Shown here piece after piece: positions 1 through 48,063 of a stretch of 48,063 bases of DNA. The position numbers and the translations under genes are program-made. A model generated the notes under the pieces. The model worked only from the letters and a program-made list of their open reading frames with translations. It ran no database searches and was not told where the DNA came from. Location: IMG/VR virus record IMGVR_UViG_3300037132_000181, positions 1 to 48,063 of that record; one strand, 5' to 3'. How positions within the stretch are numbered: the stretch's first letter is position 1; every line of letters begins with the position of its first letter. The stretch is from a virus.

Positions 1-11
1 CGCCTTTTCAC
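1..11 (-). CDS. possible start of the next gene, cut by window edge
   Basis: On the minus strand a GGAGG Shine-Dalgarno (bases 16-20) is followed four bases later by GTG AAA AGG, which would begin a protein Met-Lys-Arg. Only three codons lie inside the window, so no function can be given. It follows the stop of the 1142-residue protein directly, in the same style as other junctions here. The spacing is short, so the true start could be elsewhere. Confidence 0.3.
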
Positions 12-23
12 GGCACCTCCTCA

Positions 24-39
24 ACTGCAAGTTTAACCT
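24..39. repeat. degenerate copy of the junction palindrome
   Basis: ACTGCAAGTTTAACC keeps the left half and centre of the repeat family, but the right half has decayed. It touches the stop codon of the upstream gene (38-40) and precedes the GGAGG of the next gene, the usual location of this repeat. Confidence 0.5.
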
Positions 40-3000
40 ATCGTGTATACCCCTGAGCCTGTGCCGCGGCGACGGCGTCAGGCACGTTGCCGCCGGTCTG
101 CATGAGAAAATCCTGAGCGGTTTTCTCGTCCAAGATTTTAGCTTGCTTGCCGCGCCCGCCAGCGAACGCCAGATAGTACTTGAATATCTGGACGCCTGCC
201 CCAGGAGCGTTGGGGGGGGTCTTAAGCGCCTTTTGCATGAGCGTTATCAGACTGGGGTCTTTGGAAGCCGCGTAAGTCAGGTCATCCTCAATGTTTCGAG
301 GCTCCGCACCCCACACTTGCGGTTCCCGGTACGTGATTCCCTTTTTTATGACGTCTTTCGGCCCCATCCTTAACGCCTCAGCTTCCCGCACCCCCGCCGA
401 TCCGCGCACGCTGCGGGTGATGAGCGACGTGGTAAACAGGTAAATCTTCCCAAAAATTCCAGACTTTGCATTGAAGTTGGCCTGTTCCATAGCCCGGGCA
501 AGCCCTTGAAGTTGTGTTGCCGCCACATTCCCATCGCTCAGCGCCGCAATCGTGGGCGCCGCTTCCTTCATTTCGTCAGCAAAGTTCCCAAGGTGGATGA
601 TGCCGTCCGGGCCACCCAGTCTTCCCATTACCATAACGCTCTTGGGCTTATTGGCCACCTGATCGATTACCGAACGAAGGAGTTGCTGCCTGACTTCTGG
701 CGAAGCGATCCCAGCAACGTACCGAGCCCTGCTTGGTTTCTCAATCATGTCTTGCGCCATCTCAGCCATGGTCACCGGTTTCATTGCCAACCATCGGGCT
801 TCTTCCTTCGGCTTTATCCTCCCCGGCGCTTCTTCTGCGGCCGTGCGCTTGGCCCCCATCTTGGCCTCTTGGCGCTCTTCGGCATCTAGCATCGCCTGCA
901 ACCGCTGCAACTGATAATCAAGACTGGGGTTTTCCGTGCGCAGTTCCGCGTGCGCCTTGTCCGAAATCTCTCCGAGCAGCGTGTCGTAGGAATCGCCCAG
1001 AAGAATCTTGGCTCCCGGCCGGCTGCGCAGCCAGCGGTCCATTCGATTGTAATTCAGTTCTGGCTGTTCGACCCCGAGCCGAGTCGATGGTACCGTCCCG
1101 GCTTCTGCCATCTGCTGGACAACCATCCTCCGCAAGCGAGACTTTGCCGCTTCGCTGTCGCTTGTTGCGTCGGCAATTTTCTGCGCCAACTTGTTGGCCT
1201 TTTCCGGGTCTAAATCCTGAAGCATCTCGATGCCTTCAGCTACCACAGGTCCGGGCGTAAGCGCCTTCGTCACCTCTGCCTGAATCATCTCCGTTCCTGG
1301 CGAAAGAATTTTCCTAACGAGCGTTTCCGCCCCTGCGGCATGGCGCGGGTTTCCAAAGAAATTGCGAATGACTTTTTTGTCCAAGTTTTCGTGCTTCTCG
1401 AAGGTGATCCGGTCAGCCTGGTCGAGAAGTTCGTGGGCCTGGAAAAGTTCGGGACGACTTGCGAGCGCAGCGTCGTTTTGAGCAGCCACGCTGTCGCGGA
1501 TAATCCGCATCAGTCGGATTCTTGGTGCCAGTTCAGGGCTATGCTGCGCCTCCATCTTGCGGATAATGGAAGAGAGCCCACCCTGCGCTTCCCTGGCAAC
1601 GTCAAATGGAATAGCCCTTGGCTGAACAGCATTGGGGTCGTTAGCTGAAACGCGGCTTGCCACGCCTTCAAAAACTTCTGGGTATTGATCGATCATCTGG
1701 TAAGAGAAATCGCGGTCGTTTCGCATTTCATTGATCATCGCATCGGCACCGCCATCCCCGACTTCTTCTTGGGCAATCTGGATGAAGCGCGGGTCAACTC
1801 TCAATTCTGCGATGTATCGGGGATTAAACATTCGCACCGGACGGTCTGGCGTAGCTGCATCCAGCAGACTTCTCGCGGCCTGAACGCGGGATGGAGAAAC
1901 ATCTTGCCCGTATTCGTCGATCATGCCCTTGATGCCCGCAATCATTTTAAGCGAGGACTCTATATCCTGCGGAGCAACCGACGATACACCCAGCTTGCCC
2001 TGAGCCGGCATTTTCGATCTGAGAGCGTCCACGATTGTATTGGCAGTCGGCTCTAAGTCCGTTTGAAGGTTTGCTTGGCGGGTCAGCGCATACGCTAGTT
2101 CATAAACCGCTGACTGCACCGCCGCAATCGCTTTGGGATTCTCCCGAATGACCCCTAGGACCTCATTCGCAGCTTCAAGAGGAATCATGTCCTTCCCCGG
2201 CCCTACGGTCGAGTCGAATAGTTGCTGGAGGTTTTCGTGCGCCCGTTCTCGCCGCGCCTGTTCGCGTGCTGCGTCCTCGTCAATCTTGGTGGACTTTTCG
2301 TAAATGTCGTCGATAATGCGGTCGTGATCTGCCAGCCGATTGCGGCGCAAAACCGCTTCCTGACGGTCCAGTTCCGCCATGTTGTCAGAATGAACTTCGG
2401 CACCTGCTACGTTTTTAAGATGGTTCAGGTCGGCAGTGTCGGCGGCTTTGGGCGAAATCTCCTTGATCTTGTCGCCCAGTATCTGCTGCACCATCATGTT
2501 TTGACGAACCTTGCTGAAAGTCCGCCATGTCGGCGTCTTCGCATCGAGTGGGCCAAAGACGTTGTCCTGCATCCACTTTCCTGCATTCTGGATGCCCTGC
2601 TCAGACAACGGCATGTCGGCAGGTGGTGGTGGAACTTCGCCCGGCTTCCCCGCTTTGGCCGCGCCGGCCAGAAGATTCTGGACCAGCCACATGCCACCGG
2701 CCGTGGTCAATTCTCCCAGCGCGCCAGCGATGTTCCCCTGTTTTCCCTTTTCAGTGGCTTGGGCAATCTGAGGAGCGAACGGGATGGGTAGCGAACTGAT
2801 TGCCACCGCACTCACTTCCCCCGCCCCTGGAGCAACGGCGGGTGCCGCAATTTCATACGCGCCTGTAACCGCTCCGGGGGGAGAGAATGGACCAGTCACA
2901 TTCCCCAAACCCTTAGGTGCGGGAGGAATAGGAGTTGCCGGGGACGCCTTCGCTGCCGCGACAAAGTTTTCAGGCAAGTTGATTGTCGCCATGATGGCTG

Positions 3001-3466
3001 AACCGACGGCGGGGTAAAGGATTGGGCCAAGGGTTGTCTTGAGGGTGGACTCCACCTTCCGCTTCCAACCATCTTCATGCAGCTTGAAATTTTCGCGTGG
3101 ATCGAGCGAGGAAACCGCCTGCAAGATGGGATCGAGAAACCTACTGATTGCGCCAGAATCCCTTTCCCTGAGCTGCTTTATGACCTCGTGAACGGAAGAG
3201 TTTCCGGGATCTTCTGGCACAATCCTCCACCCCTGGTCCTGAAGCGGCTTGAATTTGTCGGCACGCTGCGTTCCCGTCTTCCCGTCAGGAGTGCGCACGC
3301 GCAGGGCAAGCGTACGGCCGGGCTGATCCTTCATCCAGTTCATCAATTCGTCGCCCGTACCGACGAATTTACCCTTCACATCGTTTTCATCGAATACCTG
3401 GTATGTTGGCGGAGTTACGCCAATGCTGGGCGGGGGAGGGACGGGGGATTTAATTTCGTCTGCCAC
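38..3466 (-). CDS. large internal virion protein (putative ejection protein)
   Basis: This 1142-residue protein has a GTG start, chosen because it follows the previous stop and the palindrome directly, although the Shine-Dalgarno is weak. The first 150 residues look globular. Residues about 150-290 are rich in Ala/Gly/Pro with hydrophobic stretches. From about 340 onward it is mostly charged helix and coiled coil (Gln/Glu/Arg/Ala). I see no recognised enzymatic motif. Size, composition and its place at the end of a run of Ala/Gln-rich proteins fit the big internal or ejected proteins of short-tailed phages that help DNA cross the cell envelope. That role is inferred from context, not from a domain match. 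Confidence 0.55.
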   Translation of the reverse strand: MADEIKSPVPPPPSIGVTPPTYQVFDENDVKGKFVGTGDELMNWMKDQPGRTLALRVRTPDGKTGTQRADKFKPLQDQGWRIVPEDPGNSSVHEVIKQLRERDSGAISRFLDPILQAVSSLDPRENFKLHEDGWKRKVESTLKTTLGPILYPAVGSAIMATINLPENFVAAAKASPATPIPPAPKGLGNVTGPFSPPGAVTGAYEIAAPAVAPGAGEVSAVAISSLPIPFAPQIAQATEKGKQGNIAGALGELTTAGGMWLVQNLLAGAAKAGKPGEVPPPPADMPLSEQGIQNAGKWMQDNVFGPLDAKTPTWRTFSKVRQNMMVQQILGDKIKEISPKAADTADLNHLKNVAGAEVHSDNMAELDRQEAVLRRNRLADHDRIIDDIYEKSTKIDEDAAREQARRERAHENLQQLFDSTVGPGKDMIPLEAANEVLGVIRENPKAIAAVQSAVYELAYALTRQANLQTDLEPTANTIVDALRSKMPAQGKLGVSSVAPQDIESSLKMIAGIKGMIDEYGQDVSPSRVQAARSLLDAATPDRPVRMFNPRYIAELRVDPRFIQIAQEEVGDGGADAMINEMRNDRDFSYQMIDQYPEVFEGVASRVSANDPNAVQPRAIPFDVAREAQGGLSSIIRKMEAQHSPELAPRIRLMRIIRDSVAAQNDAALASRPELFQAHELLDQADRITFEKHENLDKKVIRNFFGNPRHAAGAETLVRKILSPGTEMIQAEVTKALTPGPVVAEGIEMLQDLDPEKANKLAQKIADATSDSEAAKSRLRRMVVQQMAEAGTVPSTRLGVEQPELNYNRMDRWLRSRPGAKILLGDSYDTLLGEISDKAHAELRTENPSLDYQLQRLQAMLDAEERQEAKMGAKRTAAEEAPGRIKPKEEARWLAMKPVTMAEMAQDMIEKPSRARYVAGIASPEVRQQLLRSVIDQVANKPKSVMVMGRLGGPDGIIHLGNFADEMKEAAPTIAALSDGNVAATQLQGLARAMEQANFNAKSGIFGKIYLFTTSLITRSVRGSAGVREAEALRMGPKDVIKKGITYREPQVWGAEPRNIEDDLTYAASKDPSLITLMQKALKTPPNAPGAGVQIFKYYLAFAGGRGKQAKILDEKTAQDFLMQTGGNVPDAVAAAQAQGYTR

Positions 3467-3479
3467 ATTATTTTCTCAT

Positions 3480-3493
3480 GTGCAACTTGCACC
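3480..3493. repeat. junction palindrome copy
   Basis: GTGCAACTTGCAC, a perfect odd palindrome, sits between the TAG stop of the upstream gene (3493-3495) and the GTG start of the 1142-residue protein (3466). It belongs to the dispersed family in this window. Confidence 0.75.
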
Positions 3494-4728
3494 TAGTCCG
3501 CCACGAATCCATGCGCATCGGCCTTCTTGGTGTTGGGCTGGTTCCCCGGAGCCGCTTCTTCCGGCACGCCACCAACGGTTGCCCGGGCCGTCGCAATCTG
3601 CTTTCGCAGTCGCGCAATCTGGTCCCTCGCCATCGCCTGGTTCTTGGTCTGCCCAGGATTGGGCAGCAATGCCGCCATGGCGTTGTAAAGCGCTTGGGTC
3701 GACCGGCTTACCCCGGCAAACTGCCGCATGGTCTGTACCGCCTCGCGCCCTTGATTGTACGCCATCAGAAAGTTCTGTTCCTCCGGGGTGAGCGAGTTCA
3801 CCAACACCGCATTCACCCCGGCCCCGATGAACCCCTCAACGCTTGAGATCATCCCGGAGTTGGCCCCAGTTTTCGTGACCTGATTCACGATCTCCTGCAA
3901 TTTCAGCCGCGACTTCGTGCTGCCAAGAACTGTTGAGTATTTTTCAAGGTCCGGAAGCGCTGCCTCAAGGTTCGTCAGGCCAGCAAGTGACTTGCGGTCG
4001 GCGGGAGTTATCGGGACTGGAATCGACAGGCCGTTGTCGACAGCGTAGCGGTTAGCGGCTTCCATCGCCTTGGGCACCAGCTTCCCACCCGCCTTCGCAA
4101 TGCGGTATTCCTCTTCGCCGATTGACGATTTCTTCCCGCCCCCGGATGGTGCACCCCCAAGGTGCGTGGGAGCGGGAGGGACGCCACTTCCCCCACCAAG
4201 CCGCGTATGCTCGGTTCTCGATGTGCTGCTGGTGTTGCCGTACTGGTCGGTGGTGCTGGACGAAATAGTCTTTTCCGCCAGCGCAAATTCAATTACTTTT
4301 TTCTCGTACTTTTCCGCTACTTCCGCTGGCATTTCATTCAGTGGTCCGCTCCACCCCACCGCGGCAGCCGCCTTAATTTGTAGAGGGTTGGTCGCCCAGC
4401 GTTCTTTTTCTACCATCGGCTTTCCACTTAGAGCGTTGTACTCGAAGAGCAAATCCCGCCGCCGGTCCGCGGCGTCGGGCTTGCTGGTATCAATCCCCTG
4501 AAGCTGTTCGAGGATATCGTTCTGTCGCGTCATGCGCTTGACGGTGAGTTTGCGGACTTGGTTTTCGAGGTCCTGCGTGCTCGTGGAAGCCTGTTCGTGC
4601 TGGAGCTGGGCTTGTTGTTGCTGCCTCTGTTCCTTTATCCTCTCCACCCCGACATCAAACATGGCGTTCCAGTCATGCGTGTCGGGCGGCGGAGGTACCG
4701 GTGACTGCTGTCCGTTTTGTCCTGCCAA
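3493..4728 (-). CDS. putative internal virion protein, 411 aa
   Basis: Start is TTG, preceded at good position by GGAGGAATC. The protein opens with a Gln/Pro-rich segment, then a long Gln/Arg coiled coil (about residues 20-75), a Gly/Ser/Thr-rich low-complexity linker (about 150-195), and an Ala-rich helical C-terminal half. No enzymatic motif is visible. It is one of four neighbouring proteins with the same Ala/Gln-rich style, which suggests a component of the internal or ejection complex. The function remains unproven. Confidence 0.5.
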   Translation of the reverse strand: MAGQNGQQSPVPPPPDTHDWNAMFDVGVERIKEQRQQQQAQLQHEQASTSTQDLENQVRKLTVKRMTRQNDILEQLQGIDTSKPDAADRRRDLLFEYNALSGKPMVEKERWATNPLQIKAAAAVGWSGPLNEMPAEVAEKYEKKVIEFALAEKTISSSTTDQYGNTSSTSRTEHTRLGGGSGVPPAPTHLGGAPSGGGKKSSIGEEEYRIAKAGGKLVPKAMEAANRYAVDNGLSIPVPITPADRKSLAGLTNLEAALPDLEKYSTVLGSTKSRLKLQEIVNQVTKTGANSGMISSVEGFIGAGVNAVLVNSLTPEEQNFLMAYNQGREAVQTMRQFAGVSRSTQALYNAMAALLPNPGQTKNQAMARDQIARLRKQIATARATVGGVPEEAAPGNQPNTKKADAHGFVAD

Positions 4729-4737
4729 GATTCCTCC

Positions 4738-4754
4738 AACTGCAACTTGCAGTT
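4738..4754. repeat. junction palindrome, variant with AACTGCAA arms
   Basis: AACTGCAACTTGCAGTT is a perfect 17-base odd palindrome. The core TGCAA-N-TTGCA matches the other copies, and both arms carry the same compensating change (GGT to AACT-type), so symmetry is kept while sequence varies. It lies just before the GGAGG of the gene starting at 4728. Confidence 0.75.
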
Positions 4755-4764
4755 ACGTTGTCGT

Positions 4765-5376
4765 CTACCCTGCCGTGGGATCCAATCCCGTTGGAGTCGC
4801 AGGAACAAGCGGTGGCGTGCTTTTCTGGATGGGCGCAAGCGGCTTCGGGTTCCCACTGAGTGCCGTACCGATGCTGGAAACCGTATGGGCTGCCTTGTAC
4901 AGAGCCTTATCCAAGTTGCCTCGATGGTCTGGCTGCCCGTCTTGCGGCTTGTTCTTTCCGCCCGCCTTGCCACCCGCAATCAGGTCGCCCAACTGCTGCG
5001 TACGGCCAGCCAGCTCGGTGTCAGCGTCCTGCGCCGCCTGCTTCGCTGCGGCAATTCTTGGGTCATTGGACTGCATAGTTTTATCCGCAACGGCTTGCTG
5101 GTATGCCTGGAGATGCGATACCGCTGCATCGTACTTCATCTTGGCCACCATAGCGGACTGTTGCACCTGGTTGAATTGCTGCATCGACTTCTTTGCGTGC
5201 GCCGCCTGAATCCCCTTGAGCGCCTCGACAAACGCATCGGTGGCCTGCACTCCCCGGTTCGCGTATCCAATGCCTCCTGGCGGCGGCGAGGGGTTCGCAT
5301 TGCCTGCATTCGCCGGCTGCATACCTTGAATGACGGGAGCCTGCGGGAATTCTGTCGTGGGTAGTTCTAACGCCAT
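4765..5376 (-). CDS. putative internal virion protein, 203 aa
   Basis: It has a Pro/Gly-rich N-terminus, then a long Ala/Gln helical region (about residues 45-130, coiled-coil-like) and a Pro/Thr-rich tail. No catalytic motif is seen. It sits 8 bases from the next upstream gene in a compact virion operon. Composition suggests an elongated helical structural or ejection protein; I do not recognise a family. Confidence 0.45.
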   Translation of the reverse strand: MALELPTTEFPQAPVIQGMQPANAGNANPSPPPGGIGYANRGVQATDAFVEALKGIQAAHAKKSMQQFNQVQQSAMVAKMKYDAAVSHLQAYQQAVADKTMQSNDPRIAAAKQAAQDADTELAGRTQQLGDLIAGGKAGGKNKPQDGQPDHRGNLDKALYKAAHTVSSIGTALSGNPKPLAPIQKSTPPLVPATPTGLDPTAG

Positions 5377-5384
5377 ACGTCCTC

Positions 5385-5936
5385 CTACGCTCCTGCGGCT
5401 AGCATAGCAAGCGATGCAATCATCTGCTCGGTGGATTGTGCGCCTTGCGCTGCGGAATTAGCCGCGCCTTGAAGCACGCCGCCAGCCGAAAGGTAAACAT
5501 CCGCGCCGCTCAACTCTGAGGTCAGCGCTGTACCGATCCCCCACTCGCCCGCCTGCCCTTCGGCGGTCAGGGCGGTGGTAAACGTCTTGGACAGCGCGTC
5601 ACCAATGGAAGTAGCGGTCTGCTGGTCGATGAGCGAATCTTCGTAGGCGGTCGCCCCGCTGCGTGGCTGGTTGGCTGCCTGCGCTCTTTCGCCTTGCGCC
5701 AGATCGGTCTGCTGCGCGATGAGTGGCTCGTTCGCTTCCATGCGCATTGACGGATCGGCGGATGTGAGCCCTTCGAGTTCGTTGAGGTAGTTCTGGAAAA
5801 CCGGGGATGTCGTATCGAGAAGCGCCTGGGACTGCGGGAGCACAGACTGGGAAACGACATTCTCCGCCGTATTCGCCGCCGACTGTACAGCCTTCGATGG
5901 TCCGCCACCAAAAATAGTACCAAGAACTCCGCTCAT
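5385..5936 (-). CDS. putative virion protein, 183 aa
   Basis: The N-terminus is Gly-rich (MSGVLGTIFGGG), followed by Ala/Gln/Ser-rich helices through the whole chain and a hydrophobic Ala-rich C-terminus. Similar short proteins with a Gly-rich amphipathic start lie among the internal proteins of short-tailed phages. Membrane interaction during DNA ejection is a possible role but is inferred only from composition and neighbours. Confidence 0.45.
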   Translation of the reverse strand: MSGVLGTIFGGGPSKAVQSAANTAENVVSQSVLPQSQALLDTTSPVFQNYLNELEGLTSADPSMRMEANEPLIAQQTDLAQGERAQAANQPRSGATAYEDSLIDQQTATSIGDALSKTFTTALTAEGQAGEWGIGTALTSELSGADVYLSAGGVLQGAANSAAQGAQSTEQMIASLAMLAAGA

Positions 5937-5988
5937 GCCACACCTCGCCGCTAATCCTACGCTGCTTGTCCTTTGAAATCAACCGCCA

Positions 5989-6600
5989 TTATCCCACCAC
6001 AAAATAATTTTGGCCGTCGGACTGGTACTGTGCTTTGGCGTACTGCGTCGAAAGAACGTTCGTTGCGGCGCCGTTGATCTGGGCCGCTGTACCGCTGGAC
6101 GTGTTCGCGCTGGCCACCGTAACGGCGTGTGCGCTGCTATCCCCCTTGATAACCGGGAAGATGTAGCCCGTAACCGTGTCGGGTGGCGGCAGGGTGATGG
6201 TGAAAGAGGCTGCGGTCGCATCCCCCTTCAGTGTTCCGTCGGAACTGGTCGACTGGTACGTCCCGCTGACCGTTTTGATGGTCTGTCGGAAGGTGGAGTA
6301 CAGGCTAGCGGCCGTACCCGCCGAAAGCGCTTCATTGGATGCTGGTGGAGAAGAATTGGTGACGTTGGTGATGGGGTTCCCATTCAGGCTGAGCGGCCCC
6401 TGGATGCTGGCGGGGTTCCCCCCGGCGCCGGTTACCTGCTGGATGGCATTTTGTATCCCCCTCATATACGTGTTTAGTTGACTCTTTGGGAGGACGTCGA
6501 TTATCTGCGGGGAAACAGTCCCAAATCGGTCAGCCACCTGGACAGTAATGCTCTCCCAAGTTGGGTCCTGCACGAAGCTGGACGGTTGATTAGTGGCCAT
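5989..6600 (-). CDS. putative tail-appendage / fibre-like protein, 203 aa
   Basis: Residues about 20-60 are helical. The rest is Ser/Thr/Gly/Ala-rich beta-type sequence, including a segment (PLSLNGNPITNVTN, about 88-101) typical of short tail-fibre or baseplate proteins, where a repeated Gly-Asn-x-Ile-Thr-Asn turn begins a trimeric beta region. It lies 5 bases downstream of the 1050-residue tail protein and probably assembles with it. The family assignment is tentative. Confidence 0.45.
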   Translation of the reverse strand: MATNQPSSFVQDPTWESITVQVADRFGTVSPQIIDVLPKSQLNTYMRGIQNAIQQVTGAGGNPASIQGPLSLNGNPITNVTNSSPPASNEALSAGTAASLYSTFRQTIKTVSGTYQSTSSDGTLKGDATAASFTITLPPPDTVTGYIFPVIKGDSSAHAVTVASANTSSGTAAQINGAATNVLSTQYAKAQYQSDGQNYFVVG

Positions 6601-6605
6601 GTTTT

Positions 6606-9600
6606 TTACCCTCCGGTGAAACCTCCCGTGAAGGGAAGGGGGGTCTCAATGGCATTAATTCCTGACCACGGCATCCACTCAAGAGATGAGTCTTCTGGGT
6701 AAATCTTGAAACCCTGATTTGCCACAGCAGCGTCCAGAGCTATTTTGCACAAATACCCCTTGTTAAGCGGCAGAAAAACCTCCATCCTCTTTCGCTTGTT
6801 TCCTGTGGACGAAATTGCCTGGACTGGAAGCGTAACATCGTTCACCGTGGCGGTCAGGTTGACGACTCCAGTCGAGCGCAAGCATACAAGTGCCCGGTAG
6901 GCGTGCCCGTACCCAGATGCCCCAAAAGAGGTGCTGGGCGTCTGGTAGTGCGTTACGCCGATCCCATCGTCGCGGTGGAGCGCACTGAATCCGTAGATCG
7001 AGCCGGACCCACTCCACGTAAACCGCAGCGACATCCCGCATGAGTAGGTATCCTGCATGCTCATGGACGTCGTCGCGCGGGTTGTGGAAACGCACGTACC
7101 GATGGGAACGTAGGCGGCCAGAGTGGACCCGAAGGAAGCCAGAACAGATACCCCTCCCGGTGGGGAAGCCGCATCGACCGAGATATCAACCCATTCCGAA
7201 TCGTTCAAAAATCCATCGGGCTTGTAGGCTCCCGTTTCGACCAGTGGAGCGATGGCGGTCCCGTTGTCGGTCGAGTTGGAAGTGTCATAGAAATAAAGGT
7301 TTCCGCCGTTTCCACCGAGCAGCAGCTTATCCTGCACTTCGGGTTGAAGGTAGAGCGTTGACACTCCAAACGCCCATGTGTGCGGCCCGTCCCAGTATCC
7401 CCGCTTGTTGTCGAAACGGTAGCAGCGCAGCACGCCATCCATCCCCATGTAACTCCAGAACAGGTGGTGGTCGTACCATGCCAGTCGGTTGTACTGCGGG
7501 AGCGTCCAATTGATGGCGTCCGGCCTCGTGGATTTCGGGTCGAAAAGCGGCCATAGCAGGTCGTCCGTCAGACTTTCCCCCACCCCACCCGTACCGATAA
7601 AAATGCCCGACTTACCCACCCACGGCATAAACGGGATGCCGCTGCCGCCAAGAAGCGCCCATGGCGTGGCAACGGACTCACCCGACCCCACATCGTTGAA
7701 TGAAAAGAATCCCGCGAGTTGAGACGGCACAATCTGACCTTGGAATTCCATCGAGCGAGCGTACACGTTACCCTGCCAGTAGCAGCCGAGCGTTAGCGGG
7801 TCGGACGGCTGCGTCACCTCAAGGAAATTGAGCGACCCCCAGGCATCAGGGTTGGTCGGATTGCTCCAATAGAGGTTTCCTGGCTGGTTTGGGTCGCCAT
7901 CGCCAAATATCGTGGTGCCGTTGAATGGCCCCCAAATATACGGTAGCGGTTGGCCGTATACTATCGTTCCAGATTCATTGATGGTGGTTACCGGAACATC
8001 GTTTTGCAGACTGAGCACAGGGGCGAGAACAATGCTCGCGTCGGGAACGATATCGATGAACGCCTCTTGCACCGTACCCCCTCCGGCGCTGGTTGTGGAG
8101 CTGCCCGCACTGGTGTTGCTCACCGTAAACTGGTTTGAGCCCGGCGTGGCAAGAATGGTAAACCATCCATTGAACACATCATTTGCGTCGCCGCCCGAGT
8201 AAATCACGTCGCCCGCGGCAAAGTTGTTGGTGCCGGCCGTGGTGTACGTGGCGATCGTTCCGGCGGGGTTCATGGCAATCGCCGTAACGGTCTGGATGGG
8301 TAAATTCTTCTGGCTTCCGACTAGATACCAGGCAGATGAGAGCGTTCCGCCGCGGCGCCACCACCTGATTATGGTGACCTGCGGGTCCGTCGACACGCTT
8401 CCAGGAACCAGCCCCACCTGCTGATTCACCGGGTAGACATCAATCGCCATGACGGGAGAGGGATTAGATTCCGACTGGGTAACGGGATTGTAAAACGTAT
8501 CGCGGTAGTCGTAGCCGACTCCCACCGAGGTATTCGGCCCGAACGCCACCTGCATGAACAACTCGGCCACCCCGCATTTTGGGGTATTGGAAGGCGTCGT
8601 AAAGAAGTACAGATCCCATCCAAAAATCGTCGTGAAATCTCCGTTATTCGCCGGTCGCGAGATGGCCCCCCCGTTAAGGACAGTAGTGAAGCTGGACTTG
8701 GCTACCTTCACCAGATTCCAGCCGTTGGCCAACTGACTATACACACTGCACCATGTCCAGTTGGTCTTGAGTGCTCCGGTGCTTCCCGAGTCCAAGTCGA
8801 AGAATATCTGCACGTCGGAAACTTTGGTGATGTCGTCCAGATACACCCAAGCCTGAATGGTGTCGGTCACCGGAGAAATGTTCCCATTGATCGTGGTCAG
8901 ATTTAGACTCTGGGGCTTGCGGAAAACGACTGCCGTTCCGGACGTGGCTGTACCAACGTATCCCACATTCGCAGTGAGTGTCCCAGTGGCCGAAGCATCC
9001 GCCCCCGCCTGATAATAAAGAAATCGGGTCGAAGTGGTAATATTGAAGATAGGAAATTGGCCGACGAACCCCGGCGACGACGGTGCCGAGATGGTGACGG
9101 GGAGATTATTGACGTAGTCATTGGGGGAACCCGATACGGCCGCCACCCGGCCCGATGTCCGGGAAAGTGATGACAGGCTGGCGCTGTCCGCGCCAGTGGA
9201 CGACGTTCCAGTAACCGTGATGGAGCCGTCGGCAGGCGTGGGGTAGCTGATGACGTAATTCGCGTTGCTCAGGACCTGCGCGGTGGATGGATCAGGATCC
9301 GGCGTGACGCCAAGCTGAAACACCTGTCCCGCGGAATTGATCTTGACCATCTTTTTGCTGTCACCGATGATGAGCCACGGCTGGCCCGTGCCGCTTAACC
9401 GGTAGATGACGCCGGTAAGGGGGTTGCCGCTGAAGCCGCTTGCAAGCAGCGTCCATGATGGACCACTGCTCCACCCGTAGATGCTCGACGCAATCCCCAG
9501 CACGTACAGCGTCGTCGTGACAGGATAGGTCGTAACAGCGTCGGTCAGCACGAAAATTGAATGCACCGGGCTGCCCACCCCGGTCAGCGGACCGACCAGC

Positions 9601-9758
9601 GTGGCACCTGGCCGCGTGGTGAGTTCGCCCACATTGTTCATGACGACATTCTGGCAGGCCACCACCTGTCCAGGCCGCAGTTGGTCGGGACTCGCCGTTA
9701 TGTTTACCCCGTGGAAGGTTTCAAACGGCACTTCGAGTTTTGAGCAAGGCGCTGGCAT
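6606..9758 (-). CDS. large tail protein, hub / stabilisation-like, 1050 aa
   Basis: The N-terminus carries the pattern LRPGQVVACQNVVMNNVG followed by TTRPG (about residues 26-50). Phage tail-hub and packaged-DNA-stabilisation proteins often open with a similar list of assigned nodes ending in a RPG turn. The remainder is almost entirely beta-rich (Gly/Ser/Thr/Val), with many Trp and Tyr residues after residue 600, as in propeller- or sandwich-based tail proteins. It is the largest protein of the tail segment and is followed by a fibre-like gene. It could instead be a receptor-binding scaffold. No tape-measure gene is nearby, consistent with a short tail. Confidence 0.5.
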   Translation of the reverse strand: MPAPCSKLEVPFETFHGVNITASPDQLRPGQVVACQNVVMNNVGELTTRPGATLVGPLTGVGSPVHSIFVLTDAVTTYPVTTTLYVLGIASSIYGWSSGPSWTLLASGFSGNPLTGVIYRLSGTGQPWLIIGDSKKMVKINSAGQVFQLGVTPDPDPSTAQVLSNANYVISYPTPADGSITVTGTSSTGADSASLSSLSRTSGRVAAVSGSPNDYVNNLPVTISAPSSPGFVGQFPIFNITTSTRFLYYQAGADASATGTLTANVGYVGTATSGTAVVFRKPQSLNLTTINGNISPVTDTIQAWVYLDDITKVSDVQIFFDLDSGSTGALKTNWTWCSVYSQLANGWNLVKVAKSSFTTVLNGGAISRPANNGDFTTIFGWDLYFFTTPSNTPKCGVAELFMQVAFGPNTSVGVGYDYRDTFYNPVTQSESNPSPVMAIDVYPVNQQVGLVPGSVSTDPQVTIIRWWRRGGTLSSAWYLVGSQKNLPIQTVTAIAMNPAGTIATYTTAGTNNFAAGDVIYSGGDANDVFNGWFTILATPGSNQFTVSNTSAGSSTTSAGGGTVQEAFIDIVPDASIVLAPVLSLQNDVPVTTINESGTIVYGQPLPYIWGPFNGTTIFGDGDPNQPGNLYWSNPTNPDAWGSLNFLEVTQPSDPLTLGCYWQGNVYARSMEFQGQIVPSQLAGFFSFNDVGSGESVATPWALLGGSGIPFMPWVGKSGIFIGTGGVGESLTDDLLWPLFDPKSTRPDAINWTLPQYNRLAWYDHHLFWSYMGMDGVLRCYRFDNKRGYWDGPHTWAFGVSTLYLQPEVQDKLLLGGNGGNLYFYDTSNSTDNGTAIAPLVETGAYKPDGFLNDSEWVDISVDAASPPGGVSVLASFGSTLAAYVPIGTCVSTTRATTSMSMQDTYSCGMSLRFTWSGSGSIYGFSALHRDDGIGVTHYQTPSTSFGASGYGHAYRALVCLRSTGVVNLTATVNDVTLPVQAISSTGNKRKRMEVFLPLNKGYLCKIALDAAVANQGFKIYPEDSSLEWMPWSGINAIETPLPFTGGFTGG

Positions 9759-9764
9759 AGTGTC

Positions 9765-9986
9765 TTATCCCGCAACCCGCGTGGCCACGCGAACATTTGA
9801 CGGCTCACCCGTTTCCGGGTCGCCCGTCTGCGTCTCGATGTCGTACTCCGCAGTTTCGTGGGCCATGATCTTCTTGCACCGGGGACACGCCATTTCCGAA
9901 ATGAACCGATGCGGCGATAGGCCGTGATCGTGTAAGCGCGCGCCACACGGACAGGAATAGATTCGGATGCTTCGACGGACTACCAT
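9765..9986 (-). CDS. small zinc-ribbon protein, 73 aa
   Basis: Two cysteine knuckles are visible, CPCG near residue 12 and CPRC near residue 34, spaced as in a zinc ribbon, followed by an acidic tail. The ATG at 9986 overlaps the stop of the upstream small gene and has GGTGAG six bases ahead. The same frame stays open for about 50 codons upstream without a start codon, so an extended form made by frameshifting cannot be ruled out. It may be a DNA- or protein-binding accessory protein. Its place beside tail genes gives no specific role. Confidence 0.6.
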   Translation of the reverse strand: MVVRRSIRIYSCPCGARLHDHGLSPHRFISEMACPRCKKIMAHETAEYDIETQTGDPETGEPSNVRVATRVAG

Positions 9987-10174
9987 CTGGTACTCACCCG
10001 CCTTCCCGCACCCACGCGGTTCGGGATGCCCAGCCGCCCCGTCGCTCCGCGCGGTGCGCTGCGTGCCGCCTGGGGCTTCGGGACGTCCGGGACGCCCGCC
10101 AAACGTGGAGAAATACGGATCGCCCCGAGACTCGCCACCCCGCCATCACGTTCTGTGGTGCCCTTGTCTGCCAT
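9980..10174 (-). CDS. small basic hypothetical protein, 64 aa
   Basis: ATG at 10174 follows GAGAGG and a copy of the junction palindrome, the usual arrangement for a real gene start here. The product is rich in Arg, Gly and Pro with no recognisable domain, and its stop overlaps the start of the zinc-ribbon gene. A second frame within the same DNA is also open, so which frame is translated after the first dozen codons is uncertain. Confidence 0.4.
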   Translation of the reverse strand: MADKGTTERDGGVASLGAIRISPRLAGVPDVPKPQAARSAPRGATGRLGIPNRVGAGRRVSTRW

Positions 10175-10184
10175 AGGCCCTCTC

Positions 10185-10201
10185 AGGTGCAAGTTGCACC
10201 T
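10185..10201. repeat. junction palindrome copy, 17 bases
   Basis: AGGTGCAAGTTGCACCT is a perfect odd palindrome between the genes ending at 10242 and starting at 10174. This is one of the longest full-consensus copies. Confidence 0.8.
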
Positions 10202-10241
10202 CACTGCACCGGTACGAGATTCGTCATGAACTGAAAACATC

Positions 10242-11030
10242 TTACCATATATTTCCCGGCTCCTTTTTCTTCGGACCAGGAGAGATATTCGGCCATCCCG
10301 TCGCAGGTTGCTCAGATTTTTCAGGCGCCGGAGTTCCCGTCGAAAGGTAGCGTTGCATCTCCTTGAGGATTTCCAGTTGCTTAGGAGAGTACCGTCCAGG
10401 CTCATCCCATTCTTCTCCTTGGCCCTTTGCCAATTTTCCACGGATGTACATATCGTCAGTAGCCCAAGGAGCCTCATCTTTTGTTTCTGTATTTTCTTTG
10501 TGCCTTTTCGCTTCCCAGGATTTGGTTTTCGGCGTGTAGTTATCCACAAACTGCTTCTTTAGACTGGCATAGTAAGGGTCAGCTTCCATTCCATGAAGAA
10601 GGTCTCCATAAATGGCATCATTCAGCGCCCCGGTGTTGGACATCAACTTGGGGTCATAGATTTCCAGAACGTGCTTACCAGTAGTTTCCGGGGGCCTTGG
10701 GAACGCCTCATTTCCTTGTTCGTTCGTAGGCCAATATTCAAGTCCTTCGTCGCCGCGACCAGCCTTTTTGAGAGCCGCAATCCTTTCGGGGGATGCGAAT
10801 ACGACTGAGGTGTTTTGAGAGTTGAACACCTTCGCCAATCCCGGATTATTCGACAGAACTTCTTGGAGGGAAGCGCTTGGATTAGGCTTGGCCGCTTGAA
10901 CATTAGGCGCGGCGGGAGGCTTCGGGGCAGAAGGTGGAGAAATATCTGGAGATACCATACCTCGGTAGGCGCTCGCGAGCGCTTCGCCAATCTTCATCAA
11001 CGAATTTTGGTCGAAAATTGGGGTGGCCAT
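10242..11030 (-). CDS. hypothetical virion-region protein, 262 aa
   Basis: It has a short helical N-terminus, a Pro/Ala-rich linker (about residues 30-55), then a folded region with several Tyr/Asp/Pro motifs (about 60-170), and a charged Lys/Glu/Pro tail. Its ATG overlaps the TAA stop of the upstream adaptor-like gene (TAATG), so the two are probably translated together. I do not recognise the family. Position between adaptor-like and tail genes makes a virion role likely. Confidence 0.45.
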   Translation of the reverse strand: MATPIFDQNSLMKIGEALASAYRGMVSPDISPPSAPKPPAAPNVQAAKPNPSASLQEVLSNNPGLAKVFNSQNTSVVFASPERIAALKKAGRGDEGLEYWPTNEQGNEAFPRPPETTGKHVLEIYDPKLMSNTGALNDAIYGDLLHGMEADPYYASLKKQFVDNYTPKTKSWEAKRHKENTETKDEAPWATDDMYIRGKLAKGQGEEWDEPGRYSPKQLEILKEMQRYLSTGTPAPEKSEQPATGWPNISPGPKKKEPGNIW

Positions 11031-11800
11031 TAAAGCGTTTCTGTCCTTGATCCTCCTCTACCTAGCACAGTGGAACCCCAACTTGCACCTTGCACTGGCA
11101 TCATAGAGGTCATGAACTGAAGCGATTTCGTAAGCATTACTACTATCTCGTACATCCTCCCAGCCCACCTCGCCCGCTGATCATCGCTTCCTTCCCCTTG
11201 CAGCGAGAACAGTAATTGCAACGCCCGGTAAAACACCCCCACCGCACAGTCTGGCGGGAAGCTGAGTGGGACCCCCGTGTTCGAAAGCGCCGTCGGCACG
11301 GGAGTGTACAGCACGTCCAGCGACCCAATGTCCGACGGCTGGTTGGAGATGTTGACCGCGGGGATGGGTGGCAGGCTCTCGTCTGCCGTGTACGGCTGGC
11401 CCAGCGTATTCTCCCACGCCGGATTGAGCAGGTCCAGCGCGAAGCTGTCTTGCCGCGGAAGTTCGGTGATGCTGACCACCTGCACCGGGTTTTGCACGTC
11501 GTACGCAATCCACGCAAGGCGCCGAACGTCCATCGTGTCTTGAGGAAGTTGGACCTGCTCGGTACCGGGAGTTACTCCGAGGGCGCTGCTCGTATCGCCC
11601 TGGTACCCGGCATGGCAGGAGACGATTCCAGTATCACGCTGAAAGTCGAGACTTGACTGCTGAATGGCGTTGATCATTTGGGCTATCGTGAACATATTTG
11701 TGGCCATGCTCTGCCCGCCGTTGTTCGGCTCGAGCAGGGAATCTTGTAGCCAGCCGAGTAAAAGTTGGTCAGTGCAGCCTAAATATGATGGCGCGCTCAC
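11030..11800 (-). CDS. putative head-tail connector / tail adaptor protein, 256 aa
   Basis: A mixed alpha/beta protein: helical N-terminus with an Asn/Gln-rich patch (about residues 20-55), central beta-rich region with Pro-containing turns (75-190), then C-terminal helices (about 195-240) containing an AGRMYEIVVMLTK stretch. It is part of an overlapping chain of three genes (12752 to 11030) that I read as connector or tail-completion proteins because of size and context. No direct motif proves this. Confidence 0.4.
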   Translation of the reverse strand: MSAPSYLGCTDQLLLGWLQDSLLEPNNGGQSMATNMFTIAQMINAIQQSSLDFQRDTGIVSCHAGYQGDTSSALGVTPGTEQVQLPQDTMDVRRLAWIAYDVQNPVQVVSITELPRQDSFALDLLNPAWENTLGQPYTADESLPPIPAVNISNQPSDIGSLDVLYTPVPTALSNTGVPLSFPPDCAVGVFYRALQLLFSLQGEGSDDQRARWAGRMYEIVVMLTKSLQFMTSMMPVQGASWGSTVLGRGGSRTETL

Positions 11801-12009
11801 TTTATCTCCACCCCCAACACCGTCGGCCCGGCTTCATCCCACGTCATGCGGCAAGCGGACCCCACGGGAACCTGCTCAAATCCTGCCGCCGGGAACACGC
11901 AGTCCGTTGCGCCATAATCAGGGAACCCCAACAGGACGCGAGGAGACTGCTTCCACGGCAGCCGGTACGGACCCTTTAACAGCACGACATTTGAGACGAG
12001 GTGGCTCAT
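11797..12009 (-). CDS. hypothetical small protein, 70 aa
   Basis: ATGA overlaps tie it to both neighbours (upstream gene ends at 12006, downstream gene starts at 11800), strong evidence that it is translated. It is beta-rich, with conserved-looking Gly, Pro and Trp residues. No family is recognised. Confidence 0.5.
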   Translation of the reverse strand: MSHLVSNVVLLKGPYRLPWKQSPRVLLGFPDYGATDCVFPAAGFEQVPVGSACRMTWDEAGPTVLGVEIK

Positions 12010-12752
12010 CGTAATCCGATTCCTGCTTTCCGTCCCGTCCGGTCGCTCATGCGCCGCGGGGAGAAGTTGCGCGCGAAGTCGGAACCCGTCATCTGGCGGA
12101 AAATACTTATATTCATCAGGTACGAGTTGCGATCCGCAAGCATTTCCAGGTAACCCTTAAACAGCGGGATGGTGCGCTGGAAGAACACTCCCCCACGTTT
12201 TTGACTGAGGAAAAATTGGCCGAAATCGAGCAGCTTGACGATCTCCGTTTCGTCCAAGTTCACCCAGTCGGACGCATTCACCAGTTGGGGAGAGTTGGTG
12301 ATGGCGTCGAGTTGGAGCGAATTCCCACCCACCGCATCGGCCGGCCAGATCCAGAAGTAATTCGTACCCGCCGGACCGCACATCTGCGGGGTGCCAGGTG
12401 CCCCGGCGGTGGCGGTGGTCTGTACCTGCCAGCCCGGGTACAAAGCATCCATGTCGCTGAAGCTGGTCCAGCCGAGCGGTGGCGTGCCGTTGAAAGCGAT
12501 CCGCAGCGGTTGCAACACCTGGCAGATTCCATCCACCTGAAGCTGAGCCAGGTCCGGCACGCTGTAGAACACGCGCTTGGCGATGGTGGTGATGATGAAT
12601 CGATTCCTCCAGCGGCCCGTAGCGAGCTGGAAGATACTGAGAGCGAGATTGAACGCTGTTCGATACTCCCCCAGGCTCCAGAATCCAGGGTTGTCGAAGC
12701 GCGCCTGGAGCAGCGTGTTGAGTTCCGCGAGGTTTACCTGCTGAAATGCCAA
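12006..12752 (-). CDS. putative adaptor / tail-completion protein, 248 aa
   Basis: TTG start with GAGAGG eight bases ahead and a junction palindrome just upstream. N-terminal helices (residues 8-50) resemble the helical start of connector proteins. The middle is beta-rich with several Trp residues. The C-terminal part has a long helix and an Arg-rich end (SPRRMSDRTGRK). It is the first gene after the tRNA and begins the virion operon leading to the large tail protein. The adaptor call is contextual. Confidence 0.45.
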   Translation of the reverse strand: MAFQQVNLAELNTLLQARFDNPGFWSLGEYRTAFNLALSIFQLATGRWRNRFIITTIAKRVFYSVPDLAQLQVDGICQVLQPLRIAFNGTPPLGWTSFSDMDALYPGWQVQTTATAGAPGTPQMCGPAGTNYFWIWPADAVGGNSLQLDAITNSPQLVNASDWVNLDETEIVKLLDFGQFFLSQKRGGVFFQRTIPLFKGYLEMLADRNSYLMNISIFRQMTGSDFARNFSPRRMSDRTGRKAGIGLR

Positions 12753-12766
12753 GACCTGTCCCTCTC

Positions 12767-12782
12767 AGGTGCAAGTTGCACC
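12767..12782. repeat. junction palindrome copy
   Basis: AGGTGCAAGTTGCACC lies between the tRNA-Pro and the TTG start of the gene at 12752. Confidence 0.8.
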
Positions 12783-12795
12783 CAGAGCTAAGATT

Positions 12796-12870
12796 TGGTC
12801 GGGAATCGTGGAATCGAACCACGCTTACCATGCTCCCAAGGCATGTGGACGGCCACTGTCCCAATCCCCG
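12796..12870 (-). tRNA. tRNA-Pro (anticodon UGG)
   Basis: The minus strand folds as a complete cloverleaf of 75 bases. Acceptor stem CGGGGAT pairs with ATTCCCG. The D stem is GGAC/GTCC, the anticodon stem CATGC/GCATG with loop CTTGGGA, and the T arm CGTGG-TTCGATT-CCACG. The discriminator is A and CCA is encoded. The anticodon reads TGG with G at position 37, and the first pair is C-G, both typical of bacterial tRNA-Pro. It is the only tRNA I find. Many virion proteins here are proline-rich, so it may help translation. With no integrase in view, there is no support for its being an attachment site. Confidence 0.93.
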
Positions 12871-13000
12871 ACACCCCAAACCTACTCTAAAACCCGATGG
12901 ATTTCAACGCTAAAGGGGGAGATGTTGGCTTGGGGCGCACAATCAGGGTATCTGTTCGGTGGGTCAACTGAGGGGAGATGGGCGGGACTTCCCCTTCAGG

Positions 13001-13453
13001 TCAAGATCCAGTGGTAGCCGTCGGCTCTTCGTCTGCCCAATATTCTTGCAGCGTCATCGACGGCGACACCTTCAAAATCGTCGTCACGTCCTTGCACCAC
13101 ATGGTTGAATTTCCTGCCCATTTCTTGGCGAACTGCTCAAAGGTCATGGTGGGCAGGTAGACGTGGCTCACCCCCCGCCGGCAGTTGTTCAGTTTCTCGT
13201 ATAGGGCCGTCCAGCCAATGAACTTGGTGAGGAACTCGGTCACCCACGATCCATCGTGATACCCACCACCGTATTCCTTCAAAAAGTCGCTGATATCCCC
13301 AGGGTTGTTAAAATAGTCAGGCACACTGCCCTGGACGTTGGCACCCTCGGTCTGAGCGATGGCTCGTGCTAAATCCCACGTCTTGTCGCCTCGCGGCCAC
13401 GTTGCCGGGTCGTAGGTGATGAGCATGTCGGGCGTGATGCCGATTATTTCCAT
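13001..13453 (-). CDS. lysozyme-like / transglycosylase-like endolysin, 150 aa
   Basis: It probably degrades host peptidoglycan at lysis. The N-terminal region contains LARAIAQTEG with a likely catalytic Glu at residue 36, followed by NNPGD at 49-53, the arrangement seen in small lysozyme-fold muramidases of phages. The rest is helical with conserved-looking Trp and Tyr residues. No signal peptide is seen, so it would need a holin for release, and several small membrane proteins are encoded just upstream. It overlaps the stop of the papain-like protease gene. Confidence 0.6.
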   Translation of the reverse strand: MEIIGITPDMLITYDPATWPRGDKTWDLARAIAQTEGANVQGSVPDYFNNPGDISDFLKEYGGGYHDGSWVTEFLTKFIGWTALYEKLNNCRRGVSHVYLPTMTFEQFAKKWAGNSTMWCKDVTTILKVSPSMTLQEYWADEEPTATTGS

Positions 13454-14448
13454 GGTTCCCCTGAATGAAGGATCTTCACGTCGGTTGTCTGTTCATCAAG
13501 AATCGGAAGCTGCATCCAGAAGAATCCTGCCAATCCCCAAGGGATTCCCCACGAGTTCTGAACCAGTATCGCGGGGCCGCATCCGGCAGGCCGGATCGTT
13601 GGAACATCCCCAATATCGTACCCTCCGCATCCCGCCGTCTGGTGTCCTCCGAGCAATTTCTCTCCGGGGACCGGAATCGGCATAACCCCGCTCTGCGCTG
13701 TCTCGTTCGATTCAAATGATTCGTAAACCTGGAACCCTATCCCCACCGGCCAGGGCACCGGGTCCGAAAGACAACTTATGGCCGTCATGGAATCGGATAC
13801 TCCATGGTATGCACCCATCTTGTTGTTTGCGGCGTTCGCGTCCTGCGCGGGGGTCGGTTGCACTATTCGACTGTCGTTGTAGGGGTCAAGCGCTGCTTCG
13901 CAGAGTCCGTACCGGATAGCGACAAGGCATCCGGTCTCTCCTGTCGATCCCTCATCCTGCGGGAACGTACCGTCCATCAAGAGCTCTCGGGAGTAGACGA
14001 AGGCCGGGGAAAATATTTCCTGACTCTTGAAGTAAGCCCGCCTGATCCACTCTCCGTTCGTAGCCTTCTCATGGCCTGTACAGCTTCCCTGATTCCCCTG
14101 GTCTTTCACTGGTCCGCAGAACGGGCTTCCATTCTTGCCAGTTCCGCCTTGGTCGGGAGTTCGAAAGTCCCTGTAGAGCGGAGCGCCAGCGGGAAGCGCG
14201 CGCTTGAGCATCCTATGGGCAGGCATCGGTGAAGGGATGTGCCTCCCGTACCTACGCCCGGAGCGACTCACTGACAACTGCTTGGGGAACCCTGCTCCGG
14301 CGTCAGCAAACAACTGATCCTTGATAGCCATCCACGCCCCTGCATATTCAATCGTCATGGGAACAGGAACAGGCCCCAGCGCAGCCATCGCCGCTTGGTA
14401 CTTGGCGACGGCCGCGCGCTCAACATTCATATCGGAAAGTTCAAACAC
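13444..14448 (-). CDS. papain-like (C1A) cysteine protease, 334 aa
   Basis: All landmarks of the papain fold are visible: oxyanion Gln117 and nucleophile Cys123 in KDQGNQGSC, catalytic His269 in LGGHQTAGCGG, and Asn298 in QNSWG. Residues 1-90 may act as a propeptide or targeting region. No signal peptide is obvious. Start is GTG with GGAG six bases ahead, just after the stop of the lipoprotein gene. It sits inside the lysis block between a lipoprotein and the endolysin. It could attack envelope proteins or crosslink peptides at lysis, or process virion proteins. Cellular C1A enzymes are common, so acquisition from a host is possible. Confidence 0.8.
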   Translation of the reverse strand: MFELSDMNVERAAVAKYQAAMAALGPVPVPMTIEYAGAWMAIKDQLFADAGAGFPKQLSVSRSGRRYGRHIPSPMPAHRMLKRALPAGAPLYRDFRTPDQGGTGKNGSPFCGPVKDQGNQGSCTGHEKATNGEWIRRAYFKSQEIFSPAFVYSRELLMDGTFPQDEGSTGETGCLVAIRYGLCEAALDPYNDSRIVQPTPAQDANAANNKMGAYHGVSDSMTAISCLSDPVPWPVGIGFQVYESFESNETAQSGVMPIPVPGEKLLGGHQTAGCGGYDIGDVPTIRPAGCGPAILVQNSWGIPWGLAGFFWMQLPILDEQTTDVKILHSGEPWK

Positions 14449-14457
14449 GGTGCTCTC

Positions 14458-15060
14458 CTACATGGGCTTGAGAGTTGCGAGAGCCTCGTCAACGAACACT
14501 TGTCCGCTGGGAGTCTTGATAATGGTGTTGTAAGTTGACTTGAACACCTTGTTGTGAGCTTCTAGAATGATGACTTCAACAGGCGTCAATTCTACCTGTG
14601 TTCCCTTGGCAGGCGTCAGCAGTGGAACGAGGGCAAGAATCGCCTGTACCGCGGCCACTCCAAGGCCCACAAGTTGAGCCAACTTTGATACCGTCGAGGA
14701 GTCTGTGATGCTGAATCCGGTCAAGATTGATCCAAGATTGGACACGATGGACGTGAGCACGGCCTTTATTTCTCCCAACGTCGTCTGGTCAGCAGAGGCT
14801 TTGTAGGCAGCGATGAGAGCCTGGACGTTAGTGATTTGGGCCTGAATCGCATCGGTAATCTTGGTGATGGCCGCAGACACGTTGTCCGCGATGGTCTTAC
14901 CTGAAAGGGCTGCAATAAAGGTAGAGATGGCTTTAACGAGCGCTGCTAGTGTAGGTAGCGCTGCCCCAACAGCCGTAAGCCAAGTCGCAGTGCATCCTGT
15001 CAGGCAAACGACCGACAGGCATAGGCAAAGCAGAAGCAGATGAGATTTACGAAGTCGCAT
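14458..15060 (-). CDS. phage lipoprotein, 200 aa (lysis-region)
   Basis: A classic lipoprotein signal is present: positively charged start MRLRK, a Leu/Cys-rich hydrophobic core, and lipobox LTGC ending at residue 23, after which the protein would be lipidated and membrane-anchored. The mature part is Ala/Ile/Thr-rich and helical. Start is supported by AGGAGG seven bases ahead, directly after a strong terminator. A lipoprotein in a lysis cassette could be an outer-membrane spanin subunit, but at about 178 mature residues it is longer than usual; immunity or exclusion is another option. Confidence 0.65.
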   Translation of the reverse strand: MRLRKSHLLLLCLCLSVVCLTGCTATWLTAVGAALPTLAALVKAISTFIAALSGKTIADNVSAAITKITDAIQAQITNVQALIAAYKASADQTTLGEIKAVLTSIVSNLGSILTGFSITDSSTVSKLAQLVGLGVAAVQAILALVPLLTPAKGTQVELTPVEVIILEAHNKVFKSTYNTIIKTPSGQVFVDEALATLKPM

Positions 15061-15072
15061 TGATTCCTCCTA

Positions 15073-15113
15073 AAACAAAACGGGGCGCGGTTCCCGATGA
15101 GGTCCGCGCCCCG
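15073..15113 (-). terminator. rho-independent terminator
   Basis: A perfect 10-bp G+C-rich stem (15081-15090 with 15104-15113, CGGGGCGCGG and complement) is followed on the minus strand by TTTTGTTTT. It ends the transcript covering the gene at 15186-15743. The lipoprotein gene starts 12 bases beyond, so lysis genes downstream need readthrough or a promoter I cannot see. Confidence 0.9.
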
Positions 15114-15185
15114 TGAGTGCTGTCGTTCATCCTGGGTTGCTTCATTGGCTTGAAGTCTATTCCTAATTCCCAGGCGAGTAAAGCC

Positions 15186-15743
15186 CTATTTCTTGGCCGA
15201 CGCCGGGGCCGCAATCGGAGCCTCGAACAACACTCCCACCACTTCGGTAACGGCTGGGTTGGTGCTCACTGTAACCGTGTCGGTAACGGTCGCGGCAACG
15301 GTGCCGTCGGCGTTCAGGATGTTCAATGTGGCGTTGACGGCGACGTTGGGCTGGGCCGGAGGATTGATGGGAGTTACAAGGAAACTCGCGGCTACGACCG
15401 TTCCGTCCGGGTCGGCAACCGTGGTGGCGTCCTGCGCGATGGTGAAGGTGGCGGGGTCAGCCGACACCAGTTGAATAGTCTGGCCAGACGGAATGACGTT
15501 AACCGCCGTTCCGTTGACCGTCAAAGTTACAAATCCCTGATCGGGCTGGTCAGTTGCGGGAATAAGCAAAGGCATGTTGACTCCTGTTTTGAACTTAAAT
15601 GCGACAACCTCTGTCGGGTGCTGTAGCGCCTTCAGGATTGCCCGGTTGACTTCGAGTTGTTCTTTTCCCAGTCGGATGACCTCATCCAACTGCCGGGTTA
15701 AGTGTTTCCAATGGTCGTGTCCGAAGCTGAATCCGGTTGCCAT
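15186..15743 (-). CDS. hypothetical protein with Ig-like/beta region, 185 aa
   Basis: The ATG at 15743 is chosen over one three codons upstream because AGGA lies eight bases before it. Residues 1-40 are a charged helix. Residues about 50-185 are Val/Thr/Ala-rich alternating beta sequence like an immunoglobulin-like or fibronectin-like domain, ending in a Pro/Ala/Lys tail. It could be a decoration or adhesion protein. Its transcript ends at the terminator immediately downstream. Confidence 0.5.
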   Translation of the reverse strand: MATGFSFGHDHWKHLTRQLDEVIRLGKEQLEVNRAILKALQHPTEVVAFKFKTGVNMPLLIPATDQPDQGFVTLTVNGTAVNVIPSGQTIQLVSADPATFTIAQDATTVADPDGTVVAASFLVTPINPPAQPNVAVNATLNILNADGTVAATVTDTVTVSTNPAVTEVVGVLFEAPIAAPASAKK

Positions 15744-15793
15744 GACACCCATCCTAGCATGAAAAACAATGCGCGGCTGTCACCTTTTGCTCA

Positions 15794-16252
15794 CTAGCGC
15801 CATGTCCTGACAGCATTTGCCAACAGTGCTGAAACCCCAAACAGTATAGCGATAGAAATGTTGACAAGCTTTTCTCCAACGCTCTCGGCTTCCATCAAAA
15901 CAAGGTCCATAACAGCAATCAACGCCTTGGCCTTTTTCCTTTCTAGTTCCGGGACATCGGGGTCCACCACTCTCTGAGCGAGGAGTTCTTTCAGTCTTCT
16001 CCGCCCTTTAGGGGTAATGGTCAACGCCGTCAATTCTTCAATCAAGCAATCCGCTTCCTTGTACTTTGGATCATCGTGGTGCAAGTCACTGGAAAGCTCC
16101 GCCTGTACTCTCGCCCATAGCGGGCTCATCTTCGTGTCGGATTCTCTCATGGAAAGTTCAAGTTGGCGAACGCGGTTGGTGATCCCAACACAGAATGCCG
16201 TGAGTCCTGACACGAGTGCGGCAAACAGGATAGGCCAGACGTAATAGGGCAT
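15794..16252 (-). CDS. membrane protein with two terminal TM segments, 152 aa
   Basis: A hydrophobic helix lies at residues about 3-23 and a second at about 128-148, with a charged helical middle between them. It falls in the lysis block among other small membrane proteins, so a holin or inner-membrane spanin role is conceivable, but no family is recognised. GGAG lies ten bases ahead of the ATG. Confidence 0.5.
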   Translation of the reverse strand: MPYYVWPILFAALVSGLTAFCVGITNRVRQLELSMRESDTKMSPLWARVQAELSSDLHHDDPKYKEADCLIEELTALTITPKGRRRLKELLAQRVVDPDVPELERKKAKALIAVMDLVLMEAESVGEKLVNISIAILFGVSALLANAVRTWR

Positions 16253-16258
16253 GGCGTG

Positions 16259-16564
16259 CTAACTCCACAACTCTTGCCACCAGGTCTTTTTGGCGGGGTC
16301 TTCAGTCTTCGGAGTAAGCGTCTTCACGGGAGGCGCGATGATGACGACCTCCTCGACTTCTTCCCGCGCCACAGCTTCCGCAATCATGCGGGCGGCCGCC
16401 TCATCGAGTTCCCGTTGGAAAGCGGCATCGCTGGCGGCCTTATCGAGTAGCGCCTGAGCGTTGGCCGAGATGGCCCTTTGGGACAATTCTAGCGCCTTTG
16501 CCTTGTTGAGCCGCAGCTTGCGCTTCAAGCGGGCACGCTCGGACTTGCCAGTTTTCCCTACCAT
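16259..16564 (-). CDS. charged helical hypothetical protein, 101 aa
   Basis: A Lys/Arg-rich N-terminus (first 25 residues) is followed by an Ala/Glu-rich amphipathic helix and a C-terminus ending in TWWQELWS. AGGAGG precedes the ATG. It sits between two membrane-protein genes. The basic start and Trp-rich end suggest membrane- or nucleic-acid-contacting ends, but no function can be assigned. Confidence 0.45.
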   Translation of the reverse strand: MVGKTGKSERARLKRKLRLNKAKALELSQRAISANAQALLDKAASDAAFQRELDEAAARMIAEAVAREEVEEVVIIAPPVKTLTPKTEDPAKKTWWQELWS

Positions 16565-16573
16565 AAAGCCTCC

Positions 16574-17038
16574 TCAAGACTTAGCCGCGATCGATTCTAC
16601 GGCTTTGGTCACTTCCGTTTGAAGCGTCGGGGGAACTTCCTTCGCCGCCAAGATGCCGCGCTTCTTCAATTGCACAACCGCCAGCTCCGCCAGCACATCC
16701 CACCCACAGCCGTAGCAGCCGGCCGTTGCCGGGTTCACGCTGAGCGCCGCCAGAAACCAACCCGGGACGGTCTCAACTTTCAACGGCAACATCGACCAAA
16801 CCCAATGAGCAAGGGCATCCAGTGCTGGTTCGTTATGCCAACCCCATTGCAGGATGCACAGAGCGATGAAGGATTTGAATGCCTGTTCAATCCCGTTCAG
16901 ACGGAAGTATTGGCCGTAGGTCGTGATGCCGTTCAGTTTGCTGTTCACAGCGCGCGAAGCATGCTGCAACACGTTGAGCAGCGTCCCGATGCCGAAGAAA
17001 ACGTACACAGCTATGGTGAAGCCAATATGATGATTCAC
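16574..17038 (-). CDS. membrane protein, 154 aa
   Basis: Residues about 5-23 form a hydrophobic segment. A second hydrophobic stretch at about 50-65 and a moderately hydrophobic, Trp-rich region (about 75-115) suggest additional membrane association. Cys-Tyr-Gly-Cys near residue 108 could bind metal or form a disulfide. The C-terminus is a charged helix. It belongs to the run of small membrane proteins preceding the endolysin. Confidence 0.5.
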   Translation of the reverse strand: MNHHIGFTIAVYVFFGIGTLLNVLQHASRAVNSKLNGITTYGQYFRLNGIEQAFKSFIALCILQWGWHNEPALDALAHWVWSMLPLKVETVPGWFLAALSVNPATAGCYGCGWDVLAELAVVQLKKRGILAAKEVPPTLQTEVTKAVESIAAKS

Positions 17039-17057
17039 GAGAGTGTCCTTTCGTTCC

Positions 17058-17258
17058 TCAATGTGGCCGCGGGAACGATCCCGCTCCCACCATCGACAGC
17101 AGGAAGTAGATCACGAAAATGGCGATGACGATGTAGAACACCGCGAACGCCATCTTCTGGATGGGTGGCGGAAGGAAGTTCCCGATGATGTAGTAGCCCA
17201 GCCCCACCACGATGCAGAAAATCAACAGATAAACCAGCAATCCAATAATGTTCGGCAT
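17058..17258 (-). CDS. small two-TM membrane protein, holin candidate, 66 aa
   Basis: Two hydrophobic helices (about residues 4-26 and 36-58) are separated by a short PPPIQK turn, with a basic/polar C-terminus. Size and topology fit a class II holin, or the small two-TM membrane proteins common near phage lysis genes. GGGAGG is well placed before the ATG. It is the most holin-like of the membrane proteins in this block. Confidence 0.5.
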   Translation of the reverse strand: MPNIIGLLVYLLIFCIVVGLGYYIIGNFLPPPIQKMAFAVFYIVIAIFVIYFLLSMVGAGSFPRPH

Positions 17259-17260
17259 GA

Positions 17261-17728
17261 CTACCTCCCTTGCTTTGACATCTCGTCCAGCCGCTCGAAG
17301 ATGCGGCTAACGTTTTCTTCCATCCGGTGATTGAAATCCAACTGATTTTTTCTCTGTTCGCTCGTAAGCGCCGTCACCATGATAAGGCCAGAGCAATCGT
17401 CGCAGTTCTTATGCTTTTCCGCCTTCTCTACATCTTGCCGCTTGACGAGCGGGACCACGATCTCACGCAGGACGACGTGCAGGATGACGACCAGCAGCGC
17501 GATCATAGGGATGACGCCGGGAGAATAGAGGCCCTCGCCGGGAACCGTCGCGAGGTGCGGAGCCTCCTGCGCAACCGCTTGCCGGGCGCCCCCAGCGAGC
17601 ATGATGGAAACCGTTGCGACGCCACTGAAAACCATTGCAACGTCACAGATGTTTACCCACGCCACCCAGCCGAGATCCCTGAAGAAGGACTTCCACGTTT
17701 CGAGTTGTATCCGCATGAGGTTGATCAT
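17261..17728 (-). CDS. membrane protein with C-terminal coiled coil, 155 aa
   Basis: Hydrophobic segments lie at residues about 25-45 and 72-95. A CDDC pair follows near residue 110, and a charged helix runs to the end (FNHRMEENVSRIFERLDEM). It starts two bases after the preceding small gene's region and right after the adhesin-like gene. It could be a holin partner or inner-membrane spanin. Confidence 0.45.
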   Translation of the reverse strand: MINLMRIQLETWKSFFRDLGWVAWVNICDVAMVFSGVATVSIMLAGGARQAVAQEAPHLATVPGEGLYSPGVIPMIALLVVILHVVLREIVVPLVKRQDVEKAEKHKNCDDCSGLIMVTALTSEQRKNQLDFNHRMEENVSRIFERLDEMSKQGR

Positions 17729-17735
17729 AGGGTCC

Positions 17736-20264
17736 CTAGTTCCGCAAACTCCACGAGATGCAACCTGGATTCGTCGTGAACGCCGCGGCCGTCGAGATGG
17801 TAAACGATGTACCCGGAACCCGCGCAGAGACGTAGGGTTGCTGGAAGTTGGTGTTGCACGTCACGCTGAGCCGAGTTCCCATGCTCGCGTCGAAAGCCAA
17901 GCTGATATCGCTTTTGGCTGTCACCGCCGTCGTGTTCACTACGACTGACGTTGCACCTCCCGATGCTATCGTGACAGCTCCAGCTGTTGCGCTGGTGCAA
18001 GTTCCGCCAGCACTGGAGCAGTTAGTCGTGTCAGAGAGCCCCGAAAAGGTGCCTGTCCCCCGCACGATCAAATCCTTTGTAGAGATTTGTCCGTCCGTCG
18101 TATACCCGCCCGTTGGCTCCATCACGTTGAAGCCGGGACTGCTGCACCCAGTCGCGTAGCTGGTCAAGGTGTTCCAGTACTCGACATTGACGCCGATGAA
18201 ATTGCGGTTGGCTGAACCATTGGCAGCGCACAAAGCCAAGATTCCAATCCCGGTGTTATTTCCGCCGCCGTAATACCCATTCACCGTTATGTTGGTAAAG
18301 TTTACGTTAAACGACTCACCTAGATTGATACCCCCGGCAGAGACGGGTAGCTGCGCCAGTATCTGTCCACCCGTCCATGTCATCCCGGTGCAACCGGTGT
18401 TTTGGCTGTTCTCGTTCGGGCCGCAGAAAAGGCCCCAGTTCGTGAAGAATGACAGAATTGCACCATTGAAGTTGACACCCCCATTTATCATGTCAAACCC
18501 GTCACCATGTAATGCCTCCTCAAATAATGGGTTGGTAAGGGTCCAGCCCGCAGGGTCAGAGCCATAAGTGTTTTGCGCTGCATAGGCTTGATCTACCCAA
18601 TTCACAACGCTGGAAATGTTGACAGTGGACCCGGTTCCTGTACCTCCCGTGGTAGATTGACCCGCTCCTGCGGCACAAGAAGCGCCAGTAAATCCAGGCA
18701 CAGGATATGCCCCAATTTGCGTGACGCCCCCTGATCCGCTGCCGTTGTTGACCTGTTGAATCTGCACTTTTGCGCCACAGGCAAGCACCAGAAATGCTCC
18801 AACATCCCCTTGCACGTAGTTTATTCCGCCTGCCGTTGGCGTTGTGTTGAAAATTACGTCACTGACAGTTCCGCCGACATAGGTCCATGTCGGGGTGAGA
18901 ACCCCGGATGTACCACCCGCCGTGGTTTTGAAGATATGACCGCCCCCAAGTGGGTAGTCCTGTACGCACGAACCAGCAGGGTAGGCGTGGTTGGTCCACC
19001 ACTCGTAACACTCATGTCCCGCCTCCTGGAACGTAACTCCACCGCTGGTTACCGTTGCTCCTGTACCTGTAGGCCAAGTAGGTGGTGTGGTTCCAGACGT
19101 TCCAGGCGCGGTGACGATGTAAATGTGGCCAGTGACTGTATCACGGGGCATGACAAGCTGATTGGCAAAGTAGGGCACACCAGCGACGAATTGGCTGCCT
19201 TGCCAGTAGGCACTAGAGACCCCCCCTGCTCTGCTATCATCTCCATACCACTGGTTGACGACTCCATTGCCTCCTTCGATGTCCATTCCGGTGCAATTCC
19301 CTGACCTGATATTCTCCCATACATCCGTGTAGCTCGTGTCTTCACGTATCCCGAAGCGGCTATAGAATAGAAGAAGATTTGAAGCATTGAGTTGTGGGTT
19401 GTGTTGGTTTGGCATCCCGCCGTCCGCATCTATGGCTGTGCTGAATCCGCATCCGCCGACCGCCGCATCCGGCCCTTGAATGGCTAAATCGCGCACCGTC
19501 AACTTGGTGTAGGTGTTGGTGCTGCGATTGATGATGGTGTCATTCGGGGTATTGTTCTTGATGAAGGTTTCAAGCTGACCCATTCCCTGGATGGTTACTT
19601 CTCCTAGGCTTCCCAACATATTTGACAGGTTTTCTAAGATGAAAGCGGGGCGGTAATTGTCCACATTCTTGGTCAGGATCGAAGAGGGAAGAAGGGCAGT
19701 AAGCGGTTGCGTAATGTCCCATGTCGTCCAAGGATAAGCACTCCCTGGCAAGGTCCAGCCGTTTAGGATGCAAGTCGAATAGGGAGCGCACAAAAGAGCC
19801 CCGTCCACATAGAGCTGAGCAAGATCCGTTGATGCGATTGTGGTCCAATTGGGGATGGTCGTTAGATCAATAACTGTGGTACCGTTACCAAGGCCCGTTG
19901 ACCTTACCGGAACGGTAATCGTCCATGGACTCGATATCCCTGTTCCTGAAAACCGGAGATCGTATGTCCCAGGAAGTACAAAAAACTGCCAAAATGAAGT
20001 GTCGCTATATGATGTGAATGGGTTTGCCTTGACGCTTCCGGTTGCCGTCGAGAAGATGGGGGCTGGATTCGTGGTTCCGGTGGCGTAGACCGTCACCGTA
20101 GCCCCAGGAAAGGTCTGCATCCATTTGGTGGTGGTCGGAGGCAGCCCCCCCACCGTAACCGCCTTGCCCCCCTGCTGAACATACCCACTTACCGATACAT
20201 ACTGCCCCAGTGCATGACCTGCGCTGAGAAGAAGAAGGGCGAGAACGGCGAGTATCCGCTTCAT
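17736..20264 (-). CDS. secreted beta-helix tail-spike/adhesin-like protein, 842 aa
   Basis: The ATG at 20264 is chosen because it directly begins a Sec-type signal: MKR, an Ala/Leu core, and a cleavage-like Ala-Leu-Gly before QYVSV. A beta-sandwich of about 90 residues follows. A long region with right-handed beta-helix character (repeated short strands with Asn and Gly turns, about 190-700) comes next, then a C-terminal domain rich in paired Cys and Thr/Ser strands (about 735-842). This looks like a receptor-binding or carbohydrate-active protein. An export signal on a phage tail protein is unusual; see findings. No catalytic residues were identified. Confidence 0.6.
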   Translation of the reverse strand: MKRILAVLALLLLSAGHALGQYVSVSGYVQQGGKAVTVGGLPPTTTKWMQTFPGATVTVYATGTTNPAPIFSTATGSVKANPFTSYSDTSFWQFFVLPGTYDLRFSGTGISSPWTITVPVRSTGLGNGTTVIDLTTIPNWTTIASTDLAQLYVDGALLCAPYSTCILNGWTLPGSAYPWTTWDITQPLTALLPSSILTKNVDNYRPAFILENLSNMLGSLGEVTIQGMGQLETFIKNNTPNDTIINRSTNTYTKLTVRDLAIQGPDAAVGGCGFSTAIDADGGMPNQHNPQLNASNLLLFYSRFGIREDTSYTDVWENIRSGNCTGMDIEGGNGVVNQWYGDDSRAGGVSSAYWQGSQFVAGVPYFANQLVMPRDTVTGHIYIVTAPGTSGTTPPTWPTGTGATVTSGGVTFQEAGHECYEWWTNHAYPAGSCVQDYPLGGGHIFKTTAGGTSGVLTPTWTYVGGTVSDVIFNTTPTAGGINYVQGDVGAFLVLACGAKVQIQQVNNGSGSGGVTQIGAYPVPGFTGASCAAGAGQSTTGGTGTGSTVNISSVVNWVDQAYAAQNTYGSDPAGWTLTNPLFEEALHGDGFDMINGGVNFNGAILSFFTNWGLFCGPNENSQNTGCTGMTWTGGQILAQLPVSAGGINLGESFNVNFTNITVNGYYGGGNNTGIGILALCAANGSANRNFIGVNVEYWNTLTSYATGCSSPGFNVMEPTGGYTTDGQISTKDLIVRGTGTFSGLSDTTNCSSAGGTCTSATAGAVTIASGGATSVVVNTTAVTAKSDISLAFDASMGTRLSVTCNTNFQQPYVSARVPGTSFTISTAAAFTTNPGCISWSLRN

Positions 20265-20337
20265 AGCTTTATCCCCCACTGTTCAATTTTGAACATAAGC
20301 CTTTCCGAAAAGTTGCCAGAATCCATCCATTCGCTCA

Positions 20338-22629
20338 TCAGTTTATCGTCCCACTTCCCCAAGTTCCCGACCCCAGCGTCAACGGCGCTGAGCCGGTGCC
20401 GCTGAGCGTCACCACTTGCGTGCTCCCAGCTACCCCGCCGTCATTATCTGTGACGCTGAGGGCATCGCTGTATGACGGAAATCCCGCAGGCGAAGGATTG
20501 AAGGTCACCGTAACCGTGCATTCTTGCAGGTACGTCAGATTAACAGGGAAACTACTGCCACAGGTACCCCCTGAAATCGCGAATGATGTGCCCGTTGTGA
20601 TTGCAATACTCGAAATGGCCAAGGTAGAGCTTGCGCTGCCAACATTGCTGATGGTGACTGTAAGCGACGCTGAAGTTGTCGAAACTTGCTGCGTCCCAAA
20701 GACAATCGAACTAGGCCCCACTTGCGCAGTTGGGTTGCCTCCACCCCCACCACCAGACCCGAACTCGATGGCTCCCCTCGCATAACCCGTAGTCGAACCG
20801 AACGTGGTTCCATAAAAATCCTGGTTAAACGGCGGCGCATTAAAGGGCGCGGGCAACGATGAGTCACCGATGGCCCACTGACTATTGCTGGTTGCCGCAC
20901 CAGTGAATGGAGAGTTTGGCTTATAGTTCCCGTGCACACTGTCTACGAATGGGTTGGTCTGACCAGAGCTGTGGCAAACATCGGATGACGATGCTGCACT
21001 ACAAGTCCACACGGAATCCGCGACGCCCGAATTCACCAAACTGTTGTGGGCTTGTTGGACCGAGAACCCGGAAGCCGCCCCGCCTTTTGCTATAAGTACA
21101 ACGCCTACCGCCGAGCTACCGAACGTGCCGCCAGGAACATTGTAAAACAGGTTATTCTTGCTTGTACCCGAAGATGAGCAACCGTAGCTGTTGGAGAGGC
21201 ATCCCGTTCCCGCTCCACCGTGCTGGGCATAAGCGCAATTGTTAGAACCTGTGCAAAGCAGGTACATCCCTTGCTTGCCCCCATTCAGGGGGACGTTGAC
21301 GAACGTATTGTTGAGCAGCAGGGCGTTTTGAGTGACGCCGGAATCCCCGTTGTCATCCGAGAAGAACGATGAGACTCCACAGACTCGAAAATCGGTGGAA
21401 TCGCAGCCAACGATGTTGGAGAAAATGTAGAGGCCGTTCGTCGTTCCCCCATAGGGACTGCTGGCAATGTGCATGTTATTGATGGTGCTGGTGCCGGATG
21501 CGTTCCACAGCACGTTCCGATAAAAGTAGATCGGCCCACTCACCTCAGCGTAAGCCCCTTCGCCGAACAGAATCATGTTGCTGTGGTATGTTGGAGTTGA
21601 GCGATTGCTGGAAACGTAATTATTGAGAAATGAAACGTTGTACAGGTTGTAGCCGCTCATGCCTCCTGAATTATGGATGTAGACGCCCTGGACTAGACTG
21701 TTAGAATAAGATCGCGTGTTGCCCCCGCCAAAGGACACCCAACCCCCTGGAATGAAATCCAGACCAACATAGGCTAAGCCTGTAGGACATGAGCCAAGGG
21801 GAACAACCACCGTGTTGCTGGATATTGAGGTGGCATGGGTATCGTGGAAAAGAATCGTGCTGGCAGAATTCCACCCGCCAACTTTGTCCGTAGTGCCATC
21901 CCCACCAATATCGCCAGCCGTGGTGATCGTGGCAGCGCCGCCAGACCATGAGCATCCAGTGACCGCCTGCGGATACCACGGCATCAAGCCATATCCAGCC
22001 ACCTCGATGTTTTTGACCGTCACGTCAGTCTGGGCTCCGGTAGATGTACAGCCTATACTCACTCCACCCTGCCCAAGGAACTTGAAACCCTGCCCTCCAA
22101 GGGTTCCAGCCGGGTCGGTTACTCCCGTGATTCCGTCAATCACATAATGGTTTCCACAGACCTTCCATTTTCCACCCGTTGAGGCTTGAGGGTCAGTGGT
22201 GTCATTGTAAAGGGAGGCGACTGAGGTACCCATTCCCGCTGTCCATCCAGAGTCGGTCTGGGGTCCGTTACCCGCTGTGTAGAGCGGCAGACTGCCTCCG
22301 GGGCAATAGGGTACAGTTGTGTTGTTGCTTCCCGCTGAACAGTCCACGGCCTTGTAGATATAAATTATGGATGACCCGGAATCCGCGTCATTGAAGCTGT
22401 AGGAGAGGTAATAGTTCAGCGATCCTGCGGACATGTAGGCGGCACCGCGCACTAGGGTTCCAGAAGCAGGGAAATCGAGGTACGCACCGGCACCCCCTGG
22501 CGACGCGGCACAATCCCATTTAGTACCGTCTCCGTTGTTTGCGCAATCTCCAACCGGACGCACGTGGTAAATCTGTGCGCTGGCGCTGACTGAGAACAGG
22601 AGTGCAAGAAGCAAGAGAAGTTTTTTCAT
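20338..22629 (-). CDS. secreted beta-helix protein with choice-of-anchor D domain, 763 aa
   Basis: A signal peptide (MKKLLLLLALLFSVSASA) precedes QIYHV. Residues about 25-620 have parallel beta-helix features (Asn-rich turns, repeated short strands, NNTFVN and NNLFYN-type rungs), like pectate-lyase-fold or tail-spike proteins. After a Gly6 linker, residues about 640-745 match a choice-of-anchor D / ASPM-SPD-2-Hydin-type Ig domain (SSIVFGTQQV..., then ECTVTVTFNPSPAG). That domain is abundant in Acidobacteriota and hints at the host. Start overlaps the stop of the previous gene (TGATG). It is probably an adhesin or depolymerase, but no active site was recognised. Confidence 0.65.
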   Translation of the reverse strand: MKKLLLLLALLFSVSASAQIYHVRPVGDCANNGDGTKWDCAASPGGAGAYLDFPASGTLVRGAAYMSAGSLNYYLSYSFNDADSGSSIIYIYKAVDCSAGSNNTTVPYCPGGSLPLYTAGNGPQTDSGWTAGMGTSVASLYNDTTDPQASTGGKWKVCGNHYVIDGITGVTDPAGTLGGQGFKFLGQGGVSIGCTSTGAQTDVTVKNIEVAGYGLMPWYPQAVTGCSWSGGAATITTAGDIGGDGTTDKVGGWNSASTILFHDTHATSISSNTVVVPLGSCPTGLAYVGLDFIPGGWVSFGGGNTRSYSNSLVQGVYIHNSGGMSGYNLYNVSFLNNYVSSNRSTPTYHSNMILFGEGAYAEVSGPIYFYRNVLWNASGTSTINNMHIASSPYGGTTNGLYIFSNIVGCDSTDFRVCGVSSFFSDDNGDSGVTQNALLLNNTFVNVPLNGGKQGMYLLCTGSNNCAYAQHGGAGTGCLSNSYGCSSSGTSKNNLFYNVPGGTFGSSAVGVVLIAKGGAASGFSVQQAHNSLVNSGVADSVWTCSAASSSDVCHSSGQTNPFVDSVHGNYKPNSPFTGAATSNSQWAIGDSSLPAPFNAPPFNQDFYGTTFGSTTGYARGAIEFGSGGGGGGNPTAQVGPSSIVFGTQQVSTTSASLTVTISNVGSASSTLAISSIAITTGTSFAISGGTCGSSFPVNLTYLQECTVTVTFNPSPAGFPSYSDALSVTDNDGGVAGSTQVVTLSGTGSAPLTLGSGTWGSGTIN

Positions 22630-23363
22630 CAGTTATGCACCAGCACGCATCCCGACATTGCGATCATCAAACTTGCCGCGCCAGACCATGTGTGGGTTAT
22701 AGGCCCCACGGTTCCAGGTCCGATGTCGGTATATACCTTGCTGTTCGTTAAGCCTGTGACAACCGTTCCGGTCTGCGTTTGATTGGTGGTCCACGTCGGG
22801 ACCGAAGAAGTCTCGTTTGCAAAATCTGTCAGCGTCAAGTCGCCAGCATTAGCGGCCAAGGTGCGAGACAACGAGGTAGCCGTGGTGCCCGTCACAAAGG
22901 TTCCGTTCTTGGTAGGTGTGGTCTGGTTTACGCCGGTAAAGCTGCGGACGAAGATCGCCATCGTAGTGGCGGTGGTCCATGATGCCGTGATCGTTTTGAC
23001 TCCCGTGTCCGTGGTTGTTAACACATACTCCATGGTTCGGAACCAACTAATTGAAGTGCCGCTATCCGTGTTAGCCACCAAAGAGAAGGTCTCTGCGCCA
23101 ATCGCTACCGAAGTAATAGCCACCGCATTGTTGCGAAAGATTAAGTCAACTACGATACCCCGCGTCAAACTCGCACCCCCTAACGTGATCGCCTGAGTCT
23201 TGCTGGTAACGTTAGAGTTAACATAGCTGCTGGCAACGTTGTTCTCGTAGGCAACGACAGTGCCGCCCGCCGCCGTGGGCGCAGGCGGTGGCCCAAAGGT
23301 GGGAATCCCCTGCCAGGGATGCAGTAGCAACGCCAGAAGCCATGCGATGGGTAGGAAGCTCAT
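22629..23363 (-). CDS. tail/adhesin-like protein with hydrophobic N-terminus, 244 aa
   Basis: The ATG at 23363 overlaps the upstream stop as ATGA. The first 20 residues (MSFLPIAWLLALLLHPWQG) form a hydrophobic signal or anchor. The rest is Thr/Val/Ser-rich beta sequence of jelly-roll or sandwich type, with ITLGGASLTRG and ENN-type loops, ending in a hydrophobic strand. It lies in a coupled chain with two other signal-bearing proteins. It could be a minor tail or receptor-binding protein; the family is not recognised. Confidence 0.5.
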   Translation of the reverse strand: MSFLPIAWLLALLLHPWQGIPTFGPPPAPTAAGGTVVAYENNVASSYVNSNVTSKTQAITLGGASLTRGIVVDLIFRNNAVAITSVAIGAETFSLVANTDSGTSISWFRTMEYVLTTTDTGVKTITASWTTATTMAIFVRSFTGVNQTTPTKNGTFVTGTTATSLSRTLAANAGDLTLTDFANETSSVPTWTTNQTQTGTVVTGLTNSKVYTDIGPGTVGPITHTWSGAASLMIAMSGCVLVHN

Positions 23364-24211
23364 CGTGTCACCGTCAGATTGAGAGTCACCGCGCCGGGAG
23401 TAACCGTGATCGAACTCCAATTGCACACGTCCACTCCGATGTATCCAGACTTCGGTACCGCTGTTACCGCGAGTCCTCCAGTAGTAACCGGTGTAAACCC
23501 GCCTTGTGCCTTGATGCTCAAGTTCGGTGTCATCACAACGGTGTCCGTCGCCAGCACGCCTGTTGCAGCCACACTGTTTGTCGTGCCATCGACGATCGTT
23601 GTGCAGGCCGTCGTGAGTAGCGGTGTCGTGTCGAGCGTCAGCGTGCCGTGGAATATAGTTCGAGTATAGGTGTATGGCCCGTCCGTTCCAAACGACCCTT
23701 GGAAATGGCAGGACGCATCCACGTCATTCCTGAGGTGGTTAGCAAGCGGAGTAATGTTCGAGGTGCGGCACACTTGATCCTGCATCGGGAGCGTGGTGCT
23801 AGTGGCAGTAGCATGATCGAAAGAAATTCCCCCCGTACCGCTGAATTGGAAAACGTTATTATTATCAACATAGATGCAGATATCGGCGCTGTTCGCCGCG
23901 TTTCGCCAGCACACTTTGTCAACGTTGTTGGCTAAATTCAATTCTCCACTTGTGGCAGGATTGGCGGAAGGAGAGGTAAGGGGAAAAGATGCGCCGCCAT
24001 TCGTCTCGAGCCAACCGTAACTTGATCCGCCATTCGAGCTTCCGCACCAGTAGATGTTGCCGTTCGTTATGTCGTTCCACTCCATGATGGGCGAGCAGCC
24101 GCCGGTCGGTGCCCCACTGCCAATCAGCCGCACCACGTTGCCGTTGCCTTGCGCGTGCGCAAGACCAGCCAATGCAGCAAACAACACTAATCCTAAAATC
24201 AGCCGTTTCAT
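23360..24211 (-). CDS. signal-peptide-bearing tail/adhesin-like protein, 283 aa
   Basis: The ATG at 24211 overlaps the upstream stop as ATGA and opens a clear Sec signal (MKRLILGLVLFAALAGLAHA) followed by QGNGN. The mature protein is Gly/Ser/Thr/Asn-rich. Residues about 30-150 include Trp- and Cys-containing beta strands. The last 80 residues form a beta domain with paired Cys similar in style to the end of the 842-residue neighbour, typical of trimeric tail-tip domains. Export plus tail-tip style suggests a receptor-binding component. Confidence 0.55.
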   Translation of the reverse strand: MKRLILGLVLFAALAGLAHAQGNGNVVRLIGSGAPTGGCSPIMEWNDITNGNIYWCGSSNGGSSYGWLETNGGASFPLTSPSANPATSGELNLANNVDKVCWRNAANSADICIYVDNNNVFQFSGTGGISFDHATATSTTLPMQDQVCRTSNITPLANHLRNDVDASCHFQGSFGTDGPYTYTRTIFHGTLTLDTTPLLTTACTTIVDGTTNSVAATGVLATDTVVMTPNLSIKAQGGFTPVTTGGLAVTAVPKSGYIGVDVCNWSSITVTPGAVTLNLTVTR

Positions 24212-24726
24212 GATTGCACCGCCGAAGGCAAGTAGTATTGACTTCCAGAACTCGCTACGCACCAATAATTCGCTGTGTTGTCACAGTCCGCAAACCCCGC
24301 TGGCCCCTGATAGAAGAGCGTCAAAAACAGGTCATGAAAGGCATTCGCCCCCGCTGTTGTGGGGAGTGCCTTGGAGACCCCCAAAAACAAACTCGCCGTG
24401 AGCGGATTGGCGTTCACGCCCTGCACCATAATGTTTTGGCACGGGAAGCTGAGCACCATGTACTCGCCAGCCGCGTGGTTCTTTTTGAATATCCCGCTGA
24501 CGCTGGTCGGGCTAACCACCTGAACCTGAATGGCCAGTTCCGTTGACGTGCCACCCGTCGAAACCATGAGCACCGTATCGCTGTTCACGAACATGGAACT
24601 GTCGCCCACAACGACCGTCTGGCTAATCAAGTCATTGCCGACAACCTGGTTGGTGAGGGTGGTCGCGATGAGCGGCTGCGCGACCGTGGTGCACGAATAT
24701 GGCTTGAAACACCGTGGTACTGACAT
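24208..24726 (-). CDS. structural/tail protein, 172 aa
   Basis: The ATG at 24726 is chosen because AGGAGG lies five bases ahead; a TTG six codons upstream falls inside the palindrome. The protein is beta-rich with Thr/Val runs, contains a QNIMVQGVNANPL strand pair (about residues 97-109) and ends with a Cys- and Trp-containing domain. Its stop overlaps the start of the next gene. It is probably a tail or baseplate part, inferred from the surrounding operon. Confidence 0.45.
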   Translation of the reverse strand: MSVPRCFKPYSCTTVAQPLIATTLTNQVVGNDLISQTVVVGDSSMFVNSDTVLMVSTGGTSTELAIQVQVVSPTSVSGIFKKNHAAGEYMVLSFPCQNIMVQGVNANPLTASLFLGVSKALPTTAGANAFHDLFLTLFYQGPAGFADCDNTANYWCVASSGSQYYLPSAVQS

Positions 24727-24736
24727 AAATCCTCCT

Positions 24737-24752
24737 GGGTGCAACGTTGCAC
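24737..24752. repeat. junction palindrome, 14-base even form
   Basis: GTGCAACGTTGCAC (24739-24752) is an even, perfectly symmetrical version with CG at the centre. It lies between the stop of the 425-residue protein and the AGGAGG of the gene at 24726. Confidence 0.8.
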
Positions 24753-24756
24753 ATGG

Positions 24757-26034
24757 CTAATCTCCCCAAAATGGAACTCCAACAGAATCATCGCACGCGG
24801 GATGGAGTTGCGCAAACGATGATCCAGCCAGTGCCAGCGGGTATGGCATCTTGGTGGCTGAAAGCCAAGTCCCATAGTTTCTCTGCATAATGGAAGCGTC
24901 GCGGATCTGCAAGTCCTGCGCCATCCGCATGTATTCGGCCATGTAGATGTTGTGGCTGACCGGGTTCGCCCGCCGCCCGAGGATTGCCGGTCCCTCCCAC
25001 ATCACAAGGTCCGCCATGGCGCGCTTTTTGATGATGTCGCCGCGGCGCGCGAAGTAGGCCATTGGAACGGGGTTGGCCGGCGTAAGGTCTGGAGCCCAAA
25101 TCTTGTAAAAATAAGGGTACGCATAATTTGCCTGCTGCCGCGGATAGAATTCTTTCCGCAGGACGGGCTGCGAGGCATTCGTCTGCCCGTAGGTGTCTGT
25201 GACCCCGTCCGGCAGGGCCTCAAGATACGCCACGTTGATGTCCACGTCGGCCAGCAGGTACGGCGTGCCGCTCTGACTGCGTTGGGGATCGACGTTGTTC
25301 AATTCCTCGAACGTGAACGAGGTCGGCAACTGGTAGCCGTTCGGAGGGTCCGTCAGGCACACCAACCGCTCAAGATTAGAGTCACTCGGCGTCCAGTAGA
25401 CATTGGTGATCTCGAACGACACGATGCCTGTCACCCCGCTGTACCCGGTCGCCAGCGTAAAGCTGGTGGTGGTGGGGTTGTCCACGATGTCGTAGCACGG
25501 CCACTCGCCACCGAAAATCGCTTGGCGCCCGGCAATGATGCTGGCCTGTCCGGGGAGAACTCCGTTGCCCAACGCCGTGATGTTGACCGTGCAGCCGGTT
25601 CCCGAGCCGCTGGAGAACGTTGGGACGGCATTCTTCAAGGTGCAATTTGCACCTGCGTTCGTAATGCTGCCCGTCAGCACGCCTCCCCCACCGTCCACGG
25701 TCCCCACGGTGATTTGGCCACCGGAGAAGCCGATGAGGCTCAGGACGTCCCCAGGGGAGTTACCCATGCCTTTTGCCGCGATAGTGAATGCCGCCATGCC
25801 GTTCGACGCAACCACGTTTTGGACCAGCGTGCTGCCCTGGATGCAGTAGGCATTCCCTGTGATGGATTGCTGGCAAACCATTTGGGCCTGGCGGAACAAA
25901 AGCGACCATCCATCAGTGGGGAAGTCGAGCAGCGCCCGGTACCCATCCTTCAAGAAATCATAAATGCTTGCCAGTGGGCATTCTGGAACATAATTGCGTA
26001 GCGCTCCGGCCATCGACTGAAGTGTATCAGGCAT
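24757..26034 (-). CDS. putative tail/virion protein, 425 aa
   Basis: The N-terminal 50 residues are helical (a YDFLKDGYRALLDFP patch). Residues 60-215 are Gly/Thr/Val-rich beta sequence with a long insertion. The C-terminal half is mixed alpha/beta, rich in Tyr, Pro and Met (about 285-410), and ends FWGD. Start overlaps the last codons of the glycosyltransferase gene by eight bases. It lies between glycosyltransferases and exported tail proteins; a virion role is likely, but I recognise no family. It contains an in-frame copy of the palindrome. Confidence 0.45.
   Translation of the reverse strand: MPDTLQSMAGALRNYVPECPLASIYDFLKDGYRALLDFPTDGWSLLFRQAQMVCQQSITGNAYCIQGSTLVQNVVASNGMAAFTIAAKGMGNSPGDVLSLIGFSGGQITVGTVDGGGGVLTGSITNAGANCTLKNAVPTFSSGSGTGCTVNITALGNGVLPGQASIIAGRQAIFGGEWPCYDIVDNPTTTSFTLATGYSGVTGIVSFEITNVYWTPSDSNLERLVCLTDPPNGYQLPTSFTFEELNNVDPQRSQSGTPYLLADVDINVAYLEALPDGVTDTYGQTNASQPVLRKEFYPRQQANYAYPYFYKIWAPDLTPANPVPMAYFARRGDIIKKRAMADLVMWEGPAILGRRANPVSHNIYMAEYMRMAQDLQIRDASIMQRNYGTWLSATKMPYPLALAGSSFAQLHPACDDSVGVPFWGD
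25638..25654. repeat. palindrome copy inside a coding region
   Basis: AGGTGCAATTTGCACCT, a 17-base odd palindrome with T at the centre, lies in frame within the 425-residue protein gene. It encodes roughly Ala-Gly-Ala-Asn-Cys-Thr, so this copy is not at a gene boundary. Confidence 0.75.
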
Positions 26035-26926
26035 TGTTTTTCACCAACTCCACCGGCCCCCAGCGGCCGTCTACTTCCCAATCGCCTGCCCGCAGGCGCG
26101 CCAGTATCTCGCGCGCTTTTTCTCCGCTGCCTTCGTAGAACGGCGCGTACCCGTGCGGGAAAGCGTTTGACTGGATCTTGCACGCAGAAATCCGCTGGCT
26201 ATCAACCTGCGGGTTGAGTACCTTCGCCCACGCCGACAGCGCCTCACCCACAAAATCCAGCGACCATTCGTGGTTGTTCGGAGTGCTGTTTCTCCCGCGC
26301 CTCCCGATGTTCTGGATGTAACTGCTTTTCGTCACCCACCGGGCCCCAGGCCGGTCAAGTGGATGGAACACGTCCAACGTCTTGTTCGGCCGTGGGTAGT
26401 CGCGCCAGTTCTGCTGCCAACCTGCCCACTCTTCGCGGGTCAACGCCCCAATACTGCTGATCGCGTTCACCTCCACGTCGCCATCTTCCCGCACAGTCCA
26501 ATGGTTTTGGCTGTACCCCGAGCGGTAGACCGACCATGCCCGTGCCCCTGGGTGCCGATCAATAAGGTATTGCAACTGGACAAGCCACTCCGGGTGGTAG
26601 ATGAAGTCGTCGCAAATCAGCATGGCGTGGCTCACGTCGGGAAAGAGTTCAAACACCCGCCCATACCCATACGCCGCCGCGGCGTCCACGCCACCCATTT
26701 CTTCCGGCTCCGTCTCGATGGCCACATCGAATTGCGGGTAGGTGTGCGGCTCGTAGACTTCAGGCACGGGATAATCCGGATTGCCTGGCTTCACCACGAC
26801 ACAAAGCGCCGGCTTGGCGTCCAGACCAACCACCGAGGTCCGCGCGAGCGACGCCAGCGACCGGAGCGCCCATTCTTGGCGGTCCTTGCCATCGGTGTAC
26901 GAGAGTAGCAACAGCCCGATTCTCAT
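26027..26926 (-). CDS. GT-A-type glycosyltransferase-like protein, 299 aa
   Basis: The N-terminus (MRIGLLLLSYTDGKDR) and the region around residues 95-120 (SHAMLICDDFIYHPEW) resemble nucleotide-sugar glycosyltransferases of the GT-A fold, with the acidic CDD pair in the place of a DxD metal site. The remainder is mixed alpha/beta. ATGA overlap links it to the preceding transferase. It may add sugars to virion or host surface components. The donor and acceptor cannot be told from sequence. Confidence 0.55.
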   Translation of the reverse strand: MRIGLLLLSYTDGKDRQEWALRSLASLARTSVVGLDAKPALCVVVKPGNPDYPVPEVYEPHTYPQFDVAIETEPEEMGGVDAAAAYGYGRVFELFPDVSHAMLICDDFIYHPEWLVQLQYLIDRHPGARAWSVYRSGYSQNHWTVREDGDVEVNAISSIGALTREEWAGWQQNWRDYPRPNKTLDVFHPLDRPGARWVTKSSYIQNIGRRGRNSTPNNHEWSLDFVGEALSAWAKVLNPQVDSQRISACKIQSNAFPHGYAPFYEGSGEKAREILARLRAGDWEVDGRWGPVELVKNNA

Positions 26927-27600
26927 AAGTGTTCAACCCAAGTCTTTGGGTCCAAAAAGATTTTGTATCCGTGCTCGCGGGCATTCTGGCAAAAACCAAC
27001 GATCGCTTGATCTTCCGGCAAAAAATGCGCCACGCGCGCCACGTCTGCCTTCATCACCAGACATGAACCGGCTGAACTGATTGGGTACAGGCCCGTTGGA
27101 CTCTTGTCGATGAGGCAGTAGTGGAAGGGGAAGTTGGGGCCGAAGCACACACCGTCAATTCCCCTTAAACCCCATGAATCATAGTGCCTTCCTTGGTAAA
27201 TGCACATCGGCGCGACTACGTCCACTTCGGGCCGTTCAAGGTGGCCCATCAACGCCAGGATGGCGCCCGGCACCCAGCGCAGGTCCGCCTCGATGTACAC
27301 GAACACGTCGAATGACGCATCGATCCGCGCCAGTACGTGTTCCCACGTCCAAGACGACTGCCGGAACCTTGCCGGGTCGCCCACCGAACCGAATGCCGGC
27401 CCGCCATGGCTTGCCTGGCTCACCGCACCGTTGAATCGCGCCCGCAGGCGTTCGTACGTGGCGTCCTTCGAGTCGCCCTCGACAATTATCGGGTGAAAAG
27501 AATGTTCCGGCGCCGCGGCCGCCAGCGCAGCGATTTGGTCGGCATGGCGATCGACGTAAGACTCCCCGTCACGGACTATTGAGCCGATGGCGATCTTCAT
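26923..27600 (-). CDS. glycosyltransferase, Anp1/GT62-like, 225 aa
   Basis: The ATG at 27600 overlaps the GT9 gene stop as ATGA. The N-terminus is MKIAIGSIVRDGES. Around residues 100-145 there is a FVYIEADLRWVPGAIL segment followed by CIYQGRHYDSWGLRG, closely resembling Anp1/GT62-type transferases where an acidic pair binds metal and nucleotide sugar and a DSW-type motif follows. The C-terminus has HFLPEDQAIVGFC, like the acceptor side of these enzymes. Family placement comes from pattern recognition, not a search. Confidence 0.65.
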   Translation of the reverse strand: MKIAIGSIVRDGESYVDRHADQIAALAAAAPEHSFHPIIVEGDSKDATYERLRARFNGAVSQASHGGPAFGSVGDPARFRQSSWTWEHVLARIDASFDVFVYIEADLRWVPGAILALMGHLERPEVDVVAPMCIYQGRHYDSWGLRGIDGVCFGPNFPFHYCLIDKSPTGLYPISSAGSCLVMKADVARVAHFLPEDQAIVGFCQNAREHGYKIFLDPKTWVEHL

Positions 27601-28862
27601 GCCATCACCTCTTCCGCCCACAATGCGCGGTCTTTCACCCACGCCCCCAACTCTTCCATGAGGCGGTCGACCACCGGCTTGAAGCTGACTGGTTCTTGGT
27701 TCCTGAATAGCCGCACACTGGGGTACCACGACGACCTGTCCTGTTCGCGCCAGAATTTCCAGTCACTGCCGAGGGGTGTGAATACCCAAGTGGGACGCCC
27801 CATTGCCGCGGCAAGGTGGAACACGCTTGAATCGGCACTGATCACCAAGTCCAGTCCCGCCACGACGCGCGCCGTATCGAGCCACGTCTCGCACCCATCT
27901 AGGCCGCTCACGCACCAGTCAGGCGTCTCGCCTTTCACCAAGCTGATCCAATCCACTGGCAGCGTCTTTAACGGCGCAAGGTGCTCGTCCTGAATTCCCC
28001 GCATCTTGCGGTACACACTCAGCATCTCGCCGGCTTTCCATGCAATTCCGACGCGGGGACGTTCGCCCGCCGGACGGGGTGCAACTTGCACCTGAATGTA
28101 TGGTGCGTCCATGCCCAGCGGGACCCAATCGACTTCCGGCCGGCACTTCCGCAACTCCCACATAACCGACCACAGTGGCACCTGGTAGTCAAACTGGCTC
28201 GCATCCACCCCATCGGCTTCTGACATGAATCGGTCGATCCAAGGATGGTGGGCCAGCAGACTCTCCTGCGACTTGAAGGCATGGAACGTGACGTGCGCTC
28301 CCAACTCCTTCAGTGGACGAAGGTACCGCAGCAGCCAGAAGATGTCGCCAAACCCACCTTCCCGCAGCACGAGGATTTTCTTTCCGCTCAACTCCTCGCC
28401 GCGCCAGACCGCCAAGTTGGGCACGTACACCGCGCTCCGCTTGCCGAGCCGTGCAGCCTCCCAAATGACCGGTGTGATCTCGTATTTCCGCTCGCGCAGC
28501 AACGCAGTCGCCAGTGCGTACTGCGTATTCTCGTTGCTCGACCACGCGGTCGCCGTCACAAAATGCCGCAGGGCCGCATCAAATTGACCCGTCTCCTCAT
28601 AGACCAGCCCGAGGTTGTGGTTGACCGGCGCCATGTTGGGTCCCAACTCAAGCGCCGTTCGCAGCGCCGTTATGGCCTCGTCGTAATGCCCCAGGTACTT
28701 GTGGCAGATTCCAAGGTTATTCCAGTGGCCCCAGTTTTTCGGTTCCCGCGCCACGTCCCCCTGAATGTACGGCAGCGCCTCGATGGGGTACCCACCATTC
28801 AGGATGGTTTCGCCCAGCGTCAGCTTCTGCTGCCCGAATTCCGCGCCGATCATGAACGGCAT
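27597..28862 (-). CDS. TPR-GT9 (heptosyltransferase-like) protein, 421 aa
   Basis: ATG at 28862 with GGGGGATTG ahead. Residues about 25-120 contain tetratricopeptide-like helices (WNNLGICHKYLGHYDEAI, then NHNLGLVYEETGQFDAAL). Residues about 155-400 form a GT-B glycosyltransferase of family 9: GKKILVLREGGFGDIFW at the N-lobe, and a C-lobe with ISADSSVFHLAAAMGRPT, the nucleotide-sugar site of heptosyltransferases. TPR-GT9 fusions are widespread in bacteria, so the gene may have been captured from a host. It is the first gene after the capsid-operon terminator and is coupled to two more transferases. Confidence 0.85.
   Translation of the reverse strand: MPFMIGAEFGQQKLTLGETILNGGYPIEALPYIQGDVAREPKNWGHWNNLGICHKYLGHYDEAITALRTALELGPNMAPVNHNLGLVYEETGQFDAALRHFVTATAWSSNENTQYALATALLRERKYEITPVIWEAARLGKRSAVYVPNLAVWRGEELSGKKILVLREGGFGDIFWLLRYLRPLKELGAHVTFHAFKSQESLLAHHPWIDRFMSEADGVDASQFDYQVPLWSVMWELRKCRPEVDWVPLGMDAPYIQVQVAPRPAGERPRVGIAWKAGEMLSVYRKMRGIQDEHLAPLKTLPVDWISLVKGETPDWCVSGLDGCETWLDTARVVAGLDLVISADSSVFHLAAAMGRPTWVFTPLGSDWKFWREQDRSSWYPSVRLFRNQEPVSFKPVVDRLMEELGAWVKDRALWAEEVMA
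28078..28092. repeat. palindrome copy inside the GT9 coding region
   Basis: GGTGCAACTTGCACC is a full-consensus copy within the GT9 gene, encoding Gln-Val-Gln-Val-Ala-Pro in a linker before the C-lobe. Together with the copy at 25638 it shows the motif is tolerated within genes. Confidence 0.75.
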
Positions 28863-28876
28863 CAATCCCCCTTATA

Positions 28877-28911
28877 TGAAAACGCCCCTGCGGGGGGCTC
28901 CACAAGGGCGT
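28877..28911 (-). terminator. strong rho-independent terminator after capsid genes
   Basis: A 12-bp stem (28882-28893 with 28900-28911) of ACGCCC and complement plus an inner GU-containing continuation encloses a six-base loop, then TTTTC on the minus strand. It separates the head operon from the glycosyltransferase genes. The next start lies 15 bases beyond the T run. Confidence 0.9.
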
Positions 28912-28942
28912 ATCCTAACATAATTTTTACCAGCAACAAGCG

Positions 28943-29434
28943 TCAGTATCCGATGGACATCATCCGAGCGACGATGGTCGCGACGTTCGTTCCGGCCGTC
29001 ACCTCAGCGAGCGCTGTTTGGCCCGTCGCCCCCAGGTTCAGCGTGATGCCAAAAGTCGCAGCGGGAATGATCTGCGTCCCGATGGCACCCGTCGTGCCGA
29101 GCACCCCAGCGTTGCCCGAGGTCGGAGTGATTTGCAGGGGCGCTCCACTGGCCGCCTGGCTACCGAGCACCGTTACGGTCGGGGTGGCCGTGGGAGTTAC
29201 CGACGCACCCGTCAAGAGTTGCAACTTGCTGGTGACCGTATTCCAGAACGGAGAATACCCCAAGCCCGCGGTCGTACCACCAACAGGGTAAGATGCAATA
29301 ATGGTTTGCAAGGGGATGATGCCAACCAAGCTGTACCCCCCTAAAGGGTAACTCGTGTCGAACGTGACGTCGTCCACGGTGACATAGAATGCCCCCATAT
29401 CGCCGCGAACGATATTCTTCGCAGTTGCAGCCAT
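28943..29434 (-). CDS. structural protein, 163 aa, decoration/capsid-region
   Basis: A Thr/Gly/Ala/Val-rich beta protein with an N-terminal NIVRGDMGAFYVTVDD segment, which is how several phage head- or tail-tube-associated proteins begin, followed by repeated hydrophobic-Gly strands. It is directly downstream of the 196-residue structural protein and upstream of the terminator. Capsid decoration or tail-tube-like protein are both possible; the neighbours favour a head-associated part. Confidence 0.5.
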   Translation of the reverse strand: MAATAKNIVRGDMGAFYVTVDDVTFDTSYPLGGYSLVGIIPLQTIIASYPVGGTTAGLGYSPFWNTVTSKLQLLTGASVTPTATPTVTVLGSQAASGAPLQITPTSGNAGVLGTTGAIGTQIIPAATFGITLNLGATGQTALAEVTAGTNVATIVARMMSIGY

Positions 29435-29446
29435 GATGTCCTCTCT

Positions 29447-30037
29447 TTACGGCAATCCGGCAGTGCCCATGATGAGGCAGCTTGCCGTGGGCGTCTGCAC
29501 AGCGGAGGTAACCACCGCGTACAGCGTGGTGACCGCCTCGGGGTTCGCCACCGCCGTTCCCACTCCCACACGCACCCAAACATCGTTCGTGGGCGCCGAA
29601 CCGACAGCGTTCGACAACACCAGCTTGTCGCCAGCCGCCGCGCTGGACGGAATCTGCACGCCCGTCATGTACCCGCCGCAGCACAGCCAACCGTAAGGGG
29701 TTGCCGTTCCGAGCAGCGCGTTGATTGCGACCCCAGCCGCCGACTGAATGGCTGAGTTGGTCGATACGACATACGTCACGGCACTCGCTACCGTGTCCGT
29801 GGCGGTGGTGCGCGCCACGCTGTTCCAGTACATCGGCACGCCCGCGGCAATCGCCGTCAGGTTCGCCGTGTTGACGTACACGAATGACGTCATGTTGCCG
29901 GAAATATCCTGCACGAAGATCTTACTGCCAGGATTGTTCGCCGGCGACGCATCCGCCACCGAACTGAGCAGGTCGCCCAGCGCGTTCGCACCCAAAAACT
30001 GGCGGGTCAGTATCCGTTGAATGAAAAAATTCGACAT
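29447..30037 (-). CDS. structural protein, 196 aa, head-associated
   Basis: Residues 1-45 carry a helical MSNFFIQRILTRQFLGANAL patch; the rest is Ala/Val/Thr/Gly-rich beta strands, often Ala-Ala pairs. It is the first gene after the major capsid protein, in the place where head-decoration or head-completion genes are commonly found. No precise family is recognised. Confidence 0.5.
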   Translation of the reverse strand: MSNFFIQRILTRQFLGANALGDLLSSVADASPANNPGSKIFVQDISGNMTSFVYVNTANLTAIAAGVPMYWNSVARTTATDTVASAVTYVVSTNSAIQSAAGVAINALLGTATPYGWLCCGGYMTGVQIPSSAAAGDKLVLSNAVGSAPTNDVWVRVGVGTAVANPEAVTTLYAVVTSAVQTPTASCLIMGTAGLP

Positions 30038-30128
30038 GTTGCTCTCCCTTGGCCTTCATCAGGCCTGAGACTGTGTTTCTACGGCTGGATCGCTGCCGCT
30101 CGTTCTGGCACTTCTGCAAGCTGGCATA

Positions 30129-30183
30129 AGGCTACAAATCTTACTTTATTTTGTAGCCTATGTATTACGGATTTTGTCCGTAA
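30129..30183 (-). other. two tandem hairpins after the capsid gene
   Basis: Hairpin A (30165-30183) has stem TTACGGA/TCCGTAA. Hairpin B (30129-30159) has stem AGGCTACAAA/TTTGTAGCCT with a ten-base loop. Both lie in the only sizeable gap of the head operon, between the major capsid protein and the next structural gene. Neither is followed by a strong T run, so they look more like mRNA-processing or stabilising structures than full terminators. The region is also AT-rich compared with its surroundings. Confidence 0.6.
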
Positions 30184-30198
30184 GTTATTGAAAACATG

Positions 30199-31248
30199 TC
30201 AGCTAGTCGCGCCATACAGACGGAAACCCACACGAGGAATTGGGTAAGAACAATTTCCGAAGAAAACCACCTGTCCCAGCACGTCGCCCACGGTGATTTG
30301 GTCCGTCTTGAATCCGGTGAATCCGAAGCGGCCCAGCGCCCGGCGGCTCACCCACAGGTGCAGGATGTCGCTGTCGAATCCGAAAAGACTTCCGCTGGGG
30401 CACAGGTTGTCGGCGACGTATTCCACCCCGGCGTGCATGACGGCCTTGAATCCGAGCTTGGCCATGGGCGCGTCTTCGCTGGTAAAGCGCGTCAGTGGCT
30501 GAATCTTGTTGAGCAGGTACATGAAGACGTCGAAGCCCATGGCGATCGTGTCCACGCTTTGGGGCTGGAAGAACGTCTTGCCGATGGCGATGTTGATGTT
30601 GGACAGGGTGATCGCGCCTGCGAGGTTAAGCAGGTAGGCGTTGCCACCACCAACCGTGCCGGCTGCCGGCCCGATGTTGGTGCGCGTCTGTCCGCCGACC
30701 GTCAGTACCTGAGTGCCATCGTCCAGCCACTGCGACAGGCCATCCACGTAGTTGTTGGTCGTGTCTTGGGTGACGGGATCGAGGAAGCTGAAGAAGCCGG
30801 TGGAACTGTAAGCGCTGTAGTCCGCCCCGACCGTGGCGTTCTGCTGCCCGGTGAAGTACATCGACGCGCCCAGCACCTCGCCAATGGCCGCATCAGCTTC
30901 TGCCAGGCGCGCTTCTGCCAGACTGAGTGCCGACTCGTTGCCATCGTTCCGCAGGCCATCGAAGGCCAGCAATGGGACGTTGGCATAGTACAGCTTCGGG
31001 TTGACCACGAAGGCCATTTCGGGATCGCTGTAGTCCGCGGTCACCGTGCCGCCGCGCTGGATGGCGCCAGCCGGCAGCCGCTTGAAGACGGCGGGTTCCT
31101 GAATCGCAAGGCCCGAGAAGTCTCGGAAGCCTTTCTTGCGGGCGATGGTCGTGAGCAGCATCGATTTGCCGTACACGATGTTCCGCAACTTCGGCTGGAT
31201 GAAGTTGACCGCCATCGAGCTAATGCCGGGATAATTTGGTGCAGCCAT
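30199..31248 (-). CDS. major capsid protein, HK97-fold-like, 349 aa
   Basis: The main building block of the head. It has an N-terminal helical arm (about residues 1-45), then mixed alpha/beta regions, and a C-terminal beta domain with VVFFGNCSYPIPRVGFRLYG (about 325-344). Length fits HK97-type capsid proteins, and the position directly after a scaffold-like gene and before decoration-like genes is canonical. No protease gene is visible, so maturation may rely on scaffold exit rather than a dedicated prohead protease. GGAG is well placed before the ATG and a palindrome lies about 40 bases upstream. Confidence 0.85.
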   Translation of the reverse strand: MAAPNYPGISSMAVNFIQPKLRNIVYGKSMLLTTIARKKGFRDFSGLAIQEPAVFKRLPAGAIQRGGTVTADYSDPEMAFVVNPKLYYANVPLLAFDGLRNDGNESALSLAEARLAEADAAIGEVLGASMYFTGQQNATVGADYSAYSSTGFFSFLDPVTQDTTNNYVDGLSQWLDDGTQVLTVGGQTRTNIGPAAGTVGGGNAYLLNLAGAITLSNINIAIGKTFFQPQSVDTIAMGFDVFMYLLNKIQPLTRFTSEDAPMAKLGFKAVMHAGVEYVADNLCPSGSLFGFDSDILHLWVSRRALGRFGFTGFKTDQITVGDVLGQVVFFGNCSYPIPRVGFRLYGATS

Positions 31249-31286
31249 GTTCGTCTCTCCTCGTTGGCGGTCGCCCGCCTCATCTC

Positions 31287-31304
31287 AGGTGCAACGTTGC
31301 ACCT
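31287..31304. repeat. junction palindrome, longest perfect copy (18 bases)
   Basis: AGGTGCAACGTTGCACCT is a perfect even palindrome. It overlaps the TAG stop of the scaffold gene (31303-31305) and lies upstream of the major capsid protein, the most abundantly needed product. Confidence 0.85.
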
Positions 31305-32181
31305 ACATCGCCGATCTGGATGTTGGGCTACCCCACACACCGTCTGCTTCCTGCTTTTGCAGCAACTTGCTCGCTTCACGCGCCAGCGCCCCATCCGAAG
31401 GGTTATATGCCTGCGGATTGACGCCTGCCATGTCGGGCTTGTCCTGCGGGGGAACCATGGGAGCGTACGCCCCCGAACCGCTTTCCTCCGGGTTGTACGC
31501 CCGGGTGTCCGCTTCCGCCCGGCCCAAACGAATACCTTCCTCTTTGGCCTTGGCCACTTCAGCGGCGTGCGCAGCAGCCTGAGCCTCACGGTCTGCGGTT
31601 GCTTTCTTGCCAGCAGCTTCCGCAGTCAGCGCGGAATAGGCTTGGTTGACCCCGCCAAAGCGGGTGACAGCCTCAGAAAACTGGCCGGCTGGAATGTCCA
31701 AGCCGTATTCGCGCCGAGCTCGCGACGTGCTTTCGACGATTTCGATTGCCATCGGCAGGCTGCCAAAATTGACTTGCTGGGTAGCCTGTGCGACGGCTTC
31801 CCTCACGATGGCCTGCCGGTCGGAAGCACTCAAAAATTCTGTTCGCAACGCGGGAATCATGTCTTTCGGATCGATGGCCGTCTTCCCATCGCCTTCAAGC
31901 TGTTTGCGCAGCGTGACTGCCGCCTGAGCCTCGGGCTCCAAGGTGGCCACCTTTTCGCGCAGCGTCTTCAATTCGTTCTCGATAGCGGGCTTTTTCTTCG
32001 CATCGAACTCGCGCCAGCCGTTCGCGACCGTGCGGTCAACAAGTTCATTGCTCCTGAGTTGCGCTTCGAGCGCATCCAGGCGCGCCTTGTCGGCGGTGTA
32101 ACTGGAAACTGTTTGGTCGAGGACCGCCCTTGCTTCGGGATCCTGAATCAACGCGAGTGCTTCGGCCAATGTTTTCGACAT
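31303..32181 (-). CDS. putative capsid scaffolding protein, 292 aa
   Basis: Ala/Glu/Lys/Arg-rich, mostly helical, with coiled-coil character at about residues 25-110 and 175-215. It sits immediately upstream of the major capsid gene, the usual place for a scaffold. The C-terminal end (about 252-277) contains a GVNPQAYNPSDGALA motif that recurs at the end of another protein (37244-37825). Scaffold C-termini often bind the capsid, so this motif may be a docking peptide. AGGAG precedes the ATG. Confidence 0.65.
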   Translation of the reverse strand: MSKTLAEALALIQDPEARAVLDQTVSSYTADKARLDALEAQLRSNELVDRTVANGWREFDAKKKPAIENELKTLREKVATLEPEAQAAVTLRKQLEGDGKTAIDPKDMIPALRTEFLSASDRQAIVREAVAQATQQVNFGSLPMAIEIVESTSRARREYGLDIPAGQFSEAVTRFGGVNQAYSALTAEAAGKKATADREAQAAAHAAEVAKAKEEGIRLGRAEADTRAYNPEESGSGAYAPMVPPQDKPDMAGVNPQAYNPSDGALAREASKLLQKQEADGVWGSPTSRSAM

Positions 32182-32189
32182 GTCAGCTC

Positions 32190-32549
32190 CTATGTAGCTT
32201 CCGGCGTCTCAGGTGCCGGGCTCTCTGCCGCCATTTGCGGCGGTGGGGGGACCGCGCCCTGTGGAGCGGTTGGACCCGGCGTCCCACCACCCTTTAAGGT
32301 CTGTATCCCTTGCATAATCATTGCGAGTCCCTGATCCATCTTATCCGCTGCGTCGGGTTTCGTCTGGCGTACGGCCTTTGATAGCGCCATCACAGACTGC
32401 AAGCCCGTCTTAAACCGCTCGACAAGTTGCCCAATCTGCGGGTTCGCACCACTAACTGCCGTGCCGACCGGGTTGGGTTTCGGTGCGCCGCCGGGAGGTG
32501 CTCCGGGTGGGCCTTGTGCGGGAGTGGGAGGAAACGCTTGTGTGGCCAT
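32190..32549 (-). CDS. Pro/Gly-rich hypothetical, 119 aa
   Basis: The first 35 residues are Pro/Gly/Ala-rich, followed by a helical middle (IGQLVERFKTGLQSVMALSK, about 39-58), then another Pro/Gly-rich tail. It overlaps the stop of the upstream 98-residue gene. Disordered ends around a single helical patch suggest a small head-morphogenesis or scaffold-partner protein. Function is inferred from context. Confidence 0.45.
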   Translation of the reverse strand: MATQAFPPTPAQGPPGAPPGGAPKPNPVGTAVSGANPQIGQLVERFKTGLQSVMALSKAVRQTKPDAADKMDQGLAMIMQGIQTLKGGGTPGPTAPQGAVPPPPQMAAESPAPETPEAT

Positions 32550-32845
32550 TATTCCTCAAAGGCTTTCGGCAAGTTGATGATGTGGCCCGTTGTGCCGGAG
32601 TAAGTCGCGCGCGCGCCCTCACCCATGGGCAGGTCGGTGGTGGCGGTCAATTCAACTTTCTTGCCGCCCGGAAATGCGTCATCAGCCTCGTAGGTCATGT
32701 GGGCGTCTGTATCCACGCTGATCACGCCATCGAGTTGCGTATCGCCCTTGCCCGTCGGGAACTGCGACCCCCACTTCTGGCCCTCATGTTCGACGTTCGC
32801 CACACCATCCAGATCGTATGCCTTGGGGTCTTTTGTGAATCCCAT
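32549..32845 (-). CDS. hypothetical, possible head decoration, 98 aa
   Basis: Beta-rich with Gly, Asp and Thr (YSGTTGHIINLP near the end). GAGAGG lies five bases before the ATG. It lies between the hairpin-rich leader and the scaffold operon. A small beta protein here could be a head-associated part. Not recognised. Confidence 0.4.
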   Translation of the reverse strand: MGFTKDPKAYDLDGVANVEHEGQKWGSQFPTGKGDTQLDGVISVDTDAHMTYEADDAFPGGKKVELTATTDLPMGEGARATYSGTTGHIINLPKAFEE

Positions 32846-33050
32846 TGGAACCTCTCGTTGTTAATAGGTTGGGAGGGGAACTCGTCGCCCCCCTCCCCCG
32901 CGAAACCCGACTCCCGGGGAGTACACCCGATCATTTGGGTAACTCTGGGGGAGGATGTTTTAGCGGGCTTTACCGGGCCGATGAACGCGTTTCTTTGCCA
33001 TGTGGCGCACCTCCTTTAAAGTTCCCGCCGAGGCGGGTCGTACAAACTTG
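32846..33050 (-). promoter_or_regulatory. hairpin-rich leader before the scaffold/capsid operon
   Basis: This gap of about 200 bases contains several inverted repeats: CCCGCC/GGCGGG (33024-33037), ACTCC/GGAGT (32910-32922) and an eight-base stem GGGAGGGG/CCCCTCCC (32871-32878 with 32890-32897). AAAGGAGG lies between the first hairpin and a 13-codon reading frame. The layout resembles an attenuator or translational-control leader; the capsid genes follow. Confidence 0.45.
32960..33001 (-). CDS. 13-aa basic peptide with strong Shine-Dalgarno (candidate)
   Basis: ATG at 33001 is preceded by AAAGGAGGTGCGCCAC, an excellent Shine-Dalgarno at normal spacing. The product MAKKRVHRPGKAR is strongly basic and stops at TAA, after which the leader hairpins follow. 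It could be a leader peptide controlling the capsid operon or a packaged basic peptide. It is short, so the evidence is the ribosome-binding site, not the protein. Confidence 0.45.
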   Translation of the reverse strand: MAKKRVHRPGKAR

Positions 33051-33197
33051 TTAGCGGACAGCCTTCACGCGGACCGACTTGCGGCCCCCACCGGACTTCT
33101 TGCCAATGGGTCGGATTCCGATAGGCCTGCTGCCGAAATAACCGTGCCGCGAGTCACCCTGATCGACCATGCGGTTCGTAGGCTTGGTTCTCTTCAT
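33051..33197 (-). CDS. small basic protein, 48 aa, NRMVDQG motif
   Basis: ATG at 33197 overlaps the stop of the preceding small gene as ATGA and is preceded by an AAGGGG-type site. It is Lys/Arg/Gly-rich and contains NRMVDQG...GYFGS at residues about 8-22, which recurs in the zinc-ribbon protein at 36187. The function is unknown; the motif suggests a common binding partner. Confidence 0.55.
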   Translation of the reverse strand: MKRTKPTNRMVDQGDSRHGYFGSRPIGIRPIGKKSGGGRKSVRVKAVR

Positions 33198-33358
33198 GTT
33201 CGTTTCCCCTTCCGGCGGGCTGCACTGATTCCGGCTGCTACCGCTCGCTTTTGGCACTGTCGGTACGAAGCTTTCCGACCAGTCCCGAACTTTCCCGACT
33301 CTTTGCAGCGCTCGCTCAATTCGCGAATATTGGATGAAGCGTTTCGTCCGAGCGGCAA
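33194..33358 (-). CDS. small basic protein, 54 aa, TTG start (candidate)
   Basis: The frame opens with TTG at 33358, four bases after the upstream stop, and ends in an ATGA overlap with the 48-residue gene, which strongly supports translation. The product is Arg/Lys/Ala-rich (SGKFGTGRKASYRQCQKRAV) and ends ARRKGKRT. Its style resembles small basic DUF6496-type proteins, but that is a loose impression. Confidence 0.5.
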   Translation of the reverse strand: MPLGRNASSNIRELSERCKESGKFGTGRKASYRQCQKRAVAAGISAARRKGKRT

Positions 33359-33361
33359 TCG

Positions 33362-33580
33362 TCAGTCCCTCGTCTTCCCCCGAAACCCCTTGCGCTTTCC
33401 GCCCTTGCGCTTACCCTCTTCCATCGCATTCCGCGCATGCTCGAGGTGCTTCATGGCGTGCTTCATGCGGCCAGAATCGGCCCTGATTTCTGCTGCGTCG
33501 CGCAAAACCTCTGAATCCCGGCGGCCACGGTTCGCCTGCCTCTCTTCATCCATTCCCGGACTTGTCGGCATGTCGCACAT
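33362..33580 (-). CDS. charged small protein, 72 aa
   Basis: Mostly charged helix with HAMKHLEHARNAMEEG, then a Lys/Arg/Gly-rich basic tail (GKRKGGKRKGF). Its ATG directly follows the T run of a terminator and no good Shine-Dalgarno is visible, so translation is uncertain. It could bind nucleic acid. A second frame over part of this DNA is also open but shorter and less convincing. Confidence 0.4.
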   Translation of the reverse strand: MCDMPTSPGMDEERQANRGRRDSEVLRDAAEIRADSGRMKHAMKHLEHARNAMEEGKRKGGKRKGFRGKTRD

Positions 33581-33623
33581 AAAAAGCGAAAGCCTCGCGC
33601 CACCATTCCTGGTGACCGAGGCT
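33581..33623 (-). terminator. rho-independent terminator after the portal operon
   Basis: Stem AGCCTCG/CGAGGCT (33591-33597 with 33617-33623), with an inner CACCA/TGGTG stem, is followed by TTCGCTTTTT on the minus strand. It closes the transcript covering the portal and the 82-residue gene, just before the small basic genes. Confidence 0.85.
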
Positions 33624-33705
33624 CATTTGGAAGCTTCCCGGGTTTCAATCTTCAATCTTCGTCTTACTTCCTACCTTTTTACTTTCACACTGTCAAGGGA
33701 AATCT

Positions 33706-33954
33706 TTACGGGGTGCAAGTTGCACCTGTAAAAATTCGTTCACGAACCACCCCCGCCAGCTTCCTTCCGGCGATTCGGACGTGCGTTCCACCCAGTCCTC
33801 CGTCATTAAAATCCAACTCGATTCGGCACGCCATCCGGCCATCCACCACGATCCGCAGCACGTCGTACAGTTCCGGGTGAACGTGCAGGACGGGTCCCGA
33901 GCCGCCAATGTCGCGCACATCGCAGAATGGACGTCCCTCAGGTGTCGTCTTCAT
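33706..33954 (-). CDS. hypothetical protein, 82 aa
   Basis: Beta-rich (VDGRMACRIELDFNDGG, then GTHVRIAGRKLAG). ATGA-type overlap with the portal stop indicates coupling, and the last codons lie within a palindrome copy. Following the portal, it might be a small connector or packaging accessory. Not recognised. Confidence 0.5.
   Translation of the reverse strand: MKTTPEGRPFCDVRDIGGSGPVLHVHPELYDVLRIVVDGRMACRIELDFNDGGLGGTHVRIAGRKLAGVVRERIFTGATCTP
33712..33726. repeat. palindrome copy at a gene 3' end
   Basis: GGTGCAAGTTGCACC forms part of the last codons of the 82-residue gene, just before its stop, and upstream of the terminator at 33581-33623. Confidence 0.8.
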
Positions 33955-35930
33955 TGGACTGGCGCCGCCCCGGGAACCTGCTCCGTCTTTCCCTTCGCTG
34001 GCTTGGCCGGTGGAGGAAGGATTTCCCGCTCCTGCTTGATCTTGAGCAATTCCGCCTTCGCATCGCTGGGCAAGCCCGCACCTATCGCATTGAGTTTTTT
34101 GTACAGACTCTCAAGGCTCAGCCCTTGTTTTGCCCACATCGAAATGGCCAGATTGGCCTGCTCCCGACGCTTGGCTGGAAGGCTGCTACCGGCCGTCATC
34201 ATGGCATTAAATTGGCTGACGAATTTGTTTCCCGCCTCCATGCCGCCGGAATTAAGTTCCTGCGTGGGGATGTCGACCTTCTTGGTGTTGGGTAGGTTGT
34301 CGCCAGGGTTCGCGCTGAGGTACTCCAACGTCGATTCGTCGTCCCCCAGGATGGCCACATCCTTTTCAGGGTCGTAAAACTGCGCTACGTCCGACATGGT
34401 AAGACGGCCGAGGTCCTCGAAGAAAATCTCCGTAAATATGCCTTTGACGCGGTAGATGCCCTGCTCGGACTCCTGAATGGCCTGCACCGCGTCCGCACCG
34501 GGCACCTGCTTCTTGGACGCCATGCGCGAGCCGTAGCCTTGCCCAGACTGCTCTGAAAACGCGCGCGACAGTATCTCCCAGAACGTGGCGACAGCCCCCA
34601 GCGCCCCGATGGGTGGGTTGATGAAGTGGATTTGGTCCTGCACCGGGTTCATGCGGTTCAGCAGCTTCAGCTTGCCGCCCGCCTGCCCGGGGTAGTAGTC
34701 TGCCCACTCTTGCGCACCGAGCGATCCTTCGCGGGTGACCACCGTTGGCTTAGCGGCTTGGTCTACCAGACTGATGGCATCCCCCAGCAGCCGGTTCATA
34801 GGGCCGTTGATGGCCACAAGGTCCCGAAGGTCGCTGATGCCGCTCCACATCCAAGGCACCGGGCGCAGACGAAGCGGTACGAACGGGTACCATCCGTGCC
34901 AGTGCATGTTGGGCCCATCGTCCAGAATGACCGGATCGGATTCGCCGGCCACAGAGATTCGGCGCCCCCACGGGTAAATCGGTCCGCGCGGCGGGACGCG
35001 GTAGCGGTGGTTGCCGCGGCCCATGATCAGGTCATGGCTGGTACGGTTAATCTGCGGGTCGCGGAAATGGATTTCGATGTACGGGCACCCTTCTTCCGTG
35101 GCAAACGACCGCATGCCAAACTGGTCGCCCCCGGAATTCATGAGTGCCGACACCCCGAAGTCACCCTTTCGCGCCCACGGTGCGTAACTGCCACTGCCAA
35201 GGGCCAAGGGATCGATGCCGCCTTGGAATTCGGCGGGAGGCCGTTGAGGACGAACCAAGTGCGCCACCTCCCGGTGGTACTGTTCGTACCAGCTTATCGG
35301 GCGCATCATGCGGTGCATGCACCCACCAGACTTCTGGAAATCGAACACATTCCCCAAGATCGGAAGGAAAGCGTCCGGACCGAGTGGGCTGTACGTGATA
35401 TCCTTTTTCTCCCGGTCGCGCGTCACCTTGATTGCGCCGATTCCCAGGCTGGCAAACATGGCGCAGAACATCATGGCCGCCATACCGTGTTGCGCGCGGA
35501 AGTTCGCCTGCGTCAGCGTGGTCAGGTTTCCCGCGATGTCCCGGTACTTCTGCGTGCGGTTGGAGGTACTCACTTCCATCGAAAACCGGAAGTCGGCCGT
35601 GTTGGCCAGGTTGTCCCAGAAGTGCTTGGAGAGTTTGTTGACCACCGGCCGTGGGCGCCAGCTTGGGGCGCTGCCGGTCCAGTGGCGACCCATGATGAGC
35701 TGGACGTACCGCTCGTAATGCTTGATCTCCGGGTCCGTGGCCATTTCGGCCTTGGCCGTTTCGATGATGGTCTGCACCCAGCGCTTCGTGCGGAGGACGT
35801 AGTTAGAACCCGAGCCTCCGTACACAATGGCGTCCGAGTCCGTTCGCCCGATGAACGGAACGAGGGAATATTCCCGTTCCATCTTGGCAGCGGACTCACC
35901 GAGCGGATCTGCGAGTACCATTACGGCCAT
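33951..35930 (-). CDS. portal protein, 659 aa
   Basis: Forms the dodecameric ring at the head vertex through which DNA enters and leaves. Length, an N-terminal region with KHYERYVQLIMGRHWTG (about 69-85), a central wing/stem with many Arg, Trp and Tyr residues, a helical C-terminal part (MSDVAQFYDPEKD) and a charged tail fit phage portal proteins. It follows the terminase, separated by small genes, and precedes the scaffold/capsid block. The stop is linked to the 82-residue gene by ATGA. Confidence 0.8.
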   Translation of the reverse strand: MAVMVLADPLGESAAKMEREYSLVPFIGRTDSDAIVYGGSGSNYVLRTKRWVQTIIETAKAEMATDPEIKHYERYVQLIMGRHWTGSAPSWRPRPVVNKLSKHFWDNLANTADFRFSMEVSTSNRTQKYRDIAGNLTTLTQANFRAQHGMAAMMFCAMFASLGIGAIKVTRDREKKDITYSPLGPDAFLPILGNVFDFQKSGGCMHRMMRPISWYEQYHREVAHLVRPQRPPAEFQGGIDPLALGSGSYAPWARKGDFGVSALMNSGGDQFGMRSFATEEGCPYIEIHFRDPQINRTSHDLIMGRGNHRYRVPPRGPIYPWGRRISVAGESDPVILDDGPNMHWHGWYPFVPLRLRPVPWMWSGISDLRDLVAINGPMNRLLGDAISLVDQAAKPTVVTREGSLGAQEWADYYPGQAGGKLKLLNRMNPVQDQIHFINPPIGALGAVATFWEILSRAFSEQSGQGYGSRMASKKQVPGADAVQAIQESEQGIYRVKGIFTEIFFEDLGRLTMSDVAQFYDPEKDVAILGDDESTLEYLSANPGDNLPNTKKVDIPTQELNSGGMEAGNKFVSQFNAMMTAGSSLPAKRREQANLAISMWAKQGLSLESLYKKLNAIGAGLPSDAKAELLKIKQEREILPPPAKPAKGKTEQVPGAAPVQ

Positions 35931-35931
35931 G

Positions 35932-36150
35932 TCAGTGCATCTCCCTATCGCCTTCCGACATTTTCATGGTTTCCCATTTTGCCGCCTCCAGCCAGAATAT
36001 CAGGCCAGCGAGGGTTTCTTTGTTCGTGGTAAACATAAAAAAACCACTCGTTTTCTTGGGCATGATAACAATAGCCTCTTCGCACTCTTCAGCGTGCTCC
36101 ATTGCCTGCACAAGAACGTCATCGACTGATTCACACTTTTGGGTTGGCAT
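35932..36150 (-). CDS. hypothetical protein, 72 aa
   Basis: The ATG at 36150 (MPTQKCESVDDV) is preferred to an upstream GTG that lies within a palindrome copy. The product is mixed helical with a hydrophobic patch (SGFFMFTTNKETLAGLIFWL). It precedes the portal by one base. Function unknown. Confidence 0.5.
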   Translation of the reverse strand: MPTQKCESVDDVLVQAMEHAEECEEAIVIMPKKTSGFFMFTTNKETLAGLIFWLEAAKWETMKMSEGDREMH

Positions 36151-36172
36151 AAGAGGTAACCTTAAATCACCA

Positions 36173-36188
36173 ACTGCAAGTTGCACCT
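36173..36188. repeat. junction palindrome copy, slightly imperfect
   Basis: ACTGCAAGTTGCACCT keeps the core but its arms differ slightly. It overlaps the stop codon of the zinc-ribbon gene (36187-36189). Confidence 0.7.
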
Positions 36189-36693
36189 ACGGACGGCCCA
36201 CCACAAACTCCGGCCGAGTCGCACTCTGCCGCCGTCCAAAGTCCGTCTGGTCGGCTGCCGCATCCAGCTTCTTGATATCGCCTATCGGGTCGCTCGACAC
36301 CTTAACCAGCTTGGCTCGGCGCCTCATATTCTCTTCGTCTTCTATTTTTCCGTGCTTGGAGATTTCGGCGAAGGTCGGGGTGGATCGGGAGTCGCTGCCA
36401 AAGTAAGAATTTTTCGTTACCCCCTGGTCAACCATGCGGTTCGACCGCAGTAGTCGGCGTAGTTGGCTCTGGTCGGTAATCTCGATCTCTGGCTGGCCGG
36501 GACGCTTGTTGAACGCCGCTGTTCGGAAAGGGCGGAACTGGGTGAAGGAAACCCGGATGACCACATCGATCTCCATCGGTTCCCCGCACTGAGGACAGTC
36601 AGGGGGACTGTCCCGCGCTACTTCGAAGGACCGGTAGATGTGGTCGCGTGACTTGGTTCCGCAGGCTCCACAGGAATGGTCAAAGATCGGAAT
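36187..36693 (-). CDS. FmdB-like zinc-ribbon protein with apparent ATT start, 168 aa
   Basis: Starting at ATT (36693) gives IPIFDHSCGACG, with Cys at 8, 11, 33 and 36, exactly the MPIF/Y...CxxC...CPxCG layout of FmdB-type zinc ribbons. GGAGG sits seven bases before the ATT. No ATG, GTG or TTG exists in this frame before the ATG at 36576, which lies after the zinc ribbon and lacks such a site. The region overlaps the upstream gene's last 76 bases. The C-terminal part has an NRMVDQG...YFGS motif shared with the 48-residue protein, and a charged tail. It is probably a metal- and nucleic-acid- or protein-binding regulator. Confidence 0.65.
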   Translation of the reverse strand: MPIFDHSCGACGTKSRDHIYRSFEVARDSPPDCPQCGEPMEIDVVIRVSFTQFRPFRTAAFNKRPGQPEIEITDQSQLRRLLRSNRMVDQGVTKNSYFGSDSRSTPTFAEISKHGKIEDEENMRRRAKLVKVSSDPIGDIKKLDAAADQTDFGRRQSATRPEFVVGRP

Positions 36694-37232
36694 GGCTTTT
36701 CCTCCGGCGGTAAAGCCTTCCGCAGCAACGTCAGCAAGGCCCCACCGCTGGAAACCCTATCACTTTTCACCAGTTGAAGCAACATTTTCCATTCCTGCTG
36801 GCTAAAAAACAACTGGCGCAACTCCACCGTATGGAGGTAATTTGTGACAAACGAATCCTCCACGACAATCCGGACGAACTCTGCCAGGCCGTACCCCAGG
36901 CCGCGCCCCACATCCTTCATGAGGTCCTCGACCTGCGGGTCCACGTCGATCGTTACGGCGCCGGTCCCTCCAGCGACTTTGTCAAACGCCCGCAAAATAT
37001 CTTTTGACGACCGCAGCGGGGTGCCCGCCCCGGTGCGTGACTCGATTTCCTTGCGCTCTGGCTCGTCCAGGCGCACCGCACGCACGTTCTGTTCGGCCAA
37101 CTCCACCGCGCGGTAGACCGCTTGGCTGGCCGACATGGGCCCCTGCCCACCGTTCCGTAGGGTCGCCTTGAGCCGTTCAATCTTGTCGGCATCGAACATC
37201 AAGCTGAGGTCTACTTTGTTTTTTTCAGACAT
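36618..37232 (-). CDS. hypothetical helical protein, 204 aa
   Basis: Contains a LMFDADKIERLKATLRN helix and LAEFVRIVVEDSF further on, a hint of ribbon-helix-helix or helical DNA-binding folds, and ends in a Pro/Thr/Ser-rich tail. GGAGGAACC precedes the ATG. Its 3' end overlaps the zinc-ribbon gene. The role is unknown. Confidence 0.45.
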   Translation of the reverse strand: MSEKNKVDLSLMFDADKIERLKATLRNGGQGPMSASQAVYRAVELAEQNVRAVRLDEPERKEIESRTGAGTPLRSSKDILRAFDKVAGGTGAVTIDVDPQVEDLMKDVGRGLGYGLAEFVRIVVEDSFVTNYLHTVELRQLFFSQQEWKMLLQLVKSDRVSSGGALLTLLRKALPPEEKPFRSLTIPVEPAEPSHATTSTGPSK

Positions 37233-37243
37233 GGTTCCTCCGT

Positions 37244-37825
37244 CTACCGTTTTTTACTGGTTCTTTGCATGCGGTCAAGAACTTCGGCTGCGGCCTTTGC
37301 CAGATTTGCCTCTGATGGGTTATAGGTACGGGGGTTTACCCCACCACCGATCTCAGGGAGGTCAACTGATTCTATAGGCCTTCCCACCCCAACCTTCATC
37401 GCAAGCAACTCACTGACATCGGAATTCAATATCTGTTCTCGGGTCCAACCTCCGTCCACCACCAAATCGATGTATATCTTTATTTTTCTGTGAGCACATC
37501 GATGGGAATCTGATGCCCCCAAACCGTCAATTCCGATCACCGGAGATGCGCAGACGAAAACCTTGACGTCCAATGTATCCGACTCCGCTTCCCACCGGCC
37601 AATAAATATGCCTCCTCCCATCCTGGGAGTTTTGTTGTCGGCAGGTTCCCACCCGGTCCATTTAAGCTTGAATCCCTTGTATTCCCCTTCCACGTACGAC
37701 CTCAGACCGTGCAGCTTGACGACATCAGGAAGGGGCTCTGTGGACTTGTCCACGCATGGAGATTCCGACCATCCTTTCGGGTTCAGTCCGATAGACCCAG
37801 TCTGATTAATTTTATTTTCGTTCAT
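37244..37825 (-). CDS. hypothetical protein with scaffold-like C-terminal motif, 193 aa
   Basis: Beta-rich central region (GGGIFIGRWEAES, VFVCASPVIGIDGLG) with a charged C-terminus. Residues about 160-187 carry GGGVNPRTYNPSEANLAK, closely matching the C-terminal end of the putative scaffold. GGAGGAACC precedes the ATG. The shared peptide suggests both proteins dock on the same partner, possibly the capsid or procapsid. Confidence 0.5.
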   Translation of the reverse strand: MNENKINQTGSIGLNPKGWSESPCVDKSTEPLPDVVKLHGLRSYVEGEYKGFKLKWTGWEPADNKTPRMGGGIFIGRWEAESDTLDVKVFVCASPVIGIDGLGASDSHRCAHRKIKIYIDLVVDGGWTREQILNSDVSELLAMKVGVGRPIESVDLPEIGGGVNPRTYNPSEANLAKAAAEVLDRMQRTSKKR

Positions 37826-38682
37826 GGTTCCTCCGGGTGCAACGTTGCAGTTGTTACTTCTTCTTCATCTGCCTCTGGTCTCTCGACGTAGGCAAATCTT
37901 TCCAGGGCAGACCGTACATGTGCCGTCAACATCCTGTGGCGTTGGGCGTGTGGATTTTCTTCGCCATCGTCACAAACCTTCTTCACGGCATGGCGGATGT
38001 CGTAGGTAGTCGCCTCAGTAGAGAGCTTCAACGCCTCAATCAATTCATTGCGCAATGGAGCGAGCAGTTCAATCTCCCGCTTAGACCGTTGTTCCGAAAA
38101 CTTATCGGCATCCTCTTGCCGTCGCTTGAACGATTCGCGTTGATATTCTATTTCCAGTTCAACCGCCATGCGGTCGCGCACCGTGCGCGCTGCAACCTCG
38201 CCAAACTTTTTAGAGATTTTCAAAGAAGCCAGTTCGTTGTTCCATCGCCTGACACGGACTGTCGGCCCCTCGCGGCGTACCCCGTCGATCAGTAGCTTCA
38301 ACAGCGCGTCCTGCGGTACGACTACGGGATTAAGAACGGGCTTCTTGGCCATGCGCCAGACACCACGCAGTACGATCAGCCCGCAGTGAGTAGGCACGTC
38401 CGACTTCTTGATGAGGTCGTCTTGGCACGCAAATACCACCCCGCAGGAGTACTTCAAATATGATTGCCACTTACCTGACGTCACATCGCTTTGGAAATCG
38501 GACCTCGTCACCTTGCACTCATAACTCATCGGAGCCGGATGCGCAAAGCTGCGCCAAATGGCGTACACGTCCGGTCGCGGCGAACCTGCCGGCCCCAACT
38601 GCATATCGCGCCAGACCATCCGGTTTTCGCCCGCCAGGTGGTCCGCGAGCGAGTTCATCAGTTCATCGTGACCCAGCGCCAT
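37822..38682 (-). CDS. MmcB-like PD-(D/E)XK nuclease, 286 aa
   Basis: The ATG at 38682 forms a TGATG overlap with the terminase stop and has GGAG ahead; a TTG just upstream is the alternative. Asp38 in RPDVYAI and Glu55 and Lys57 in SYECKV are arranged as the PD-(D/E)XK motif of MmcB/DUF2161-like DNA repair nucleases, followed by TRSDFQSD and SGKWQSYLKY, which fit the same family. The C-terminal half is a charged helix. It may process packaging ends or replication intermediates. Confidence 0.65.
   Translation of the reverse strand: MALGHDELMNSLADHLAGENRMVWRDMQLGPAGSPRPDVYAIWRSFAHPAPMSYECKVTRSDFQSDVTSGKWQSYLKYSCGVVFACQDDLIKKSDVPTHCGLIVLRGVWRMAKKPVLNPVVVPQDALLKLLIDGVRREGPTVRVRRWNNELASLKISKKFGEVAARTVRDRMAVELEIEYQRESFKRRQEDADKFSEQRSKREIELLAPLRNELIEALKLSTEATTYDIRHAVKKVCDDGEENPHAQRHRMLTAHVRSALERFAYVERPEADEEEVTTATLHPEEP
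37836..37851. repeat. palindrome copy at a gene junction, within coding end
   Basis: GGTGCAACGTTGCAGTT-type copy overlapping the last codons of the nuclease gene and adjacent to the GGAGG used by the gene at 37825. Confidence 0.75.
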
Positions 38683-41600
38683 CAATTTATCTCCACCAAC
38701 TCGTTGTGGTTCATGAACGAATTCGGGTCGACGCGACTCACCGCCTCATGCAGCGGGTCCAGCGCCACACCGCCGCGGCCTCGCGCGCGCGTGGCCGACA
38801 GTGCCGGCACCCTGGCGTCCGGGTTTGATTCCTTACATGTTGGGCACGACCAGTTATGCGGGTTCTCCGCCGTGCTGTCGTGGCCTCGCAGGCACCGCAT
38901 CATGTACAGGCCCGACTTCGGATCGTTCGGGTCCACTACCCGCAGCCGCTCGTGCGGGATGATAATCCGCCCACGGTCCAAATCGAAGTCCTGGTCGTGG
39001 TGGCAAAAGAGCGTAATAATGTTCGACATGATGGCATCGTCATGTTTCCCACCGGATGCCTGGCCCGACTCGTCGTCGTCTGCCCGTTTGATGAAGCTGG
39101 GCATCTCGAACAGGAAGTCTTTCGACTTGATCACGATAATCTTCTGGCGGCACCACTCGATGAATGTGGTAATGAGCATGGGCTTGGTGCGCGCGTTCGT
39201 GACCCACCCCAAGGTACGCGTGATCATGTTCATGCTGTCGAAGTGTTTCCACCGGTACAGCTTGTCGTAGCCCATCATAATGAGCCGGAGTTGGGCTTTT
39301 TCGCCGGGCCCGTTTTTCACCTCAAAAGCCACTTCGCATTCATTGTAGACCTTCGCCAATACGTAGGCCGTCATGCCGAGGCTTCCCGCATCTCCCCGTC
39401 CGCGCCATTCTGCCACCTGGACGTCTGGCTCGTCGTGGCCGCGCCCGCACTTATGGATGCTCAGCACCCCGTAGTCGCCTTCTTCCTCGCCGTACGCCGC
39501 GTCACCCCCCATGTAGTACCGTGCTCCCTGCTGCGGCATCTCCCACACTTTCAGGTTCATCTCGTCTTCGTTGTGGCTGATGTTCTGCTGGCGGCATTCC
39601 GGATTGCAGCACAGCCGGCCAGGCCCGTGTTCGGTGCCCTTGCAGTGGAACGTGAAGTCGGCCCGCCACTCGCCCACCCACACCGGATCGCACGCCGTCG
39701 TCTGCACGTAGCGGTACACATCCCGCGGGAAGACCATCTTTCCGTGGACCTGGAATCCTTCCTCGGCCGTCATGGCAAACTCTTGCAGGAAGGATTGCTC
39801 TGTCTCCTGGTCGCGCACCTTCGACTTCTGCTGGCGGTACCAGCCTAGCTGTCCGTCGGTCAGCATGACACCCGCGCCGCCGGTCGAACCGCAGCGGTGG
39901 CATTCGGCCATGCCCGCGCCTCCAGAATAATACATGGCCGAACATGTCGGGCAGTGCTTCCATTCGAGCAGATACCGCTCCCGAATAACCTGCTCGTCCT
40001 TGGTCGGCTTGAAGGCGACCGGGACTTGCGTCGTGCGCGACCTCTCCATGAAGCACGGCAGGAACATGGCGTGCCACAGCGCATTCTTTCCCTGCTTCGC
40101 GTAGTGGTGCCAAGTGTTGTACCACCAGCCCGACGCCCCGTAAGGCTTCGACTCCATGATGCCGACACACCCTGGGCGGCTCACCATCTGGCTCAAATCC
40201 TCGTCGATAATCTTACGGGCCACCTTGTCCGGGTAGCTGCCAACCTCCGTGATGTGGACGTCGCTGAACGGCTTTCCCTGAGCAAATGCGGACATTTTCT
40301 TGATGCTGGCGCCTATGATGTAGCTGTTCAGACCGCCGTAGCCCGACTCATCTTGAATGCCCATCACCATGCGCGACTCGATGTGCTGGCGAGCGACGTT
40401 AGGTTTCAGCCACCACGGCAGGTTGTTCATGAACCACTGGAAGATGGACAGCTCGTACGTCGCCTGCCCTTCGTCCTGTGCTAATATAAGAGATATTACC
40501 TGACTATGAAAGCATACGCGCCAGACCAGCATCGCAATAGAGAACGTAGAATTGTGGGACACGAACCCATTGGCGATGTAAGTCTTAGTGGAGGTCTGAA
40601 GGTCTATCATTCGCTGCTGCGGGAGCAGTTCCATTTTGACGATCTTGGACCAAGCCAATCCCCCATTCCTTCCTTTCTTTCCGCCCTTTCCAGGAAGCTC
40701 TTTGCCCTCCCACCAATTTCGACACAGAAATCTGGTGGGTCTTGTTTTTCCAAGCATCTTGAATATTTGTCCCATTCTCCCAATGAGAACCTTGGCAACT
40801 GGTTTGTCGCCATACTTTCCATCTTTTCCAGACTTTGTTTTTCCCCCGCCTTTGCGCTTGTCGATATCAAGCCGCCAGTCGTATCCCTCGCTCTGGACAT
40901 ACGCTTGAATACGGTCAAGAACCAGTCCGAAAGACTGTGCGGCGCACAACTCGACACCGGCACCGTGTTTAGACCTGAGACACCCCTCCCCATCAAGGAT
41001 TCCACCAAACCAATAGTCGTCGGGAGTTGAATCCCTCCAGGTCTTACATATTGTTCTTATTTCGTCTCCGACTCGCATATCCCGAACGCTCACCCATTTC
41101 GTTCCGACCCCACCCCTTTGCTGGGATAAAAGTCTATGGTCAGGAGTGGCAACCAATTCCTCTCCATTGTCCATGGTAAGCTTCACGGCGTAATCGAAAA
41201 CATCGCGCTTAGCCTCTACTACCCCCTCCTTCATTCTCCTGGCGAAACGGCGCCTTCCCTCTCCGGCAGATGGAAAATCTTCGTCCGTAGCTACCACTCT
41301 ATCTCCAACCTTCAGGTCGTCGATCCGAACCCATCTTAAATCGCTAGTCAAAACCTTTGTATCTGGATGAAAACAAACGCCTAATTGTCTTGCTTTATGG
41401 ATCAAGACCCAGCCCGGCCTCCCCTTTCCCCACAGGTACTCGATGGTTTCCAGAACGAGTTCCTGTGTATCGAACAGGTCGAGCGTTGTGGGTTCACCCG
41501 ACCGTGGATGCTGTATCCAGAAGTAGTTTCCGAACAGCCACCGGGGATCTCGCCGGCACTTGATGATTTGACCCTTGATCCAGTCCTTAATCTCCGAACG

Positions 41601-41723
41601 CAGCGACGCCCACGCAAGGCCCTTTGCGACCTCGTGCGTCACACCCTTCTGGCGCTCGTAGACCGATTCCAGTACCTTGTCGAGGTACTCTACGGCGTCA
41701 ACGACATTGGGATCGCGTTTCAT
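38682..41723 (-). CDS. terminase large subunit with intein, 1013 aa
   Basis: ATP-driven DNA packaging motor with nuclease. The spliced protein is about 738 residues. Residues 1-116 end in HKARQLGV, the first half of the Walker A P-loop; after the intein (117-391) the sequence resumes with STFSIAM. Acidic Walker B-like SDVHITEV lies near 487-494. Cys591/594/608/611 form a zinc-knuckle pattern, and more Cys pairs follow near 694-710 and 944-963. The nuclease domain has Asp741 in GGDAAYG, Glu801 in AFEVKN and Asp895/896 in GKHDDA. Start overlaps the 61-residue gene as ATGA. Unspliced protein could not have a working ATPase. Confidence 0.93.
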   Translation of the reverse strand: MKRDPNVVDAVEYLDKVLESVYERQKGVTHEVAKGLAWASLRSEIKDWIKGQIIKCRRDPRWLFGNYFWIQHPRSGEPTTLDLFDTQELVLETIEYLWGKGRPGWVLIHKARQLGVCFHPDTKVLTSDLRWVRIDDLKVGDRVVATDEDFPSAGEGRRRFARRMKEGVVEAKRDVFDYAVKLTMDNGEELVATPDHRLLSQQRGGVGTKWVSVRDMRVGDEIRTICKTWRDSTPDDYWFGGILDGEGCLRSKHGAGVELCAAQSFGLVLDRIQAYVQSEGYDWRLDIDKRKGGGKTKSGKDGKYGDKPVAKVLIGRMGQIFKMLGKTRPTRFLCRNWWEGKELPGKGGKKGRNGGLAWSKIVKMELLPQQRMIDLQTSTKTYIANGFVSHNSTFSIAMLVWRVCFHSQVISLILAQDEGQATYELSIFQWFMNNLPWWLKPNVARQHIESRMVMGIQDESGYGGLNSYIIGASIKKMSAFAQGKPFSDVHITEVGSYPDKVARKIIDEDLSQMVSRPGCVGIMESKPYGASGWWYNTWHHYAKQGKNALWHAMFLPCFMERSRTTQVPVAFKPTKDEQVIRERYLLEWKHCPTCSAMYYSGGAGMAECHRCGSTGGAGVMLTDGQLGWYRQQKSKVRDQETEQSFLQEFAMTAEEGFQVHGKMVFPRDVYRYVQTTACDPVWVGEWRADFTFHCKGTEHGPGRLCCNPECRQQNISHNEDEMNLKVWEMPQQGARYYMGGDAAYGEEEGDYGVLSIHKCGRGHDEPDVQVAEWRGRGDAGSLGMTAYVLAKVYNECEVAFEVKNGPGEKAQLRLIMMGYDKLYRWKHFDSMNMITRTLGWVTNARTKPMLITTFIEWCRQKIIVIKSKDFLFEMPSFIKRADDDESGQASGGKHDDAIMSNIITLFCHHDQDFDLDRGRIIIPHERLRVVDPNDPKSGLYMMRCLRGHDSTAENPHNWSCPTCKESNPDARVPALSATRARGRGGVALDPLHEAVSRVDPNSFMNHNELVEIN
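40551..41375 (-). mobile_element. intein with single LAGLIDADG motif, 275 aa
   Basis: The intein starts at Cys (CFHPDTKVLT, block A), has LVATPDH in block B, and ends TYIANGFVSHN with Ser as the next extein residue, so Cys1, penultimate His, terminal Asn and Ser+1 are all present and splicing should work. Between the splicing blocks, about residues 122-132, YWFGGILDGEG is a LAGLIDADG-type motif. Only one motif is seen in about 100 residues, so the endonuclease might act as a dimer or be decayed. The insertion lies in the P-loop, a common intein target. Confidence 0.93.
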
Positions 41724-41905
41724 TTGTAAAGTTTTTGAATTTGTATCTGCTCGGCCGCGGGATTCATGCGGTTCAATACTTTAATCCAAACCGACCGGAC
41801 CCCAAGGTCGAGAAGTTCCTTCTTGTTCTTCTCTACATCTGAAGGAGAAACCGATCCTTCCTTGTATGAAAATACGAAAATGTCTCCATCTTTTGCCTTT
41901 ATCAT
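41720..41905 (-). CDS. hypothetical small protein, 61 aa
   Basis: ATGA overlap with the terminase start and a gap to the paralogue gene containing a palindrome copy. Mixed charged/hydrophobic sequence with a DVEKNKKELLDLG helix and a VWIKVLNRMNP strand. Not recognised. Confidence 0.5.
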   Translation of the reverse strand: MIKAKDGDIFVFSYKEGSVSPSDVEKNKKELLDLGVRSVWIKVLNRMNPAAEQIQIQKLYK

Positions 41906-41916
41906 GGTCCATCCCC

Positions 41917-41933
41917 AGGTGCAAGTTGCAGTT
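41917..41933. repeat. junction palindrome copy
   Basis: AGGTGCAAGTTGCAGTT overlaps the TAA stop of the terminase-nuclease paralogue (41932-41934) and precedes the 61-residue gene. Confidence 0.8.
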
Positions 41934-42744
41934 ACGACCTACTCACCGGAATTTCCGGCCTTCCCTTCTCAACGTTAAAGTCCGAATCGTGGTGACAGAA
42001 AAGGCAAATCATGTTGGCCTTAATCACGTCATTGGAGAACAAAAAGTCTCTCGACTTTATGACGATGAGTCTTTCTCGGCACCACATGATGAAAGTCGAA
42101 GTCAGCATGGAAGCCGTCCTTGCGTTGGTCATCCAACCCGGAACCTCCAGGCAGCGCTTTTCCTCGTAGACCTTCCATCGATAAAAGTTTGAAAATCCTT
42201 TCGCCATCAACTCTTGCTGAATCCTCAACCCATGATCGCAGGCGCAGTCAATCGCCACTTCGCAGTCATTGTAATCTCTAGAGAACTTCCTTATTCGTTC
42301 GGAAACAACCCAACTTCCAGAATCACCAAACATGCCTCTCCATTGTGCGACTTGAACGTCTGGGAATTCTCGTAGGCCGAGGCGATGTATCGTGATGACG
42401 GCCGTGTTCATTCCTTTTCCGTAGCTTCCCACGACAACTGCCATATAGTATCGGTCGAGGTGGAAAGGAAGCTGCCACTGGATTAACCCTTGGTCAATTA
42501 TAGTGGACGGAATCGGAGGCCCAGGGAAGTTGGATGTTTTGCAAATGTAATCCCTGACATCTGAAGGCAGCGACTCGAAGTCGAATCTATCCCCGCCTTG
42601 ATGTTCTGGAAGAATATTGTTCAATGGGTTAAGTTTTTCATAGACTTCCGAGAGAGACGGTGTCCTTGACTTGGCTTCACATTCTCTCGCTCCGAGCATC
42701 CCGACCGCTCCAGCTATCCAGCCAAAAAATGAACGCCTCTGCAT
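41932..42744 (-). CDS. degenerate terminase-nuclease paralogue with TAT-like signal, 270 aa
   Basis: The ATG at 42744 follows GGGGAGGAAGC and begins MQRRSFFGWIAGAVGMLGA, a typical twin-arginine signal (RRSFF, hydrophobic core, cleavage-like CEA near residue 24). The C-terminal 170 residues align without doubt to the nuclease domain of the large terminase (DVQVAQWRG, YRWKVYEE, WMTNARTASML, IVIKSRDFLFS, LFCHHDSDFNV). Catalytic residues differ: the first Asp (GGDAAYG) is replaced by Val (VVVGSYG), the Glu site has Asp (AIDCAC), and the KHDDA region is shortened to SNDVIKAN. It looks non-catalytic. Function is unknown; see findings. Confidence 0.85.
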   Translation of the reverse strand: MQRRSFFGWIAGAVGMLGARECEAKSRTPSLSEVYEKLNPLNNILPEHQGGDRFDFESLPSDVRDYICKTSNFPGPPIPSTIIDQGLIQWQLPFHLDRYYMAVVVGSYGKGMNTAVITIHRLGLREFPDVQVAQWRGMFGDSGSWVVSERIRKFSRDYNDCEVAIDCACDHGLRIQQELMAKGFSNFYRWKVYEEKRCLEVPGWMTNARTASMLTSTFIMWCRERLIVIKSRDFLFSNDVIKANMICLFCHHDSDFNVEKGRPEIPVSRS

Positions 42745-42756
42745 GCTTCCTCCCCA

Positions 42757-42769
42757 GCTGCAAGTTACC
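42757..42769. repeat. degenerate palindrome copy
   Basis: CAGCTGCAAGTTACC retains half of the motif, just before the GGAGG of the paralogue gene. Confidence 0.5.
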
Positions 42770-42839
42770 GTTATACGGCCTTCGCTCCCCCGCGCAGCGA
42801 CATGCAACCCAAAGCTTTTCGGAGGTGCACACTTCAACC

Positions 42840-43115
42840 TTACCGATCTTGTCCAGACAAGAATTTAGTGAGTTGATATTGCATCTTGTCGTAGGCATAC
42901 CCCGCTTTGTTGTAAAGCCCTGTGCTGATGTGCCTCTCCTGTTCCGCATGAAGAAGGGTCAACTCGGAGGCGGCACAACGATCTATCGCCGCAGCATTAG
43001 CCCTCAGTGCTTCGGCCACGTTCTTTCGGGCCACATTGTCGCGTTTCCCGGCCATGTCTAAAAACATATCCGCCTTCTCCAACGCCTTCCTTAATTGAAC
43101 CTCTCGTTTATTCAT
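42840..43115 (-). CDS. hypothetical helical protein, 91 aa
   Basis: Charged, mostly alpha-helical (LRKALEKADMFLDMAGKRD, ALRANAAAIDRCAASELT). ATGA overlap with the upstream gene. It sits between the small-terminase candidate and the terminase paralogue, so it might be part of the packaging complex, but no family is seen. Confidence 0.5.
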   Translation of the reverse strand: MNKREVQLRKALEKADMFLDMAGKRDNVARKNVAEALRANAAAIDRCAASELTLLHAEQERHISTGLYNKAGYAYDKMQYQLTKFLSGQDR

Positions 43116-43846
43116 AACTCCTCCTGATCCTGCTGCCCGAGCAATCGCTCGTCAAAAACCGTCTGCTCTCCGCCGCCGCTACCGTCAGCGACTTCCGCTT
43201 CCAAGATGACCTGCTCGAAGAAGTGAGGCGTCTCGTCCGACTTCTGCCCGTTCGAGCCCTCACCAAAATTCTGCTGGATTGCCACCCCCGGCCCGCGGCG
43301 CCCAACGCCATAGAAAGTTTCCAGGCTCTTTGCTACGGCCATGTTGCTCACCATGCCGTCGGGCGACTTGACGTTTTCCCGCATCGCTTCAAAGGTGTCC
43401 TTGACGATCTCCCGTGCGTACAGAGCCTTTGCCGCTACCAGGAATTCGTGCAGGCTCTTGTCGTTTCCGGGAATTATTTCGGGAAGGCTGGAGGTGTCGA
43501 TCACGGCCAGCGAGCGTTCTTCAGCGCGGTCCTTTATGGACTTGGGCCCGTCTTTCGGCTTGGCAACCTCTTTCCTCTGTAACGTCCTCAGATCGGGGTA
43601 CTCATCCAGAACATCCTTGTCCACCGCCCGGCCTCGCACGGCGCACGCGACACGGCGAATCGCCTTAACGATTTCTTCCGCGCCCAGGTCGAATCGCTTC
43701 TTGAGAGCGTCCAGTTCGACACCAGCGAGCGCTGCCGACACCACCTGAAAGTCCATCGTGTCAGGTTTAGCTTCTCCCGATATGGAGCGCTTCAGGACGG
43801 GCTTCAGCCAGTCGGGAATGGGTGAGGGGAGGTCGGGTTTAGGCAT
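43112..43846 (-). CDS. candidate terminase small subunit, 244 aa
   Basis: ATG at 43846 overlaps the upstream stop as TGATG, with GGAGG six bases ahead; a GTG one codon earlier is possible. Residues about 30-70 (VVSAALAGVELDALKKRF, then LGAEEIVKAIRRVACAV) look like a helix-turn-helix. The middle is mixed, and the C-terminal third is Gly/Glu/Gln-rich and disordered. Position upstream of the large terminase and a DNA-binding-like start fit a small terminase, but the match is not strong. Confidence 0.4.
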   Translation of the reverse strand: MPKPDLPSPIPDWLKPVLKRSISGEAKPDTMDFQVVSAALAGVELDALKKRFDLGAEEIVKAIRRVACAVRGRAVDKDVLDEYPDLRTLQRKEVAKPKDGPKSIKDRAEERSLAVIDTSSLPEIIPGNDKSLHEFLVAAKALYAREIVKDTFEAMRENVKSPDGMVSNMAVAKSLETFYGVGRRGPGVAIQQNFGEGSNGQKSDETPHFFEQVILEAEVADGSGGGEQTVFDERLLGQQDQEEL

Positions 43847-44610
43847 CACGCCCCTCCCGTAAAGCTGCTCATCAGTGCGGCGCGTGTGGCGGCGTCTTCG
43901 TCGTCAACGGGTGTATGCGCCACTCTCGCTGGCATGCCTGCTCCACCAGAAATCACCGCCACCGGACCCCGTGGCCGATTTGGCGCTGGAGCCGCCGGCC
44001 CGCGCACCGGCCCGCGAATCGCCAGCAAACACGACTCACGCACGGCCCGCTCTTCCGCTTCAAGATCAGGTATCCCGGACGTGCTGGAATGCTTGCACGA
44101 ATAAATCACGTCGCCATTGTGGACGAATTCTACCAGCACATCAACTATTTCCTGGTCGCCCATCTGGATGCGCGTGGGCGAGATGCGCCGTTCGGCCTTC
44201 CAGTTGCCCGACTCTACCTTGTCCACGTAGCCGTGCTCGACGATCGCAATGAACTCATCCGGCGGCACGATTTTACCGTATGCCCGCTCGATAGCCTCTG
44301 CATCCGTTTTCGGAGGTACATAGGTTTCGTCCTCCTGAGTGACCAATGGGTCGGGAAAATCCACGGGAGGCGCGGGCGCTCGGCGTGACAACCCGCTCGC
44401 ACCGCTCGGTGCATCCTGCGACACCTCCGACCCATCGACCGCGACGACCCCCACAGCGGTAAAGCCACAAAGTGGACATGCGAATTTAACAGCCGCGTCA
44501 TTGCCTTGAAGTAAGGTCAGCTTGCGCTGCAAAATGCTGCTCTCGCCAAGCGTGGCACAGGTTAGGCAATCCTTCACGCCGGAAATTTCCGTCCAATGAT
44601 AACGACGCAC
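43846..44610 (-). CDS. Cys-knuckle protein, 254 aa
   Basis: The N-terminus has a CLTC pair (near residues 15-18) and a CPLC pair (near 46-49), spaced as in a zinc-binding fold. The rest is Ala/Gly/Pro/Glu-rich with EEDETYVPPKTDAEAIERAY-like charged segments and an Arg/Pro-rich C-terminus. Zinc binding is probable; the biological role is unknown. Start is preceded by a palindrome copy at 44622-44637. Confidence 0.5.
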   Translation of the reverse strand: MRRYHWTEISGVKDCLTCATLGESSILQRKLTLLQGNDAAVKFACPLCGFTAVGVVAVDGSEVSQDAPSGASGLSRRAPAPPVDFPDPLVTQEDETYVPPKTDAEAIERAYGKIVPPDEFIAIVEHGYVDKVESGNWKAERRISPTRIQMGDQEIVDVLVEFVHNGDVIYSCKHSSTSGIPDLEAEERAVRESCLLAIRGPVRGPAAPAPNRPRGPVAVISGGAGMPARVAHTPVDDEDAATRAALMSSFTGGA

Positions 44611-44621
44611 TACCCCTCCCG

Positions 44622-44637
44622 AGGTGCAAGTTGCACA
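44622..44637. repeat. junction palindrome copy
   Basis: AGGTGCAAGTTGCAC-type copy between the stop of the 115-residue gene (44641) and the start of the 254-residue gene (44610). Confidence 0.8.
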
Positions 44638-44640
44638 TGT

Positions 44641-44988
44641 CTATTGCGTAAACGCTTTAGGCGTCTCGTCCAGAACTTCCTGCGCGATTTCCTTGGCCCT
44701 GCGTTCGGCGATTAGGAGTTTAGCTCGCCTTGCCTCAAAACTTGCCATTACGCGTAGTTCCCCACGCCTAATTGCTTCATCCACAAAGGCATCGGCAATG
44801 GCGAAGCTGCGCGAGATAAGTTTATCTGGAGGAAGAAGGGTTCCTTCGGAAACTTCTTTCTCCCCGAGGTTGGCTGGAATCAGAACCTGTGTCCGCACGA
44901 GGTCAAAGGCCATTGCCGACCGGCACTCCATGACCACCCCATATGGGAAGCTGGCACCTGTTTCATCTTGCCAGAATTTGTCGCTCAT
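44641..44988 (-). CDS. hypothetical protein, 115 aa
   Basis: Mixed sequence with FDLVRTQVLIPANLGEK and a charged C-terminal helix (ARRAKLLIAERRAKEIAQEV). GGAGGTTAA directly precedes the ATG. Not recognised. Confidence 0.5.
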   Translation of the reverse strand: MSDKFWQDETGASFPYGVVMECRSAMAFDLVRTQVLIPANLGEKEVSEGTLLPPDKLISRSFAIADAFVDEAIRRGELRVMASFEARRAKLLIAERRAKEIAQEVLDETPKAFTQ

Positions 44989-44998
44989 TTAACCTCCA

Positions 44999-45012
44999 CG
45001 TGCAACCTACAC
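44999..45012. repeat. degenerate palindrome copy
   Basis: GTGCAACCTACACC is a weak copy between the stop of the membrane-anchored coiled-coil gene (45013) and the next gene. Confidence 0.5.
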
Positions 45013-45642
45013 CTAAACCCCTTGAAAGTTTTCGCGGATTTCCCGCATTCGCTGTGCGGCGTTGGCCAGTTGCGATTCGATGGCTGCCTGCTGTTCCGCG
45101 TCGTCCAGCCCCTGTTCGTGCGCTGCTGCGTCCGCTTCGGTCGGCTGCACCTTCGCTGCCGAGCGCGGCCCGGTGCGAATCATTTCCACCATCTGCCACA
45201 GCTTGTCGATGGCCAGCACGTTTTGTTCGATGACCGCCAGCGCTCCCTGAGACAACTGCTTCGACACCTTCACTTCACGGAGAAGATGCCCCAGGTTTTC
45301 CGCCAGTTCTTGTTCCGACTTCGTGAACGCCGCCGCCACCGTCTTGAATTCCGCCACGGCCAACTCAGACCGCGTGGAATAGGTTTGGATGCTGCGGTCG
45401 AGCACCTTCCCCATTTCCGCCGCCGCCCGGTTGTTTTCGTCCACCATCTGCTTCCCGAAAATCCGCGTGGCGTTGTCGCAGGCCTGCATGTGGTCGTGGC
45501 ACGCCGTCTCGATTTGGTCGGCAGCCTTTGCGAAAGCCTGAACGAAGTCCGACACGCAACCCGTCGCGATACCCAACTGGGAGCAGATTACCATTCCCAC
45601 TAGCGCCAGAATCGTCAACACGACACCAATCCATATGAGCAT
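45013..45642 (-). CDS. membrane-anchored coiled-coil protein, 209 aa
   Basis: An N-terminal hydrophobic segment (about residues 1-28, MLIWIGVVLTILALVGMVIC) anchors it; the rest is alpha-helical coiled coil (about 35-185) rich in Ala, Glu, Gln. Topology resembles proteins that cluster at membranes, such as exclusion or membrane-anchoring factors. Stop/start overlap with the upstream RHH gene suggests coupling. Confidence 0.5.
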   Translation of the reverse strand: MLIWIGVVLTILALVGMVICSQLGIATGCVSDFVQAFAKAADQIETACHDHMQACDNATRIFGKQMVDENNRAAAEMGKVLDRSIQTYSTRSELAVAEFKTVAAAFTKSEQELAENLGHLLREVKVSKQLSQGALAVIEQNVLAIDKLWQMVEMIRTGPRSAAKVQPTEADAAAHEQGLDDAEQQAAIESQLANAAQRMREIRENFQGV

Positions 45643-45890
45643 CAGCGTACCCTTTCCAGTTCCAAATGTTTAAGCCTCTCCCGCGCCACCTTCTGGCAGA
45701 ACCGCCGCGGGTTCCCCTCCGCATCCAGCACCACAGCCCACAGCGCGTACCGGCTGATTTCGGTGGCCGTCAAGCCCGTTTCGATAGCCGTCGCTTCCAG
45801 GCGGCTCTTGAGCGCGTGCGTGCATTCCACCGTGATGCGCGCCTTGCTGGCGTAGCGATTATACTCGGGTTTGTTGGTTTCGTCCGTCAT
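45642..45890 (-). CDS. ribbon-helix-helix DNA-binding protein, 82 aa
   Basis: Contains SKARITVECTHALKSRLEAT, a strand-helix, followed by a second helix ATEISRYALWAV (about residues 41-52), the layout of CopG/Arc-type repressors that bind palindromic operators as dimers. It is the only clear DNA-binding repressor-like protein in the window. The palindrome repeats could be its sites, but this is pure inference. Confidence 0.6.
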   Translation of the reverse strand: MTDETNKPEYNRYASKARITVECTHALKSRLEATAIETGLTATEISRYALWAVVLDAEGNPRRFCQKVARERLKHLELERVR

Positions 45891-46168
45891 TGCGTTATCG
45901 CACTCCCAGGCGTTTGGATGGCCGGCGGGATGTCCGGCTCCGGCTGAGCCTGTGTGACGTACACTCCGCGAATCTTGTCCGGCTGGCGCGGGTCCCAGGC
46001 GATGAATAAGCTCACCAAAATGCTCATCTTTCCCGGCTGTACCAGCGTACCCATAATGCTGCCCTCGTCGATTTCAGTAACCACCCCAGTCACGGACGCG
46101 GCACCGAGTTGGAAGGCCACGCGCGTACCCTCTTCGATTGTCACCCCAAATTCGTCGCGTGGCATCAC
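45887..46168 (-). CDS. hypothetical beta-rich protein, 93 aa
   Basis: A small beta-rich sequence (TRVAFQLGAASVTGVVTEIDEG) with a Pro-rich C-terminus. ATGA overlap with the RHH gene. Not recognised. Confidence 0.45.
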   Translation of the reverse strand: MMPRDEFGVTIEEGTRVAFQLGAASVTGVVTEIDEGSIMGTLVQPGKMSILVSLFIAWDPRQPDKIRGVYVTQAQPEPDIPPAIQTPGSAITQ

Positions 46169-46683
46169 TCACCATCCTTTTTGGTCAGTTCGTCCAGAAT
46201 CCCCTTCGCAAGTCCCGGGTCCACCACCCCGCGCGGGCTGATGCCGACCACGCCCACGCCATTGACCGGCTCGTGCTTCTTGACGGTGTAGCTGGGAGGC
46301 CGGGGATTGTCCTCGCAGTGGCTGTATTCCGGGTGGTCTTTTTGGAATTGGCGGAACTCGACGGGATCGAAAATAACGCCGCCGGGAAATATCACCACGC
46401 CATCTTCGATGCGGGTTGGTTCGACTCTCCTTCCTGGAGGATCTGGTGCCGCCTCAGAGAGAACGTTGTCGTTGAGGTCTCCCCTTAATTGGCTGGCCCC
46501 ATGCTTTCTTCCAGCCCACGGCGGCCTGTCGTAGGGGTCACGCGCAGTCTTCTTTTCATCCAGTATCGAATCCAACTCCTTCACCTGGTCGTAAAACTTG
46601 AACCGGTCCACCCTGGCCGCAGGCGAAGCCTTCTTTCTGCGCGTCAACAAATTCCACAGCCTTTTCCACATCATGTCCTCCAA
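46165..46683 (-). CDS. hypothetical protein, 172 aa
   Basis: A charged, Arg/Asp/Pro-rich sequence with a helical N-terminus. It overlaps the upstream gene and the 93-residue gene. Not recognised. Confidence 0.4.
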   Translation of the reverse strand: MEDMMWKRLWNLLTRRKKASPAARVDRFKFYDQVKELDSILDEKKTARDPYDRPPWAGRKHGASQLRGDLNDNVLSEAAPDPPGRRVEPTRIEDGVVIFPGGVIFDPVEFRQFQKDHPEYSHCEDNPRPPSYTVKKHEPVNGVGVVGISPRGVVDPGLAKGILDELTKKDGE

Positions 46684-46916
46684 TCGTACGGCAGGATGTA
46701 AGCCTCTTGCGTCTCCGAGATGACCAGCACCCCGCGACAGTCAATCCACGCGCGCGGCTCGGTGGCGCCGGTAGAAAACAGCGTGGTGGACGGAACCCGG
46801 ATTTCGACACGCTTAACTTTTCGCTCCGTCTCCGGGTGGTAATCGTCCACTCTCCAGACCAGTGGGGCTTCGGCGTGGCTGTTGAAATAAATTCGATACG
46901 ACTTTGGTTCGCTCAT
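46671..46916 (-). CDS. hypothetical protein, 81 aa
   Basis: A beta-rich small protein (YRIYFNSHAEAPLVWRVDDY, then EAYILPYDWRT). AAGGA precedes the ATG. Not recognised. Confidence 0.45.
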   Translation of the reverse strand: MSEPKSYRIYFNSHAEAPLVWRVDDYHPETERKVKRVEIRVPSTTLFSTGATEPRAWIDCRGVLVISETQEAYILPYDWRT

Positions 46917-46986
46917 TGGCTAAAAATCCTTGGCCTTGAGTTTAACGATCAGCATGGACTTATGTATCGGGTGCAACCGCATAACA

Positions 46987-47298
46987 TCAGTCGGTCACAT
47001 TGCGCAACGATTGCGCCGAATAGTCAAAGGCTTTGTCAATGTGGACCTCGTAGTTTCCGGGATCCAGCGTCACCGGCGCGTGCTCTTCGTGGACAATAGA
47101 GACACCGTTCTCGCCAACCGACAGGAACAGCTTCCCATCCATATCGTAGAGTTCGGCGGCTTCGAGAGTTCCGATCCTGTGTGCATGACCCGTGGTCTCT
47201 CCTTTAGCCAGAATCCCATCCGAAACTTTCTTCATGCCAGCAGGAATTGACTTCACCGGCAGGAACGTCACGTCACCTTGACTCATAATGTCTTTCAT
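46987..47298 (-). CDS. conserved hypothetical partner of DUF6745 protein, 103 aa
   Basis: Small beta-barrel-like protein: QGDVTFLPVKSIPAG at the start, ETTGHAHRIG in the middle and IVHEEHAPVTLDPGNYEV near the end. This resembles proteins commonly encoded next to DUF6745 genes in bacteria and phages, which fits its 13-base gap to the neighbouring gene. AAGGAG precedes the ATG at 47298. Function unknown. Confidence 0.6.
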   Translation of the reverse strand: MKDIMSQGDVTFLPVKSIPAGMKKVSDGILAKGETTGHAHRIGTLEAAELYDMDGKLFLSVGENGVSIVHEEHAPVTLDPGNYEVHIDKAFDYSAQSLRNVTD

Positions 47299-47311
47299 GC
47301 GATTCTCCTTT

Positions 47312-48063
47312 TTAAGTTTGAAGTCTGATTCGTTTCAAATAATTTGAAACGCCTTTCATCTCGTCGAGCGCCGTCGTAACCTTGGAATGGCGAGGATCCA
47401 CCGGAATAACAAACACCGCGCTCGTCGATGGACATATCATCTTGAGCGCCTTGATTTCACCCCACTCGGGGTCCGGAACAGCTACAAGCCGGTACTCTCC
47501 GACAGTATCAAGCGTCTTGGCCCCAGCGTCCAGCATGAAGCGGTCGAAGCCGTATCGCTCGATCATCACCATCCTAACCTGCGCATTATTCTCGGCCATG
47601 ATTGATTGCGGAGTCATCTTACCTGGAGCAACAATCACCTGCTCCGGAACCTGTACCCCATGCCATGAGAATAATCCCCACCCGCTCGGATACGAGATCG
47701 ACATTCCCGAATCGCTGTGAAGACTTCCCTGCGCGTCTCTATTGATTTGCGATGGTCGCTCGGAAGCAAAAACTGTTTCTTCCAACATCCAGAAGTACCC
47801 ACACGACATAACCGCTTCTAAATAATTCCGGTTGATTGGAATGTCGCATTCATAGTTGAAGTAATCAACCCACGAAGCGTATCCTGGCCAAAGTGAGCCA
47901 GCGTAAAAACTCATTCCCGCCGAATACACCGCCGAATACACCGCCGAATCCACCGCCGAATTCACCGCCGAATCCACCGCCGAACGCACCGCCGAATACA
48001 CCGCCGAATACACCGCCGAATCCACCGCCGAACGCACCGCCGAATCCACCGCCGAATGCACCG
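47312..48063 (-). CDS. DUF6745-like protein with SAV repeats, partial (5' end cut)
   Basis: The gene continues past the right edge. The N-terminal part is a run of tetrapeptide repeats of the form x-Ser-Ala-Val (12 visible units; last is SAG), encoded by a 12-base DNA repeat. It is followed by MSFYAGSLWPGYASWVDYF and a C-terminal domain containing WHGVQVPEQVI, NNAQVRMVMIERYGFDRF and a closing mixed region, matching DUF6745-type proteins. These repeat proteins are spread across bacteria and phages, and their role is not known. Confidence 0.65.
   Translation of the reverse strand, partial: VHSAVDSAVRSAVDSAVYSAVYSAVRSAVDSAVNSAVDSAVYSAVYSAGMSFYAGSLWPGYASWVDYFNYECDIPINRNYLEAVMSCGYFWMLEETVFASERPSQINRDAQGSLHSDSGMSISYPSGWGLFSWHGVQVPEQVIVAPGKMTPQSIMAENNAQVRMVMIERYGFDRFMLDAGAKTLDTVGEYRLVAVPDPEWGEIKALKMICPSTSAVFVIPVDPRHSKVTTALDEMKGVSNYLKRIRLQT
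47917..48063 (-). repeat. 12-base tandem repeat encoding xSAV units
   Basis: About twelve units of ACCGCCGAANNC-type sequence repeat in frame and encode alternating Asp/Arg/Tyr/Asn followed by Ser-Ala-Val. Variation falls on the first residue of each unit, with SAV constant. It runs to the window edge, so its full length is unknown. It is protein-coding, not a CRISPR array. Confidence 0.85.

Follow-up and report, generated by a model that had tools for sequence, protein, structure and literature searches.

What could a phage gain from a second copy of its terminase nuclease domain that has lost most of the residues required for cutting, and that begins with a peptide resembling an export signal? 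The question is raised by a gene of a 48,063-base virus record (IMG/VR record IMGVR_UViG_3300037132_000181, the whole of which was analysed and is here called the window), in which coding occurs almost wholly on the minus strand. The gene (41932-42744, minus strand) starts with ATG and encodes 270 residues, for which translation, alignment, AlphaFold2 and Foldseek suggest a Tat-like leader, a linker, and a nuclease-dead, RNase H-like terminase domain. A first-pass annotation had placed this open reading frame correctly, in strand as in coordinates, and had described it as an exported-looking paralogue of the nuclease domain of the large terminase (TerL).

A second terminase nuclease domain beside TerL

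TerL is encoded nearby (38682-41723, minus strand), and is a full-length protein of 1013 residues before splicing whose nuclease domain (38946-39566) retains every catalytic acid. Its Walker A region (KARQLGV^CFHP...VSHN^STF) harbors an intein of 276 residues (40551-41378, minus strand) with a LAGLIDADG-like stretch; a similar intein lies at the same TerL site in locus L068, and TerL inteins are already known, as in cyanophage Mic1 (PMC7156551). Two small reading frames flank the paralogue, one of 61 residues between it and TerL (41720-41905, minus strand; GC3 0.468), whose start is preceded by an exact match to the start-associated repeat described below, and one of 91 residues upstream (42840-43115, minus strand; GC3 0.576). 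The neighboring gene at 43112-43849 had been proposed as the small terminase, an assignment that could not be confirmed: it gives no Pfam match and only weak PHROGs matches, and it showed no similarity to the L067 gene that lies upstream of TerL.

BLASTP aligns the paralogue with the window TerL at 38% identity over 203 columns (E = 1e-41), while a domain alignment pairs its residues 84-269 (41938-42495, minus strand) with TerL residues 721-926 at 43% identity, and all of the shared motifs that had been quoted (DVQVA-WRG, YRWK, TNART-ML, VIKS-DFLF, LFCHHD-DF) are found in it. In a tree of the paralogue, the window TerL and 43 nuclease domains from IMG/VR loci, the first two are sisters (100/99), which bears out the suspected paralogy; their branch lengths, 1.34 for the paralogue and 0.44 for TerL, indicate that the paralogue evolved faster after the split. 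Homology to TerL is not significant in paralogue residues 25-83, and the idea that both proteins share a linker ahead of the nuclease domain was dropped, 354 of 2000 shuffles being equally good. The tree likewise rejected the free-standing nuclease genes of split terminases, which form a separate clade, as the source of the paralogue. The related phages of that clade encode the large terminase as two genes, one for the ATPase and one for the nuclease, and their active sites are intact.

GC3 is 0.557 in the paralogue and 0.791 in the C-terminal extein part of TerL, and it is also low in the TerL intein and in both flanking small frames; this suggests that the paralogue did not arise by recent tandem duplication but had resided in a different genome or had long evolved separately. 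The paralogue is most likely, to judge from its sequence, an acquired or anciently duplicated TerL nuclease domain.

The predicted start of the gene is well supported by a Shine-Dalgarno-like GGGGAGG (42749-42755, minus strand) located 4 nt from the ATG at 42744, and by a phage-wide, start-associated repeat, TGCAACYTGCACCT, of which a degenerate copy with three mismatches lies 5' of the gene (42756-42769, minus strand). The repeat, which is near-palindromic (TGCAACTTGCACCT), occurs in 33 copies in the window against 7.1 expected (up to three mismatches, both strands), many of them just before gene starts, with sites such as 41917-41930, 44622-44635 and 12767-12780; in placement, but not in sequence, it resembles the start-associated sequences that cluster K mycobacteriophages carry (PMC3203893). 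Since the second in-frame Met of the paralogue is reached only at residue 16, the leader is very probably translated.

Direct pattern scans of IMG/VR, GTDB contigs, GenBank phages and plasmids yielded no orthologue of the paralogue, the GenBank phage scan giving one weak TerL match (E 8e-3). When full records were searched with a nuclease profile, each of 38 records had exactly one copy, as did 47 of 50 further records picked by capsid-protein similarity, the remaining three having none. Two terminase-nuclease copies occur in the window alone, and 85 related phage records, many of which are fragments and a few of which may be near-duplicates, hold one each. Neither the N-terminal 95 residues of the paralogue nor the two flanking small frames have a homologue in the loci compared.

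Active site and predicted fold

The first catalytic Asp has indeed been lost, as claimed on first inspection, and the damage extends further. An alignment of 45 sequences contains five acidic columns that are unvarying in every other homologue with sequence there (44 aligned), and at these the paralogue carries V, D, a gap, N and D, with D239 as the sole survivor; four of the five strict acids are thus altered in the paralogue alone, a state at odds with that of an active nuclease. V104 (42433-42435, minus strand) replaces the first catalytic Asp (D104), and D166 (42247-42249, minus strand) replaces a strictly conserved Glu (E166) and is followed by C167 and C169 (IDCACDHG). N238-D239 (42028-42033, minus strand) takes the place of a conserved Asp-Asp (D238 to N), and a 21-residue loop deletion just before it removes one strictly conserved Glu. 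The change of D113 to N was also considered as a sign of inactivation and was dropped as uninformative, because this Asp is missing in three further homologues.

Structure prediction and comparison with the terminase nuclease, which had been proposed as a check, indicate that the terminase-nuclease fold is retained. AlphaFold2 assigns a pLDDT of at least 90 to 131 residues, comprising most of 91-250, and the best PDB matches of the model in Foldseek are the RB49 gp17 nuclease (E 1.6e-9), T4 gp17 and G20c, with a probability of 1.00 for RB49 and T4 gp17, as befits an RNase H-like terminase nuclease. In the model, the fold looks intact and the cutting chemistry gone. Both the ATPase domain (Walker A/B) and the C-terminal extension of TerL (residues 927-1013, 87 residues) are absent from the paralogue, which therefore should not make a packaging motor; their absence argues against its being an ordinary subunit of the packaging ring.

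The N-terminal leader and similar leaders in related phages

The N-terminus of the paralogue, MQRRSFFGWIAGAVGMLGA, fits the default TatP expression RR.[FGAVML][LITMVF]. The leader proper (residues 1-24, MQRRSFFGWIAGAVGMLGARECEA; 42673-42744, minus strand) contains RRSFF at residues 3-7, followed by an uncharged stretch of 15 residues with a mean Kyte-Doolittle value of 1.47, the combination of motif and stretch looked for in Tat substrates, and a possible cleavage site between CEA and K. The twin-arginine-like start that had been reported for this protein thus holds at the level of the motif and finds no counterpart among curated profiles: neither Pfam nor NCBIfam matches the first 49 residues at E up to 10, in a setting where short models often miss single leaders. 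In cytoplasmic proteins that have RR close to the N-terminus, the TatP expression by itself gives 15% false positives (PMC1182353). The leader can be described as Tat-like in motif, and the case for export appears no stronger than when it was first made, while the cases for catalytic loss and for a retained fold have gained strength.

A scan for such leaders over 1.1 Mb of sequence (5,144 frames of at least 80 residues) produced seven candidate starts, namely the paralogue, two chance-looking frames, and four convincing leaders on small phage genes, these four presenting an N-terminal RR(S/G)F(F/L) and an uncharged stretch (L037:10813-11220, L067:2899-3303, L023:8762-9103 and L058:289-552). 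The first two are homologous through the leader itself (MxRRGFLxAL; 35% identity, E 8e-12), and have leaderless homologues in L037:8335-8778, within the same phage, and in L027:8067-8597, with a weak match at 37244-37825 of the window. A search of IMG/VR for RRSFFGW found 20 stretches, with a convincing protein start in L058 only. By sequence, small genes with a Tat-like leader turn up repeatedly in this phage group, and the leader is conserved in at least one instance. Given such a background rate, one Tat-like start among approximately 49 genes is not very surprising; its presence on a terminase paralogue is.

Two observations on these genes stand apart from the paralogue. The leader gene of L037 (10813-11220) is flanked by the two genes of a split terminase, that for the ATPase on one side and that for the nuclease on the other, and the homologues just listed from L037, L067, L027 and the window make up a small “WTGW” protein family in which some members carry a Tat-like leader and others lack it, L037 having both kinds.

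In other parts of the window, large fiber-like and other late genes (17736-20279, 20338-22629 and 23360-24265, minus strand) display Sec-type signal-like starts, such as MKKLLLLLALLFSVSASAQ, and 14458-15060 has a lipoprotein-like start; such starts are odd for virion proteins. A papain-family cysteine protease domain (PF00112) is encoded beside small late genes (13444-14448, minus strand), TPR repeats and a glycosyltransferase-family-9-like stretch are joined in one protein (27597-28865, minus strand), and a tRNA-Pro (tgg) is located among structural genes (12796-12870, minus strand).

Possible roles and known systems

The explanation that we prefer, if tentatively and at less than an even chance, is that a TerL nuclease domain acquired or duplicated long ago would have lost metal-dependent cleavage while keeping a stable RNase H-like fold, and would have gained a new N-terminal Tat-type leader, by which the folded domain could be anchored at, or moved across, the cytoplasmic membrane of the host. 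There it might bind DNA, or a partner in packaging or entry, without cutting, for example hindering or sensing the incoming DNA of competing phages. The more specific proposal, that an exported or membrane-anchored, nuclease-dead protein binds DNA or entry or packaging partners at the envelope and thereby serves superinfection exclusion or sensing, is unlikely as it stands. Phages are known to encode proteins of the cell envelope that react to incoming phage or keep it out, such as T4 RI (PMC8385771) and the Ltp lipoproteins (PMC3952083), and by analogy a Tat-carried, folded, putative DNA-binding domain devoid of nuclease activity would suit such an envelope role.

Nearly as likely as this membrane role is a cytoplasmic one, a somewhat doubtful reading in its own right, in which the dead domain would occupy DNA, TerS, the portal or TerL partners and so tune packaging, or would act as bait for host proteins that recognize TerL (Avs-type sensors), its N-terminus being a membrane tether, an interaction segment or irrelevant. 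In favor of this role are the position of the gene, with TerL on one side and the candidate small terminase on the other, and the closeness of the predicted fold to that of the real nuclease domain; moreover, the Foldseek matches include 8dgc, a terminase bound by Avs3, which indicates that TerL is targeted by host sensing. Against the cytoplasmic role count the absence of an ATPase domain and of TerL residues 927-1013 (for another TerL, contact of a C-terminal arm with the portal has been proposed; PMC5727402), and the Tat-like leader, which is odd on a cytoplasmic protein.

Just as doubtful as the cytoplasmic role is the possibility that the gene is a decaying remnant, that is, a functionless fragment of a TerL nuclease left by phage recombination, in frame by luck and with a fortuitous hydrophobic N-terminus. 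Its single occurrence, the several active-site losses together with the 21-residue deletion, a branch three times that of TerL, and its location in a low-GC3 stretch (0.557 against 0.791) with two small orphan frames would all be expected of such a fragment. When the TerL sequence was made to diverge neutrally in simulation down to 43% identity, however, only 2 of 500 runs stayed free of stops, while the 270 codons of the paralogue are open at approximately this identity, and the gene possesses a good ribosome-binding site, a start-associated repeat and a confidently predicted fold. Furthermore, at family-conserved, non-catalytic columns the consensus residue is kept at 18 of 28 positions in the paralogue, nearly as in TerL (20 of 28), whereas acidic positions are kept at 1 of 6 as opposed to 6 of 6 (Fisher one-sided 0.046, two-sided 0.066). 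This pattern favors a history in which selection acted on the fold but not on cutting, although inactivation of the active site could have come late in the history of the paralogue, after most of its divergence, and some of the losses may be recent, in a gene only beginning to decay. The remnant option raised by the first-pass annotation is thus weakened, in view of an intact frame after heavy divergence, a confident fold, and losses mainly at catalytic positions.

It is very unlikely that the former catalytic center was rebuilt into a cysteine or metal site (D166-C167-A-C169-D170-H171 with D239) in a Tat-carried cofactor protein: the paralogue has nine cysteines in 270 residues compared to four in the 210 of the TerL nuclease, a CxC lies at the former catalytic Glu loop, and redox cofactor proteins are frequent among Tat substrates, but drift can also enrich cysteine. 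Least probable of all is an assembly chimera or a wrong gene model, to which a metagenomic contig and a local dip in GC might point, but against which stand the unbroken coding on one strand, the ribosome-binding site, the phage-wide repeats on either side, and a nearest homologue that is the TerL of the same contig.

Comparison with known systems places the paralogue, by fold, with the TerL nuclease domains of T4 and RB49 gp17, G20c, P22, and herpesvirus pUL15 and pUL89, from which it differs in having a leader peptide and in lacking the catalytic acids, the ATPase domain and the C-terminal extension. In the open-licence literature searched, no terminase nuclease with an export signal was found. 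Stand-alone nuclease genes of split TerL (L017, L018, L020, L021, L023, L024, L027-L029, L035, L037, L038 and L085; approximately 275-370 residues) are nuclease-only frames like the paralogue; however, they have intact active sites, an ATPase-only partner gene and no leader, and belong to another clade. The paralogue does not behave as a subunit of this kind, the window TerL being full length with its own nuclease and the active site of the paralogue being lost. The Tat-like leader proteins of related phages share its type of leader, and their mature parts are unrelated to terminase. In phi29, the C-terminal domain of the packaging ATPase is a vestigial terminase nuclease that has lost cleavage and kept DNA binding (PMC7672431); a terminase nuclease fold without cleavage is common to phi29 gp16 and the paralogue, experimentally in the former and by prediction in the latter, but the phi29 domain is still fused to its ATPase and has no leader, whereas the paralogue is free-standing and has one. 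The nuclease-dead terminase domain found described, that of phi29, thus belongs to a packaging motor; if the membrane role proposed here is true, a free-standing dead domain with an export-type leader would represent a packaging domain reused at the membrane, and the Tat-like leaders on further small phage genes suggest that leader capture merits a wider survey.
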